From Microcaldota archaeon (GTDB lineage Archaea > Micrarchaeota > Micrarchaeia > Burarchaeales > Fermentimicrarchaeaceae), in the NCBI GenBank assembly GCA_013425335.1, contig JACCLG010000035.1, forward strand, positions 1 to 43,758: a stretch of DNA of 43,758 nucleotides, given 5' to 3'. The position numbers and the translations under genes are program-made. Every line of letters begins with the position of its first letter. Within the stretch, counting starts at the first letter, position 1. A model generated the notes under the pieces. It was not told the origin of the DNA and did no database searches. It worked only from the letters and a program-made list of their open reading frames with translations. Shown here one piece after another: positions 1 through 43,758 of the stretch.

Positions 1-223
1 TTGAGAGCTGCACTATGAATACAGTCCCTCCGGTTGCAGGGCTGGACTCAAGCTTGTATGCAGTGCAGGGTAATCCAAGCTCAAAGTTGCACTGTCGTGA
101 AACAAACCTCAGGGGATCAAACATTCCGTAGTAAAGGAGAATTGCAATGAAAATCATGACGCCGGCTATAACCCAGCCGTAGGTTGTGAGAAATTCAAGA
201 GCAACCTGAGCTTTTTTATTCAT
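1..223 (-). CDS. Archaeal type IV pilin-like protein, truncated by the window edge
   Basis: Reverse-strand translation from the ATG at 221-223: MNKKAQVALEFLTTYGWVIAGVMIFIAILLYYGMFDPLRFVSRQCNFELGLPC...; KKAQ-ALEF plus hydrophobic helix is a class III prepilin-type leader. Absent from the ORF track because it runs off the edge. Confidence 0.75.
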   Translation of the reverse strand, partial: MNKKAQVALEFLTTYGWVIAGVMIFIAILLYYGMFDPLRFVSRQCNFELGLPCTAYKLESSPATGGTVFIVQLS

Positions 224-320
224 GAGGACCACCAGTATAGGTTGAATTTAACAATGTATATATAAAAATCTATCCAGAGAATTGCTTTGGACAATTTCGG
301 ATAGCCGGAGTTTCATGAGG

Positions 321-908
321 CTAATCCAAGCTGGAATTGCTCCATAGGTAGAGTCTCATTATGACAATTGAGTTGTTGTAAACAGCTATTCTGTCATCCC
401 TGGCTATTGCCTGCACTGTCGTAAGGTTGTACAGGTTGCCTGCTACAATGGCTGTCTGATTCATTAGGACTGGCTGCTCAACACTATTGTTGCTGGTATT
501 GAGGAATACGAATTGCAAATAGAAGTTATAGCGCGACCTGAGCTTGTTTTGTACAAGGGAGGAGTTAACCGAGCTCATGTTAATTAGTTTGTAAACTTTA
601 TCAACTGAAAGGGAACTGTTGGTCCAGCTCTCGGCAAGCCCAATCCCCTGCACGTTTGACCATGTGCTCTGGTTTGATAGGTTCACCAGCATGCTCCAGT
701 TTTGTGGTATGCCTGGCGACATGAGCATATCGCTCACCTTGAAGGATTCACGGATAATCGCCTCCTTGTCCTCCGACATGTTTGTTCTCACGCTCCACCA
801 GAAGAAAGCCAGAACCGCCATTGCCAGAACGAAGATGATGGATGCAATTACCAAATCATAGGACCAGACCTGACCTTTCCTCAAGCTCAGCAAAATATCC
901 CCATACAT
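321..908 (-). CDS. Pilin-like / single-TM exported protein rich in N-glycosylation sequons
   Basis: 195 aa ORF, N-terminal RKGQVWSYDLVIASIIFVLAMAVLAFFWW helix, about a dozen N-x-S/T motifs downstream; same strand as the pilin at the edge. Confidence 0.6.
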   Translation of the reverse strand: MYGDILLSLRKGQVWSYDLVIASIIFVLAMAVLAFFWWSVRTNMSEDKEAIIRESFKVSDMLMSPGIPQNWSMLVNLSNQSTWSNVQGIGLAESWTNSSLSVDKVYKLINMSSVNSSLVQNKLRSRYNFYLQFVFLNTSNNSVEQPVLMNQTAIVAGNLYNLTTVQAIARDDRIAVYNNSIVIMRLYLWSNSSLD

Positions 909-1017
909 TCTTTTTAAAAATCATATTTAAAGATATGCATTGCCTAGGATTAGGAAATGTAAATGTTTATATAGAATCAATAACTATACTAAACCAGTTT
1001 CATGGAGGTGCTCATAT

Positions 1018-2055
1018 ATGGAATCAATAATTCAGGAAGCTCTCAAAGAGACCGGCAATGAAGTTGGCAGTGACCTCTCCGCCCCAAGGATAGTTGTAAT
1101 GGGGGTGGGCGGGGCGGGATGCAACACCATAAACAGGCTTGCAAAGGTCGGGATAAGGGGGGCTGAGCTCATAGCTGTCAACACCGACAAGAAGCACCTT
1201 TCAATAATTTCAGAGAGCGCAAAAAGGGTTCTCATCGGGCAGAGCATAACAAGGGGTCTGGGGGCAGGAGGATATCCTGAAGTCGCACTGAAGGCTGTTG
1301 AGGCATCAAGGCAGGAGCTGGAGACCATACTGGCGGACACTAACCTGCTTTTCATAGCAGCGGGCATGGGTGGAGGAACAGGCACAGGCGCTGCTCCGGC
1401 AATAGCAGATTTGGCAAAGCAGCAAGGAGCGATAGTTGTAGCAATGGTGACATACCCCTTCGAGCTTGAGAGGGCGAGGCTGAAGAAAGCCGAGGCAGGC
1501 ATAGAAGCTCTGAGGAGGAGTGCAGACACGATAATTGTGATAGACAACAACAGGCTGGTTGAGTTCTTCCCCAACCTTCCAATAGACCGAGCTTTTAACG
1601 TTGCTGATGAGATAACCGCCAGAGCTGTAAGAGGTATAACTGAAACAATAACCACTCCGAGCCTGATAAACATGGATTTTGCCGATGTTAGGGCAATAAT
1701 GGGAGGCGGAGGAGTCTCAATGATAGCAGTTGGCGAGGCAAAGGGAACCGACAGGGTGAAGGAGCTTGTCAAGAATACGCTGCACCACAGGCTGCTTGAT
1801 GTTGACTACAGGGGTGCGACAGGCGTGCTGCTGCACCTTACGGGCGGGGGAGACATGACGCTGGGCGAGGCAAACCAGATTGGTGAGCTGCTCACTGAAG
1901 AAGTTGAGCCGACCGCAAATGTTATATGGGGCGCGAGGCTTGACGCAAGCTACGAGGGCAGGATAGAGGCACTAGCAATATTCACTGGCATAAAGAGCCC
2001 GTATATTGTCGGCAAGCCAAAAAGAGAATCTAACTGGAGCCTGGGCGAAGTCTGA
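1018..2055 (+). CDS. ftsZ: Cell division GTPase FtsZ
   Basis: GGAGGTG RBS before ATG 1018; VMGVGGAGCNTINRL, tubulin signature GGGTGTGAAP, NVADEIT. The ORF extension to 940 is probably untranslated. Confidence 0.95.
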   Translation: MESIIQEALKETGNEVGSDLSAPRIVVMGVGGAGCNTINRLAKVGIRGAELIAVNTDKKHLSIISESAKRVLIGQSITRGLGAGGYPEVALKAVEASRQELETILADTNLLFIAAGMGGGTGTGAAPAIADLAKQQGAIVVAMVTYPFELERARLKKAEAGIEALRRSADTIIVIDNNRLVEFFPNLPIDRAFNVADEITARAVRGITETITTPSLINMDFADVRAIMGGGGVSMIAVGEAKGTDRVKELVKNTLHHRLLDVDYRGATGVLLHLTGGGDMTLGEANQIGELLTEEVEPTANVIWGARLDASYEGRIEALAIFTGIKSPYIVGKPKRESNWSLGEV

Positions 2056-2056
2056 T

Positions 2057-3538
2057 TTATCCCCTGTACCAAATCCAGGGTATGAGGTTGATTGCAAAGA
2101 AAACAATCATTGCTATTGCAATTGCTTTTATGAGCTTCTCCCCCTTTACGACAAGAGAGATAATCCTGTATCCATCGAAAGGCGGAATCGGGAGCAGGTT
2201 CACTGTGCCAACCAGGAAGTTAAGCACAAAAGTTAGGCCTATGAAATTGTATAGGAATGCGAGCCACCATTTGCCTGGCTGGTATGACAACTCTCTTATC
2301 CATCCCGACAGACCGGCATCGCTAAACGTCAACACGCCAACTTTCCCGTTTTCGCCAGCTTTCAGCAGGAAGTAGCCTGAATCTGTGACTATGGATACTG
2401 TGTCGTTTTCTTTTGTCATGTTGGATGCGTTGTAGAAATCGTATAGTGTATGCAGCTCAACGCCGTTCCACTGCTCAACAACCATTCCAGGCTTCAGTAT
2501 TCCATACGCCGGAGAGCCCCGGGCAACTTCGGAAATGAGCACATGCTGGTCAATATACGAATTGGGAGGCGGATAGCTGTCGATTATAACCAGCAGATAG
2601 CCTATGAAGAACAGGAAGAACACAATTGACAACACCAGATTCGCGGATGAGCCTGCCACCAGCACGTTCTTCTGCTTTTCAGGATCGCTTTTCTGAAGCT
2701 GGTCCTCGTCAGGCTCAACAAATGCACCTATGGGTATGAAGCCGAACAGCACGAGCCCGCTGTTCTTCACTTTTATCTTCTCCACCCTGGCCAGGATTCC
2801 GTGTGAGACTTCGTGGAAAAATAGTATTACGGCCAGCGCTAGGATGCCCTCGAAGAACGGCAGGTTTATCCCTGGGATTATGGGCGCTGCGCCAGGTGTT
2901 ATTGCAGTGAGAGCCTCTGCATTTCCAGCAGGAACGCCAAAAATTGAGAGAAGCTTCATGAAAATGCTGTAGGTTATAAACAAGCCGTAGCCGATAAAAC
3001 TCATCACGCCAGCTATGCAAAACCCGCCAATGAGAAGCGAGAAGAATACTATGTAATAGAGCAGGACTGATGAGGACTCAGGTGCCGAATTGGCAGAGGC
3101 AGAGCCACGCAGTATAGAAGTGCTTATTGGGAGTTCTATTATGCTTACAGCGACTGGCAGGACGAAAGGCAGAACAAAAAGTATGGAGAGCATGAGTACA
3201 AGGAGGGAGACCTTGAGGTTCCGCCTGGAAATTTTTTTGAACAGCAACGCTGAGCTGGCTCCGAACCCCATCACCATGCCAAAATCGGCCAGGCTTCTCC
3301 AGACGCCAGGGTTCCATGCCGCAAGCCTGTCAAGCGACTTCTTTCCCCTCTCAGTTGCCAGTATGATTATGCCCTTCTCGCCGTTGAGGTTGAGAAGCTT
3401 CTGCAGGCACATGCCCGACAGGAAAAGGATGACTGCTGAGATTATGAATTTTGCAATGCCGTTTATTGGGCTTTCCACCACCTCATAGAAAGCGAAAACT
3501 GAAATTAGGGTGGTGAAGGCTGCAAGAAGTTTTTTCAT
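2057..3538 (-). CDS. Site-2 protease family (M50) membrane metalloprotease with PDZ-like insert
   Basis: FFHEVSHG (HExxH) and NLLPIPPFDGYR (NxxPxPxxDG) motifs, multiple TM segments. Confidence 0.9.
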   Translation of the reverse strand: MKKLLAAFTTLISVFAFYEVVESPINGIAKFIISAVILFLSGMCLQKLLNLNGEKGIIILATERGKKSLDRLAAWNPGVWRSLADFGMVMGFGASSALLFKKISRRNLKVSLLVLMLSILFVLPFVLPVAVSIIELPISTSILRGSASANSAPESSSVLLYYIVFFSLLIGGFCIAGVMSFIGYGLFITYSIFMKLLSIFGVPAGNAEALTAITPGAAPIIPGINLPFFEGILALAVILFFHEVSHGILARVEKIKVKNSGLVLFGFIPIGAFVEPDEDQLQKSDPEKQKNVLVAGSSANLVLSIVFFLFFIGYLLVIIDSYPPPNSYIDQHVLISEVARGSPAYGILKPGMVVEQWNGVELHTLYDFYNASNMTKENDTVSIVTDSGYFLLKAGENGKVGVLTFSDAGLSGWIRELSYQPGKWWLAFLYNFIGLTFVLNFLVGTVNLLPIPPFDGYRIISLVVKGEKLIKAIAIAMIVFFAINLIPWIWYRG

Positions 3539-3590
3539 AAGAGTTAATTTGCACGAAAACTATTAATAGCTTTGAGCCCAAAGCAAACTC

Positions 3591-4034
3591 ATGGGAGAGT
3601 GCGAGATATGCGGAGCCGAGGAGGCGGAATTCCTGATTCTTGTTGAGGGGGCAAAGCTCCACGCATGCAGAAACTGCGCAAAGCACGGGAAAGTGCTCTC
3701 AACTCCTGCATCAGTTCCGCAGAGAAAACTGTTTGCAAGCAGGGGTGAGGTAGAAAGGGACATCGTTGCAGACTTCGGCAGGAAAATCAGGGAGGCGAGG
3801 GAGAAGATGAGGATAGAGAGGAAGGTGCTCGCCGAGCTGGTGAATGAGAAGGAGTCATTTCTTGAGAGGGTGGAGGCGGAGAGGACGATTCCTAATGAGA
3901 CGTTTGCCCTGAAGCTCGAGAGGGCGCTTGGAATAAAACTCTTTGAGGAGATAAAACACGAGCACGTGGACATAAGAAGGGACAAGAAGGGCGAGCTTAC
4001 TCTGGGGGACGTAGTAGTTGTAAAGAAAAAATAG
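3591..4034 (+). CDS. MBF1-type transcription factor (N-terminal zinc ribbon + HTH)
   Basis: [33 protein letters not shown] plus HTH region [31 protein letters not shown]. Confidence 0.85.
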
Positions 4035-4042
4035 ATGATGAG

Positions 4043-5071
4043 ATGGGTGTTGACCTCGGGGAGATTGTCCAGAAGGATGAGATAACCCTGGAAGCTCTCA
4101 ATGGAAAAACCATCGCGATAGATGCGTACAATGCGCTCTACCAGTTTCTTTCTATAATAAGACAGCCTGACGGCACCCCGCTGATGGATTCAAAGGGCAG
4201 GATAACCAGCCATCTTTCAGGAGTCTTCTACAGGACGGCAAAGCTCATTGAGGCCGGGGTGAAACCCGCCTACATATTCGACGGGGAGCCTCCGAAGCTG
4301 AAGAGAAGCGTGCTTGAGGGCAGGAGGGAAGTAAGGGAGATGGCAGAGCAGAAGTGGAAGGATGCTCTTAGCAGGGGCGAGCTTGCCGAGGCGAGGGTTC
4401 ATGCACAGGCATCCTCGAAGCTCAGCAGGGAGATGGCGGATGATGCAAAGAAACTTGTGGAGCTCATGGGCCTTCCCGCTGTGCAGGCTCCGAGTGAGGG
4501 CGAGGCCCAGGCAGCGGTGCTTGCGGAAAAGGGAGTCGTTTACGCATGCGCATCCCAGGATTACGACGCCCTGCTCTTTGGTGCTCCTCGCCTTGTCAGG
4601 AATTTGACAATGAGCGGGAGAAGGAAGCTTCCGAGGAAGGAGGTTTATGTGGAAGTGAAGACTGAGCTGATAGACATGGAGAGAAGCCTTAGAGAGCTTG
4701 GGGTTGACAGGAGGAAGCTCATATGGATTGGGATACTTGTTGGAACGGACTTCAACAGCGGAGTGAAGGGAATAGGGCCCAAGAAGGCTCTTAAGCTGGT
4801 CTCGGAGAGCAGCTCATTCGATGAAGTTTTTGCGAAATTCAAGGGGGAGATGGATGTGAATCCATCTGATGTTGAGAGTATATTCCTGCACCCTGCGGTT
4901 GATGAGAAGTGCAAAATTGAATTCAAAGAGCCTGACAGGGACGGGATTGTGGGATTCCTGTGCAGGGAGCATGGGTTCTCAGAGGAGCGAGTAAGCAAAA
5001 CCCTTGATGAGATGATCAGAGTATCCTCAGAAAAGATTAAGCAGAGCAGCCTTCAGAAGTGGTTCGACTAG
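4043..5071 (+). CDS. fen: Flap endonuclease FEN1
   Basis: [46 protein letters not shown]-terminal PIP-box QSSLQKWF. Confidence 0.95.
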
Positions 5072-5124
5072 CAGGCGAAAAGAAGTTTAATATAGGTATA
5101 GAATAAAATTATATTGGTGGAGCA

Positions 5125-6720
5125 ATGATGGACTGGTACAGGCATTTGGTCCTTTTAACATGTTTCGCGCTAGCTGCGCTGTCCATATGGACCATGAAGA
5201 ACTACCCCGTATACATGCCGGCACTGCTCGTGCCTGCTGCAGCGCTTCCAATTATAGTAAGGCAGCTGAAAAGCAGGCCTGTGAAGATGCTGTGCTACAT
5301 CTCGCTGGGATTCTCGAGCTATCTTGTGGTTGTTAACTCATTCATAGTGCCTCTTGGGAGCGAGGAGCTGCTCTTCTCATTTGTAGCATTCCTTCTGCTG
5401 GCAGTGGCAAATGCCATTGGAGTGATTGTAGGCTATTCCGACTCCTACGTCTACGGCGGGGTCTACTCTGCCGGATCGGTGCTTGCGCTGCTTCTGGGGA
5501 AGGGGCCTGTGGATTTTGTCAGCGTAGACAGGTTCATCATAGGAATTATTCTCTTCGCATGCGCCTCGTTCATATTCGTGCATCTGCTGTCGAGGAAAAA
5601 GAGCGCCAGCGAATCAATATTCAGCATACTGGAAGGCAGCGTGGTTGCTGCAGTCCTCATCACCGTCATATTTTCCGTAAGGTTCTTCAGCGTAGACATG
5701 ATTTACCAGGGGCAACTTGAGAAGCTGTGGAACAACATCTCGCCCTTGCTCGTGAATATCCTGTGGCTGTCTATTGTATCAAACGGCTTTATGATTCTTG
5801 CAGCCCTCATAGCGCATGACCTCATCATGTATGCCCTCGAGCTGAAAAGAGAAGTCGGGGCGGAGGAGACAATGTACTGCAAGACGGCTGCAAAAGTAGA
5901 AGAGGTTGCAGTGGATATGCCTGAGGAGGAGGATCCATACGCATCTCTCATGCTGAGGCTGAAGAAGTTCATACAGGATCTTCCGCAGTATGACAGCTCC
6001 GCGGCGTCAAACGTCCTCACGCGGTTTGATGCAGAGTTCAACTCTCTGGCAGATTACAAAAGCCGTTTGAAGGGCGACACAAAGGAGCTGCTCTCAAAAG
6101 CCAAGAAGCTTGTGAAGAATATGGGTGAGAGCGAGGAGCCCAGGAAGCCTCCAAAGCTGTCGTTCAAGAAATCCGAGATGATAGACCTGCCTAAGAACTC
6201 CATAGTTTTGGTTGAAGGCCCTATCGGGAGCAGGAAGGAGGAATGCTGCCTGAGATTCCTGAAGCTTGAGCTCCAGAGAGGCAAGAGGGCAGCCGTATGC
6301 TCATATGAGCCGGAGGAGGAACTGCAGTGGTTCAGCAAGGAGGAGAGGGGCAGGGTTGGAGCTTTCAAGGTTGAGCCGAACATAACTGAGATGTCACTCG
6401 TGATAACCAAGATTGTTGAGAGCAAGCCGGAAATTGTGTTCTTCAACATACTCTACAAGCTCCTGCCTGCATATTCCTCTGACGTGCTGAGCGATTTCCT
6501 TAGCTCAAACATGAAGAAGATTAAGAGAGCCGGCATCACTGCCATATTCGTCATGGAGAGGGAGATGATATCACCCCAGGTGCTTTCAGTAGTTGAGAGC
6601 CTGTTTGACGGTGTAATTGAATTCCAGATAAGGGAGGAGGGGGATGAGCTGGTCTCCTACTACAGGGTGAAGGAGTTCAAACTGAAGGATTTTGACACGA
6701 ACTGGATGGGATTCAAGTAG
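5125..6720 (+). CDS. Polytopic membrane protein with C-terminal degenerate KaiC/RecA-like domain
   Basis: Several N-terminal TM helices, charged/coiled region, then NSIVLVEGPIGSRKEECCLRFLKLELQRGKRAAVCSYEPEEELQ, which aligns to the KaiC P-loop region of the next gene but lacks GK[ST]. Confidence 0.65.
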   Translation: MMDWYRHLVLLTCFALAALSIWTMKNYPVYMPALLVPAAALPIIVRQLKSRPVKMLCYISLGFSSYLVVVNSFIVPLGSEELLFSFVAFLLLAVANAIGVIVGYSDSYVYGGVYSAGSVLALLLGKGPVDFVSVDRFIIGIILFACASFIFVHLLSRKKSASESIFSILEGSVVAAVLITVIFSVRFFSVDMIYQGQLEKLWNNISPLLVNILWLSIVSNGFMILAALIAHDLIMYALELKREVGAEETMYCKTAAKVEEVAVDMPEEEDPYASLMLRLKKFIQDLPQYDSSAASNVLTRFDAEFNSLADYKSRLKGDTKELLSKAKKLVKNMGESEEPRKPPKLSFKKSEMIDLPKNSIVLVEGPIGSRKEECCLRFLKLELQRGKRAAVCSYEPEEELQWFSKEERGRVGAFKVEPNITEMSLVITKIVESKPEIVFFNILYKLLPAYSSDVLSDFLSSNMKKIKRAGITAIFVMEREMISPQVLSVVESLFDGVIEFQIREEGDELVSYYRVKEFKLKDFDTNWMGFK

Positions 6721-6728
6721 GTGAAAAA

Positions 6729-7457
6729 ATGGAGAAGATGAAAACCAACATAAAGGGCCTGGATGTGCTGCTTGGAGGCGGGATTCCTGTACATAACAAT
6801 GTGTTCATATGCGGTGGGCCTGGAACCGGAAAGACCAGCCTCGCCATGGAGTTTCTCTACAGGGGCGCGTTGGAGGGTGACAACGGGCTCTTCCTCTCAC
6901 TGGAGGAGGATACGAATTCGCTTGTAGACAACGCAACTACGACATTCACCAAATGGAACAAATTCAACCAGATGATTAAGGAGAAAAAGCTCATGGTGCT
7001 CACCCAGGAATCGTACATACATGTGGACACGCCCGAGACGGGGGTGAGCCCCTACTACACCTTCAACAAGTTGCAGGATAAGATAAATGAGACAATAGAG
7101 GACAACAAGATAGAGAGGATAGTGGTTGACTCTGCATCAATACTCAACCTATTTTTCACAGACGATTTGGAGTACAGGAGGACTCTGCTGAACCTCCTCA
7201 GAGACCTTAAGAGGAAGGGGTGCACTGCGCTGCTCACTGCGGAACTGCAGAACGTGAACAGGGAAACCGTGAGGTTCGCAATAGAGCACTTCGTTGCCGA
7301 TGGAGTGATACTCTTATACCTCCTGGAGCAGCAGGAGAGGAGGATATCCGCGATGGAGGTTCTGAAGATGAGGGGGAGCGAGCATTCCAAGGTGCTGACC
7401 CCTTTCAAGATAACGCCGAACGGGATTGAGGTTTTCGTGGGCGAGAGGGTCTATTAG
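6729..7457 (+). CDS. KaiC-like RecA-superfamily ATPase
   Basis: TNIKGLDVLLGGGIPVHNNVFICGGPGTGKTSLAMEFLYRG..LFLSLEED; Walker A and KaiC-type acidic pair. Confidence 0.9.
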   Translation: MEKMKTNIKGLDVLLGGGIPVHNNVFICGGPGTGKTSLAMEFLYRGALEGDNGLFLSLEEDTNSLVDNATTTFTKWNKFNQMIKEKKLMVLTQESYIHVDTPETGVSPYYTFNKLQDKINETIEDNKIERIVVDSASILNLFFTDDLEYRRTLLNLLRDLKRKGCTALLTAELQNVNRETVRFAIEHFVADGVILLYLLEQQERRISAMEVLKMRGSEHSKVLTPFKITPNGIEVFVGERVY

Positions 7458-7473
7458 TCTGAGAGCGGATGAG

Positions 7474-8415
7474 ATGGACAGGAGCATTGCGCTGTCATTG
7501 CTGGGTCTGCTCCTTATAATTGCAGTTCTAGTGGATACATTTTATTTCAACGACCTTTCCAGAAAATGGTTTGTTGACCCTGTTGCGAGCATGGTGAACA
7601 GCGGGGCGGGAAGCATACGCAATATTATAAGGCCCCCGGAGACAAGGGTGGTTGGATACCAGAACAAGAGCATCATACTGCTGGACAACATGAGCCAGAG
7701 CGATGAGGAGGCGCTGCTTACTGACAGCGGATTCAGGAATGCGCTCACCAGCGGGGACAGGCTGCTGCTTTATACTGATGAGAAGGGCTTGAGCGCAGTC
7801 GTTGCATCGCGCTACTTCAATGACGCAGAGGTTGAGATGCTCAGCACGGATGAGAGAGTCACAAAAGCGCTGGAGAGCCATTACCCCGTGGGCATGGTGA
7901 ACCTCCAAAACATAGATGTAGCAGACCCCACAAATGCAAAGGTTAGACTGGTTAAGTTTGGTGACAGATGGTTTTCACTGCTGTTGCCAGCAGGCAATGA
8001 GAATTTTTCTGCTATGGAAAGCTCGGATGAATTTGGAAAAGTCGTAGAGGACAGCGGAAAGCTCGGCAATAAAACGCTTCTGCTTTACCATCCTTCAAAA
8101 GGCAATGCGAACATCATCATTCCGGTAAATTTCCGCGATGACGAAGTGATGCTGCTCGCGAAGAACTCTGCAGTGAAGACCGCCATGGATATCATGGAGA
8201 TAAAGGCTGGCGAAACCCTGAACCTTGCGGATACGCAGGAATTCCAGCAGGTGAACATGGCGCAGCTGCCTTACCAGCTCAACACAAGGATATACGCATC
8301 TTTTAACATAAGGGGCGAGCTTGGCTTCCTGTCTCAGGATATGCTGGTCTACATGGCGATATTCGTTGTAGTTCTTGTAATGCTTTACGTGCTTTACACA
8401 ATACTGGTAGCGTGA
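7474..8415 (+). CDS. Membrane protein with N- and C-terminal TM helices, unknown function
   Basis: Likely ATG at 7474 (MDRSIALSLLGLLLIIAVLVDTFYF...); terminal helix LVYMAIFVVVLVMLYVLYTILVA. ORF track starts upstream at 7426. Confidence 0.65.
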   Translation: MDRSIALSLLGLLLIIAVLVDTFYFNDLSRKWFVDPVASMVNSGAGSIRNIIRPPETRVVGYQNKSIILLDNMSQSDEEALLTDSGFRNALTSGDRLLLYTDEKGLSAVVASRYFNDAEVEMLSTDERVTKALESHYPVGMVNLQNIDVADPTNAKVRLVKFGDRWFSLLLPAGNENFSAMESSDEFGKVVEDSGKLGNKTLLLYHPSKGNANIIIPVNFRDDEVMLLAKNSAVKTAMDIMEIKAGETLNLADTQEFQQVNMAQLPYQLNTRIYASFNIRGELGFLSQDMLVYMAIFVVVLVMLYVLYTILVA

Positions 8416-8420
8416 CATGC

Positions 8421-8443
8421 TCCCACCCTTAAAGGATGTGGGG
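8421..8443. terminator. Hairpin between convergent genes, IS200/IS605-end-like
   Basis: TCCCAC CCTTAAAGG AT GTGGGG followed by TTTCTCGCTCG; sits between stop codons of convergent genes. Confidence 0.45.
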
Positions 8444-8467
8444 TTTCTCGCTCGCTTCTGCTAAATT

Positions 8468-8953
8468 TCATCCCTTCTTGACTCCAAAAAGCTTCCTGCC
8501 CCCCATGTCAAAGAGAAGATTTTCCTTGAGCGGGAATGCGTGGGAGGCGACAACCTCTCCTGAGAAAAGCGTGTGGTCGCCGGCGTCAAGCTCTGCAACA
8601 ACCCTGCATTCGATGTTTATTGGGCATTCCTTTATGAGGGGCGGTTTTACTGCCGTTGCCTGGAGAGGGGTGAGCCCGAACTCCGGGAATTTGTCAACAT
8701 CCCTGCCGCTCTTGCTTCCGATGAGCAGCACTTTCTCCAGCATGCTTTCGGTTGGGATGGATACCACAAACTCCCTCTCCTTTTGTATGAGCGAGTGCGA
8801 GAAGCGCGTTTTTCCAACAGATATTCCCACAAGAGGCGGTTTGAATGAGAGCGGGCAGTGCCACCCGAGAGTTATTATGTTGCTCTTCTCACCGCTCCGG
8901 CTGGTTGCAAGAATCACCTGCCTCGGGTAGAGCAGCTGAAAGTGGTATTCCAT
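8468..8953 (-). CDS. Flavin reductase-like (FMN-binding split barrel) protein
   Basis: VILATSRSGEKSNIITLGWHCPLSFKPPLVGISVGKTRFSHSLIQKEREFVVSIP pattern of the flavin reductase domain family. Confidence 0.85.
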   Translation of the reverse strand: MEYHFQLLYPRQVILATSRSGEKSNIITLGWHCPLSFKPPLVGISVGKTRFSHSLIQKEREFVVSIPTESMLEKVLLIGSKSGRDVDKFPEFGLTPLQATAVKPPLIKECPINIECRVVAELDAGDHTLFSGEVVASHAFPLKENLLFDMGGRKLFGVKKG

Positions 8954-8957
8954 GCAA

Positions 8958-10160
8958 TCAACATATGTTCAGTTTTCCTTCTATGAGACATTTGCAGAAA
9001 GACTGGATGTCATCCATCTCCTTTTCCACAACCCCGCTAATTTGCATTGAGGTTGATTTTGAATCTGCATCTTTCCCTATGAACTGCACTGCTATGACTT
9101 TTGGCTTGTCTATCGGCCTTCCAATCTGGCTGAGCAGCCATACATAAACCTCATCGATGCCGGAGACTTCCTTGTGTATCTGGCTTGCTATTTTATGAGT
9201 GAGAAGGTTGTAGATTTTACCAACGTGGCTGACAGGGTTCTTACCCGCAGCGGCCTCGTTGCTTATTGGCCTGTTGAGCGGTATGATGCCGTTGACCCTG
9301 TTGCCCCTCCCTACCTGCCCAGAATCGCCATCCTCTGCTGATGTGCCCAGCACCGTGAGGTATATTCCCTTAATGCCTCTCCCGTGCTTATCAAGGGTAT
9401 TCAGGTCGACTTTGAATTTCTTTCCGACTCTTTCCGCAATGAAGGCTTTGAGCTCTTCGGTTATCTCGCTTTTCCTGCCCAGGTACTCATTCTCCGAGTT
9501 GATGAACCTGTCGACAAATGCCATGGCAACTGTGAAATGGAATTCATCATTCGTCCTCAGCCCCATCACCTTTATGTCCTCTCCGGATTCAGGATGCTGC
9601 TTCTTGAATTCCTTGGAGTTCAGGAAAATTTCTGTGTCAAGCACAAGCTTCTCAAGTTTTGACATTGGGGCATAACCAACGGCTGCGCTCGTATCGTTCG
9701 CCGGGAGGATTCCCTCTCCCCTGCTGAAAATGTCCGTCAGCTCGGCTGAGCCCCTCCTTAGCTGGTTCTGGAAGCGCAGGTTCTCATCAGGCTCAATAAA
9801 CCTGAGGTTTTCTTCGAACCATTTTCTTGCAGCGTTCTCCGCAATATCCTGCACAGGTATCTCCACCCCCTCGAACTGGTATGTCGCCCTGTCACCCATG
9901 ACCATTAGCATGGGCTCTTCAATGCGGCCGCCGCCGAATGCAAGCGAAGCCCTTCCGGCTGCAAGCAGGCTCTTGTCTGCATTGTGGTGGAGCACACGAC
10001 CGAATCTTTTTATGTACTCCTTACCCAGCTCAACAGACACCCGATTCATGGCTCCGTCGCATATGGAATCCGGATGGCCCCTTCCCTTCCTCTCAACAAC
10101 TTCCACCATCCTTTTGTCAACAGTAAGTTGTTTAAGTTCCTCAACAAGTACATTTCCCAA
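8958..10160 (-). CDS. mat: S-adenosylmethionine synthetase, archaeal type
   Basis: ERKGRGHPDSICDGAMNRVSVELGKEY..VLHHNADKSLLAAGRA..; TTG at 10158-10160 follows GAGGTGATAATT RBS. The ORF's first 66 residues overlap hps out of frame. Confidence 0.93.
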   Translation of the reverse strand: MGNVLVEELKQLTVDKRMVEVVERKGRGHPDSICDGAMNRVSVELGKEYIKRFGRVLHHNADKSLLAAGRASLAFGGGRIEEPMLMVMGDRATYQFEGVEIPVQDIAENAARKWFEENLRFIEPDENLRFQNQLRRGSAELTDIFSRGEGILPANDTSAAVGYAPMSKLEKLVLDTEIFLNSKEFKKQHPESGEDIKVMGLRTNDEFHFTVAMAFVDRFINSENEYLGRKSEITEELKAFIAERVGKKFKVDLNTLDKHGRGIKGIYLTVLGTSAEDGDSGQVGRGNRVNGIIPLNRPISNEAAAGKNPVSHVGKIYNLLTHKIASQIHKEVSGIDEVYVWLLSQIGRPIDKPKVIAVQFIGKDADSKSTSMQISGVVEKEMDDIQSFCKCLIEGKLNIC

Positions 10161-10165
10161 AATTA

Positions 10166-10816
10166 TCACCTCATCAGCTTTAGAATTGAGTTTGCCGCAG
10201 CTGCAACATCCGGAGAGTTTGTAATGTATCTTCCGACTATGACTATGTCCGCGCCGTTTTCTATGGATTTTTTCGCAAGCTCCAGCTCTATCCCGCCTCC
10301 AACCCCAATGAGCGCCTTGCCCGCAAGCTTTTCTTTGACCTCTTTCAGGTAATCCCATGAATGCTTTGCAACTGCTTCGGAGTCTATGCCCCTGTGAAGC
10401 AGCACCGCAGTGGGGGATGCACCGGCATCCTTAAGGGCTTTGAGCGGGTCTGAAACATTCATCATATCAATAAATGAGTATATTGAGCGTCTCTTGGCCT
10501 CCTTTATGAATTCCTTTATTGTGAGAGGAAAAGCAAGGCCTGAGACAACCGCAGCATCTGCCCCACCCTCCTGGGCTATCCTCACCTCAAGCGCGCCAAC
10601 ATCAAGAGTCTTCAAGTCTGCAACTATGAAAGAGTCGCTCCTTGTCTCCCTGAGCTTAGAAATCACATCAGAGCCGTATCTCTTAATGAGAGGAGTGCCG
10701 GCCTCGATGATTATCCTGTCGCTCTCTGGAAGCTTGCTGACAACCTTCTTCACTGCTTCAATATCCGGAGTGTCCAACGCAACCTGAAGGTACGGCGGAT
10801 TGTTGAGAGTTCTCAA
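10166..10816 (-). CDS. 3-hexulose-6-phosphate synthase-like (OMPDC superfamily)
   Basis: YLQVALDTPDIEAVKKV..IVADLKTLDVGALEV (DxKxxD)..ALIGVGGGIELELAKKSIENGADIVIVGRYIT. Confidence 0.82.
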   Translation of the reverse strand: MRTLNNPPYLQVALDTPDIEAVKKVVSKLPESDRIIIEAGTPLIKRYGSDVISKLRETRSDSFIVADLKTLDVGALEVRIAQEGGADAAVVSGLAFPLTIKEFIKEAKRRSIYSFIDMMNVSDPLKALKDAGASPTAVLLHRGIDSEAVAKHSWDYLKEVKEKLAGKALIGVGGGIELELAKKSIENGADIVIVGRYITNSPDVAAAANSILKLMR

Positions 10817-10894
10817 AATCTAAACCTCCAATTTGATTTATCCAATACTCTTTTAATAACATATTTATTAATACTAATTGGAGAAGGTGGTAGG

Positions 10895-12235
10895 ATGGCC
10901 GTTTCACCGTTGGATTTGAGGTACAAAAGCGAGATGAACGCAGTATTCGATGAGGAGAACAGGCTTGCGAAGTGGCTTGCAGTGGAAGGCGCATTGGCAA
11001 AAGCTCAGTCAAGAATCGGCAGGGTGCCCATGAGTGCTGCCAGAGAGATTGAGAAGAAAGCCAATCTCAAATACGTGAAGCTTGAAAGAGTCAAGGAGAT
11101 TGAGAGGGAGATAGACCACGACTTGATGGCAATGGTGAAGGCTCTCAGCGAGGCATGCGGCAAGGATGCCGGGAAATACGTCCACCTTGGGGCTACAAGC
11201 TACGACATCGAGGATACGGCCCATGCGCTGGTGCTGAGGGATGCAATAAAGATTATTGATGTGAAGCTCGCGCATCTCAAGCAGATTCTGCTCGTTCTTA
11301 CTGAGGAGAACAAGACGAGGGTGTGCATAGGCAGAACCCACGGCCAGCATGCCGTTCCAACCACATACGGAATGAAATTCGCCATATACGCAAGCGAGAT
11401 TGACAGGCACCAGACAAGGCTCATGCAGGCCAGGGAGAGGATGATGGTCGGGAAGATGAGCGGCGCTGTCGGGACGATGTCAACATTCGGGAAGGAGGGG
11501 TTCAAAATTCAGGAGTATGTGATGAGGGAGCTTGGTGTTTCACCAGCGCTTATCACAAACCAAGTCGTGCAGAGGGACAGGCACGCTGAAGTTTTGTTTG
11601 TTCTGGCGCTCATCGGCTGCACCCTTGAGAAGATAGCAAAGGAGATAAGGAACCTGCAGAGGACTGAGATAATGGAGATTGCCGAGCCGTTCGGCAGGAA
11701 GCAGGTGGGAAGCTCAACAATGCCGCACAAGAGGAACCCGCACCGATGCGAGAGGATATGCAGCCTTGTGAGGCTGCTCCGGTCAAATGTATCAGTTGCG
11801 CTTGAGAACATTGCACTGGAGCACGAGAGGGACTTGACAAACTCTGCAAACGAGCGCTTTATAATCCCGGAGTCTTTCATAGTTGCGAATTTCATGCTGA
11901 ACGAAATGATAGACATACTTGTCGGGCTGGAGTTCTTCCCTGACAACATAAGGAAGAACATAGAGCTCAGCAAGGGGCAGATAATGGCTGAGAGGCTCAT
12001 GATACTGTTGGCACAGAAGGGGATGAGCAGGCAGGAAGCCCATGAGCTGCTCAGGAACGCCAGCATAAAGGCATTCAAGGAGGGCAAGCATCTCAGGGAG
12101 GCTCTCAGCGAGAACAGGGGGGTTATGCGCTATCTCAGTGAGAAGGAGCTTGAGAATGCATTCGACCCGAATACATACGTTGGGGAGGCTACTGCAATAG
12201 TTGAAAGGGCGCTGAAGGAGCTGAAGAGAGCCTAG
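10895..12235 (+). CDS. purB: Adenylosuccinate lyase
   Basis: SPLDLRYKSEMNAVFDEENRLAKWLAVEGALAKAQ..; fumarase/ASL signature GSSTMPHKRNPHRCE. Confidence 0.95.
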   Translation: MAVSPLDLRYKSEMNAVFDEENRLAKWLAVEGALAKAQSRIGRVPMSAAREIEKKANLKYVKLERVKEIEREIDHDLMAMVKALSEACGKDAGKYVHLGATSYDIEDTAHALVLRDAIKIIDVKLAHLKQILLVLTEENKTRVCIGRTHGQHAVPTTYGMKFAIYASEIDRHQTRLMQARERMMVGKMSGAVGTMSTFGKEGFKIQEYVMRELGVSPALITNQVVQRDRHAEVLFVLALIGCTLEKIAKEIRNLQRTEIMEIAEPFGRKQVGSSTMPHKRNPHRCERICSLVRLLRSNVSVALENIALEHERDLTNSANERFIIPESFIVANFMLNEMIDILVGLEFFPDNIRKNIELSKGQIMAERLMILLAQKGMSRQEAHELLRNASIKAFKEGKHLREALSENRGVMRYLSEKELENAFDPNTYVGEATAIVERALKELKRA

Positions 12236-12265
12236 GAAGCTGCTGTGTGCTGTGCAGGTGGTGGG

Positions 12266-13282
12266 ATGGGCATGGATTATGCAAAATCAGGAGTTGATGT
12301 GGAAAGGGTGAAGGGAATCCATGCACACATAAAAGAGCTCATAACCAAAACGCATGGAAAGGATGTGCTGCCACTCTACGGGCATTATGCTGGCATTGTG
12401 AAAATTGGGAAAGAGACCGTTGCCATGCACACAGACGGGGTGGGAAGCAAGGTGCTCATTGCCCAGTTTCTGAAAAAATACGATACAGTTGGCATAGACT
12501 GCGTCGCAATGAATGTAAACGATATCATATGTGTTGGCGCAAAGCCTGTCGCACTTGTTGATTACATCGCTCTGGAGCACGAGAATGAGGAGCTTGTCTC
12601 CAAACTCATGCAGGGTCTAGTTGAGGGCGCCAGAGAGGCTGAAGTTGCGGTAATTGGAGGGGAAACAGCCATACTCCCTGACATGATAAAGCCTGGCCTG
12701 GATTTCAGCGGGTTCCACACCAACGGCTTTGACCTCGCAGCCACATGCATCGGAGTTGTCGGCAGACAGAGGCTGGTTACCGGGGAGAAGATGAAGACCA
12801 ACGATGTTGTTGTTGGCGTTGAAAGCTCTGGCCTGCACTCCAATGGTTATACTCTTGCAAGAAAAGTTCTTGACATGAATGAGTGGGCCAAGGAGCTGCT
12901 GATACCTACGAGGATATATGTCAAGCCGGTTATGGAATGCCTGAAAAAGGTCAAAGTGCATGGCCTGGCGCACATAACCGGGGGTGCATTCTCCAAGCTG
13001 AGCAGGATTGGGGAAATTGCAAAGAGGGGCTTTCTTCTTGACAACATGCCTAGGCCAAAGCCAATATTTGATGAGCTGAGGAAAAAGGCAGGCTTGAACT
13101 ACGGCGAGATGTACTCCACATTCAACATGGGTGTGGGGTTGTGCGTGGTTGTGGGGAGGGGGGATGCAAAGAAGGTCATCGGCATCTTCGAGCAGCATGG
13201 GCAGAAAGCCTATCCAGTAGGCAGTGTTATAAAAGAAAGGAAAGTCGAAGTCCTGAAAGATGGAGCCTCTTTTGTGCTTTGA
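12266..13282 (+). CDS. purM: Phosphoribosylformylglycinamidine cyclo-ligase (AIR synthetase)
   Basis: MDYAKSGVDVERV..HTDGVGSKVLIAQ..YDTVGIDCVAMNVNDIICVGAKP..IGGETAILPDMIK; RBS GGTGGTGGG before ATG 12266. Confidence 0.94.
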   Translation: MGMDYAKSGVDVERVKGIHAHIKELITKTHGKDVLPLYGHYAGIVKIGKETVAMHTDGVGSKVLIAQFLKKYDTVGIDCVAMNVNDIICVGAKPVALVDYIALEHENEELVSKLMQGLVEGAREAEVAVIGGETAILPDMIKPGLDFSGFHTNGFDLAATCIGVVGRQRLVTGEKMKTNDVVVGVESSGLHSNGYTLARKVLDMNEWAKELLIPTRIYVKPVMECLKKVKVHGLAHITGGAFSKLSRIGEIAKRGFLLDNMPRPKPIFDELRKKAGLNYGEMYSTFNMGVGLCVVVGRGDAKKVIGIFEQHGQKAYPVGSVIKERKVEVLKDGASFVL

Positions 13283-13291
13283 TGCTCATTC

Positions 13292-13609
13292 TTATACCCA
13301 GGGGCAGTCTCCCCCGCTGAGCACATTCACTCCACCGAACATCCTTGCAACTATGTAGAACGCCATCACAAGGATTAATATGCCTGTTATGACATACTCG
13401 AGCCTCTTCTCGGCTTCCTTGTGCTTCATTGGGTCGCTTCCGGATGTCATGAAGCTTATCCCAGCCCAGGAGAGCATCACTATGGCAACGAAGACCCCAA
13501 TCTGCCTCACAAGGGTCACAAGAGGACATAAAGTATTTCTGATGTCCGTGCTTGTATCTGCTGAGACTATGCCTAGCATTAACAACAGCAAAAGTGCCTT
13601 CGCCTTCAT
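13292..13609 (-). CDS. Small exported two-TM protein, VirB2/TrbC pilin-like
   Basis: MKAKALLLLLMLGIVSADTS signal peptide, then two hydrophobic helices separated by SFMTSGSDPMKHKEAEKRLEYV, a VirB2/TrbC-like layout. Confidence 0.55.
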   Translation of the reverse strand: MKAKALLLLLMLGIVSADTSTDIRNTLCPLVTLVRQIGVFVAIVMLSWAGISFMTSGSDPMKHKEAEKRLEYVITGILILVMAFYIVARMFGGVNVLSGGDCPWV

Positions 13610-13683
13610 AATTCCACCCCCATATTATTAGGAGCGTTATATTTAAAAATGGTGTGATTATACCCGATAGGCGGTCGTGCAAA

Positions 13684-13788
13684 TCAACGTCGTTTAGTCG
13701 TCTTTTTCTTTTTTGCCTTCTTCTCCTCTTTCTCAGGCCTCTCGTAGCAGCAGAAAGGGCAGGAGTCGCATTCTGAGTGTTCCTCCAC
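13684..13788 (-). CDS. Possible microprotein with Cys cluster and Lys-rich tail (34 aa)
   Basis: GTG start after AGGTG RBS: MEEHSECDSCPFCCYERPEKEEKKAKKKKTTKRR*. Not in the ORF track. Confidence 0.35.
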   Translation of the reverse strand: MEEHSECDSCPFCCYERPEKEEKKAKKKKTTKRR

Positions 13789-13847
13789 GAAAATCACCTA
13801 GCTATAATTGATGCATAGAAATATATTAAACTTTCGCAGTCTTGCTG

Positions 13848-13922
13848 GAGATGGTAAGAACCCGCCGGAGCTTCTTATGGAAGTCGGAAAAGGTTCAAGG
13901 AAAACCTAGAGGGAACTATCTC
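13848..13922 (+). ncRNA. Candidate structured RNA (three-way junction); strand inferred from TATA-like box
   Basis: GAGATGGT/ACTATCTC outer stem (one G-U), hairpin CCG..CTTC..GAAG..CGG, hairpin AGGTT..AACCT; TATA-like aaatatattaa at 13819-13829; no ORF in this interval in the track. Confidence 0.4.
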
Positions 13923-13976
13923 GGTTGTCCTTAGGGTTTAAATTATTGATATGATATAAAACAAGTTGGTGGACTT

Positions 13977-14825
13977 GTGAAGAAGTACCTGCTTATTTTT
14001 GGCTTGGTTTTGTTAGCGATGCTTCTTTTTGGTTGCATCAAGGAGACGGAACCCGTACTGAATCAGACAACAAACGAAAGCAGCACAGAAACAAATGAAT
14101 CAGTGGTGTTCTTCTTCCCAAAGACTGTTCCCTCGGTTTATGAAGAAGGATTTGGAGTAGTCTACACTGCGAAATGTATAGAAGCTGGCAGAAAGGAGTA
14201 CTATGTGGAATCAATTTGCGGGAGAGAGGGTTACAACGCAACTTGCGTAATCAGAGGGGCTGGTTATGCATCCATGAACGGAACAAAAGGACCATGCGAT
14301 GCAGATGAAGCTGGAAGTATGTGTAGCACCGGCATGTTCAGATACCCCGGACCGCACTTCTATGAAGTTAGGGTATACGACTGCGAGCAGATTCAAAGTG
14401 CGCTAGGAGTTCCCTGCGGCGCAAAGATGAATCACTCATTACTTAATCAGTCATTACTATCTGAGCTTCAGCCATTGTGCCATGGCAAAGTAACATTCAA
14501 CGTAACTGGTGAGTATATAGCTCCTCAATGCATTTTGAATAGTGATTGCAACCAGACATGTGAGAACTGCAGTCGTGGTTTATACCACTGTTTCATGAGA
14601 CGGTGTGTGGAATGTTCCGCAAATGCTTACTGCAAAAAAGGTTATCTCTGCAATATGAGCGAATTTCGATGCGAGGAAAAAATTTCATGCGAAGATTTGG
14701 GTGGCGTGGTTTGCCCACCAGGGGAAGAGGGTGGTTGCGGGTGCATGGGGGGAAATATTTTGTATGAAGCAAAGGAGCGATGCTGCTGTAAGTTTTACTC
14801 AGAAAACGGCTCATGCCTGAAGTGA
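13977..14825 (+). CDS. Cys-rich putative lipoprotein
   Basis: MKKYLLIFGLVLLAMLLFGCIKE lipobox-like leader, many Cys, several N-x-S/T sequons; GTG start with GGTGG upstream. Confidence 0.65.
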   Translation: MKKYLLIFGLVLLAMLLFGCIKETEPVLNQTTNESSTETNESVVFFFPKTVPSVYEEGFGVVYTAKCIEAGRKEYYVESICGREGYNATCVIRGAGYASMNGTKGPCDADEAGSMCSTGMFRYPGPHFYEVRVYDCEQIQSALGVPCGAKMNHSLLNQSLLSELQPLCHGKVTFNVTGEYIAPQCILNSDCNQTCENCSRGLYHCFMRRCVECSANAYCKKGYLCNMSEFRCEEKISCEDLGGVVCPPGEEGGCGCMGGNILYEAKERCCCKFYSENGSCLK

Positions 14826-14852
14826 AATTCATATTCCTACAGACCTCCCCCC

Positions 14853-14970
14853 AAAGCAAGCTTAATATATTTCCTTTTCCCAATGCTATCTCGCCTTAGT
14901 TTGAAGGGCTGGTAGGTTCGTTGGGTTATGATATCATAATTCCACCACCCAACCTACCAAAAGCAAGCTT
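14853..14970. repeat. 11-bp direct repeat AAAGCAAGCTT bracketing an inverted repeat
   Basis: AAAGCAAGCTT at 14853-14863 and 14960-14970; between them GGTAGGTT(cgtt)GGGT...ACCCAACCTACC (14911-14958) containing the palindrome TTATGATATCATAA. Confidence 0.7.
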
Positions 14971-14972
14971 CT

Positions 14973-15002
14973 TATGGGTTTAAATATGAAAAATGAGCAA
15001 TT
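14973..15002 (+). promoter_or_regulatory. Copy A of shared promoter-like module
   Basis: TATGGGTTTAAATATGAAAAATGAGCAATT; 26/30 identical to the copy at 38723. Confidence 0.6.
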
Positions 15003-15095
15003 AATTGGTTTGTTATGCCTCAAGCCACAGTCCAACCTGCAACATTTTAAACTTATACAGATAAATCATATACGGGAGTTTTCTCTGGTCGTTTT

Positions 15096-17297
15096 ATGAA
15101 GAAGCTTAGGTGGATTGAGGAAAAGTGCAAGGCGCCGCAGTGCGACTACTGCACAAGGGTATGCCCCAAGGGAGTGCTCTCCATAGCAGGAAAGGAGCTG
15201 CAGTACTGCACTCAGTGCAACCCGAAGTATGCAGTATGCATGAAGGCGTGCATGAATAATGCTCTTAAGATTGACAAGAACGGCATAATACAGGTGATTC
15301 CCGAGAAATGCGACGGCTGCGGAGCATGCGTCTCAGAATGCAAGACAAGCGGGATAAAGCTGAAGAGAAACAAGAAAGGAATGAAAGTGTCTGTCAAGTG
15401 CGACCTATGCTCCTCCCTAAAGCTCTCCAATCCAATATGCGTGACATTCTGCCCTTATGGAGCTTTAGAGGTCTATGAAGTTGAGGAGGACATTTCAGAG
15501 GCGAAGAAGGAACATGAATCTGAGGAGTTCTACGAGAAAAGGTTTGAGCCGCGTTTCATAGGTGAGGGGAAGGACATCCCGACAATAAGGTACAGGGAGC
15601 CCCTCTCCCCTGAGAGCATAGAGAAAAGATTCTCAGCGCCTTTCTCATTTGCTATATTAGAGTTCCCGCCGCCCGGCAAGGATGCAAGACTGATTGACGA
15701 GTATGGAAGAGTTAAGATATTTGATGTTGACGACCTGGGGAGGATATACTGCATAAGCTTCCCCAAGCTGTTCTCGGATGACTGGAAGCTTGCGGAGTAT
15801 GTGAAGCATTTCACCATAATGAAAATTGCGGATGATTATCTTTCTGCATTCCTGACACCTCCCGAATATTTCAATCTGGAGATGAGGTCGAAGTCCCTCA
15901 ACAAGGTCAAGCTCATCGCGAGGGACATAATAAACAGGTTGGAGCCGACCCTTGACCCTGAGAAGAAGGAGTCAATAGCAGAGATAGTCGCGATTGACAC
16001 AATAGGCTTCGGCGCCGTAGAGTACTTCTGGATGAGGGACAGGGAAAACCTGGAGGAGATAGAGATTGACCACCCCTTGAGGGAGATTCTTGTCTACCAC
16101 AGGAAGCACGGCAGGTGTATAACCAACCTGAGGTTCACCAGCGACAGGTCATTCAAGAAAGTGATGAATGCAATTCTGAGACCTCTTGGAAAATCCCTGG
16201 ATATGATACACCCTGTCGTGGATGCGCAGCTCCCTGACGGCTCAAGGCTTCACGCCCAGATTGCCCCGGCTTCCCTTACAGGCGCAACCGCCAGCATAAG
16301 GCTTTTCGGGAGCGACCCCTGGACGTATACAAAGATAATGAATGCCGGCACAGTTGACGCTGAGCTTGGAGCATTTCTCTGGATGGCTATAGAGCTCAAG
16401 AAATCCCAGATGATAATTACAGGGGCACCTGCAACAGGAAAAACATCATTGCTGTCCTCTCTGCTTGTCTTCATTCCAGCCGGGGAGAGGGTCATATCGG
16501 TTGAGGAGGAGATAAACGAGCTTAGATTTTATGATAAGTTCATAAACTGGATTCCACTCATTGGGGTTTACAAGGAGAGGAAGGATGAGGCAATGAGGAA
16601 AGGCGAGGAAGTTGCGAGGCTCAGGACTTCCCTGGACCAGATAACCAATTCGCTGAGAATGAGGCCCGACAGGATTGTGCTGGGAGAGCTGAGAGGCAGC
16701 GAGGCCATGGAGCTGTTCTCAGGAGCCAACTGGGGCATATCCTTCATGACAACATTGCATTCAAAGGAGGTGGGAACGGCGGTTGTGAAGAGGATACACA
16801 GCCCTCCGATGAAGGTTCCAAGCGACATGCTCTCAATGCTTGACATAATAATAACCCTCTCCACAGACGTCCAGAAGAGGAGGAGGGTAATCCAGTGCTC
16901 AGAAGTGAACTGGCGCTCCAGGGGTGAGATTCCGGACGAGGTTGAAGGCATGCTTAGGAAGGATACAATACCGGCAAAAGTGAGGGGCCAGATCTGGAAA
17001 GAGGGGGAGGAGGTGGGTTTCCTCAACAAGCTCTACGAGTTCAACGAGAAGACGGGCGAACTGGACAGCGTTGGCAAGTACCCTTCAAAAACCCTGAATA
17101 AATACGCCCAGAGCTTCAACCTGACAGAGGAGGAGCTCCGCGACGAGTTCAAGAGGAGGGCGCAGGTGCTGAACTATCTTGCGAAGAACGGCATAACGAA
17201 CTTCTTCGATGTTGGAAAGGTGATTCACGCCTATTACAACACGCCCATGAACAAGAGGGAGGAGTTCATAACGAAGATTAAGAATATCCTGAAGTGA
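15096..17297 (+). CDS. Polyferredoxin-like domain fused to type II/IV secretion (VirB11/TadA-like) ATPase
   Basis: N-term CKAPQCDYCTRVCP, CTQCNPKYAVCMKAC, CDGCGACVSEC, CDLCSSLKLSNPICVTFCP; C-term Walker A GAPATGKTSLL, Walker B-like RIVLGELRGSEAMELF, TTLHSKEVGTAVVKRI. One uninterrupted 733-aa frame. Confidence 0.9.
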   Translation: MKKLRWIEEKCKAPQCDYCTRVCPKGVLSIAGKELQYCTQCNPKYAVCMKACMNNALKIDKNGIIQVIPEKCDGCGACVSECKTSGIKLKRNKKGMKVSVKCDLCSSLKLSNPICVTFCPYGALEVYEVEEDISEAKKEHESEEFYEKRFEPRFIGEGKDIPTIRYREPLSPESIEKRFSAPFSFAILEFPPPGKDARLIDEYGRVKIFDVDDLGRIYCISFPKLFSDDWKLAEYVKHFTIMKIADDYLSAFLTPPEYFNLEMRSKSLNKVKLIARDIINRLEPTLDPEKKESIAEIVAIDTIGFGAVEYFWMRDRENLEEIEIDHPLREILVYHRKHGRCITNLRFTSDRSFKKVMNAILRPLGKSLDMIHPVVDAQLPDGSRLHAQIAPASLTGATASIRLFGSDPWTYTKIMNAGTVDAELGAFLWMAIELKKSQMIITGAPATGKTSLLSSLLVFIPAGERVISVEEEINELRFYDKFINWIPLIGVYKERKDEAMRKGEEVARLRTSLDQITNSLRMRPDRIVLGELRGSEAMELFSGANWGISFMTTLHSKEVGTAVVKRIHSPPMKVPSDMLSMLDIIITLSTDVQKRRRVIQCSEVNWRSRGEIPDEVEGMLRKDTIPAKVRGQIWKEGEEVGFLNKLYEFNEKTGELDSVGKYPSKTLNKYAQSFNLTEEELRDEFKRRAQVLNYLAKNGITNFFDVGKVIHAYYNTPMNKREEFITKIKNILK

Positions 17298-17301
17298 GAG
17301 T

Positions 17302-18165
17302 ATGGATTTTGTTGTTGATTTCTCGGCATTCTGGTCAAAGATTTTCTCAAAGCTCAGCATAAACCCGCAGAGCATAATACGCACGTCAAAGGCAACAAAG
17401 CTCATGATACTCCAGTCAGGCATTGACATCACCCCAGAGGGCTACTCCTCATTTGTGGTTGGGATGGGGCTGAGCTCACTCATGCTCTCGGCACTTTATT
17501 TTTTCCTGATTGCAGCATACTTTCAATTCACCCCGTATCTGGCAGTCTTTCTCTCACTCATAATGCTTTTCGTATCAACATTCATGGCTGTGAGCTACTT
17601 CAATTTTATAGTGCACAGCAGGACGCGGGATGTGGAGCTGAACCTGCTCGACTCCCTGAGGCATCTTCTTTCAGAGCTGCGTTCCGGCATACCGCTGCAT
17701 GACGCCATAGAGTCCATTGCAAGAGAAAACTACGGGGTTGTCTCCGAGCTGTTCAGGCAGAGCCTGGTGAGAATCAAGGAAGGGGATGAGATAAGCGATG
17801 CGTTCATGGAGATTTCCATTAGGACTCCTTCAGTGACATTCCAGAGGTTTGTTGCAACCCTGAGCTATGCCATGGGGAGCGGGGTCAACATAGTGAATGT
17901 GCTTGAGAATTTTATAAGGGAGATTGAGATTTCCAGAAGGAACTCAATATCTATTTATACAAATGAGTCCGTGAAGTATTCCATATTCCTAATATTTATC
18001 ACAGGCATAATACCCGGCCTGCTTGTCCTGCTGCTCTCCCAGGGCTCAATACTCGCCGGCTTCAGGATAGCCATACCTCTGGTGGCGCCGTTCTACCTGC
18101 TGCTCTTCCCGCTTGCAAAATACCTGATAATAATGAGGCTGGTGGGCATATCCCCCTGGGGCTGA
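17302..18165 (+). CDS. TadC/GspF/ArlJ-like pilus or secretion platform membrane protein
   Basis: LNLLDSLRHLLSELRSGIPLHDAIESIARENYGVVSELFRQSLVRIKEGDEISDAF, T2SSF-type domain with flanking TM helices; 4 bp after the ATPase. Confidence 0.85.
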   Translation: MDFVVDFSAFWSKIFSKLSINPQSIIRTSKATKLMILQSGIDITPEGYSSFVVGMGLSSLMLSALYFFLIAAYFQFTPYLAVFLSLIMLFVSTFMAVSYFNFIVHSRTRDVELNLLDSLRHLLSELRSGIPLHDAIESIARENYGVVSELFRQSLVRIKEGDEISDAFMEISIRTPSVTFQRFVATLSYAMGSGVNIVNVLENFIREIEISRRNSISIYTNESVKYSIFLIFITGIIPGLLVLLLSQGSILAGFRIAIPLVAPFYLLLFPLAKYLIIMRLVGISPWG

Positions 18166-18174
18166 GGTGATTGC

Positions 18175-18786
18175 ATGCTGTCTCTGGATGAGGGGAAGTA
18201 CCTGATAAAGCTTGCAAGGAAGGCTGTTGAGGAGTATCTGGGTAAAAGAGTCGCCATAGAGCCGGATAATCCTCCATCATCACTCCTTGAGAAGAGAGGG
18301 ATTTTCGTAACAATTGAAACCTACCCGGGGAAGGAGCTGAGGGGATGCATAGGCTACCCCTATCCTGTCAAGGAGCTCGCCCAATCGGTTGTTGACTGCG
18401 CAATAAGCTCTGCCACGGGAGACCCCAGGTTTCCCGGGATGAGCAGGAAGGAGCTTGATGCATGCACCATTGAGATAAGCGTGCTCACTGTGCCGGAAGT
18501 GATAAACGTCAAGGACCAGAAGGAATACCCCAAATGCATAAAGGTTGGAAAGGACGGGTTGATTGTTGAATACGGCTATTACTCGGGGCTGCTTCTCCCC
18601 ATAGTGCCTGTGGAGCAGAAATGGGATGAGGAGGAGTTCCTCTCGCAGACGTGCTGCAAGGCGGGGATGCCTGTTGACATGTGGCTCAGCCCCAAAGTTA
18701 AAATTTATAAGTTCCAGAGCCAGGTCTTCAAGGAGGAGAAGCCATGCGGAAAAATAGTTGAGGTTGAGCTTGAGGTGAAAAAATGA
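18175..18786 (+). CDS. AMMECR1-domain protein
   Basis: GIFVTIETYPGKELRGCIGYPYPVKELAQSVVDCAISSATGDPRF..EISVLTVPE. Confidence 0.92.
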   Translation: MLSLDEGKYLIKLARKAVEEYLGKRVAIEPDNPPSSLLEKRGIFVTIETYPGKELRGCIGYPYPVKELAQSVVDCAISSATGDPRFPGMSRKELDACTIEISVLTVPEVINVKDQKEYPKCIKVGKDGLIVEYGYYSGLLLPIVPVEQKWDEEEFLSQTCCKAGMPVDMWLSPKVKIYKFQSQVFKEEKPCGKIVEVELEVKK

Positions 18787-19169
18787 TTGAGAATGTGCCG
18801 AAGGAGTATCTGGATGACATACTGGATACGGTGCCGTTTGAATTGTCGTTTATAGACGCCAATGAAACTGTCAGATATTTCAATAAGGAGGGAAGGAGGG
18901 AGATTTTCCAGAGGCCCGCGTCAGTTGTAGGGAGAAGCGTCCAGAAGTGCCATCCCGAGAAGAGCCTTGCCGCGGTGAACAGGATACTCTTTGAATTCAG
19001 GAGCGGGAAGAGGGATTCCGCGGAGTTCTGGGTTGATTTGAATGGAAAGAAAATTTACATAAGATACTTCGCAGTGAGGAGCAGGAAAGGGGAGTACAGG
19101 GGCTGCATAGAAGTGACGCAGGATATAACAGGGATACAGAAAATAAGCGGCGAGAAGAGGCTCCTGTGA
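18783..19169 (+). CDS. PAS-domain protein (DUF438 C-terminal-like)
   Basis: DTVPFELSFIDANETVRYFNKEGRREIFQRPASVVGRSVQKCHPEKSLAAVNRIL; ATGA overlap with the upstream gene. Confidence 0.83.
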   Translation: MIENVPKEYLDDILDTVPFELSFIDANETVRYFNKEGRREIFQRPASVVGRSVQKCHPEKSLAAVNRILFEFRSGKRDSAEFWVDLNGKKIYIRYFAVRSRKGEYRGCIEVTQDITGIQKISGEKRLL

Positions 19170-19594
19170 TGCTTGAGGAATACAAGAAGAAGAGGAATTT
19201 TTCAAAAAGCCCTGAGCCAGCTGGCGAGAGTAAGGAAGCTGGGGGAATTTTTGTAGTCCAGGAGCACCAGGCTTCACACTGGCACCATGATTTCAGGCTG
19301 GAGAAGGACGGGGTGCTGAAGAGCTGGGCCGTGCCAAAAGGATTTCCTGAAGGCGATGAGAAGAGGCTTGCGGTTCCAACAGAGGACCATCCTATTGACT
19401 ATGCCGATTTTGAAGGCGTAATACCCAAGGGCAAGTATGGGGCGGGCACTGTAAAAATTTACGATAAGGGAAAGGCAAAAGTGAAGCTGTGGGAGAATGA
19501 CAAGATTGAGTTTGAGCTTGAGGGAAAGAAACTGAAAGGTTCCTACGTGATGATTAGGACAAAGATGGGCTGGCTTATTTTCAGGAAGAAGTGA
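19169..19594 (+). CDS. Stand-alone LigD-type DNA 3'-phosphoesterase (PE) domain
   Basis: FVVQEHQASHWHHDFRLEKDGVLKSWAVPKGFP..DYADFEGVIPKGKYGAGTVKIYDKG. Confidence 0.9.
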   Translation: MLEEYKKKRNFSKSPEPAGESKEAGGIFVVQEHQASHWHHDFRLEKDGVLKSWAVPKGFPEGDEKRLAVPTEDHPIDYADFEGVIPKGKYGAGTVKIYDKGKAKVKLWENDKIEFELEGKKLKGSYVMIRTKMGWLIFRKK

Positions 19595-19596
19595 TG

Positions 19597-20010
19597 TCAG
19601 CAAGCCGAAACTGCCCCGTTCCCAACCAGCATGCTAATCAAGATTGGCAGTATCACCGCCAATACTATGCAGGCAACAGCGGCTACAGGGACCAGAATTG
19701 CGACAACCAGGCTGAACAGACCGACTTTAAGGCTTGCCGGCAAGCTTTTGAGATTCCTCCACTCAACCTTTCCATTGGGGTTGCCATTCCTGTATACTAA
19801 ATAGCTAAGCACTGCAATTACAGATCCGAGCCCAAAGGCAAACGGGGTTACGAGAAACAGCAACAGCGCTATTGTCGGGAGTACCCCCACTACCAGAATT
19901 TTAAAGCTGCACAAAGCGCCTCCCGTTCCGCTATTCGTTGCCGCGCTTGCCGAAGCAGTTAAAGCGCATAGGAGCAGGCACAGAGCTACATTAAGTTTTG
20001 AGTTAAGCAT
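19597..20010 (-). CDS. Small multi-TM exported protein, possibly pilin-like
   Basis: Signal peptide MLNSKLNVALCLLLCALTASASA followed by several hydrophobic helices. Confidence 0.5.
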   Translation of the reverse strand: MLNSKLNVALCLLLCALTASASAATNSGTGGALCSFKILVVGVLPTIALLLFLVTPFAFGLGSVIAVLSYLVYRNGNPNGKVEWRNLKSLPASLKVGLFSLVVAILVPVAAVACIVLAVILPILISMLVGNGAVSAC

Positions 20011-20103
20011 TCAATCACACTATATATACGCATGTGGAATATAAGTATTACGAAGCGTAAATCTCTTATTAATTCGTGCAGTATAACATACGGAGGCGAG
20101 TTT

Positions 20104-20478
20104 ATGGCTGATGTCACAGGCAAGTTTTTCGGAGCTGGAAGGAAGAACAACAGGAACTGGGTTGCTGTTGATGTTGATGAGGAGAGGATTTTCTTCACAT
20201 ACCCAAAGGAGTTTCCCGTAGAAGTGAAGAAGCTCAGGAGGGGCAGCCAGGTCACTGTAGAATATGACGAAGTGACAAGGGAGATAAGCTCCATAGTAGT
20301 GATAAGCGAGGCAGAGGTCGCAAAGGACAAGTACGACAGGTACAGGGCGTACCAGATAAAGCTGTTGAAGGAATGCCTGGAGGATTCCGCAAAGATAAGC
20401 AAGGACAAGGAAGATGCGAAGTTAATTGCATTCGCATTGTTTGAGAAGAGATGCACTCCACTAGCTTACTTTGGATGA
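20104..20478 (+). CDS. Conserved-looking hypothetical cytosolic protein
   Basis: MADVTGKFFGAGRKNNRNWVAVDVDEERIFFTYPKEF...; ATG after GGAGGCG at 20094. Confidence 0.6.
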   Translation: MADVTGKFFGAGRKNNRNWVAVDVDEERIFFTYPKEFPVEVKKLRRGSQVTVEYDEVTREISSIVVISEAEVAKDKYDRYRAYQIKLLKECLEDSAKISKDKEDAKLIAFALFEKRCTPLAYFG

Positions 20479-20508
20479 GTACAGAAGGCTTAGATTAAAC
20501 TGCGGGTA

Positions 20509-21306
20509 TTGAGGAAGGAGGGTGATGCAATAGTCCGAGTCTACAGGGTTGGGGATAACCTGGCATGCATACTCCCAAATGGGATGGTCGAGAAGCTCAA
20601 GCTCCAGGGAGGGGAAGAAGTCGATTTCTACGAGATAAAGCCAGGGATGTTCACGCTTGTGAAGAAGGACACTGTAGAGAGGATGCTGAAGGATGAGATT
20701 GGAGAGGTTGCGCTCCCTGAGGAAAAGAAAGGGGTGGGCATGGAGGAGATGGGGCTGCTCAGGAAGCTCAACAGCATAAAATTCTCTGAGAGGATACCCT
20801 ATACTGTTAACAAGAAGCTCAGCCAGAGGGAGAAGGAAGTTCTCTCAAAGCTCATTGAAAGAGGAGCGGTGCTCGTCTACAAGGGAGGCAAGTACTCAAA
20901 GACCGGAGTATACGAAATATCAAACAACGTGTACACTCTTCTCAAGAGCGAAAAGCCGGAAGTAGAGGGAGGAACTCCGGAGGAGCAGCTTGAGAAGAAA
21001 GGCTATGCAGTTGTTGAGGATGCGAGGGATGCAGAAGAACTCTGCAAGAAGTTTGACAGGGAGATAAGGAGCGGGGATATAATCGGGACAAGGGGTTTTG
21101 ACAAGAGGTTCTATGTCGCGAAGAGGAGCTGGTTCACATCCCTCTTTGAGAAGGTCAGGCAGAGCATGAGGAAGGGCGCGAATAACATAGCAGATATAAG
21201 CAGGGAGCTGAAGATAAGCGAGCCTGCCTGTGCTGTAATTCTTGAGATAATGAAGGATAAGGGAGATGCCATAGAGAAGAGGAGAGGCTGCTACGGGTTG
21301 GTGTAA
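20509..21306 (+). CDS. Hypothetical protein with AbrB/SpoVT-like N-term and winged-helix-like C-term
   Basis: VYRVGDNLACILPNGMVEKLKLQGGEEVDFYEI (AbrB-like) and ANNIADISRELKISEPACAVILEIMKDKG (wHTH-like). Confidence 0.55.
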   Translation: MRKEGDAIVRVYRVGDNLACILPNGMVEKLKLQGGEEVDFYEIKPGMFTLVKKDTVERMLKDEIGEVALPEEKKGVGMEEMGLLRKLNSIKFSERIPYTVNKKLSQREKEVLSKLIERGAVLVYKGGKYSKTGVYEISNNVYTLLKSEKPEVEGGTPEEQLEKKGYAVVEDARDAEELCKKFDREIRSGDIIGTRGFDKRFYVAKRSWFTSLFEKVRQSMRKGANNIADISRELKISEPACAVILEIMKDKGDAIEKRRGCYGLV

Positions 21307-22478
21307 TGCACGTGATAAAGGATGCGGTTCATGGCGACATACAAGTCAGCGATGCCGAGCTGAAGCTCATAGACACTCCTGAGATGCAAAAGCTGAGGGA
21401 GATAAGGCAGATGGCTGTTGCCTATCTTGTTTACCCCGGGGCGAACCACACTAGGTTTGAGCATTCCCTTGGCACAATGCACATAACAGGGCAGATATGC
21501 GAGAACCTCTCTCTTTCAGAAGAGGAGAAGAAGACAATGAGGGCGGCTGCGCTGCTTCATGATGTAGGCCATACTGCCTTTTCCCATGAGAGCGAGGGAA
21601 TCCTCATAAGGAAGAGGAAGGGCAACCATGAGGAGAGGGGAATTGAGAAAATCAGAAATGGGATGAGCGGTGAGGTGCTTGAGGAGAATGGCTATGATGT
21701 TGAAGAGGTTTGCTCAATCATTGCGGGGAGGGGAAGCAACGGGATAATAAACTTTGCGCTTGGCTCCGACAGGATGGATTACCTGCTGAGAGATTCCCAC
21801 TACACCGGAGTAGCATACGGGGTGATAGACTGCGGAAGGCTGGTGCACACCATAAGGCTCAAGGGTGGCAGGGCGGTTATCGAGTGGGGCGGGATTGAGG
21901 CAGCGGAATCGCTTCTCATAGCCAGGTTCCTCATGTTCTCATCAGTTTATTATCATCATGCAGTAAGGATTGCCAGCGCCATGCTGGGCAGGGCGGTTGA
22001 GTTCGCCCTTGAGGATAAAACCATTTCAGTGGATGAACTGCTGCGCTGCAATGATGCCGAGCTCGGGGCTGCCCTTGAGAATGGTGAGAGGAGCGGGGAG
22101 CTGATGAGGAGGATAAGGAACAGGGAATTGTACAAGAGGGCATACGAGCTTGAGTTCTACAGGCTCAACAAGAGAGGAAAGGAGCTCTTCAAGAGCCATC
22201 ATGAGATAGAGGAAGCCGAGGAGAGGATTAGGGAGAAGAGCGGTGTTGAGGATATCATTCTGGAGTGCAGGCCTGGCTATGATGAGAAATTCGGGGAGAG
22301 CCGGGTCATCATATTGAAAGATTCGAAGGAATACCCGCTTGAGAGCCTCTCCGACATAGTGGGGGCAATAAAGAGGACTGAGGAGATGAGAAGAAGGGCG
22401 ATAGTTGCCTGCCCCAGGGAGGATAGGAAGAGGGTCGCCTCGGCATGCGAGAGTTTCTTCAAGAAGTTTATAGGTTGA
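21306..22478 (+). CDS. HD-domain phosphohydrolase (dGTPase/SAMHD1-like)
   Basis: VIKDAVHGDIQVSDAELKLIDTPEMQKLREIRQ..HTRFEHSLGTMH..AALLHDVGHTAFSH..GSDRMDYLLRDSHYTGV. Confidence 0.92.
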   Translation: MHVIKDAVHGDIQVSDAELKLIDTPEMQKLREIRQMAVAYLVYPGANHTRFEHSLGTMHITGQICENLSLSEEEKKTMRAAALLHDVGHTAFSHESEGILIRKRKGNHEERGIEKIRNGMSGEVLEENGYDVEEVCSIIAGRGSNGIINFALGSDRMDYLLRDSHYTGVAYGVIDCGRLVHTIRLKGGRAVIEWGGIEAAESLLIARFLMFSSVYYHHAVRIASAMLGRAVEFALEDKTISVDELLRCNDAELGAALENGERSGELMRRIRNRELYKRAYELEFYRLNKRGKELFKSHHEIEEAEERIREKSGVEDIILECRPGYDEKFGESRVIILKDSKEYPLESLSDIVGAIKRTEEMRRRAIVACPREDRKRVASACESFFKKFIG

Positions 22479-22526
22479 CACTCTCCATGATTGAAATCAG
22501 GTGCTTTTAATCCTTATACTTGGTAA

Positions 22527-22679
22527 TCAGAAGAAGTAGCCCAGAAGCTTCACTACAATTATGAACAGCACTGTGAAGATGACCACCGCACGAGGGTCGA
22601 GCTGGGGGCCTCCTGCAGTCACATCATAGAAGCGCATCAAGCCAGTTGAGCTCTGCGGCGCGCTCACTCTTTCTGCCAT
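22527..22679 (-). CDS. Preprotein translocase subunit Sec61beta/SecG
   Basis: MAERVSAPQSSTGLMRFYDVTAGGPQLDPRAVVIFTVLFIIVVKLLGYFF (50 aa); inside a longer ORF in the track. Confidence 0.85.
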   Translation of the reverse strand: MAERVSAPQSSTGLMRFYDVTAGGPQLDPRAVVIFTVLFIIVVKLLGYFF

Positions 22680-22719
22680 AGCAACGTATTTAATCTTTGC
22701 AATTTTTAATATTTGCGGT

Positions 22720-24060
22720 ATGGTGAACATCTTATTTGGCACTTCGGGCATACGGGGAGTGGTGAATGAGGGTATCACGCCTGAGCTAGCTCTGATTCTT
22801 GGGAGAGTCATCGTGAAAAAGAGAGGTGCCAGGATAGCCATAGGGAGGGATACGAGGCTGTCCGGTCCGATTCTTGAGGAAGCGCTCGTTGCAGGAATCA
22901 ACTCCTCTGGAGGATGCGCCATCAAGCTGGGTGTTGTTTCAACCCCAACGGTTGCAATAGCGACCAGGGAGAGGGCGGAAAGGGGGGTCATGATTACTGC
23001 GTCGCACAACCCTCCGCAGTACAACGGCTTCAAGCTTTACAACAGATTCGGCGAGGAGATGAGCAGGGATGAGGAGAAGGCGGTGGAAAGTGCCCTGGCA
23101 ACAAATAAGTTCGGTCCGTTTGAGCCAGACGGAACCTGCGGGTCATACAACGTGGAGGATGCGGTTGAGAGGCATATGGAGATTGCCCTGGGGCTCACCG
23201 ACTTGAAGGCAATTGGGAGAAGGAAGCCCACTGTGGTTGTTGACTGCGGAAACGGAGCTGCATGCTCAATAGCGCCGTTCCTGCTCAAAAAGGCTGGATG
23301 CAGGGTCATCTCGGTGAATGCAGAGCCCAGCGGGGTTTTCTCAAGGGTTCTTGAGCCAAACAGAGAGAGTCTGGAGGATGCGTGCTCTCTGGTGAGAAGC
23401 TCCGGAGCCGATATGGGAGTGGGTTATGACGGGGATGGCGACAGGGCGGTTGTCATAGACGAGAGCGGAGAAGTGCTGGGGCTTGATGAGCAGCTCTCCC
23501 TTCTCTCAAGTCATATTGCCAGGAACGGCGGAACAGTGGTGTCAACAGTTGAGGCATCGCTTGCTGTGAGGGAGGCCGTTGAGAAAAATGGGGGAAAGCT
23601 TATAACAACAGAAGTGGGCAGCAGGAATGTTGCTGAGGCAATAAGGGCAAACGGCGCAGTTTTTGGCGGAGAGCCGTGCGGCGAGTACATATTCCCTGAG
23701 GAAGTCCTGTCACCAGACGGAATGCTGGCTACTCTGAAGTTTGTGGAGCTGCTATGCAAAGAAGGCAGGCTGGGAAAACTGAGGAAAAATGTGAAAAAAT
23801 ATCCAATAAAGAGGGCGAAGTTCAGCTGCTCTGACAGGAAAGCTGCAATGGAGAGGATAAAGGGGATTGTCACAAGGGAATTCCGGGGAGAGGTTAATGA
23901 AAGCGATGGGGTGAGGGTGGACTTCAGCGGGGGATGGCTGCTTGTCAGGGCATCCGGCACAGAGCCAATAATAAGGATAACCTGCGAGCACAGGAACAAA
24001 AACGAGCTTGAGAAGGTTTTCAGCAAGGCTGAGAGAATTGTGAAGGAGGGGGTGCAATGA
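22720..24060 (+). CDS. glmM: Phosphoglucosamine mutase / phosphohexomutase
   Basis: LFGTSGIRGVVNE..VMITASHNPPQYNGFKLYN..GVGYDGDGDRAVVID..RASGTEPIIRI. Confidence 0.92.
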   Translation: MVNILFGTSGIRGVVNEGITPELALILGRVIVKKRGARIAIGRDTRLSGPILEEALVAGINSSGGCAIKLGVVSTPTVAIATRERAERGVMITASHNPPQYNGFKLYNRFGEEMSRDEEKAVESALATNKFGPFEPDGTCGSYNVEDAVERHMEIALGLTDLKAIGRRKPTVVVDCGNGAACSIAPFLLKKAGCRVISVNAEPSGVFSRVLEPNRESLEDACSLVRSSGADMGVGYDGDGDRAVVIDESGEVLGLDEQLSLLSSHIARNGGTVVSTVEASLAVREAVEKNGGKLITTEVGSRNVAEAIRANGAVFGGEPCGEYIFPEEVLSPDGMLATLKFVELLCKEGRLGKLRKNVKKYPIKRAKFSCSDRKAAMERIKGIVTREFRGEVNESDGVRVDFSGGWLLVRASGTEPIIRITCEHRNKNELEKVFSKAERIVKEGVQ

Positions 24061-25301
24061 AGGGAGTTGTCATAGCCGCTGGCGAGGGCAAGAGGCTGAA
24101 GCCTCTTACGCACACGAGACCAAAATGCATGATACCTGTTGCCGGCAAGCCGATTCTTGGTCATGTGCTGGAAAGCTTGAAGGGAGCGGGGATAAGGGAT
24201 GCTGTTGTTGTTGTGAATTACCTGAAGGACAAAATAATTGATGAGTTCGGCGATGGAAGAAAAGTTGGGATGAGGATTAGGTATGCCGTGCAGAAGGAGA
24301 CAAGAGGAACCGCGGATGCGTTCCTTGCTGCAGAGGGTCTTGTTGATGGCACTTTTGTCGGAATTGCAGGAGATGTTGTTACAGAGAGCAGCGCAATAAG
24401 GAAGCTTATATCATCTCATGACTCGGAGATGACAGTTGGCTTGAAAAGAGTGGAGGATGTGAGCAACTACGGGGCTGCAGAAGTTGCAGGAGGGAAAATC
24501 AGAAAATTCGAGGAGAAGCCAAAAAGCCGCAGGAGCGGTCTTGCGAACTGCAGCATGTACGTGATTGAGAGCAGCGCGTTCACAAAGCTCAAATCCCTGA
24601 AGATGTCAAAGAGGGGCGAGTATGAGATTACCGACCTTATAAAGGCGCTTGCAAAAAAGGGCGAGGTGAGGGGAGTTGAACTCAAGGAGTTCTGGCAGGA
24701 TTTGGGGATGCCATGGCAGCTCTTTGACGCAAATGAGTTCCTGCTCAACAAAATGCCTGAGAAGAGGGAGGGGAAGCTTGAGGACTGCAAGGTGAAGGGC
24801 AAGGTCGTCATAGAGAAGGGAGCTCATGCCTTCAACAGCTTCATTGAGGGGCCTGTTTTCATAGGCAGGAACAGCGAGGTTGGACCTTACTCCTTCATAA
24901 GGAGCAATACGAGCATTGGGGAGAACTGCGGGATAGGGGATTCCACAACTGTGAAGAACAGTATAATAATGAACCACGTAAATGCCAAGCATCTCAGCTA
25001 CATAGGCGACAGCATTGTTGGAGAGAACTGCAATTTCGGGGCTGGGACACAGATAGCGAACTGGAGGTTTGATGCGGGCACCATAAAAATGGAGGTTATG
25101 GAAAAAAGTGTTGACACGAAAAGAAACAAGCTTGGAGTTATAATCGGGGACAATACGAAAACTGGGGTGCTTTCATCTGTCATGCCTGGCAGGACTATAG
25201 GCGACAGCTGCTGGATTGGCGCAAATGTGCAGGTTGACAGGGACATACCGCGTTCGACAAGAGTCTTCCTCAAGCAGCATCTTGTTATAGAGGGCAGATA
25301 G
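24057..25301 (+). CDS. GlmU-like sugar-1-phosphate nucleotidylyltransferase with left-handed beta-helix domain
   Basis: MKGVVIAAGEGKRLKPLTHTRPKCMIPVAGKPILGHVLE plus hexapeptide-repeat C-term; ATGA overlap with glmM. Confidence 0.9.
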   Translation: MKGVVIAAGEGKRLKPLTHTRPKCMIPVAGKPILGHVLESLKGAGIRDAVVVVNYLKDKIIDEFGDGRKVGMRIRYAVQKETRGTADAFLAAEGLVDGTFVGIAGDVVTESSAIRKLISSHDSEMTVGLKRVEDVSNYGAAEVAGGKIRKFEEKPKSRRSGLANCSMYVIESSAFTKLKSLKMSKRGEYEITDLIKALAKKGEVRGVELKEFWQDLGMPWQLFDANEFLLNKMPEKREGKLEDCKVKGKVVIEKGAHAFNSFIEGPVFIGRNSEVGPYSFIRSNTSIGENCGIGDSTTVKNSIIMNHVNAKHLSYIGDSIVGENCNFGAGTQIANWRFDAGTIKMEVMEKSVDTKRNKLGVIIGDNTKTGVLSSVMPGRTIGDSCWIGANVQVDRDIPRSTRVFLKQHLVIEGR

Positions 25302-25321
25302 CCGGTGATTAGCTGAATTGG

Positions 25322-26140
25322 TTGATAGTCGGCATTGACCCAGGCACCACCATAGGGTATGCCATATTTGATTTGGACATGAACCCTCTATTGATTGGAA
25401 GCAAGAGGGAGATGAGCAAGGAGGAGCTTGCGGATATGATAAGGAAGAAGGGGAAGCCCTCCCTCCTTGCATGCGACGTCAATCCTGCACCTGATCTTCT
25501 TCTCAAGCTTGCATCCTACTTCAACACAAGAATTTTCATCCCGGAAAAGGACATGGGCGACAGGGAGAAGAGCAAGCTCGTGAAAGGCATGGAGTTCTCC
25601 AATGAGCACGAAATGGATGCCGCAGCTGCTGCGATGAAAGCTTTCAGGTTCTATGAGAACAAGCTGAGGCAGATAGACCGCGTCCTGAAAGAGAAGGGTA
25701 TCTCTGGGAAGGCTGGCGAGATAAAGCACCTTGTGCTGAACAACACATCGCTGAGCAACGCCCTGCTCAGAGTGGATATAGAGCGGGAGATTGAAATGCC
25801 CAAGATAAGGAGCAGGGAGGAAACAAGGATTGACCTGGAGGGCAAGAACAGGCAGATAAAGGAGATACTTGACTCCAGCATTGAGCTGAGGAAAGCGGTG
25901 GAGAGGCTGGAGAGCGAGAACGCCAGCCTCATGGCAAAAATAAGGTTTATGGAAAAAGGCGTTTTTGAGAGGCTTGCCGGGGACAGGGAGATGAGGAAGA
26001 AGGAAATAGAAATCATGAGGCTCAGGCAGGCAACGCGCAGCACAAGAAGCATGAATTTAAAAGAGCCGGCTGCAAAAGAATCAGAGGTGAATCTGGAGGG
26101 GATAATCGGGGATTACAGAAAGAAGCATAAACATTTATAA
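25322..26140 (+). CDS. DUF460-like protein: RNase H/RuvC-fold N-term + coiled coil (short form)
   Basis: [51 protein letters not shown] and a long charged coiled coil. Confidence 0.7.
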
Positions 26141-26198
26141 CTGGCTAGAGAAATACTATTCAAGCATAATCCAACAAACAACAACGGAGGTGCATAAA

Positions 26199-26492
26199 AT
26201 GGCAGAGGAAGCAGCAATACGAAAGGATGAGAATGTGGTCTACATCGGCAAGAAGAGCGTTATGGCCTACGTTCTCGCTGTGATAACCCAGTTCAACAAT
26301 GGTGCGACTGAGGTTGCGATAAAGGCTAGGGGAAAAGTGATTTCTAGAGCGGTGGACGTTGCGGAGATAGTGAGGAACAGATTCATGCCAGACGCAAAGA
26401 TAAAGAGCATAGACATAAAGACCGAGGAGCTCACATCAGAGGACGGAAGCATGGCAAAAGTGTCGGCAATGGAAATAACCCTGATGAAGTAA
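26199..26492 (+). CDS. albA: Chromatin protein Alba
   Basis: [61 protein letters not shown]. Confidence 0.95.
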
Positions 26493-26537
26493 TCTTTTAG
26501 TTTTTTATCATTTCTTTTTCGGCAATGGAGTGGTTAG

Positions 26538-27035
26538 ATGAACGTGCAGATTTGCGAGCTATGCATGAAAAGCAATGTGCTCTGCTCGGGGTGCGATGAT
26601 AAGTTGAAGAAGGGAAAAATCTCCGAGATGGATGTGAAAATAAGCAGGCTGCTGTACAAGCTGAAAGACAAATACAATTTGCAGAATGCTGGTTTCACAA
26701 AGGCTATTGATTTAGGAAGGGTGGTGCTCGTACTGACAAACAAGGATGTCGGCTTACTAATTGGCAGGGAGGGGAAGGTTGTTGCTGAGATATCTCAGGC
26801 TGTTGGGAAGAAGGTGAGGATAGCTGAGATGAGCGGGGATATAAAGAAGACTATAGCAGATATCGTTGCCCCTGCGAAAATACTTGGCATAAACAAGATT
26901 TACAGGAAGGAGGGGAATCTTTACAAGGTGAGGTTCTCAAGAAGGGAGATAAAGCAGCTTCCTGTTGACATCAATACATTGGAGAAAGCTCTCAAATCTC
27001 TTCTCGGGTCTGAAGTTATGATAGTCTTTGAGTAG
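26538..27035 (+). CDS. KH-domain RNA-binding protein with N-terminal CxxC zinc motif
   Basis: ICELCMKSNVLCSGCDDKLKKG; KDVGLLIGREGKVVAEISQAVGKKVRIAEM (KH GxxG). Confidence 0.78.
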   Translation: MNVQICELCMKSNVLCSGCDDKLKKGKISEMDVKISRLLYKLKDKYNLQNAGFTKAIDLGRVVLVLTNKDVGLLIGREGKVVAEISQAVGKKVRIAEMSGDIKKTIADIVAPAKILGINKIYRKEGNLYKVRFSRREIKQLPVDINTLEKALKSLLGSEVMIVFE

Positions 27036-27043
27036 GTGGTGGG

Positions 27044-27532
27044 ATGGTAGAGATAAAGAGCATAAGAATGAAAATTCCTGAAGGTTGCAATATAATCTTA
27101 GGCCAAACTCATTTTTTAAAAACCGTAGAAGATTTATTCGAGGTGATGGTAACTGCTGTTCCGGAAATAAAATTTGGTCTGGCCTTTTGTGAATCCTCTG
27201 GAGAATGTTTAGTTAGGAGCGAGGGGACAGATAAAGAGTTGCAGAAAGTAGCTGAGAAAAATGCTTTAGAGCTGAGCACAGGGCATGCATTTCTAATAAT
27301 TCTAGGAAATGGTTTCTATCCAATAAATGTTTTAAATGCGATAAAAAGTGTTCCAGAGGTTTGTAATATATTCGCAGCGACAGCGAACCCAGTGGAGGTT
27401 GTTGTTGCAGAAACTGAGCAGGGCAGGGGCATCCTGGGAGTGATAGACGGGCTGAAGAGCAAGGGAGTTGAAACCCCAGAAGATGTGAAGAAGAGGAAGG
27501 AATTCCTGAGGAAGCTAGGATATAAGCTCTAG
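27044..27532 (+). CDS. Adenosine-specific kinase family protein (PF04008)
   Basis: GQTHFLKTVEDLFEVMVTAVPEIKFGLAFCESSGECLVRSEGTD..GHAFLIILGNGFYPINVLNAIKSVPEVCNIFAATANP. Confidence 0.9.
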   Translation: MVEIKSIRMKIPEGCNIILGQTHFLKTVEDLFEVMVTAVPEIKFGLAFCESSGECLVRSEGTDKELQKVAEKNALELSTGHAFLIILGNGFYPINVLNAIKSVPEVCNIFAATANPVEVVVAETEQGRGILGVIDGLKSKGVETPEDVKKRKEFLRKLGYKL

Positions 27533-27544
27533 TGTTTTCTGAAT

Positions 27545-28867
27545 TCAGAGATAATCCTTGATTCTTTTCTGGAAAATCAAATCCTGCAGCAGCTTGCTGC
27601 TTCTTATCCACGTATTTATGCTTATGTCAAATTTGGAAAATATGTAGGCAAACGACTCCTTCAGGCTTGCGAAGTTCATGTGCGGGTTCTTCATTGCATT
27701 CCTCACAGCCTCCCTGACATTCCAGACCCCGACAGGCATGATGTAGCCTGGGTGTGCCTCTCTCATTACTATTGCGGCAGCCTGCCTTCTTTCCCTGCTC
27801 AACTGCTCAGAAACTGCAAGCCTCGCGGAGAAGTAGCACCCGCCTATGTCCGGATATTCGGTCCTGCCCTCGTATCCCTCGGCATCAGAGAATATTGCAA
27901 TCTCCCTCCCATCCGGGTTCCATATTGTCTTGGGGTACCATGCCTCAATAAGCTCATAGCTCCAGGCAGAGGGAATCATGAGGATTATCCACCTGTTGTC
28001 CAATGCTGTATGTTCATAGACCCTGAACTCGTTAATCAACGGGAATGTTTTCACATCCTCCAGAAGGTTCTTCGAGAGCATGCTGTCCACAGCTGTGATT
28101 GACCATCTTGTAGGAACGAACTTTCTGTTCTTCTCAATTCCGAACAAGCCCGCAGAGAAAGCCTTCTGTATCCTTGAGACGAGCACATTATTTTCATATA
28201 AACTTATTACCGCCTCGGAAGCCCTCAGATCTGTGTCGCTGAAAGCCTTGTCAATTTTGTGGTCTGTTGTGGAGTATGTTATATCAATGTTTTTTAATGG
28301 CGCGGAAGGGCCGAAGGGCTGCACCTCATCATCAAGAGAAATTCTTCCTACAGGTTTTTTCCTGAATTCTGCATCCACTTCCGTGGGCGCTTTTGACAAT
28401 GCGAGCTCCCGGGTCCGCTCTACAATCTTCCCCCCATCAACATCTTTCACGTTCACCCTGTATTTTCCCCTCACAAGTTGGAAGCGGAAGTCTACAATTT
28501 CCTCTATGGTTTTTCCACTCCACATCTCAGGAGTCCCAAGCATTGAAGTATCACCTATTATGGGAGGTATGAGCGGTCCGATGTTCACGTAGGGGTAGCC
28601 CATTCTGCCTATGAATAAGTCTGGAGGCGAAGAGCCTTCAAGAGTAAGTCTGTCAATAAGAGGCCTTGTCCTGTTCTGCGCATAGAATTTTACAAGAATT
28701 GGGCAGCTGTCCTTGCCGCACAGGAATTTTGAGCCCTTGCATATGGCGCATCTTGTATCGTATTTGAATTCCTTGCTGGCGCCGAATGACAGGACTCCCT
28801 TCTTTTCAAGTTCCTTCTGCGGATTCTGCTCATCAAAAAGTTGCGATATCCATAAATTATTTGGCAT
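27545..28867 (-). CDS. nreA: DNA repair protein NreA
   Basis: CAICKGSKFLCGKDSCPILVKF..FIGRMGYPYVNIGPLIPP..DTSMLGTPEMWSGKTIEEIVDFRFQLVRG; C-terminal PIP-like QKRIKDYL. Confidence 0.88.
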   Translation of the reverse strand: MPNNLWISQLFDEQNPQKELEKKGVLSFGASKEFKYDTRCAICKGSKFLCGKDSCPILVKFYAQNRTRPLIDRLTLEGSSPPDLFIGRMGYPYVNIGPLIPPIIGDTSMLGTPEMWSGKTIEEIVDFRFQLVRGKYRVNVKDVDGGKIVERTRELALSKAPTEVDAEFRKKPVGRISLDDEVQPFGPSAPLKNIDITYSTTDHKIDKAFSDTDLRASEAVISLYENNVLVSRIQKAFSAGLFGIEKNRKFVPTRWSITAVDSMLSKNLLEDVKTFPLINEFRVYEHTALDNRWIILMIPSAWSYELIEAWYPKTIWNPDGREIAIFSDAEGYEGRTEYPDIGGCYFSARLAVSEQLSRERRQAAAIVMREAHPGYIMPVGVWNVREAVRNAMKNPHMNFASLKESFAYIFSKFDISINTWIRSSKLLQDLIFQKRIKDYL

Positions 28868-28929
28868 TGCTAAAATTATGGAGGGGAAAGTATACTAATC
28901 TTACGGAGGGGTAACTTTCCGGTGAACAT

Positions 28930-29733
28930 ATGGCAGTAAACGAGGTAAGATGCAAGTCTCTACTCAACCCTAGCAAGCTTGCTGTCTACTGCATAAACCC
29001 ATATGTGGGATGCCAGCATGGCTGCACATACTGTTATGCAAATCCGATAACAAGGAGGTTCAGCAGGCATTCCGAGCCATGGGGAGAGTTCGTTGATGTG
29101 AAAGTCAACGCTCCTGAAATTTTAAGGAAGGAGATTGCCTCAAGGAAGAAAGGTCAGGTTTTCGTATCATCCTTGACGGATGCCTACCAGCCTCTTGAGA
29201 AGAAATATGGGCTTACGAGAAAACTACTGGGAATACTGCTTGAAAAACAATTCCCTGTATGCATCCAGACCAAATCCTCGCTTGTCACAAGGGATATTGA
29301 CCTGCTGAAAAAATTCGATGAAAAGGAGGTTGGGTTCACGATAACGACTCTTGATGAGTCTGTCAGGAAAAACTTTGAGCCTTTTTCCTCTTCTATAAAA
29401 GAGAGGCTGGATGCTCTCAAGCTGCTGCAGGAAAACGGGATAAATACATACATATTTGTCGGCCCTGTTCTGCCTTACTTGACTGATAAAAGCCTTGAGG
29501 AGCTTGTGAAAACTGCCTCTGATCTGAAGGTTGATTATATCTGGTTTGACAAGTTGAACCTCAAGCCTGGCGTGTGGGATAACATGGAAAGAATACTCCA
29601 AAAACATTACCCGCATCTTCTTCCTCTCTGGAAGGAGGTATTCTTCTCAAAAAGCGATTACTACGAAAGATTCAAGGAGAGGGCAGAGCAGCTCTGCAAG
29701 GATTATAACGTCAGATGCAGGTTCTGCTACTAA
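28930..29733 (+). CDS. Radical SAM protein, SplB-like
   Basis: LAVYCINPYVGCQHGCTYCYANPITRRF (CxxxCxxC); C-terminal CRFCY. Confidence 0.88.
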   Translation: MAVNEVRCKSLLNPSKLAVYCINPYVGCQHGCTYCYANPITRRFSRHSEPWGEFVDVKVNAPEILRKEIASRKKGQVFVSSLTDAYQPLEKKYGLTRKLLGILLEKQFPVCIQTKSSLVTRDIDLLKKFDEKEVGFTITTLDESVRKNFEPFSSSIKERLDALKLLQENGINTYIFVGPVLPYLTDKSLEELVKTASDLKVDYIWFDKLNLKPGVWDNMERILQKHYPHLLPLWKEVFFSKSDYYERFKERAEQLCKDYNVRCRFCY

Positions 29734-29884
29734 ATTTTATACGTTACCGTTTTCTCCTTACTGATTTGTTGAAGTTTAGTAAGTTAGACTTAGGATTACT
29801 TAGTCTGAGAAAAGATGCACCAGCTGGCGTATCACGAATGACAATTCAAGACAGTTAGAAAAGGTTAAAAGCATTGGCTATTTT

Positions 29885-30454
29885 TTATTTTATATCAAAT
29901 ACAGCTACGTTTCCTCCAATACTAGGGTAATCAAAGCCAAAGAAGAGCTGCAATCTGCTTGCATTCTGGGGGACTTCAAAAATTATGTGTCCTCTAGCTT
30001 TAGTTTTTGGTTGCAGAGTTTCATTAACCCATGTGTTCTCTGTGAGGGGAGTAAAAAACTGACTAGCCTCATAGAGAGGTTCACGTGTAGGCTCTCCCTT
30101 GGAATTAACAAAAAAACCATAGCTGTCTGATAAACCTTCATCTGATATCCTAAATCTACGTTGCTGCTCGATAGTTATTATTTTATCATTTTGCAGATTT
30201 TCAATACCGATGTCAAGAATCACCAATTCATTACCCATCGCTGCATAAAAAGGTCCTCGACTAGTGTCTATTCTTGTAGCAGTTGATTTACCATAAACCG
30301 TTATGGCTATTTTTCCATCGCTTGCTGTCTCACCAATCTTAAATGTTTTGTTTTGTAACGTGGTATAGTGCCCTGAACTTCCCCATCCACCAATGCAACC
30401 AAGTAGGAATAAAGCTAGAATTAAAGCTGTCAAATATCTCTTCATATCCAACAT
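29885..30454 (-). CDS. DUF4352-like lipoprotein
   Basis: MKRYLTALILALFLLGCIGG lipobox; Ig-like pattern ITVYGKSTATRI..GNELVILDIGIEN. Confidence 0.65.
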   Translation of the reverse strand: MLDMKRYLTALILALFLLGCIGGWGSSGHYTTLQNKTFKIGETASDGKIAITVYGKSTATRIDTSRGPFYAAMGNELVILDIGIENLQNDKIITIEQQRRFRISDEGLSDSYGFFVNSKGEPTREPLYEASQFFTPLTENTWVNETLQPKTKARGHIIFEVPQNASRLQLFFGFDYPSIGGNVAVFDIK

Positions 30455-30629
30455 CGTATAGTTTTACAACAGACAGATTTTTACTATTTTCGATCAAAGA
30501 GTTGCAAAAATTTCTTGAAAGACTTTAATCCATTCAAATCCTGCTTTATCATATTATTAGTATCCTTTTCCACGATATTTTATACCTAAGAGATATCTAT
30601 AAATAATAGCTTCCTAAAATATCCAATTA

Positions 30630-31016
30630 ATGGATAAAAAATCAAAACCGGTTCCAAAAGTAGAAGGAGCGCAAGAAAATAAGGGTCTTATGCAGAGCGT
30701 AATGGAAGGGGCTGGTGTTAAGTGGAGTATAGTTGCAGCTGCTTTAGGAGTTATAAGTATAATGGCAGTTAGAGCCCTTGACATTTTTTACAATATCTCA
30801 ATACCATTTTTTGTTTATTTAGCAGTAATTGTTGCACTTATCCTAATTTCAGGCATAGGATATTATAGAAAAAATACAAATCCTGTCTGGAGCTTTCTTC
30901 TTTTATTCGCTGCATCTTCGATGTTGACCCTTGAATGTACTCCAATAATTGCTATACTATTCCTAGCCATAATTTTTTACTGGACATATCGTAAACAAAA
31001 GGCGCGTAAGACATAA
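30630..31016 (+). CDS. Small multi-TM hypothetical membrane protein
   Basis: 128-aa ORF with several hydrophobic helices in an AT-rich stretch. Confidence 0.5.
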   Translation: MDKKSKPVPKVEGAQENKGLMQSVMEGAGVKWSIVAAALGVISIMAVRALDIFYNISIPFFVYLAVIVALILISGIGYYRKNTNPVWSFLLLFAASSMLTLECTPIIAILFLAIIFYWTYRKQKARKT

Positions 31017-31229
31017 TGTGACTTTTATATACAAAAACTTATTACTCATTCAAACCCCACCTTGTCGTACACCTCCTTCACAATTCTCGAGGATAATTTT
31101 AAATAATATCCAAGTTAGTAATATTTACGGGATTGAAATACAATCAGCCCAATGTTTGTTAACAATGTGTTAACTAACTTTTATATTTAGTAATAAATGC
31201 AGGTCTAGTGTTAAGGCTCTCTACTATAG

Positions 31230-31331
31230 TGGGCCCGCCCGGGATCGAACCGGGAGTTTTCACCGTGTCAGGGTTACGCGGATGCTGGAAGAACCAGCCT
31301 CCTTGACGTCTTACCATTCGACTACGAGCCC
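31230..31331 (-). tRNA. tRNA-Val(GAC) with ~30-nt intron at ~31274-31303
   Basis: GGGCTCG/CGGGCCC acceptor, D-arm GTCG..GAC, T-arm CCCGG TTCGATC CCGGG; removing the intron gives TCACC CTGACAC GGTGA. No encoded CCA. Confidence 0.8.
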
Positions 31332-31368
31332 ATGCAGAGTATTTTTTGTTTTATAGAATTAAAAACCC

Positions 31369-32349
31369 TTATGCTAAACTGGACTTCAGGGAGTCCCAGC
31401 CAACTGCGTCAATTTTTTTCCCATCAAGAAGAACTCCTCTGCCTCTCAGCGCTTTTCCGATTTCAAAAAGAGCGCCTCCTGCATCCTCAACCCTGCTTTT
31501 GACCTTCTCAAAGCTTTCCCGCCTTATGCTTACGATGAGCTCGTAATCCTCCCCGTTGTTGAGAAGATAGTTTTCTTTAACATTATGCTCTTTTGCAAAC
31601 TTCCTCGCCTCTTTGGAGAGTGGAATCCTCCCGCTGTCAAGGGAGAGGCAAACCCCGCTCATGCGGGCTATCTCGCCTGCAGAGAAAAGCAGGCCGTCCG
31701 TTATATCCATGCCCGTGGCTCCCACCCTGCATTTGGCTATTGCCCTGCCTTCCTTCACCCTTGCAGATGGATTGAGGAATGCATTGACGAGCTTTGGGTA
31801 TCTGCCACTTTTCATGCCTTTTAGAAGAATCATCAAACCAAGTGCGGCATTACCTATCTCACCTGTGACGGCAACCACATCCCCGGCACGTGCATTGCAC
31901 CTCCTTATGGCTTCGCCTCTTCCAATCTCTCCGAGGGCAATGCCGCATATGCTCAGCTCCTTAGCCTTTTTGGTATCGCCTCCAACGAGGGGGGCGTTGT
32001 ATTCCATGCAGACCTGGTTTATACCACGCATTATCCCCCTAAGCTTATTGACATCAAATTGCGGGGGTATTCCGAACGAGAAAAGCGTGGCAAGGGGAGA
32101 AGCACCCATGGCAGCCAAGTCGCTGATGTTGGCAACGGCAACTTTCCTGCCGATTTGCTCTGGCTTCATCCCTTTTGGAAAGTGGGTTGAGCTGAACATT
32201 ACGTCTGATTTCGCAACAAGCTCCTTCCCGCCGAAACTTATGAGTGCCGCATCGTCCTCACCTGCGCCGGCAAGCACCCTCTTGTTTGTATACAACCCCC
32301 TGGTCAGTAGTTCTATAAGCTTCCTCTCGCCAAGCTCTGATGCCTTCAT
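31369..32349 (-). CDS. thiL: Thiamine-monophosphate kinase
   Basis: AGEDDAALI..ELVAKSDVMFSSTHFP..GRKVAVANISDLAAMGASPLATLFS..LVGGDT. Confidence 0.93.
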   Translation of the reverse strand: MKASELGERKLIELLTRGLYTNKRVLAGAGEDDAALISFGGKELVAKSDVMFSSTHFPKGMKPEQIGRKVAVANISDLAAMGASPLATLFSFGIPPQFDVNKLRGIMRGINQVCMEYNAPLVGGDTKKAKELSICGIALGEIGRGEAIRRCNARAGDVVAVTGEIGNAALGLMILLKGMKSGRYPKLVNAFLNPSARVKEGRAIAKCRVGATGMDITDGLLFSAGEIARMSGVCLSLDSGRIPLSKEARKFAKEHNVKENYLLNNGEDYELIVSIRRESFEKVKSRVEDAGGALFEIGKALRGRGVLLDGKKIDAVGWDSLKSSLA

Positions 32350-32399
32350 ATAGAAACTATTAATTATTTTCTATTTTAAATAGTAGATGTAGGGGTGAG

Positions 32400-33503
32400 A
32401 TGATGGAACCTTCTGATATGATAAGGGATGCGTTTACTCTTGACTACGAAGAGCCAGTAACGAGAGCCATAAGCGAACTCCCAAAGCATAAGACGTGCAT
32501 TGTTGTTATGAGGGGTAAGAAGTATGCGGGCATAGTGGATGACTGGACATGGATTAGCTCAGGTGCCAAGCCCGCAGCAAAGGTTGGCCATATCGCTGTT
32601 CACGCACCGACCATAACAAAGAAGACGGAAATGCTCGAAATATGCAGACTTTTCTTCAGCGGACCCTACAGAGCGCTGCCGGTGATGGATGACGATAAGC
32701 TAGTTGGGGTGCTTGCAAGGAGTGATGCTCTAAAGATGCTAAGCGATGAGGGGCTTCTTGGTAGGATGAAGGTCGAGGAAATAATGGATAAGCAAGTGCC
32801 TAAGATAGAAAGCAGGGCATCGCTGGGAAAAGCAAGATCTATGATGTACGGGAATCAGTACGGCAAGCTTGCCGTGATAGAGAAGGAAAGCCTTGTTGGC
32901 GTTCTGACTGCATATGACATAGCCAACCTTCTTGACAAGCCTAAGGATAAGCTGCCTTTCAGAAGAAGCAAGGAGAGGGTTGATGATATTGAGGTTTCAT
33001 CAATAATGAGGGAGGAGGTGTATACTGTAAAGCCGGAGGAGACAATCGTTGATAGCGCCAGAAAGCTCATAGAGAAGGATGTGGCTGCTTTGATAGTCGA
33101 GAGCGGCGGCAAGCCGGTTGGCGTTATCAGCGCTAGGGATCTCTTCTCGTGCGTGTTTAAGCCGGAGGAGGTCGGGTTGGATATCTCGGGGTTGGATGAA
33201 AACGATAGGATGTTTGTTGACGATATACGGGAGGATGCCAAGAAGACGCTTGATAAGCTGAGGAAGAGCTTTGAGGTTGAGTATCTGTCCCTGCACTTCA
33301 AAAAGCACGGGAAAAAGTATTCGGTGCACGGCAGGCTGATGGGAAGGGGGTTTGTATTCTCCGCAAGCTCTTTTGGCTGGGATTTGAGGAATGCGCTGAA
33401 ATCATTTTTGGATGAGATGGAGAAGATGGTACACAAGGAGAAAGAGGGAAGAATCGAGAGAAGAAAAACGACACCCAGAAAGACTGAAAGGTGGATTGAG
33501 TGA
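32400..33503 (+). CDS. Protein with four CBS domains
   Basis: Repeated CBS patterns (YRALPVMDDDKLVGVLARSDALK; KLAVIEKESLVGVLTAYDIANL; AALIVESGGKPVGVISARDLFS). Confidence 0.88.
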   Translation: MMEPSDMIRDAFTLDYEEPVTRAISELPKHKTCIVVMRGKKYAGIVDDWTWISSGAKPAAKVGHIAVHAPTITKKTEMLEICRLFFSGPYRALPVMDDDKLVGVLARSDALKMLSDEGLLGRMKVEEIMDKQVPKIESRASLGKARSMMYGNQYGKLAVIEKESLVGVLTAYDIANLLDKPKDKLPFRRSKERVDDIEVSSIMREEVYTVKPEETIVDSARKLIEKDVAALIVESGGKPVGVISARDLFSCVFKPEEVGLDISGLDENDRMFVDDIREDAKKTLDKLRKSFEVEYLSLHFKKHGKKYSVHGRLMGRGFVFSASSFGWDLRNALKSFLDEMEKMVHKEKEGRIERRKTTPRKTERWIE

Positions 33504-34861
33504 GCCATAATTCTATCGTTGCATTGGCTATAGGCGGCTCCTCCACCACAGGGGCTGCCGGTGTGGAGGCGGATTTGAAGACGTTTGCAGCCCTGGGAGT
33601 GCATTCGGCCGTTGTTATAACTGCAATAGCATCCCAGAATACCAGGGGAGTTCAGAAAATCCTATACCTTCCGAGGGAGATAGTCTCGCAACAGATGGAT
33701 TCTGTTTTTTCAGATATGAATGTGAGGGCTGTAAAGATAGGAATGCTGGGCAACAGGGAGATAACCGAGGCGGTTTTGGACGGAGTGAAGAAGTGGCACG
33801 CCAGGAACATCGTGCTGGACCCTGTAATGACTGCCCAGTCAGACTCAAGCTGGCTCATTGAGAAGGGGAGCATCCAAGCAATGAGGGAGCTGCTGGAGTT
33901 CTGCACAGTGGTGACTCCAAATTCGTTTGAGGCAGAGAGACTGACTGGGGTTAAGGTGAGAAGCACCAGTGATGCAAAAAAAGCGGCCAAAGCCCTTAGA
34001 ACCAAGGGAGCTGAAGCTGTCGTGATAAAAGGAGTGAGAGACGGCGGGATGATAAGTGATGTAACACTGCACAAAAACTTCAGGATTTTCAGGAAGAAAA
34101 TGGTTGGAACCGGAACCCACGGGGGCGGTTGCTGCTTCTCATCTGCGCTGGCAGCGTCCCTTGCAAAGGGGCTTGAAGTTGAGGAGGCTTTTGAGGCAAG
34201 CGAGAAGTTTATAGACGACGCCATAGGGAACAGCGTCAGGATTGGAAAGGGTTTGAAAGCGGTTGAGCCCATGGCGATGCTCATGAAAGATGCAGAGAGA
34301 TGCGTGGTTATCAGCGATGTGGAAGCGGCATTGGGGGAAGTTGAGAGTTGCATGCGGTTCTCTTCCATAATTCCGGAAGTTGGGACGAACATAGTTTACG
34401 CCATCCCGTATGCAAGGAGCACTGAGGATGTTGCAGGCGTGGTGGGGAGGGTGAGAAATGCCATGGGCAGGCCAGAATCTCTGGGAGGGGTGAGATTTGG
34501 AGCCTCCTCACACCTCGCAAGGGCGGTGCTCAAGATGATGGAGTTTGACAGCTCCAAGAGAGCGGCTGTGAACGTCAGGCTCACTGAAGCGAACCTGAAG
34601 AGCTGCAGGAAGCTGGGGCTGAAAATCTCATATTACGAAAGAGGCGAGGAGCCCGAGAGCGTTAAAAGAAGAGAGGGCGCAACGATTCCATGGGGCGTGG
34701 AGAGCGCTGTGAAAATGGCGAAGGGCATCCCAGACGTGGTCTACCAGAGGGGGGAGGTGGGAAAGGAACCATCCCTCATAATATTCGGGAATAATCCTGG
34801 AGAAGTTGTGAAGATTGCCTTGAAGCTCATTCCACCGGCTTTGCTAAAGAACTCGCCTTAA
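33500..34861 (+). CDS. thiD-thiN: Bifunctional HMP(-P) kinase / ThiN (thiamine-phosphate synthase domain)
   Basis: LAIGGSSTTGAAGVEADLKTFAALGVHSAVVITAIASQNT..VLDPVMTAQSD; ThiN: IPEVGTNIVYAIPYARSTEDVAGVVGRV..FGASSHLARAVLKMM. Confidence 0.92.
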   Translation: MSHNSIVALAIGGSSTTGAAGVEADLKTFAALGVHSAVVITAIASQNTRGVQKILYLPREIVSQQMDSVFSDMNVRAVKIGMLGNREITEAVLDGVKKWHARNIVLDPVMTAQSDSSWLIEKGSIQAMRELLEFCTVVTPNSFEAERLTGVKVRSTSDAKKAAKALRTKGAEAVVIKGVRDGGMISDVTLHKNFRIFRKKMVGTGTHGGGCCFSSALAASLAKGLEVEEAFEASEKFIDDAIGNSVRIGKGLKAVEPMAMLMKDAERCVVISDVEAALGEVESCMRFSSIIPEVGTNIVYAIPYARSTEDVAGVVGRVRNAMGRPESLGGVRFGASSHLARAVLKMMEFDSSKRAAVNVRLTEANLKSCRKLGLKISYYERGEEPESVKRREGATIPWGVESAVKMAKGIPDVVYQRGEVGKEPSLIIFGNNPGEVVKIALKLIPPALLKNSP

Positions 34862-34862
34862 A

Positions 34863-34894
34863 CCCCGACTTCTTGAGAAGGCGGGGGACTTTTT
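34863..34894 (+). terminator. Stem-loop followed by T-run after thiD-thiN
   Basis: CCCCG-a-CTTC-ttga-GAAG-g-CGGGG followed by GACTTTTT. Confidence 0.6.
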
Positions 34895-34989
34895 GAGCAA
34901 CTTTCAGACTTTGGGAGCAGGAGCGACTAAAGGAGCAAAGCCCATTCCACCCAAAGATTAATATTCAGTCCGCGCATATTACTCAGCAT

Positions 34990-35451
34990 ATGAGGAGGAA
35001 GGCACAGGCAAGCACTGAAATAATGATAACTGTTGCATTTGTAGTGACTATAATGTTTCCCCTGCTTCTCATAGCATACATGCAGAGCGCCAACGTGTCA
35101 GACCAGCTTGCTGTCCAGCAGGCTCAGCAGACCGCAACCAAGGTAGCCAACTACGCCGATGTTGTCGGCTCGGAGGGTTATCCGGCGAGAATGAGCGTGC
35201 AGGTGTTCATGCCCACGAACATAGACAGCATAACCGTTGGGAATTCCACCGGCGGCATAGGGCATGAGCTGATAATCAAGGTTAAGACGAGCGCCGGTCC
35301 AACGCAGGTAGTTGCATTGACCTTGACAAAGATTGCAGGAGACCTCTCAACCATAGCCAAGCCTGGAACATATTTTATAAAGATATATGCTGAGGACAAC
35401 TGCACCCAGGTGGATCCGATGCAGAATTGCGTGTACATTGAGAGGAGCTAG
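34990..35451 (+). CDS. Class III signal peptide pilin-like protein
   Basis: MRRKAQASTEIMITVAFVVTIMFPLLLIAYMQSA; KAQASTE leader plus hydrophobic helix. Confidence 0.8.
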   Translation: MRRKAQASTEIMITVAFVVTIMFPLLLIAYMQSANVSDQLAVQQAQQTATKVANYADVVGSEGYPARMSVQVFMPTNIDSITVGNSTGGIGHELIIKVKTSAGPTQVVALTLTKIAGDLSTIAKPGTYFIKIYAEDNCTQVDPMQNCVYIERS

Positions 35452-35459
35452 GTGGTAGC

Positions 35460-36236
35460 ATGAGCAGCTCAAAAGGGCAGAGCGCTAACGAGTTACTCGT
35501 TATATACATGTTCGTCATGCTAATCTTCACAATTTTCGTGGCAAGCTTCGGCCAGCAGCGTTCGGTGGATATGGAGCAGGCAAAAGTGGCCTTGGCTGAC
35601 AGCATTGGTGAGCAGTTCGCCTATGAGATAAATCTTGCTGCTAGATCAGGCAGCGGCTACTCAAGAAGAGTCACCTACCCTCTCCTGCTGGATGGAGTCA
35701 CACCCTACACTATTGTGTTGAATAACATCTCAAACAGCGTTGACATCCAATTCAGCATGGGAACTCTAAACTATTCGCACTCATTTCCTATCATAACTGC
35801 CAATGTGAAAGCCCAACCTGAAATATTTGCCAAGCTACCAAACGGAATGGCATATGGGTATATCCTACATTCAAGCAACCAAAGCTTTTCCACAGGACAG
35901 ATCTACATGCAGAATATAAATGGGTTGATTGTCACAAGTCTCGCCGTGCCCAACTCCCCAAAGCCGGGCAGCATAAGTGTGAACGTATCCGGAAGTTATA
36001 AAACTGGAAATGTACAGTTCTCCAATATAACTGCCAAAGTGAGCGATATGTTCGGAAACCCCACGCCTGATGGAACGCTGGTGAGCTTTCAGACACTGGG
36101 AGCTGGAGTGATAGATGATTTTGCGCCAACGGTTAATGGGACTGCCACAGCTGTCTTAATCACCTCAAGATTGACTGTGGTCAGGGCATGCGTTTCCGGG
36201 AAATGCGATTCCAAGGGAGTTCATTTTGGGCCCTAG
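35460..36236 (+). CDS. Pilin-like protein with C-terminal Big-1/invasin-like Ig domain
   Basis: SKGQSANELLVIYMFVMLIFTIFVASF leader; ITAKVSDMFGNPTPDGTLVSFQTLGAGVIDDFAPTVNGTATAVLITS. Confidence 0.7.
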   Translation: MSSSKGQSANELLVIYMFVMLIFTIFVASFGQQRSVDMEQAKVALADSIGEQFAYEINLAARSGSGYSRRVTYPLLLDGVTPYTIVLNNISNSVDIQFSMGTLNYSHSFPIITANVKAQPEIFAKLPNGMAYGYILHSSNQSFSTGQIYMQNINGLIVTSLAVPNSPKPGSISVNVSGSYKTGNVQFSNITAKVSDMFGNPTPDGTLVSFQTLGAGVIDDFAPTVNGTATAVLITSRLTVVRACVSGKCDSKGVHFGP

Positions 36237-36246
36237 GGTTGAGCAC

Positions 36247-36750
36247 ATGAGAAAAGCACAAACGAGCAATAGGGAGATAGGGCTTGCCTCTCTCATTATG
36301 ATAGTTATCATACTCTACCTGTATTTTACTGCACCGCAGGAGTCTGTCATACCTTCGGGACAAGCCTTCCATGAGAAATGCGAGCTCCAGGGGAATTTAT
36401 CATGCTACAGCGTGCTTCTCAGGAGGGGGAGCAGCAAGCTTGACATTTCAATAACTCAGAATACCGGAAAGCTGATAAACATCACCTCCCTTGTCTGCAC
36501 AAACAAAAGCGAGGCCTCGGTGGTGATGCCGCTCCTCAACAACACCGTGCTGGTGACTTCGGGGGAAAGAGCCTACGTATCAGGTGGAAACAGCGGGAAT
36601 AATGTCCTATGCACGAAAGAGGATGGGAAGAGCCTGCCCAATGCATCGCTTGGGGATGTGTATTACGGGAACATCTACTTGGCGTATATTGAGGTAAAGA
36701 CAGGGGCTATTGGATTCTTGAACGGGACGCTTGCCACCAGATACTCCTGA
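36247..36750 (+). CDS. Pilin-like exported protein
   Basis: MRKAQTSNREIGLASLIMIVIILYLYFTAPQES leader; sequon-rich ectodomain. Confidence 0.6.
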   Translation: MRKAQTSNREIGLASLIMIVIILYLYFTAPQESVIPSGQAFHEKCELQGNLSCYSVLLRRGSSKLDISITQNTGKLINITSLVCTNKSEASVVMPLLNNTVLVTSGERAYVSGGNSGNNVLCTKEDGKSLPNASLGDVYYGNIYLAYIEVKTGAIGFLNGTLATRYS

Positions 36751-37263
36751 TTAATGCGTATTCTCTGCCATGTATTTTCCATTGTACAGGCTTTTTGATT
36801 TTTTTGACAGTTTGAAGAACACGAGCTGCACCAGTCTTGCATCCTTTGCAAGCTTTATCCCATGCGGGTTTGACACAATGAGAAGAGACTCGCTCCTTCC
36901 CTCGTAGCCAGGGTCCCACACAGCACATTGAAGGAATGCTCCGCACCTTAAAAGAGAGGAGCGTGGGAATGCCAATGCGATGCAGTCCTTGGGTATTCGG
37001 ACTGTTTCGTTGTAAACCACCTTGTATGCGCCTTTTTCTAGATGCGCGAATCCTCCTTTGAAGTCAATTTTTCTGCAGTCTGATATTATTCTCTGCTTGT
37101 TGCTGAAGTCTATAACCCCTTCGCTGCTGAACTCAAAAATATCTCTAAGCGTCAAATCCACTCCTGCAGGCTGCAGCTGAATATTTTTATCAACAAGGTG
37201 CTCCAGCAAGGAGGGGGTTGCACCCATCAATTGAATTATCTCCTTGTCGCTTAGAACTCCCAT
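36751..37263 (-). CDS. dUTPase / dCTP deaminase-family protein
   Basis: IQLQPAGVDLTLRDIFEF..ALAFPRSSLLRCGAFLQCAVWDPGYEGRSESLL. Confidence 0.85.
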   Translation of the reverse strand: MGVLSDKEIIQLMGATPSLLEHLVDKNIQLQPAGVDLTLRDIFEFSSEGVIDFSNKQRIISDCRKIDFKGGFAHLEKGAYKVVYNETVRIPKDCIALAFPRSSLLRCGAFLQCAVWDPGYEGRSESLLIVSNPHGIKLAKDARLVQLVFFKLSKKSKSLYNGKYMAENTH

Positions 37264-37277
37264 AGAGATTCCCGGTA

Positions 37278-37697
37278 TTAGTAATGAAAAATCTCATCCT
37301 TCTTGAAGAACCTGCCTATCTCAACCTCTGCAGTCTCCCTTGAATCCGAAGCGTGAATTATATTGGCCTGCACATCTGTCCCGAAATCCCCGCGTATTGT
37401 CCCTTTTGATGCTTTCTTTGAATCCGTGGGGCCGGCAAGCTCCCTGACTTTTTCAACTGCGTTCTCGCCCTCAATAACCATGCAGATGATGGGTGAGGAG
37501 CACATGAACTTTACAAGACCTTGGAAGAACGGCTTGTTTACATGATGGGCGTAATGCTCCCTGCAAATCTCATCGGTGAGCTGCACCATCTTCATCCCAA
37601 CTATTTTGAGATGCGCCTTCTCAAGGCGTGAGATTACCTCTCCTGCAAGCCCTTTCTTGATTGCATCGGGCTTCAGCATTACAAAGGTTTTTTCCAT
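37278..37697 (-). CDS. ndk: Nucleoside diphosphate kinase
   Basis: KTFVMLKPDAIKKGLAGEVISRLEKAHLKIVGMKM..TIRGDFG..NIIHASDSRETAEVEI; M at 37697. Confidence 0.95.
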   Translation of the reverse strand: MEKTFVMLKPDAIKKGLAGEVISRLEKAHLKIVGMKMVQLTDEICREHYAHHVNKPFFQGLVKFMCSSPIICMVIEGENAVEKVRELAGPTDSKKASKGTIRGDFGTDVQANIIHASDSRETAEVEIGRFFKKDEIFHY

Positions 37698-37705
37698 GAA
37701 TACAC

Positions 37706-37873
37706 CTAGGCCTGGTACCTGGTAGTCCATTTGAGCTTGCGGGGGTTCCTCTTCAGCTTCAGCATGTTCATCCTGCATTTTGATGAGCAGAAGCTTAGCG
37801 TGCTGCCGTCCTTTTTCACATACAGCACTCCTGTTCCCCTGTTAATCTCCTCGCCACAAAATGAGCATTTCAT
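37706..37873 (-). CDS. rpl24e: Ribosomal protein L24e
   Basis: [55 protein letters not shown] (55 aa); absent from the ORF track (below length cutoff). Confidence 0.93.
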
Positions 37874-37881
37874 GCAATTAC

Positions 37882-38100
37882 CTACTTCGCCTTTATCGGC
37901 TTTGCCTCTCTTTCAGTTTCCAGCAGTATGATGATGTCCCCTCTCCTTACGGGGCCTTTGACATTCCTTCGGATGACCCTGCCCTTGTCTCTCCCCTCAA
38001 GTATCTTGCACATCGCTTGGTAGACCTCCCCATAGATTCCGGTCTTGCCAAGGAGTTCCACCACTTCTGCAGTTGCTGGCTCTACGATCATTTTGCTCAC
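37882..38100 (-). CDS. rps28e: Ribosomal protein S28e
   Basis: [62 protein letters not shown]. Confidence 0.95.
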
Positions 38101-38600
38101 TCGGTTTTCTCAGCCTTCTCGGGCTTTTCAGCTTTCTCAGGCTTCTCTCCCTCTTCCTCCTTCTTCCTCGGCTTTCTTGCCCTCTTAGGCTTCTCCGGCT
38201 CTGCTTCCTCCTTCTTTGCCTCCTCGGGCTTTGCCTCCGGCTTCTGCTTCTTGAGCTTTGCAACTATGTCGTTGATTATCTCAGATGCATTGCCGGCCTT
38301 CTCTATTCCAACAGCAGCGCAGCCGACTTCAAGGCCTGCGGATTTGCCCAAATCCTTCTTGGAAGGCACGTAGACGTAGGGAATGTTTTTCTCATCGCAA
38401 AGCATCGGGAGGTGAACCACCACTTCCTCAGGGTCCACATCCTCTGCTATGACAATCAGCGCTGCATCTCCCTTCTCTATTATCTTGGTTGCCTCGTTGG
38501 TTCCCCTTCTCACTCTGCCAGTGTCTTTTGCTATCTGGACTGCCTCGTAGGCTTTTTCGGCAACTTCTTTCGGAGTCTCAAATTTCACGTAACTCTTCAT
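38097..38600 (-). CDS. rpl7ae: Ribosomal protein L7Ae with charged C-terminal extension
   Basis: [68 protein letters not shown] before ATG 38600. Confidence 0.94.
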
Positions 38601-38722
38601 CTCAAACACCTCTTGTTTGGTCATCGATACTATACCTTAAAACAGGTGGAAAATATAGGCGGTTCATCCTTAAAAAGCTTTCTGTCAAGTTTCAGGCAAA
38701 GAAAACCCGGTTTGGTTCTGGC

Positions 38723-38752
38723 GCTGGTTTTAAATATGACAAATGAGCAATT
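38723..38752 (+). promoter_or_regulatory. Copy B of shared promoter-like module
   Basis: GCTGGTTTTAAATATGACAAATGAGCAATT; 29/30 identical to copy C. Confidence 0.7.
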
Positions 38753-38767
38753 TGATTGGCGACAATC

Positions 38768-39643
38768 ATGGCACTCAGGAGCGTGGAAAAAACTTTAGAA
38801 GCGCAATTGGCGGAAGATGTAAAAAAGATAGAGGGCATCAACGGCAGGGTTGAAGTTATAATACAGCCGAATGGAAAGAATGTCGATGTGATGGTGTATC
38901 CTCCTGCGCTTGACAAATACCCGAAAATGCATTTTTGGGAGAGAGAGAAGAAGCTCTTGCCAGGCATTGGGCTGGACTTCACAGAAAAAACCGCAACTGC
39001 CTTGGTCACTGTCAGATATATTATAGGTTTACACGCGGATGAGCACAGGCCGGGTTCCTGGAAGGCATCTGGAACTACTTCCCCAGTCCTTGACAGGGGT
39101 GATGAAGTTAAACGGAGAGAGGAGGATGCAGCTGAGTTTGGTAAAACTGCCATAAGCAAGATAGGATGGATTGCAGACAGCGCCTTAGAAGCAATTAGGA
39201 AGGAGTCTGGCAAAGGGAAGTCTGAACTATTTCTATCGCGCGTGTCAGATCAAATACGGGAGCAGGCAAAGAGCGTAAAGGGGAAAGAAATCGTACACGA
39301 CCACGTGACAAAAATTACAATGGTAAAAGAACTCGAACCACTAGCTCCGGTCATAAATTCGTCTAAACGGACAGTGCATGTGCAGCTACTTGACAAATAC
39401 AATGAGCCGCAGATGTCCTTCCACTTCATCAAGGGCTTCGCATGGGGTAGCACTGCTGTTGAATACAATGTGCATTTAACCCAGAAGGAGGACGGAAGTT
39501 TCACAATGCCGAAGAGGGATTTGAGCGATGCGGCACTCAAATTGCAGGAGACTCAAGCAGTAAATGCTGCCAAAAAAGTCCTGAGTGAGGTTGAAAAGGT
39601 TGTGCGCAACTACTTCAAAGCGGTTGAAAGCCGGAAAGATTGA
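38768..39643 (+). CDS. Hypothetical protein (~291 aa)
   Basis: MALRSVEKTLEAQLAEDVKKIEGINGRVEVIIQPNGKNVDVMVYPPAL...; downstream of promoter module B. Confidence 0.65.
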   Translation: MALRSVEKTLEAQLAEDVKKIEGINGRVEVIIQPNGKNVDVMVYPPALDKYPKMHFWEREKKLLPGIGLDFTEKTATALVTVRYIIGLHADEHRPGSWKASGTTSPVLDRGDEVKRREEDAAEFGKTAISKIGWIADSALEAIRKESGKGKSELFLSRVSDQIREQAKSVKGKEIVHDHVTKITMVKELEPLAPVINSSKRTVHVQLLDKYNEPQMSFHFIKGFAWGSTAVEYNVHLTQKEDGSFTMPKRDLSDAALKLQETQAVNAAKKVLSEVEKVVRNYFKAVESRKD

Positions 39644-39677
39644 TAAGGACTAGAGGGAATCGCAAGGTTCCTCTTGG

Positions 39678-39707
39678 GCTGGTTTTAAATATTACAAATG
39701 AGCAATT
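39678..39707 (+). promoter_or_regulatory. Copy C of shared promoter-like module
   Basis: GCTGGTTTTAAATATTACAAATGAGCAATT. Confidence 0.7.
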
Positions 39708-39721
39708 CATGCGGTGGGATT

Positions 39722-39976
39722 ATGGCCAATAAAGCAGACGAGTTCATTAAGGAATTGGAAGCAGGCGATGTTATGTATTATGAAATTCCAGAGAAAGAAA
39801 GAAAGAAAATCCTGGAATTGTTAACTTCACCGGAAAACAAAAAGAAAGCCCTCGATTCGCTGGTTGCTGCAGCTAAGAGCAAGGTTATTGATGCAAGAGA
39901 ATCGGCTGCAGACTTGATTGATGCAATTGGGGATAAAGATGCAATAAAAGAAGTTGCAGAGTTTTGGATGCCCTGA
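39722..39976 (+). CDS. Small helical hypothetical protein (84 aa)
   Basis: MANKADEFIKELEAGDVMYYEIPEKERKKILELLTSPENKKKALDSL...; GGTGGG RBS before ATG 39722. Confidence 0.6.
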   Translation: MANKADEFIKELEAGDVMYYEIPEKERKKILELLTSPENKKKALDSLVAAAKSKVIDARESAADLIDAIGDKDAIKEVAEFWMP

Positions 39977-40042
39977 AAAAGGCGATGCTCAAAGGCTGGC
40001 CCTGAGACCCCATAAGGAATAAAAAGAGGCGGTGAGACAGTT

Positions 40043-40336
40043 ATGCGGGTTGCAATGGGAGGTTTCAAGGATTTCATACTGAGCTGGGTCATCCCAAAGG
40101 ACGAGGAGACTCTTCGGACATGGCTTTTCATAATTGAGCTGTTCAACATCATTCTTTCATTCTTCACCCTCGTTCTGATGGTTCTCACGCTCATCACAAG
40201 AAATTTCCTGTGGACAGTAAAATTCGGAGTCATGCTCACAGTTTTCATAATAGGGCTGTCAACCCTGAACCTAATGCAATACTTGCTGCAGATTGAATTC
40301 AATACAAGGAAAGATATATTAAAGAGGAGAAAATAG
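40043..40336 (+). CDS. Small two/three-TM membrane protein
   Basis: 97-aa ORF with hydrophobic helices; 12 bp before the next gene. Confidence 0.55.
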   Translation: MRVAMGGFKDFILSWVIPKDEETLRTWLFIIELFNIILSFFTLVLMVLTLITRNFLWTVKFGVMLTVFIIGLSTLNLMQYLLQIEFNTRKDILKRRK

Positions 40337-40348
40337 ATAGGTGGTATT

Positions 40349-41257
40349 ATGAAATTTTGTATCCTGGCCGTCCTGCTGGTGAGTGGCGTAGTGTGCGCAG
40401 CCGACCTGACTGCAACTATAACCGGCGATAGCAGATTCGCGGGCCCAAACTGCAGAATACAAGGCGACCCAAATTATTATGATGTAGGCGCGATAGTGAT
40501 AAATCCATCCAGCGATAAAACGCTTGGAGTCAGCTACCTTTACTACAACGCGTCATCTGGCGGGTTTGAGGACGGCGGCAAGGTGTGCAATGTTGGTGCG
40601 GGTTTACGGCAGTTATGCAACTTCAGGGTATATACAATATCTGGAGGCAAGAATGGAACCGATGAAATTTCATTCAAGGTAGTCGGGTGGGTTGGTGACA
40701 TTTGCGGCAACGGGAGATACTGCGCTGGAGCGGTGGAATACGACACAGTGCTGAGCGTGACAGTGAACCACACAATAAGTATGTACGAGCAGAATGTGCT
40801 GGATAAGCTGAATACTGCAAGGAGTGAGTACAACCGAGTCAGCGCGCAGTATGGCGGTAGCTGCTATAATCAATCAGGGCATGATTTACTGCAGAATGCC
40901 TCTTCTGAAATTCTGGATGCAAGCAGTAAGCTTTCCATATGCGATACGCGGGATGCCCTCAATACTGCGAATGACGCAATAAACAAAATACATGCTGCTG
41001 AGGGGTATACCCAGCCAAGCTCGTGCCAGGCACCTCCTGTGGAGAACAAATCAAATCAGACTCAGCTGCCGCCTCCTCAGAATAACACAACATGGACTCC
41101 TCCGAAGCAGAATCAGACTCTGAACCAGACCCAGAATAATACGCCCGCTGAAAACCTTACAAACATCACTTCTACGCTTCTAAAGGGGTGCATACCGTTC
41201 TGCGTGCTGATTGCGCTGCTTCTGGCTGCAGTATGGAGCGACAGGAACCGCAATTAG
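40349..41257 (+). CDS. Secreted/anchored surface protein with Asn/Gln/Pro/Thr-rich stalk
   Basis: Signal peptide MKFCILAVLLVSGVVCA; stalk PPVENKSNQTQLPPPQNNTTWTPPKQNQTLNQTQNNTPAENLTNITS; C-terminal TM helix. Confidence 0.7.
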   Translation: MKFCILAVLLVSGVVCAADLTATITGDSRFAGPNCRIQGDPNYYDVGAIVINPSSDKTLGVSYLYYNASSGGFEDGGKVCNVGAGLRQLCNFRVYTISGGKNGTDEISFKVVGWVGDICGNGRYCAGAVEYDTVLSVTVNHTISMYEQNVLDKLNTARSEYNRVSAQYGGSCYNQSGHDLLQNASSEILDASSKLSICDTRDALNTANDAINKIHAAEGYTQPSSCQAPPVENKSNQTQLPPPQNNTTWTPPKQNQTLNQTQNNTPAENLTNITSTLLKGCIPFCVLIALLLAAVWSDRNRN

Positions 41258-42795
41258 TGCCTGAAATGACGTATGCCAGTGAAAACCATAGAGATGTTAC
41301 GCTCATTGCACGCGTCTATTATTTCCTGGTCGTTCTTTGAGCCCCCGGGCTGAATTACTGCGGTAACTCCTGCATCCGCAGCAACGTCTACTGCATCTCT
41401 GAACGGGAAGAACGCATCAGAAGCAAGGACAGCCCCTTTGAGTGATTCAACCGCTTTCATTGCGCCAAGTTTTGATGCGTCGGATCTTTTCATCTGCCCT
41501 GCGCCTATGCCGACCGTCCTGTCCTCAAATGCGTATACTATGGCATTGGATTTGACGTGCTTGCATACCTTCCATGCAAACAGCAGCGCTCTCATCTCTG
41601 CCTCACTTGGCTTTTTCTTTGTCACAACCTTTGGCTCCCCCAGGAGCAGCTTGGTGTTCCTCTCCTCAACCAGAAGACCGCCATTCACGCTTCTTATCTC
41701 ACACCTCTCCTTCTTCTTTGTGGAGAATCCGCCAAGCTCCAGCACCCTCATATTCTTCTTTCTCCCGAATATTTCCAATGCTTCCTTTGAGTAGCCCGGT
41801 GCTACTACAACATCTGTAAGCAGGGTGGTTATCTCGCCTGCCGTCTCTGCATCAACAATTCCGTTGAGAGCCACAACTCCTCCGAATGCGGCCTCAGGGT
41901 CAGTTGCCTTTGCCTTGGTGTATGCATTCTTCAGGCTTTTGTTGGTTGCAGCTCCGCAGGGATTGTTGTGCTTCACTATCACCACTGCTGGCCCGTCGAA
42001 TTCCTTGAGGAGCTCAAGCGCTGAGTCTGCATCAAGCATGTTGTTGTAGGAGAGCTCCCTGCCCTGCAGCTTCCTCGCTTTTGAAATTGATGTCTCATCG
42101 CTTTCCATGTCGGTGTAGAATGACGCTTTCTGGTGCGGGTTCTCGCCGTAGCGGAGCTCCATCTGCTTCCTGAAGCTCAGCGTCAAGAACTTTGGAAACA
42201 ACTCAACTGAGAACTTCTTCTCAAAGTAGTTTGAGATGAGGGCGTCATACCTTGCAGTATGCTGGAATGCTTTAGTGGCAAGCCTCTCCCTTGTGTGGAG
42301 GGAGATGGATCCATCCCTCCTGAGCTCGCCGAGGACATCCTGATAATCAGAGGGGTCGACCACGACTGCAACGCTTTCGTAGTTCTTGGCGGCTGCCCGT
42401 ATCATAGTCGGCCCGCCTATGTCTATATTCTCAATTGCATCTTCATGTCTGACGTTCTTGCTGGAGATGGTCTGTTCAAATGGGTAAAGGTTGACCACAA
42501 CCAGGTCTATTCCCTCAATGCCCTGCTCCCTCAGCTGCTGCATATGTTCTTTGCTTTTCCTCAACGCGAGTATGCCTCCGTGTATTCTGGGGTGCAGTGT
42601 CTTTACGCGCCCGTCAAGCATCTCAGGCGACCCCGTGACTTCGGAGACTTCCCTTACTGCGATGCCATTCTCCCTCAAAGTTTTTGCAGTCCCGCCTGTT
42701 GATACTATTTCAACTCCGAGCTTGGAAAGCTCGGCTGCAAATTCCACAAGGCCGCTCTTGTCAAAAACGCTTATTACAGCTCTTCTCAAAGGCAT
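41254..42795 (-). CDS. purH: Bifunctional AICAR formyltransferase / IMP cyclohydrolase
   Basis: ISVFDKSGLVEFAAELSKLGVEIVSTGGTAKTLRENGI..EMLDGRVKTLHPRIHGGIL..LRYGENPHQKASFY..VIVKHNNPCGAA; GGAGG before ATG 42795. Confidence 0.95.
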   Translation of the reverse strand: MPLRRAVISVFDKSGLVEFAAELSKLGVEIVSTGGTAKTLRENGIAVREVSEVTGSPEMLDGRVKTLHPRIHGGILALRKSKEHMQQLREQGIEGIDLVVVNLYPFEQTISSKNVRHEDAIENIDIGGPTMIRAAAKNYESVAVVVDPSDYQDVLGELRRDGSISLHTRERLATKAFQHTARYDALISNYFEKKFSVELFPKFLTLSFRKQMELRYGENPHQKASFYTDMESDETSISKARKLQGRELSYNNMLDADSALELLKEFDGPAVVIVKHNNPCGAATNKSLKNAYTKAKATDPEAAFGGVVALNGIVDAETAGEITTLLTDVVVAPGYSKEALEIFGRKKNMRVLELGGFSTKKKERCEIRSVNGGLLVEERNTKLLLGEPKVVTKKKPSEAEMRALLFAWKVCKHVKSNAIVYAFEDRTVGIGAGQMKRSDASKLGAMKAVESLKGAVLASDAFFPFRDAVDVAADAGVTAVIQPGGSKNDQEIIDACNERNISMVFTGIRHFRH

Positions 42796-42853
42796 GCTAT
42801 ACACTCCCTCCATCAAAACATCAGAACCAGTTAGAAATATTACACCGGGGGAA

Positions 42854-43210
42854 TTAAAACTGTTTTGGTTGCTGGCGGTTTTTGTAAATTGAGGAAGTCC
42901 ACTTCTTATTCCACGCAAGCATGGAGTCAATTGAATCCTTCAAATCAAGTCCAGCATCTGTGAGCGAGTAGTATGTTCTTATGGGGCTTGTCTCAACCTC
43001 CCTCTTCACCAAACCGTGCGACTCGAAGCTCTTCAGCCTCTCAGCCAGCATTTTCGGGTTTATGCCCGGGGTTGCCCGCAGGAGTTCATTGAAGCCCATT
43101 CTTCTTCCAGAGTATAACAGCCTCAGGAAAACCCGCGTTGCCCATCTCTTGCCGAATACATCGAGCATTAAATCCATAATCTTAAGTTTTTCCTGCGCTT
43201 CATCCGCCAT
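42854..43210 (-). CDS. HxlR-family winged-helix transcriptional regulator
   Basis: MDLMLDVFGKRWATRVFLRLLYSGRRMGFNELLRATPGINPKMLAERLKSFESHGLVKREVETSPIRTYYSLTDAGLDL. Confidence 0.85.
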   Translation of the reverse strand: MADEAQEKLKIMDLMLDVFGKRWATRVFLRLLYSGRRMGFNELLRATPGINPKMLAERLKSFESHGLVKREVETSPIRTYYSLTDAGLDLKDSIDSMLAWNKKWTSSIYKNRQQPKQF

Positions 43211-43288
43211 AAGAGAATCACCTAGTATGAAATTTATAGTACATGCGTCTTTTAAAGCTTACTCAGAAATGAGTATGCAGTTTGCTTG

Positions 43289-43546
43289 TCATGCTTCCCT
43301 GCTCCATAGCAAAAGGAGTATGGCAAAGAGCATTACCGGAGAGCTGAAGTATAGGACGAAATCCCTTAGAAATGCGATATGCTCGGGGTCTGCAGTCTGC
43401 GGTATGGCGAATGAGAGGATGAGGAATGCTGCAAGAAGGAGTATATATAAACCCACTATGAAGTAGCTTGCCCAGAGGAGGAATTTCTTCCTGAGCTTCT
43501 TGCTCCACCACTCGCTTTTGTAGCCCTTTCCACCCAATCCCACCAT
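43289..43546 (-). CDS. Small two-TM membrane protein
   Basis: 85-aa ORF with two hydrophobic helices. Confidence 0.5.
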   Translation of the reverse strand: MVGLGGKGYKSEWWSKKLRKKFLLWASYFIVGLYILLLAAFLILSFAIPQTADPEHIAFLRDFVLYFSSPVMLFAILLLLWSREA

Positions 43547-43642
43547 TCCATCACCTGATGTATTAGTGTAAAGCGTAATTATTATATCTTATGTTTGGAC
43601 TCTGAGCATCATGCAACCGGAAGCCAAAAGCAAACCTAAAAA

Positions 43643-43737
43643 TGGACTCGGCGGGAGTCGCACCCGCGGCCTCTTCTATATTGGAACAAAAATAGTTATT
43701 TCGCCAAAGAAGCGCTCTGCTACTGAGCTACGAGCCC
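43643..43737 (-). tRNA. tRNA-Ala(GGC) with 23-nt intron at 43679-43701 (position 37/38)
   Basis: GGGCTCG/CGAGTCC acceptor with G3-U70, D-arm GCTC..GAGC, anticodon stem CTTCT/AGAAG, T-arm GCGGG TGCGACT CCCGC; bulge-helix-bulge with TTGG/CCAA central helix. Confidence 0.88.
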
Positions 43738-43758
43738 ATGTTCTTCAACCATTCCTCC

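Follow-up and report, generated by a model that had tools for sequence, protein, structure and literature searches.

Why would the motor of a pilus machine carry a domain with binding sites for four iron-sulfur clusters? The question is raised by a single gene in a 43,758-nucleotide stretch of archaeal DNA, here called the window, in which a four-cluster ferredoxin (Fer) domain precedes an assembly ATPase. Few biological motors have been studied as thoroughly as secretion and pilus ATPases. Full-text searches of open-access papers, with most subscription papers and the architecture databases outside their scope, returned no description of an Fe-S secretion or pilus ATPase, and the main text of a census of archaeal type IV pili is without mention of ferredoxins or Fe-S (PMC4858521). 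The fusion of a Fer domain to a pilus ATPase is apparently undescribed, as the initial annotation, which knew of no characterised precedent, had supposed.

The fusion gene and its motor

The window corresponds to contig C11 in a MAG of Ca. Fermentimicrarchaeum (Micrarchaeota) that measures 1.0 Mb, is incomplete and has a contamination of 2.89%. The features considered below are:

15096-17297 (+): fusion gene, four-cluster ferredoxin (Fer) domain plus archaeal type IV pilus-type assembly ATPase, 733 aa
15096-15482 (+): Fer domain, residues 1-129, DmsB/HycB/AorB-like, four predicted [4Fe-4S] sites
15126-15164 (+): Cys motif I (C11, C16, C19, C23)
15207-15251 (+): Cys motif II (C38, C41, C48, C52)
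15309-15341 (+): Cys motif III (C72, C75, C78, C82)
15399-15452 (+): Cys motif IV (C102, C105, C115, C119)
15483-15635 (+): linker, residues 130-180, mostly of low confidence in the predicted model
15636-16115 (+): ATPase N-terminal domain, residues 181-340 (bounds approximate)
16116-16925 (+): T2SSE ATPase core, residues 341-610 (bounds approximate)
16422-16448 (+): Walker A, GAPATGKTS (443-451)
16671-16694 (+): Walker B, RIVLGELR (526-533)
16749-16763 (+): His box, TTLHS (552-556)
16926-17294 (+): C-terminal domain, residues 611-733, the least conserved part within the genus
17302-18165 (+): T2SSF (PilC/FlaJ half, TadB-like) membrane protein, 4 bp 3' of the fusion gene

The reading frame opens with an ATG, whose methionine is conserved in every member of the genus, and runs without an internal stop. 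Sixteen of the 19 cysteines of the protein lie in four groups inside the first 119 residues, and the probability of at least 16 of 19 landing in residues 1-130 by chance is 2.6e-10. Pfam recognizes Fer4_7, Fer4_6, Fer4_9, Fer4_10 and Fer4, all above their cut-offs, and T2SSE at residues 342-569 (E 6.8e-22, 78.1 bits against a cut-off of 24.9). One uninterrupted frame with four cysteine groups and a complete ATPase, including Walker A, Walker B and His box, is what had been read from the DNA initially, and both parts of that description hold. An alternative start yielding the ATPase by itself was rejected, since codons 117-235 contain no ATG, GTG or TTG, and a product of this kind with an intact N-terminal domain is not expected.

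Ca. Fermentimicrarchaeum limneticum Sv326, whose chromosome is complete (CP058998.1), encodes the fusion at 85% identity, and the fusion is also found in two Lake Pavin MAGs and in Alinen sediment MAGs. Recurrence in a complete chromosome and in independent MAGs excludes a chimaera or a missed stop, the two outcomes that would have undone the in-frame fusion proposed at the outset. A second copy in the same MAG, on contig C52, is 92% identical with synteny over about 16 kb and most likely represents a contig of a sister strain. The C52 contig is syntenic along its whole length with window positions 10895-27035 at roughly 80-92% protein identity. Two Fermentimicrarchaeum strains or species seem to be combined in the MAG, and contigs C18 and C47 may be another such pair.

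What kind of motor is it? By fold, the best solved relatives are GspE-2 of A. fulgidus (2OAP) and FlaI, followed by CpaF and VirB11, the matches to GspE-2 and FlaI (2OAP, 4IHQ, 4II7) spanning about 560-590 aligned columns; by sequence, GspE-2 is far in front among solved relatives. The key residues of Walker A, Walker B and the His box are invariant in six homologues. The equivalog cut-offs for FlaI (ArlI, NF058587; 156.8 against 550 bits), TadA (TIGR03819; 115.4 against 373.15 bits) and VirB11 (TIGR02788; 100.8 against 249.95 bits) are all missed, which indicates that the motor is a distinct archaeal type IV pilus-type ATPase of the T2SSE/GspE-2/FlaI superfamily. The earlier label of a VirB11/TadA-type ATPase was right in pointing to a type IV pilus-type motor and loose in its choice of relatives. 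Archaeal GspE-2 and FlaI share with the fusion the T2SSE core, the Walker motifs and His box, the N-terminal domain and a T2SSF partner; their structures, however, contain no Fe-S domain.

The four-cluster domain

To which family does the N-terminal domain belong, and are its clusters real? The closest relatives by sequence in the PDB are MvhB, the Fe-S subunits of tungsten aldehyde oxidoreductases and HycB-type proteins, and among NCBIfam models DmsB scores highest, at 38.8 far below its equivalog cut-off of 214. A predicted model of residues 1-140 finds its best fold matches in WOR5-B, AorB, HycB of formate hydrogenlyase and HycB3 of HDCR (Foldseek probability 1.00, E 4e-7 to 1e-6, TM about 0.4, on a model with a pLDDT of 67). 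The name polyferredoxin given initially captured the four predicted cluster sites, and sequence and, more tentatively, fold argue for the more precise name of a DmsB/HycB/AorB-type four-cluster electron-transfer domain. In ferredoxin domains of this sort the cysteines pair crosswise, such that I1-3 with IV4, IV1-3 with I4, II1-3 with III4 and III1-3 with II4 each hold one cluster. The four cysteine groups and the crossover ligation are common to the DmsB/NrfC/HycB/AorB subunits (HycB of E. coli FHL, 7z0s; HDCR HycB3/4, 7qv7; WOR5 subunit B, 6x6u). Whereas these subunits serve a molybdenum or tungsten enzyme or a hydrogenase, the domain in the window is part of a motor protein, and the genes around it encode no enzyme of these kinds; more generally, no redox enzyme that could act as catalytic partner occurs in the Group I ATPase (the type found in the window) or pilin loci examined.

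All 16 ligand cysteines are invariant across six homologues with identities down to 47%, and 23 of 32 fusions retain the full set. The exceptions include two pairs of particular value: L056 and L058 are without exactly I1, I2, I3 and IV4, and L187 and L202 without exactly II1, II2, II3 and III4. In these two lineages a single ligand set has disappeared in precise agreement with crossover ligation, which is supportive of that pairing without being a structure. Four cysteines drawn at random from 16 would coincide with one of the four sets that crossover predicts at p = 0.0022, and if three adjacent cysteines are taken to go as a block, the matching fourth loss still has a chance of 1 in 13 each time. 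The Fer domains of L188 and of the genome G005 are reduced to eight cysteines. As the cluster-wise losses follow the crossover prediction, the four Fe-S clusters are almost certainly real, and loss of exactly the sets {I1-3, IV4} and {II1-3, III4} shows that selection has acted on individual clusters. Among genus members the Fer domain is 88% identical, above the linker (80%) and the C-terminal domain (70%), and its dN of 0.035-0.071 compares with a dS of 0.74-1.67 (dN/dS about 0.05); the domain is under strong purifying selection.

Distribution and the pilus-like machine

Altogether 33 fusions were found, in 12 of 295 sampled Micrarchaeota genomes, in 14 of 19 Diapherotrites and in three other genomes; the fusion is real and conserved in two groups of tiny archaea. 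None was seen in 156 Aenigmatarchaeota, 295 Halobacteriota and 200 Thermoproteota genomes, a result that is suggestive only, given strict thresholds and few scored candidates. Two types can be told apart, Group I of about 730 aa and Group II of 450-600 aa and about 30% identity; the genome G006 encodes two of the former and one of the latter. In a tree of the ATPase part the fusions fall into two clades (I and II), each mixing members with and without a Fer domain; the tree calls for about nine gains or losses (at least ten as labelled, because L015 is entered as Fer-less, yet its N-terminal half on another contig carries the domain). Sequence comparison favours neither one shared nor two separate acquisitions of the Fer domain by the two clades, as stand-alone ferredoxins score as well as the Fer domain of the other clade.

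Three Burarchaeum-type genomes (lineage f6) possess the same Group I machine and a Group II ATPase, neither ATPase with a Fer domain, and no convincing separate ferredoxin gene was found beside these unfused ATPases. Persistence of the f6 machine with both paralogues Fer-less indicates that the Fer domain is an accessory outside the motor core, dispensable for the machine and present according to lineage. Every paralogue seen in lineage f1, in turn, carries the domain, though that of G005 has eight cysteines only, so its use appears to track the physiology of the lineage rather than the mechanics of the motor.

Which machine does the ATPase drive? The adjoining T2SSF gene (17302-18165; Pfam E 1.4e-16) forms with the fusion ATPase a pair that is conserved across the genus, the family and f6. 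In Sv326 four other pilus loci contain two T2SSF halves each and the fusion locus contains one. A second, divergent T2SSF is encoded elsewhere in that chromosome, at 710-715 kb, in the company of six pilin-like genes, which form an operon, and of a short gene for a coiled coil; in the window's own genome the corresponding set of genes is located on contig C35. Two of the pilin-like genes give weak Class_IIIsignal matches below the cut-off. The second T2SSF half was detected in 10 of 17 relatives (E < 1e-50), in nine of them alongside a Group I ATPase and in the tenth case in a draft, G001, and in G006 and the f6 genomes the second T2SSF and pilin-like genes adjoin the ATPase. Location elsewhere in the genome combined with co-occurrence with the Group I ATPase points to a split type IV pilus-like system, of which the fusion ATPase is the predicted motor. 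In G006 a VirB4/TraG-type ATPase with a weak PrgI match (L041:428-3097, minus strand) adjoins a Group I fusion pilus locus.

What the domain could do for the motor

How could Fe-S clusters matter to such a motor? The fusion protein would drive assembly in an archaeal type IV pilus-like machine of its own; every subunit would bear an N-terminal domain with four [4Fe-4S] clusters, so that a hexamer, assumed from homologues, would hold about 24. A change in the redox state or cluster occupancy of the Fer domains, set by electron supply, oxygen or iron, would most likely alter the packing of the N-terminal crown or the binding of a partner, and in this way switch pilus assembly on or off. The sequences themselves show the fusion and its conservation, the ligand sets, the other components of the machine and its persistence without the domain in sister lineages; cluster binding in vivo, the hexamer, the position on the crown and the gating are what we infer here. 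That the Fer domain caps the pilus motor as a regulator responsive to redox, iron or oxygen is our main reading, held tentatively at a probability of about 0.45; it retains the redox- or oxygen-gated motor put forward in the initial annotation. Slightly more doubtful is its strongest form, a hexameric ring of up to 24 [4Fe-4S] clusters through which redox, oxygen or iron status switches the motor directly, which would constitute the first redox-gated secretion or pilus ATPase, in two archaeal phyla. Conserved ligands, cluster-wise loss, purifying selection, dispensability in f6 and the lack of a redox enzyme in the loci examined speak for a cap, and the ferredoxin-like domain of archaeal Rpo3, described below, offers a precedent (PMC5300874). 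Against it, four-cluster DmsB-type domains serve as electron wires in solved relatives, not as sensors, and the Fe-S sensors that are known mostly rely on a single labile cluster. Moreover, no gene for an oxygen- or redox-linked regulator adjoins the fusion consistently, the downstream PAS gene being absent at the Sv326 locus, and docking onto the crown is not predicted because confidence in the Fer-region model is low (pLDDT 67 when modelled alone).

Alternatively, the clusters might do no more than stiffen a lever or assembly domain, which would help to form the hexamer or couple the ATPase cycle to a partner, redox being irrelevant. Such a role has a parallel in ABCE1/Rli1, which likewise carries an N-terminal ferredoxin-like domain, with eight cysteines and two clusters, covalently on the ATPase of a machine (PMC4523923), although there it is a twin ABC ATPase active in ribosome recycling and here a T2SSE ATPase. 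Archaeal Rpo3/D provides another accessory, variably present Fe-S domain on a molecular machine, differing in that it has one or two clusters, no ATPase and a function in transcription; its ferredoxin-like domain aids RNAP assembly and is non-essential, cluster number varies among archaea, and, one Lokiarchaeota sequence aside, two clusters occur in strict anaerobes only (PMC5300874). Cluster number in the fusions is likewise variable, from four to three to two. Four clusters are nevertheless costly for a purely structural use and the f6 machine persists with both paralogues lacking the domain, which leaves this explanation unlikely, if worth serious attention. The initial annotation had also considered an electron conduit, in which electrons donated by ferredoxin or hydrogenase in the cytoplasm would pass along the cluster ring towards the membrane or the appendage. 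In its favour are the electron-wire character of the domain and the group 4e [NiFe] hydrogenase of F. limneticum (PMC8561730), but the examined ATPase and pilin loci encode no cytochrome, quinone protein or oxidoreductase, the T2SSF and pilin-like genes suggest no electron acceptor, fusions with three and two clusters persist and the machine also occurs in a form that lacks the domain; a conduit comes out as the weaker reading and is improbable.

It could also be imagined that a separate redox enzyme of the cytoplasm is anchored to the motor through the Fer domain, or the motor to the enzyme, which would bring the enzyme to the membrane or feed electrons into the processing of a pilus component while the motor itself is unchanged. 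DmsB/HycB-type domains normally reside within multi-subunit redox enzymes, and some Group II loci contain an FAD oxidoreductase resembling geranylgeranyl reductase; this gene also occurs where the Fer domain is absent (L174) and none was seen at Group I loci, so that a docking adaptor appears more improbable still. An artefact of assembly, or a relic domain that no longer binds clusters, is scarcely credible: the incompleteness and contamination of the MAG and its 92%-identical C52 copy, probably from the sister strain, would allow for it, but a complete genome and many MAGs share the fusion, dN is far below dS and cysteines are lost as cluster sets. If the clusters of a regulatory cap do gate the motor, surface attachment or the transfer of DNA or protein in these archaea with small genomes would be coupled directly to the supply of electrons or to oxygen. 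Relatives that lack a single defined cluster, a pair of clusters or the domain altogether constitute a natural test set for the roles of Fe-S clusters on machines, with a bearing on ABCE1 and Rpo3.

Several neighbouring genes are recorded here as observations in their own right. Upstream of the fusion gene lies a VirB2/TrbC-like T4SS_pilin gene (13292-13609, minus strand, 105 aa), found on C52 too and absent at the Sv326, G003 and G004 loci; a link to type IV secretion through this gene was discarded, as the upstream neighbourhood is unconserved in G002-G004. It is followed by a cysteine-rich putative lipoprotein of 282 aa (13977-14825, plus strand) with a lipobox-like LFGC, a C-terminal cysteine cluster and no Pfam match. 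On the 3' side of the ATPase-T2SSF pair, 18175-19594 (plus strand) encodes AMMECR1, a small PAS_10 protein and a stand-alone LigD 3'-phosphoesterase, a run kept in G003, with PAS and LigD absent at the Sv326 locus. Group II loci (L172, L171, L174) have an FAD oxidoreductase (GGR-like), UppS and often DUF192 upstream of the ATPase; a connection of these genes with the Group II Fer domain was dismissed, since the same genes stand at a Fer-less locus and are not Fer-specific. At Diapherotrites loci, for example L060, a PAC2 gene lies 3' of the ATPase. Farther off in the window, a single-domain KaiC-like ATPase, whose superfamily includes the archaellum protein FlaH, is encoded about 8 kb upstream of the fusion (6729-7457, plus strand), and a ThiD-ThiN fusion of phosphomethylpyrimidine kinase and thiamine-phosphate synthase (33500-34861, plus strand) fits the thiamine synthesis reported for the genus.
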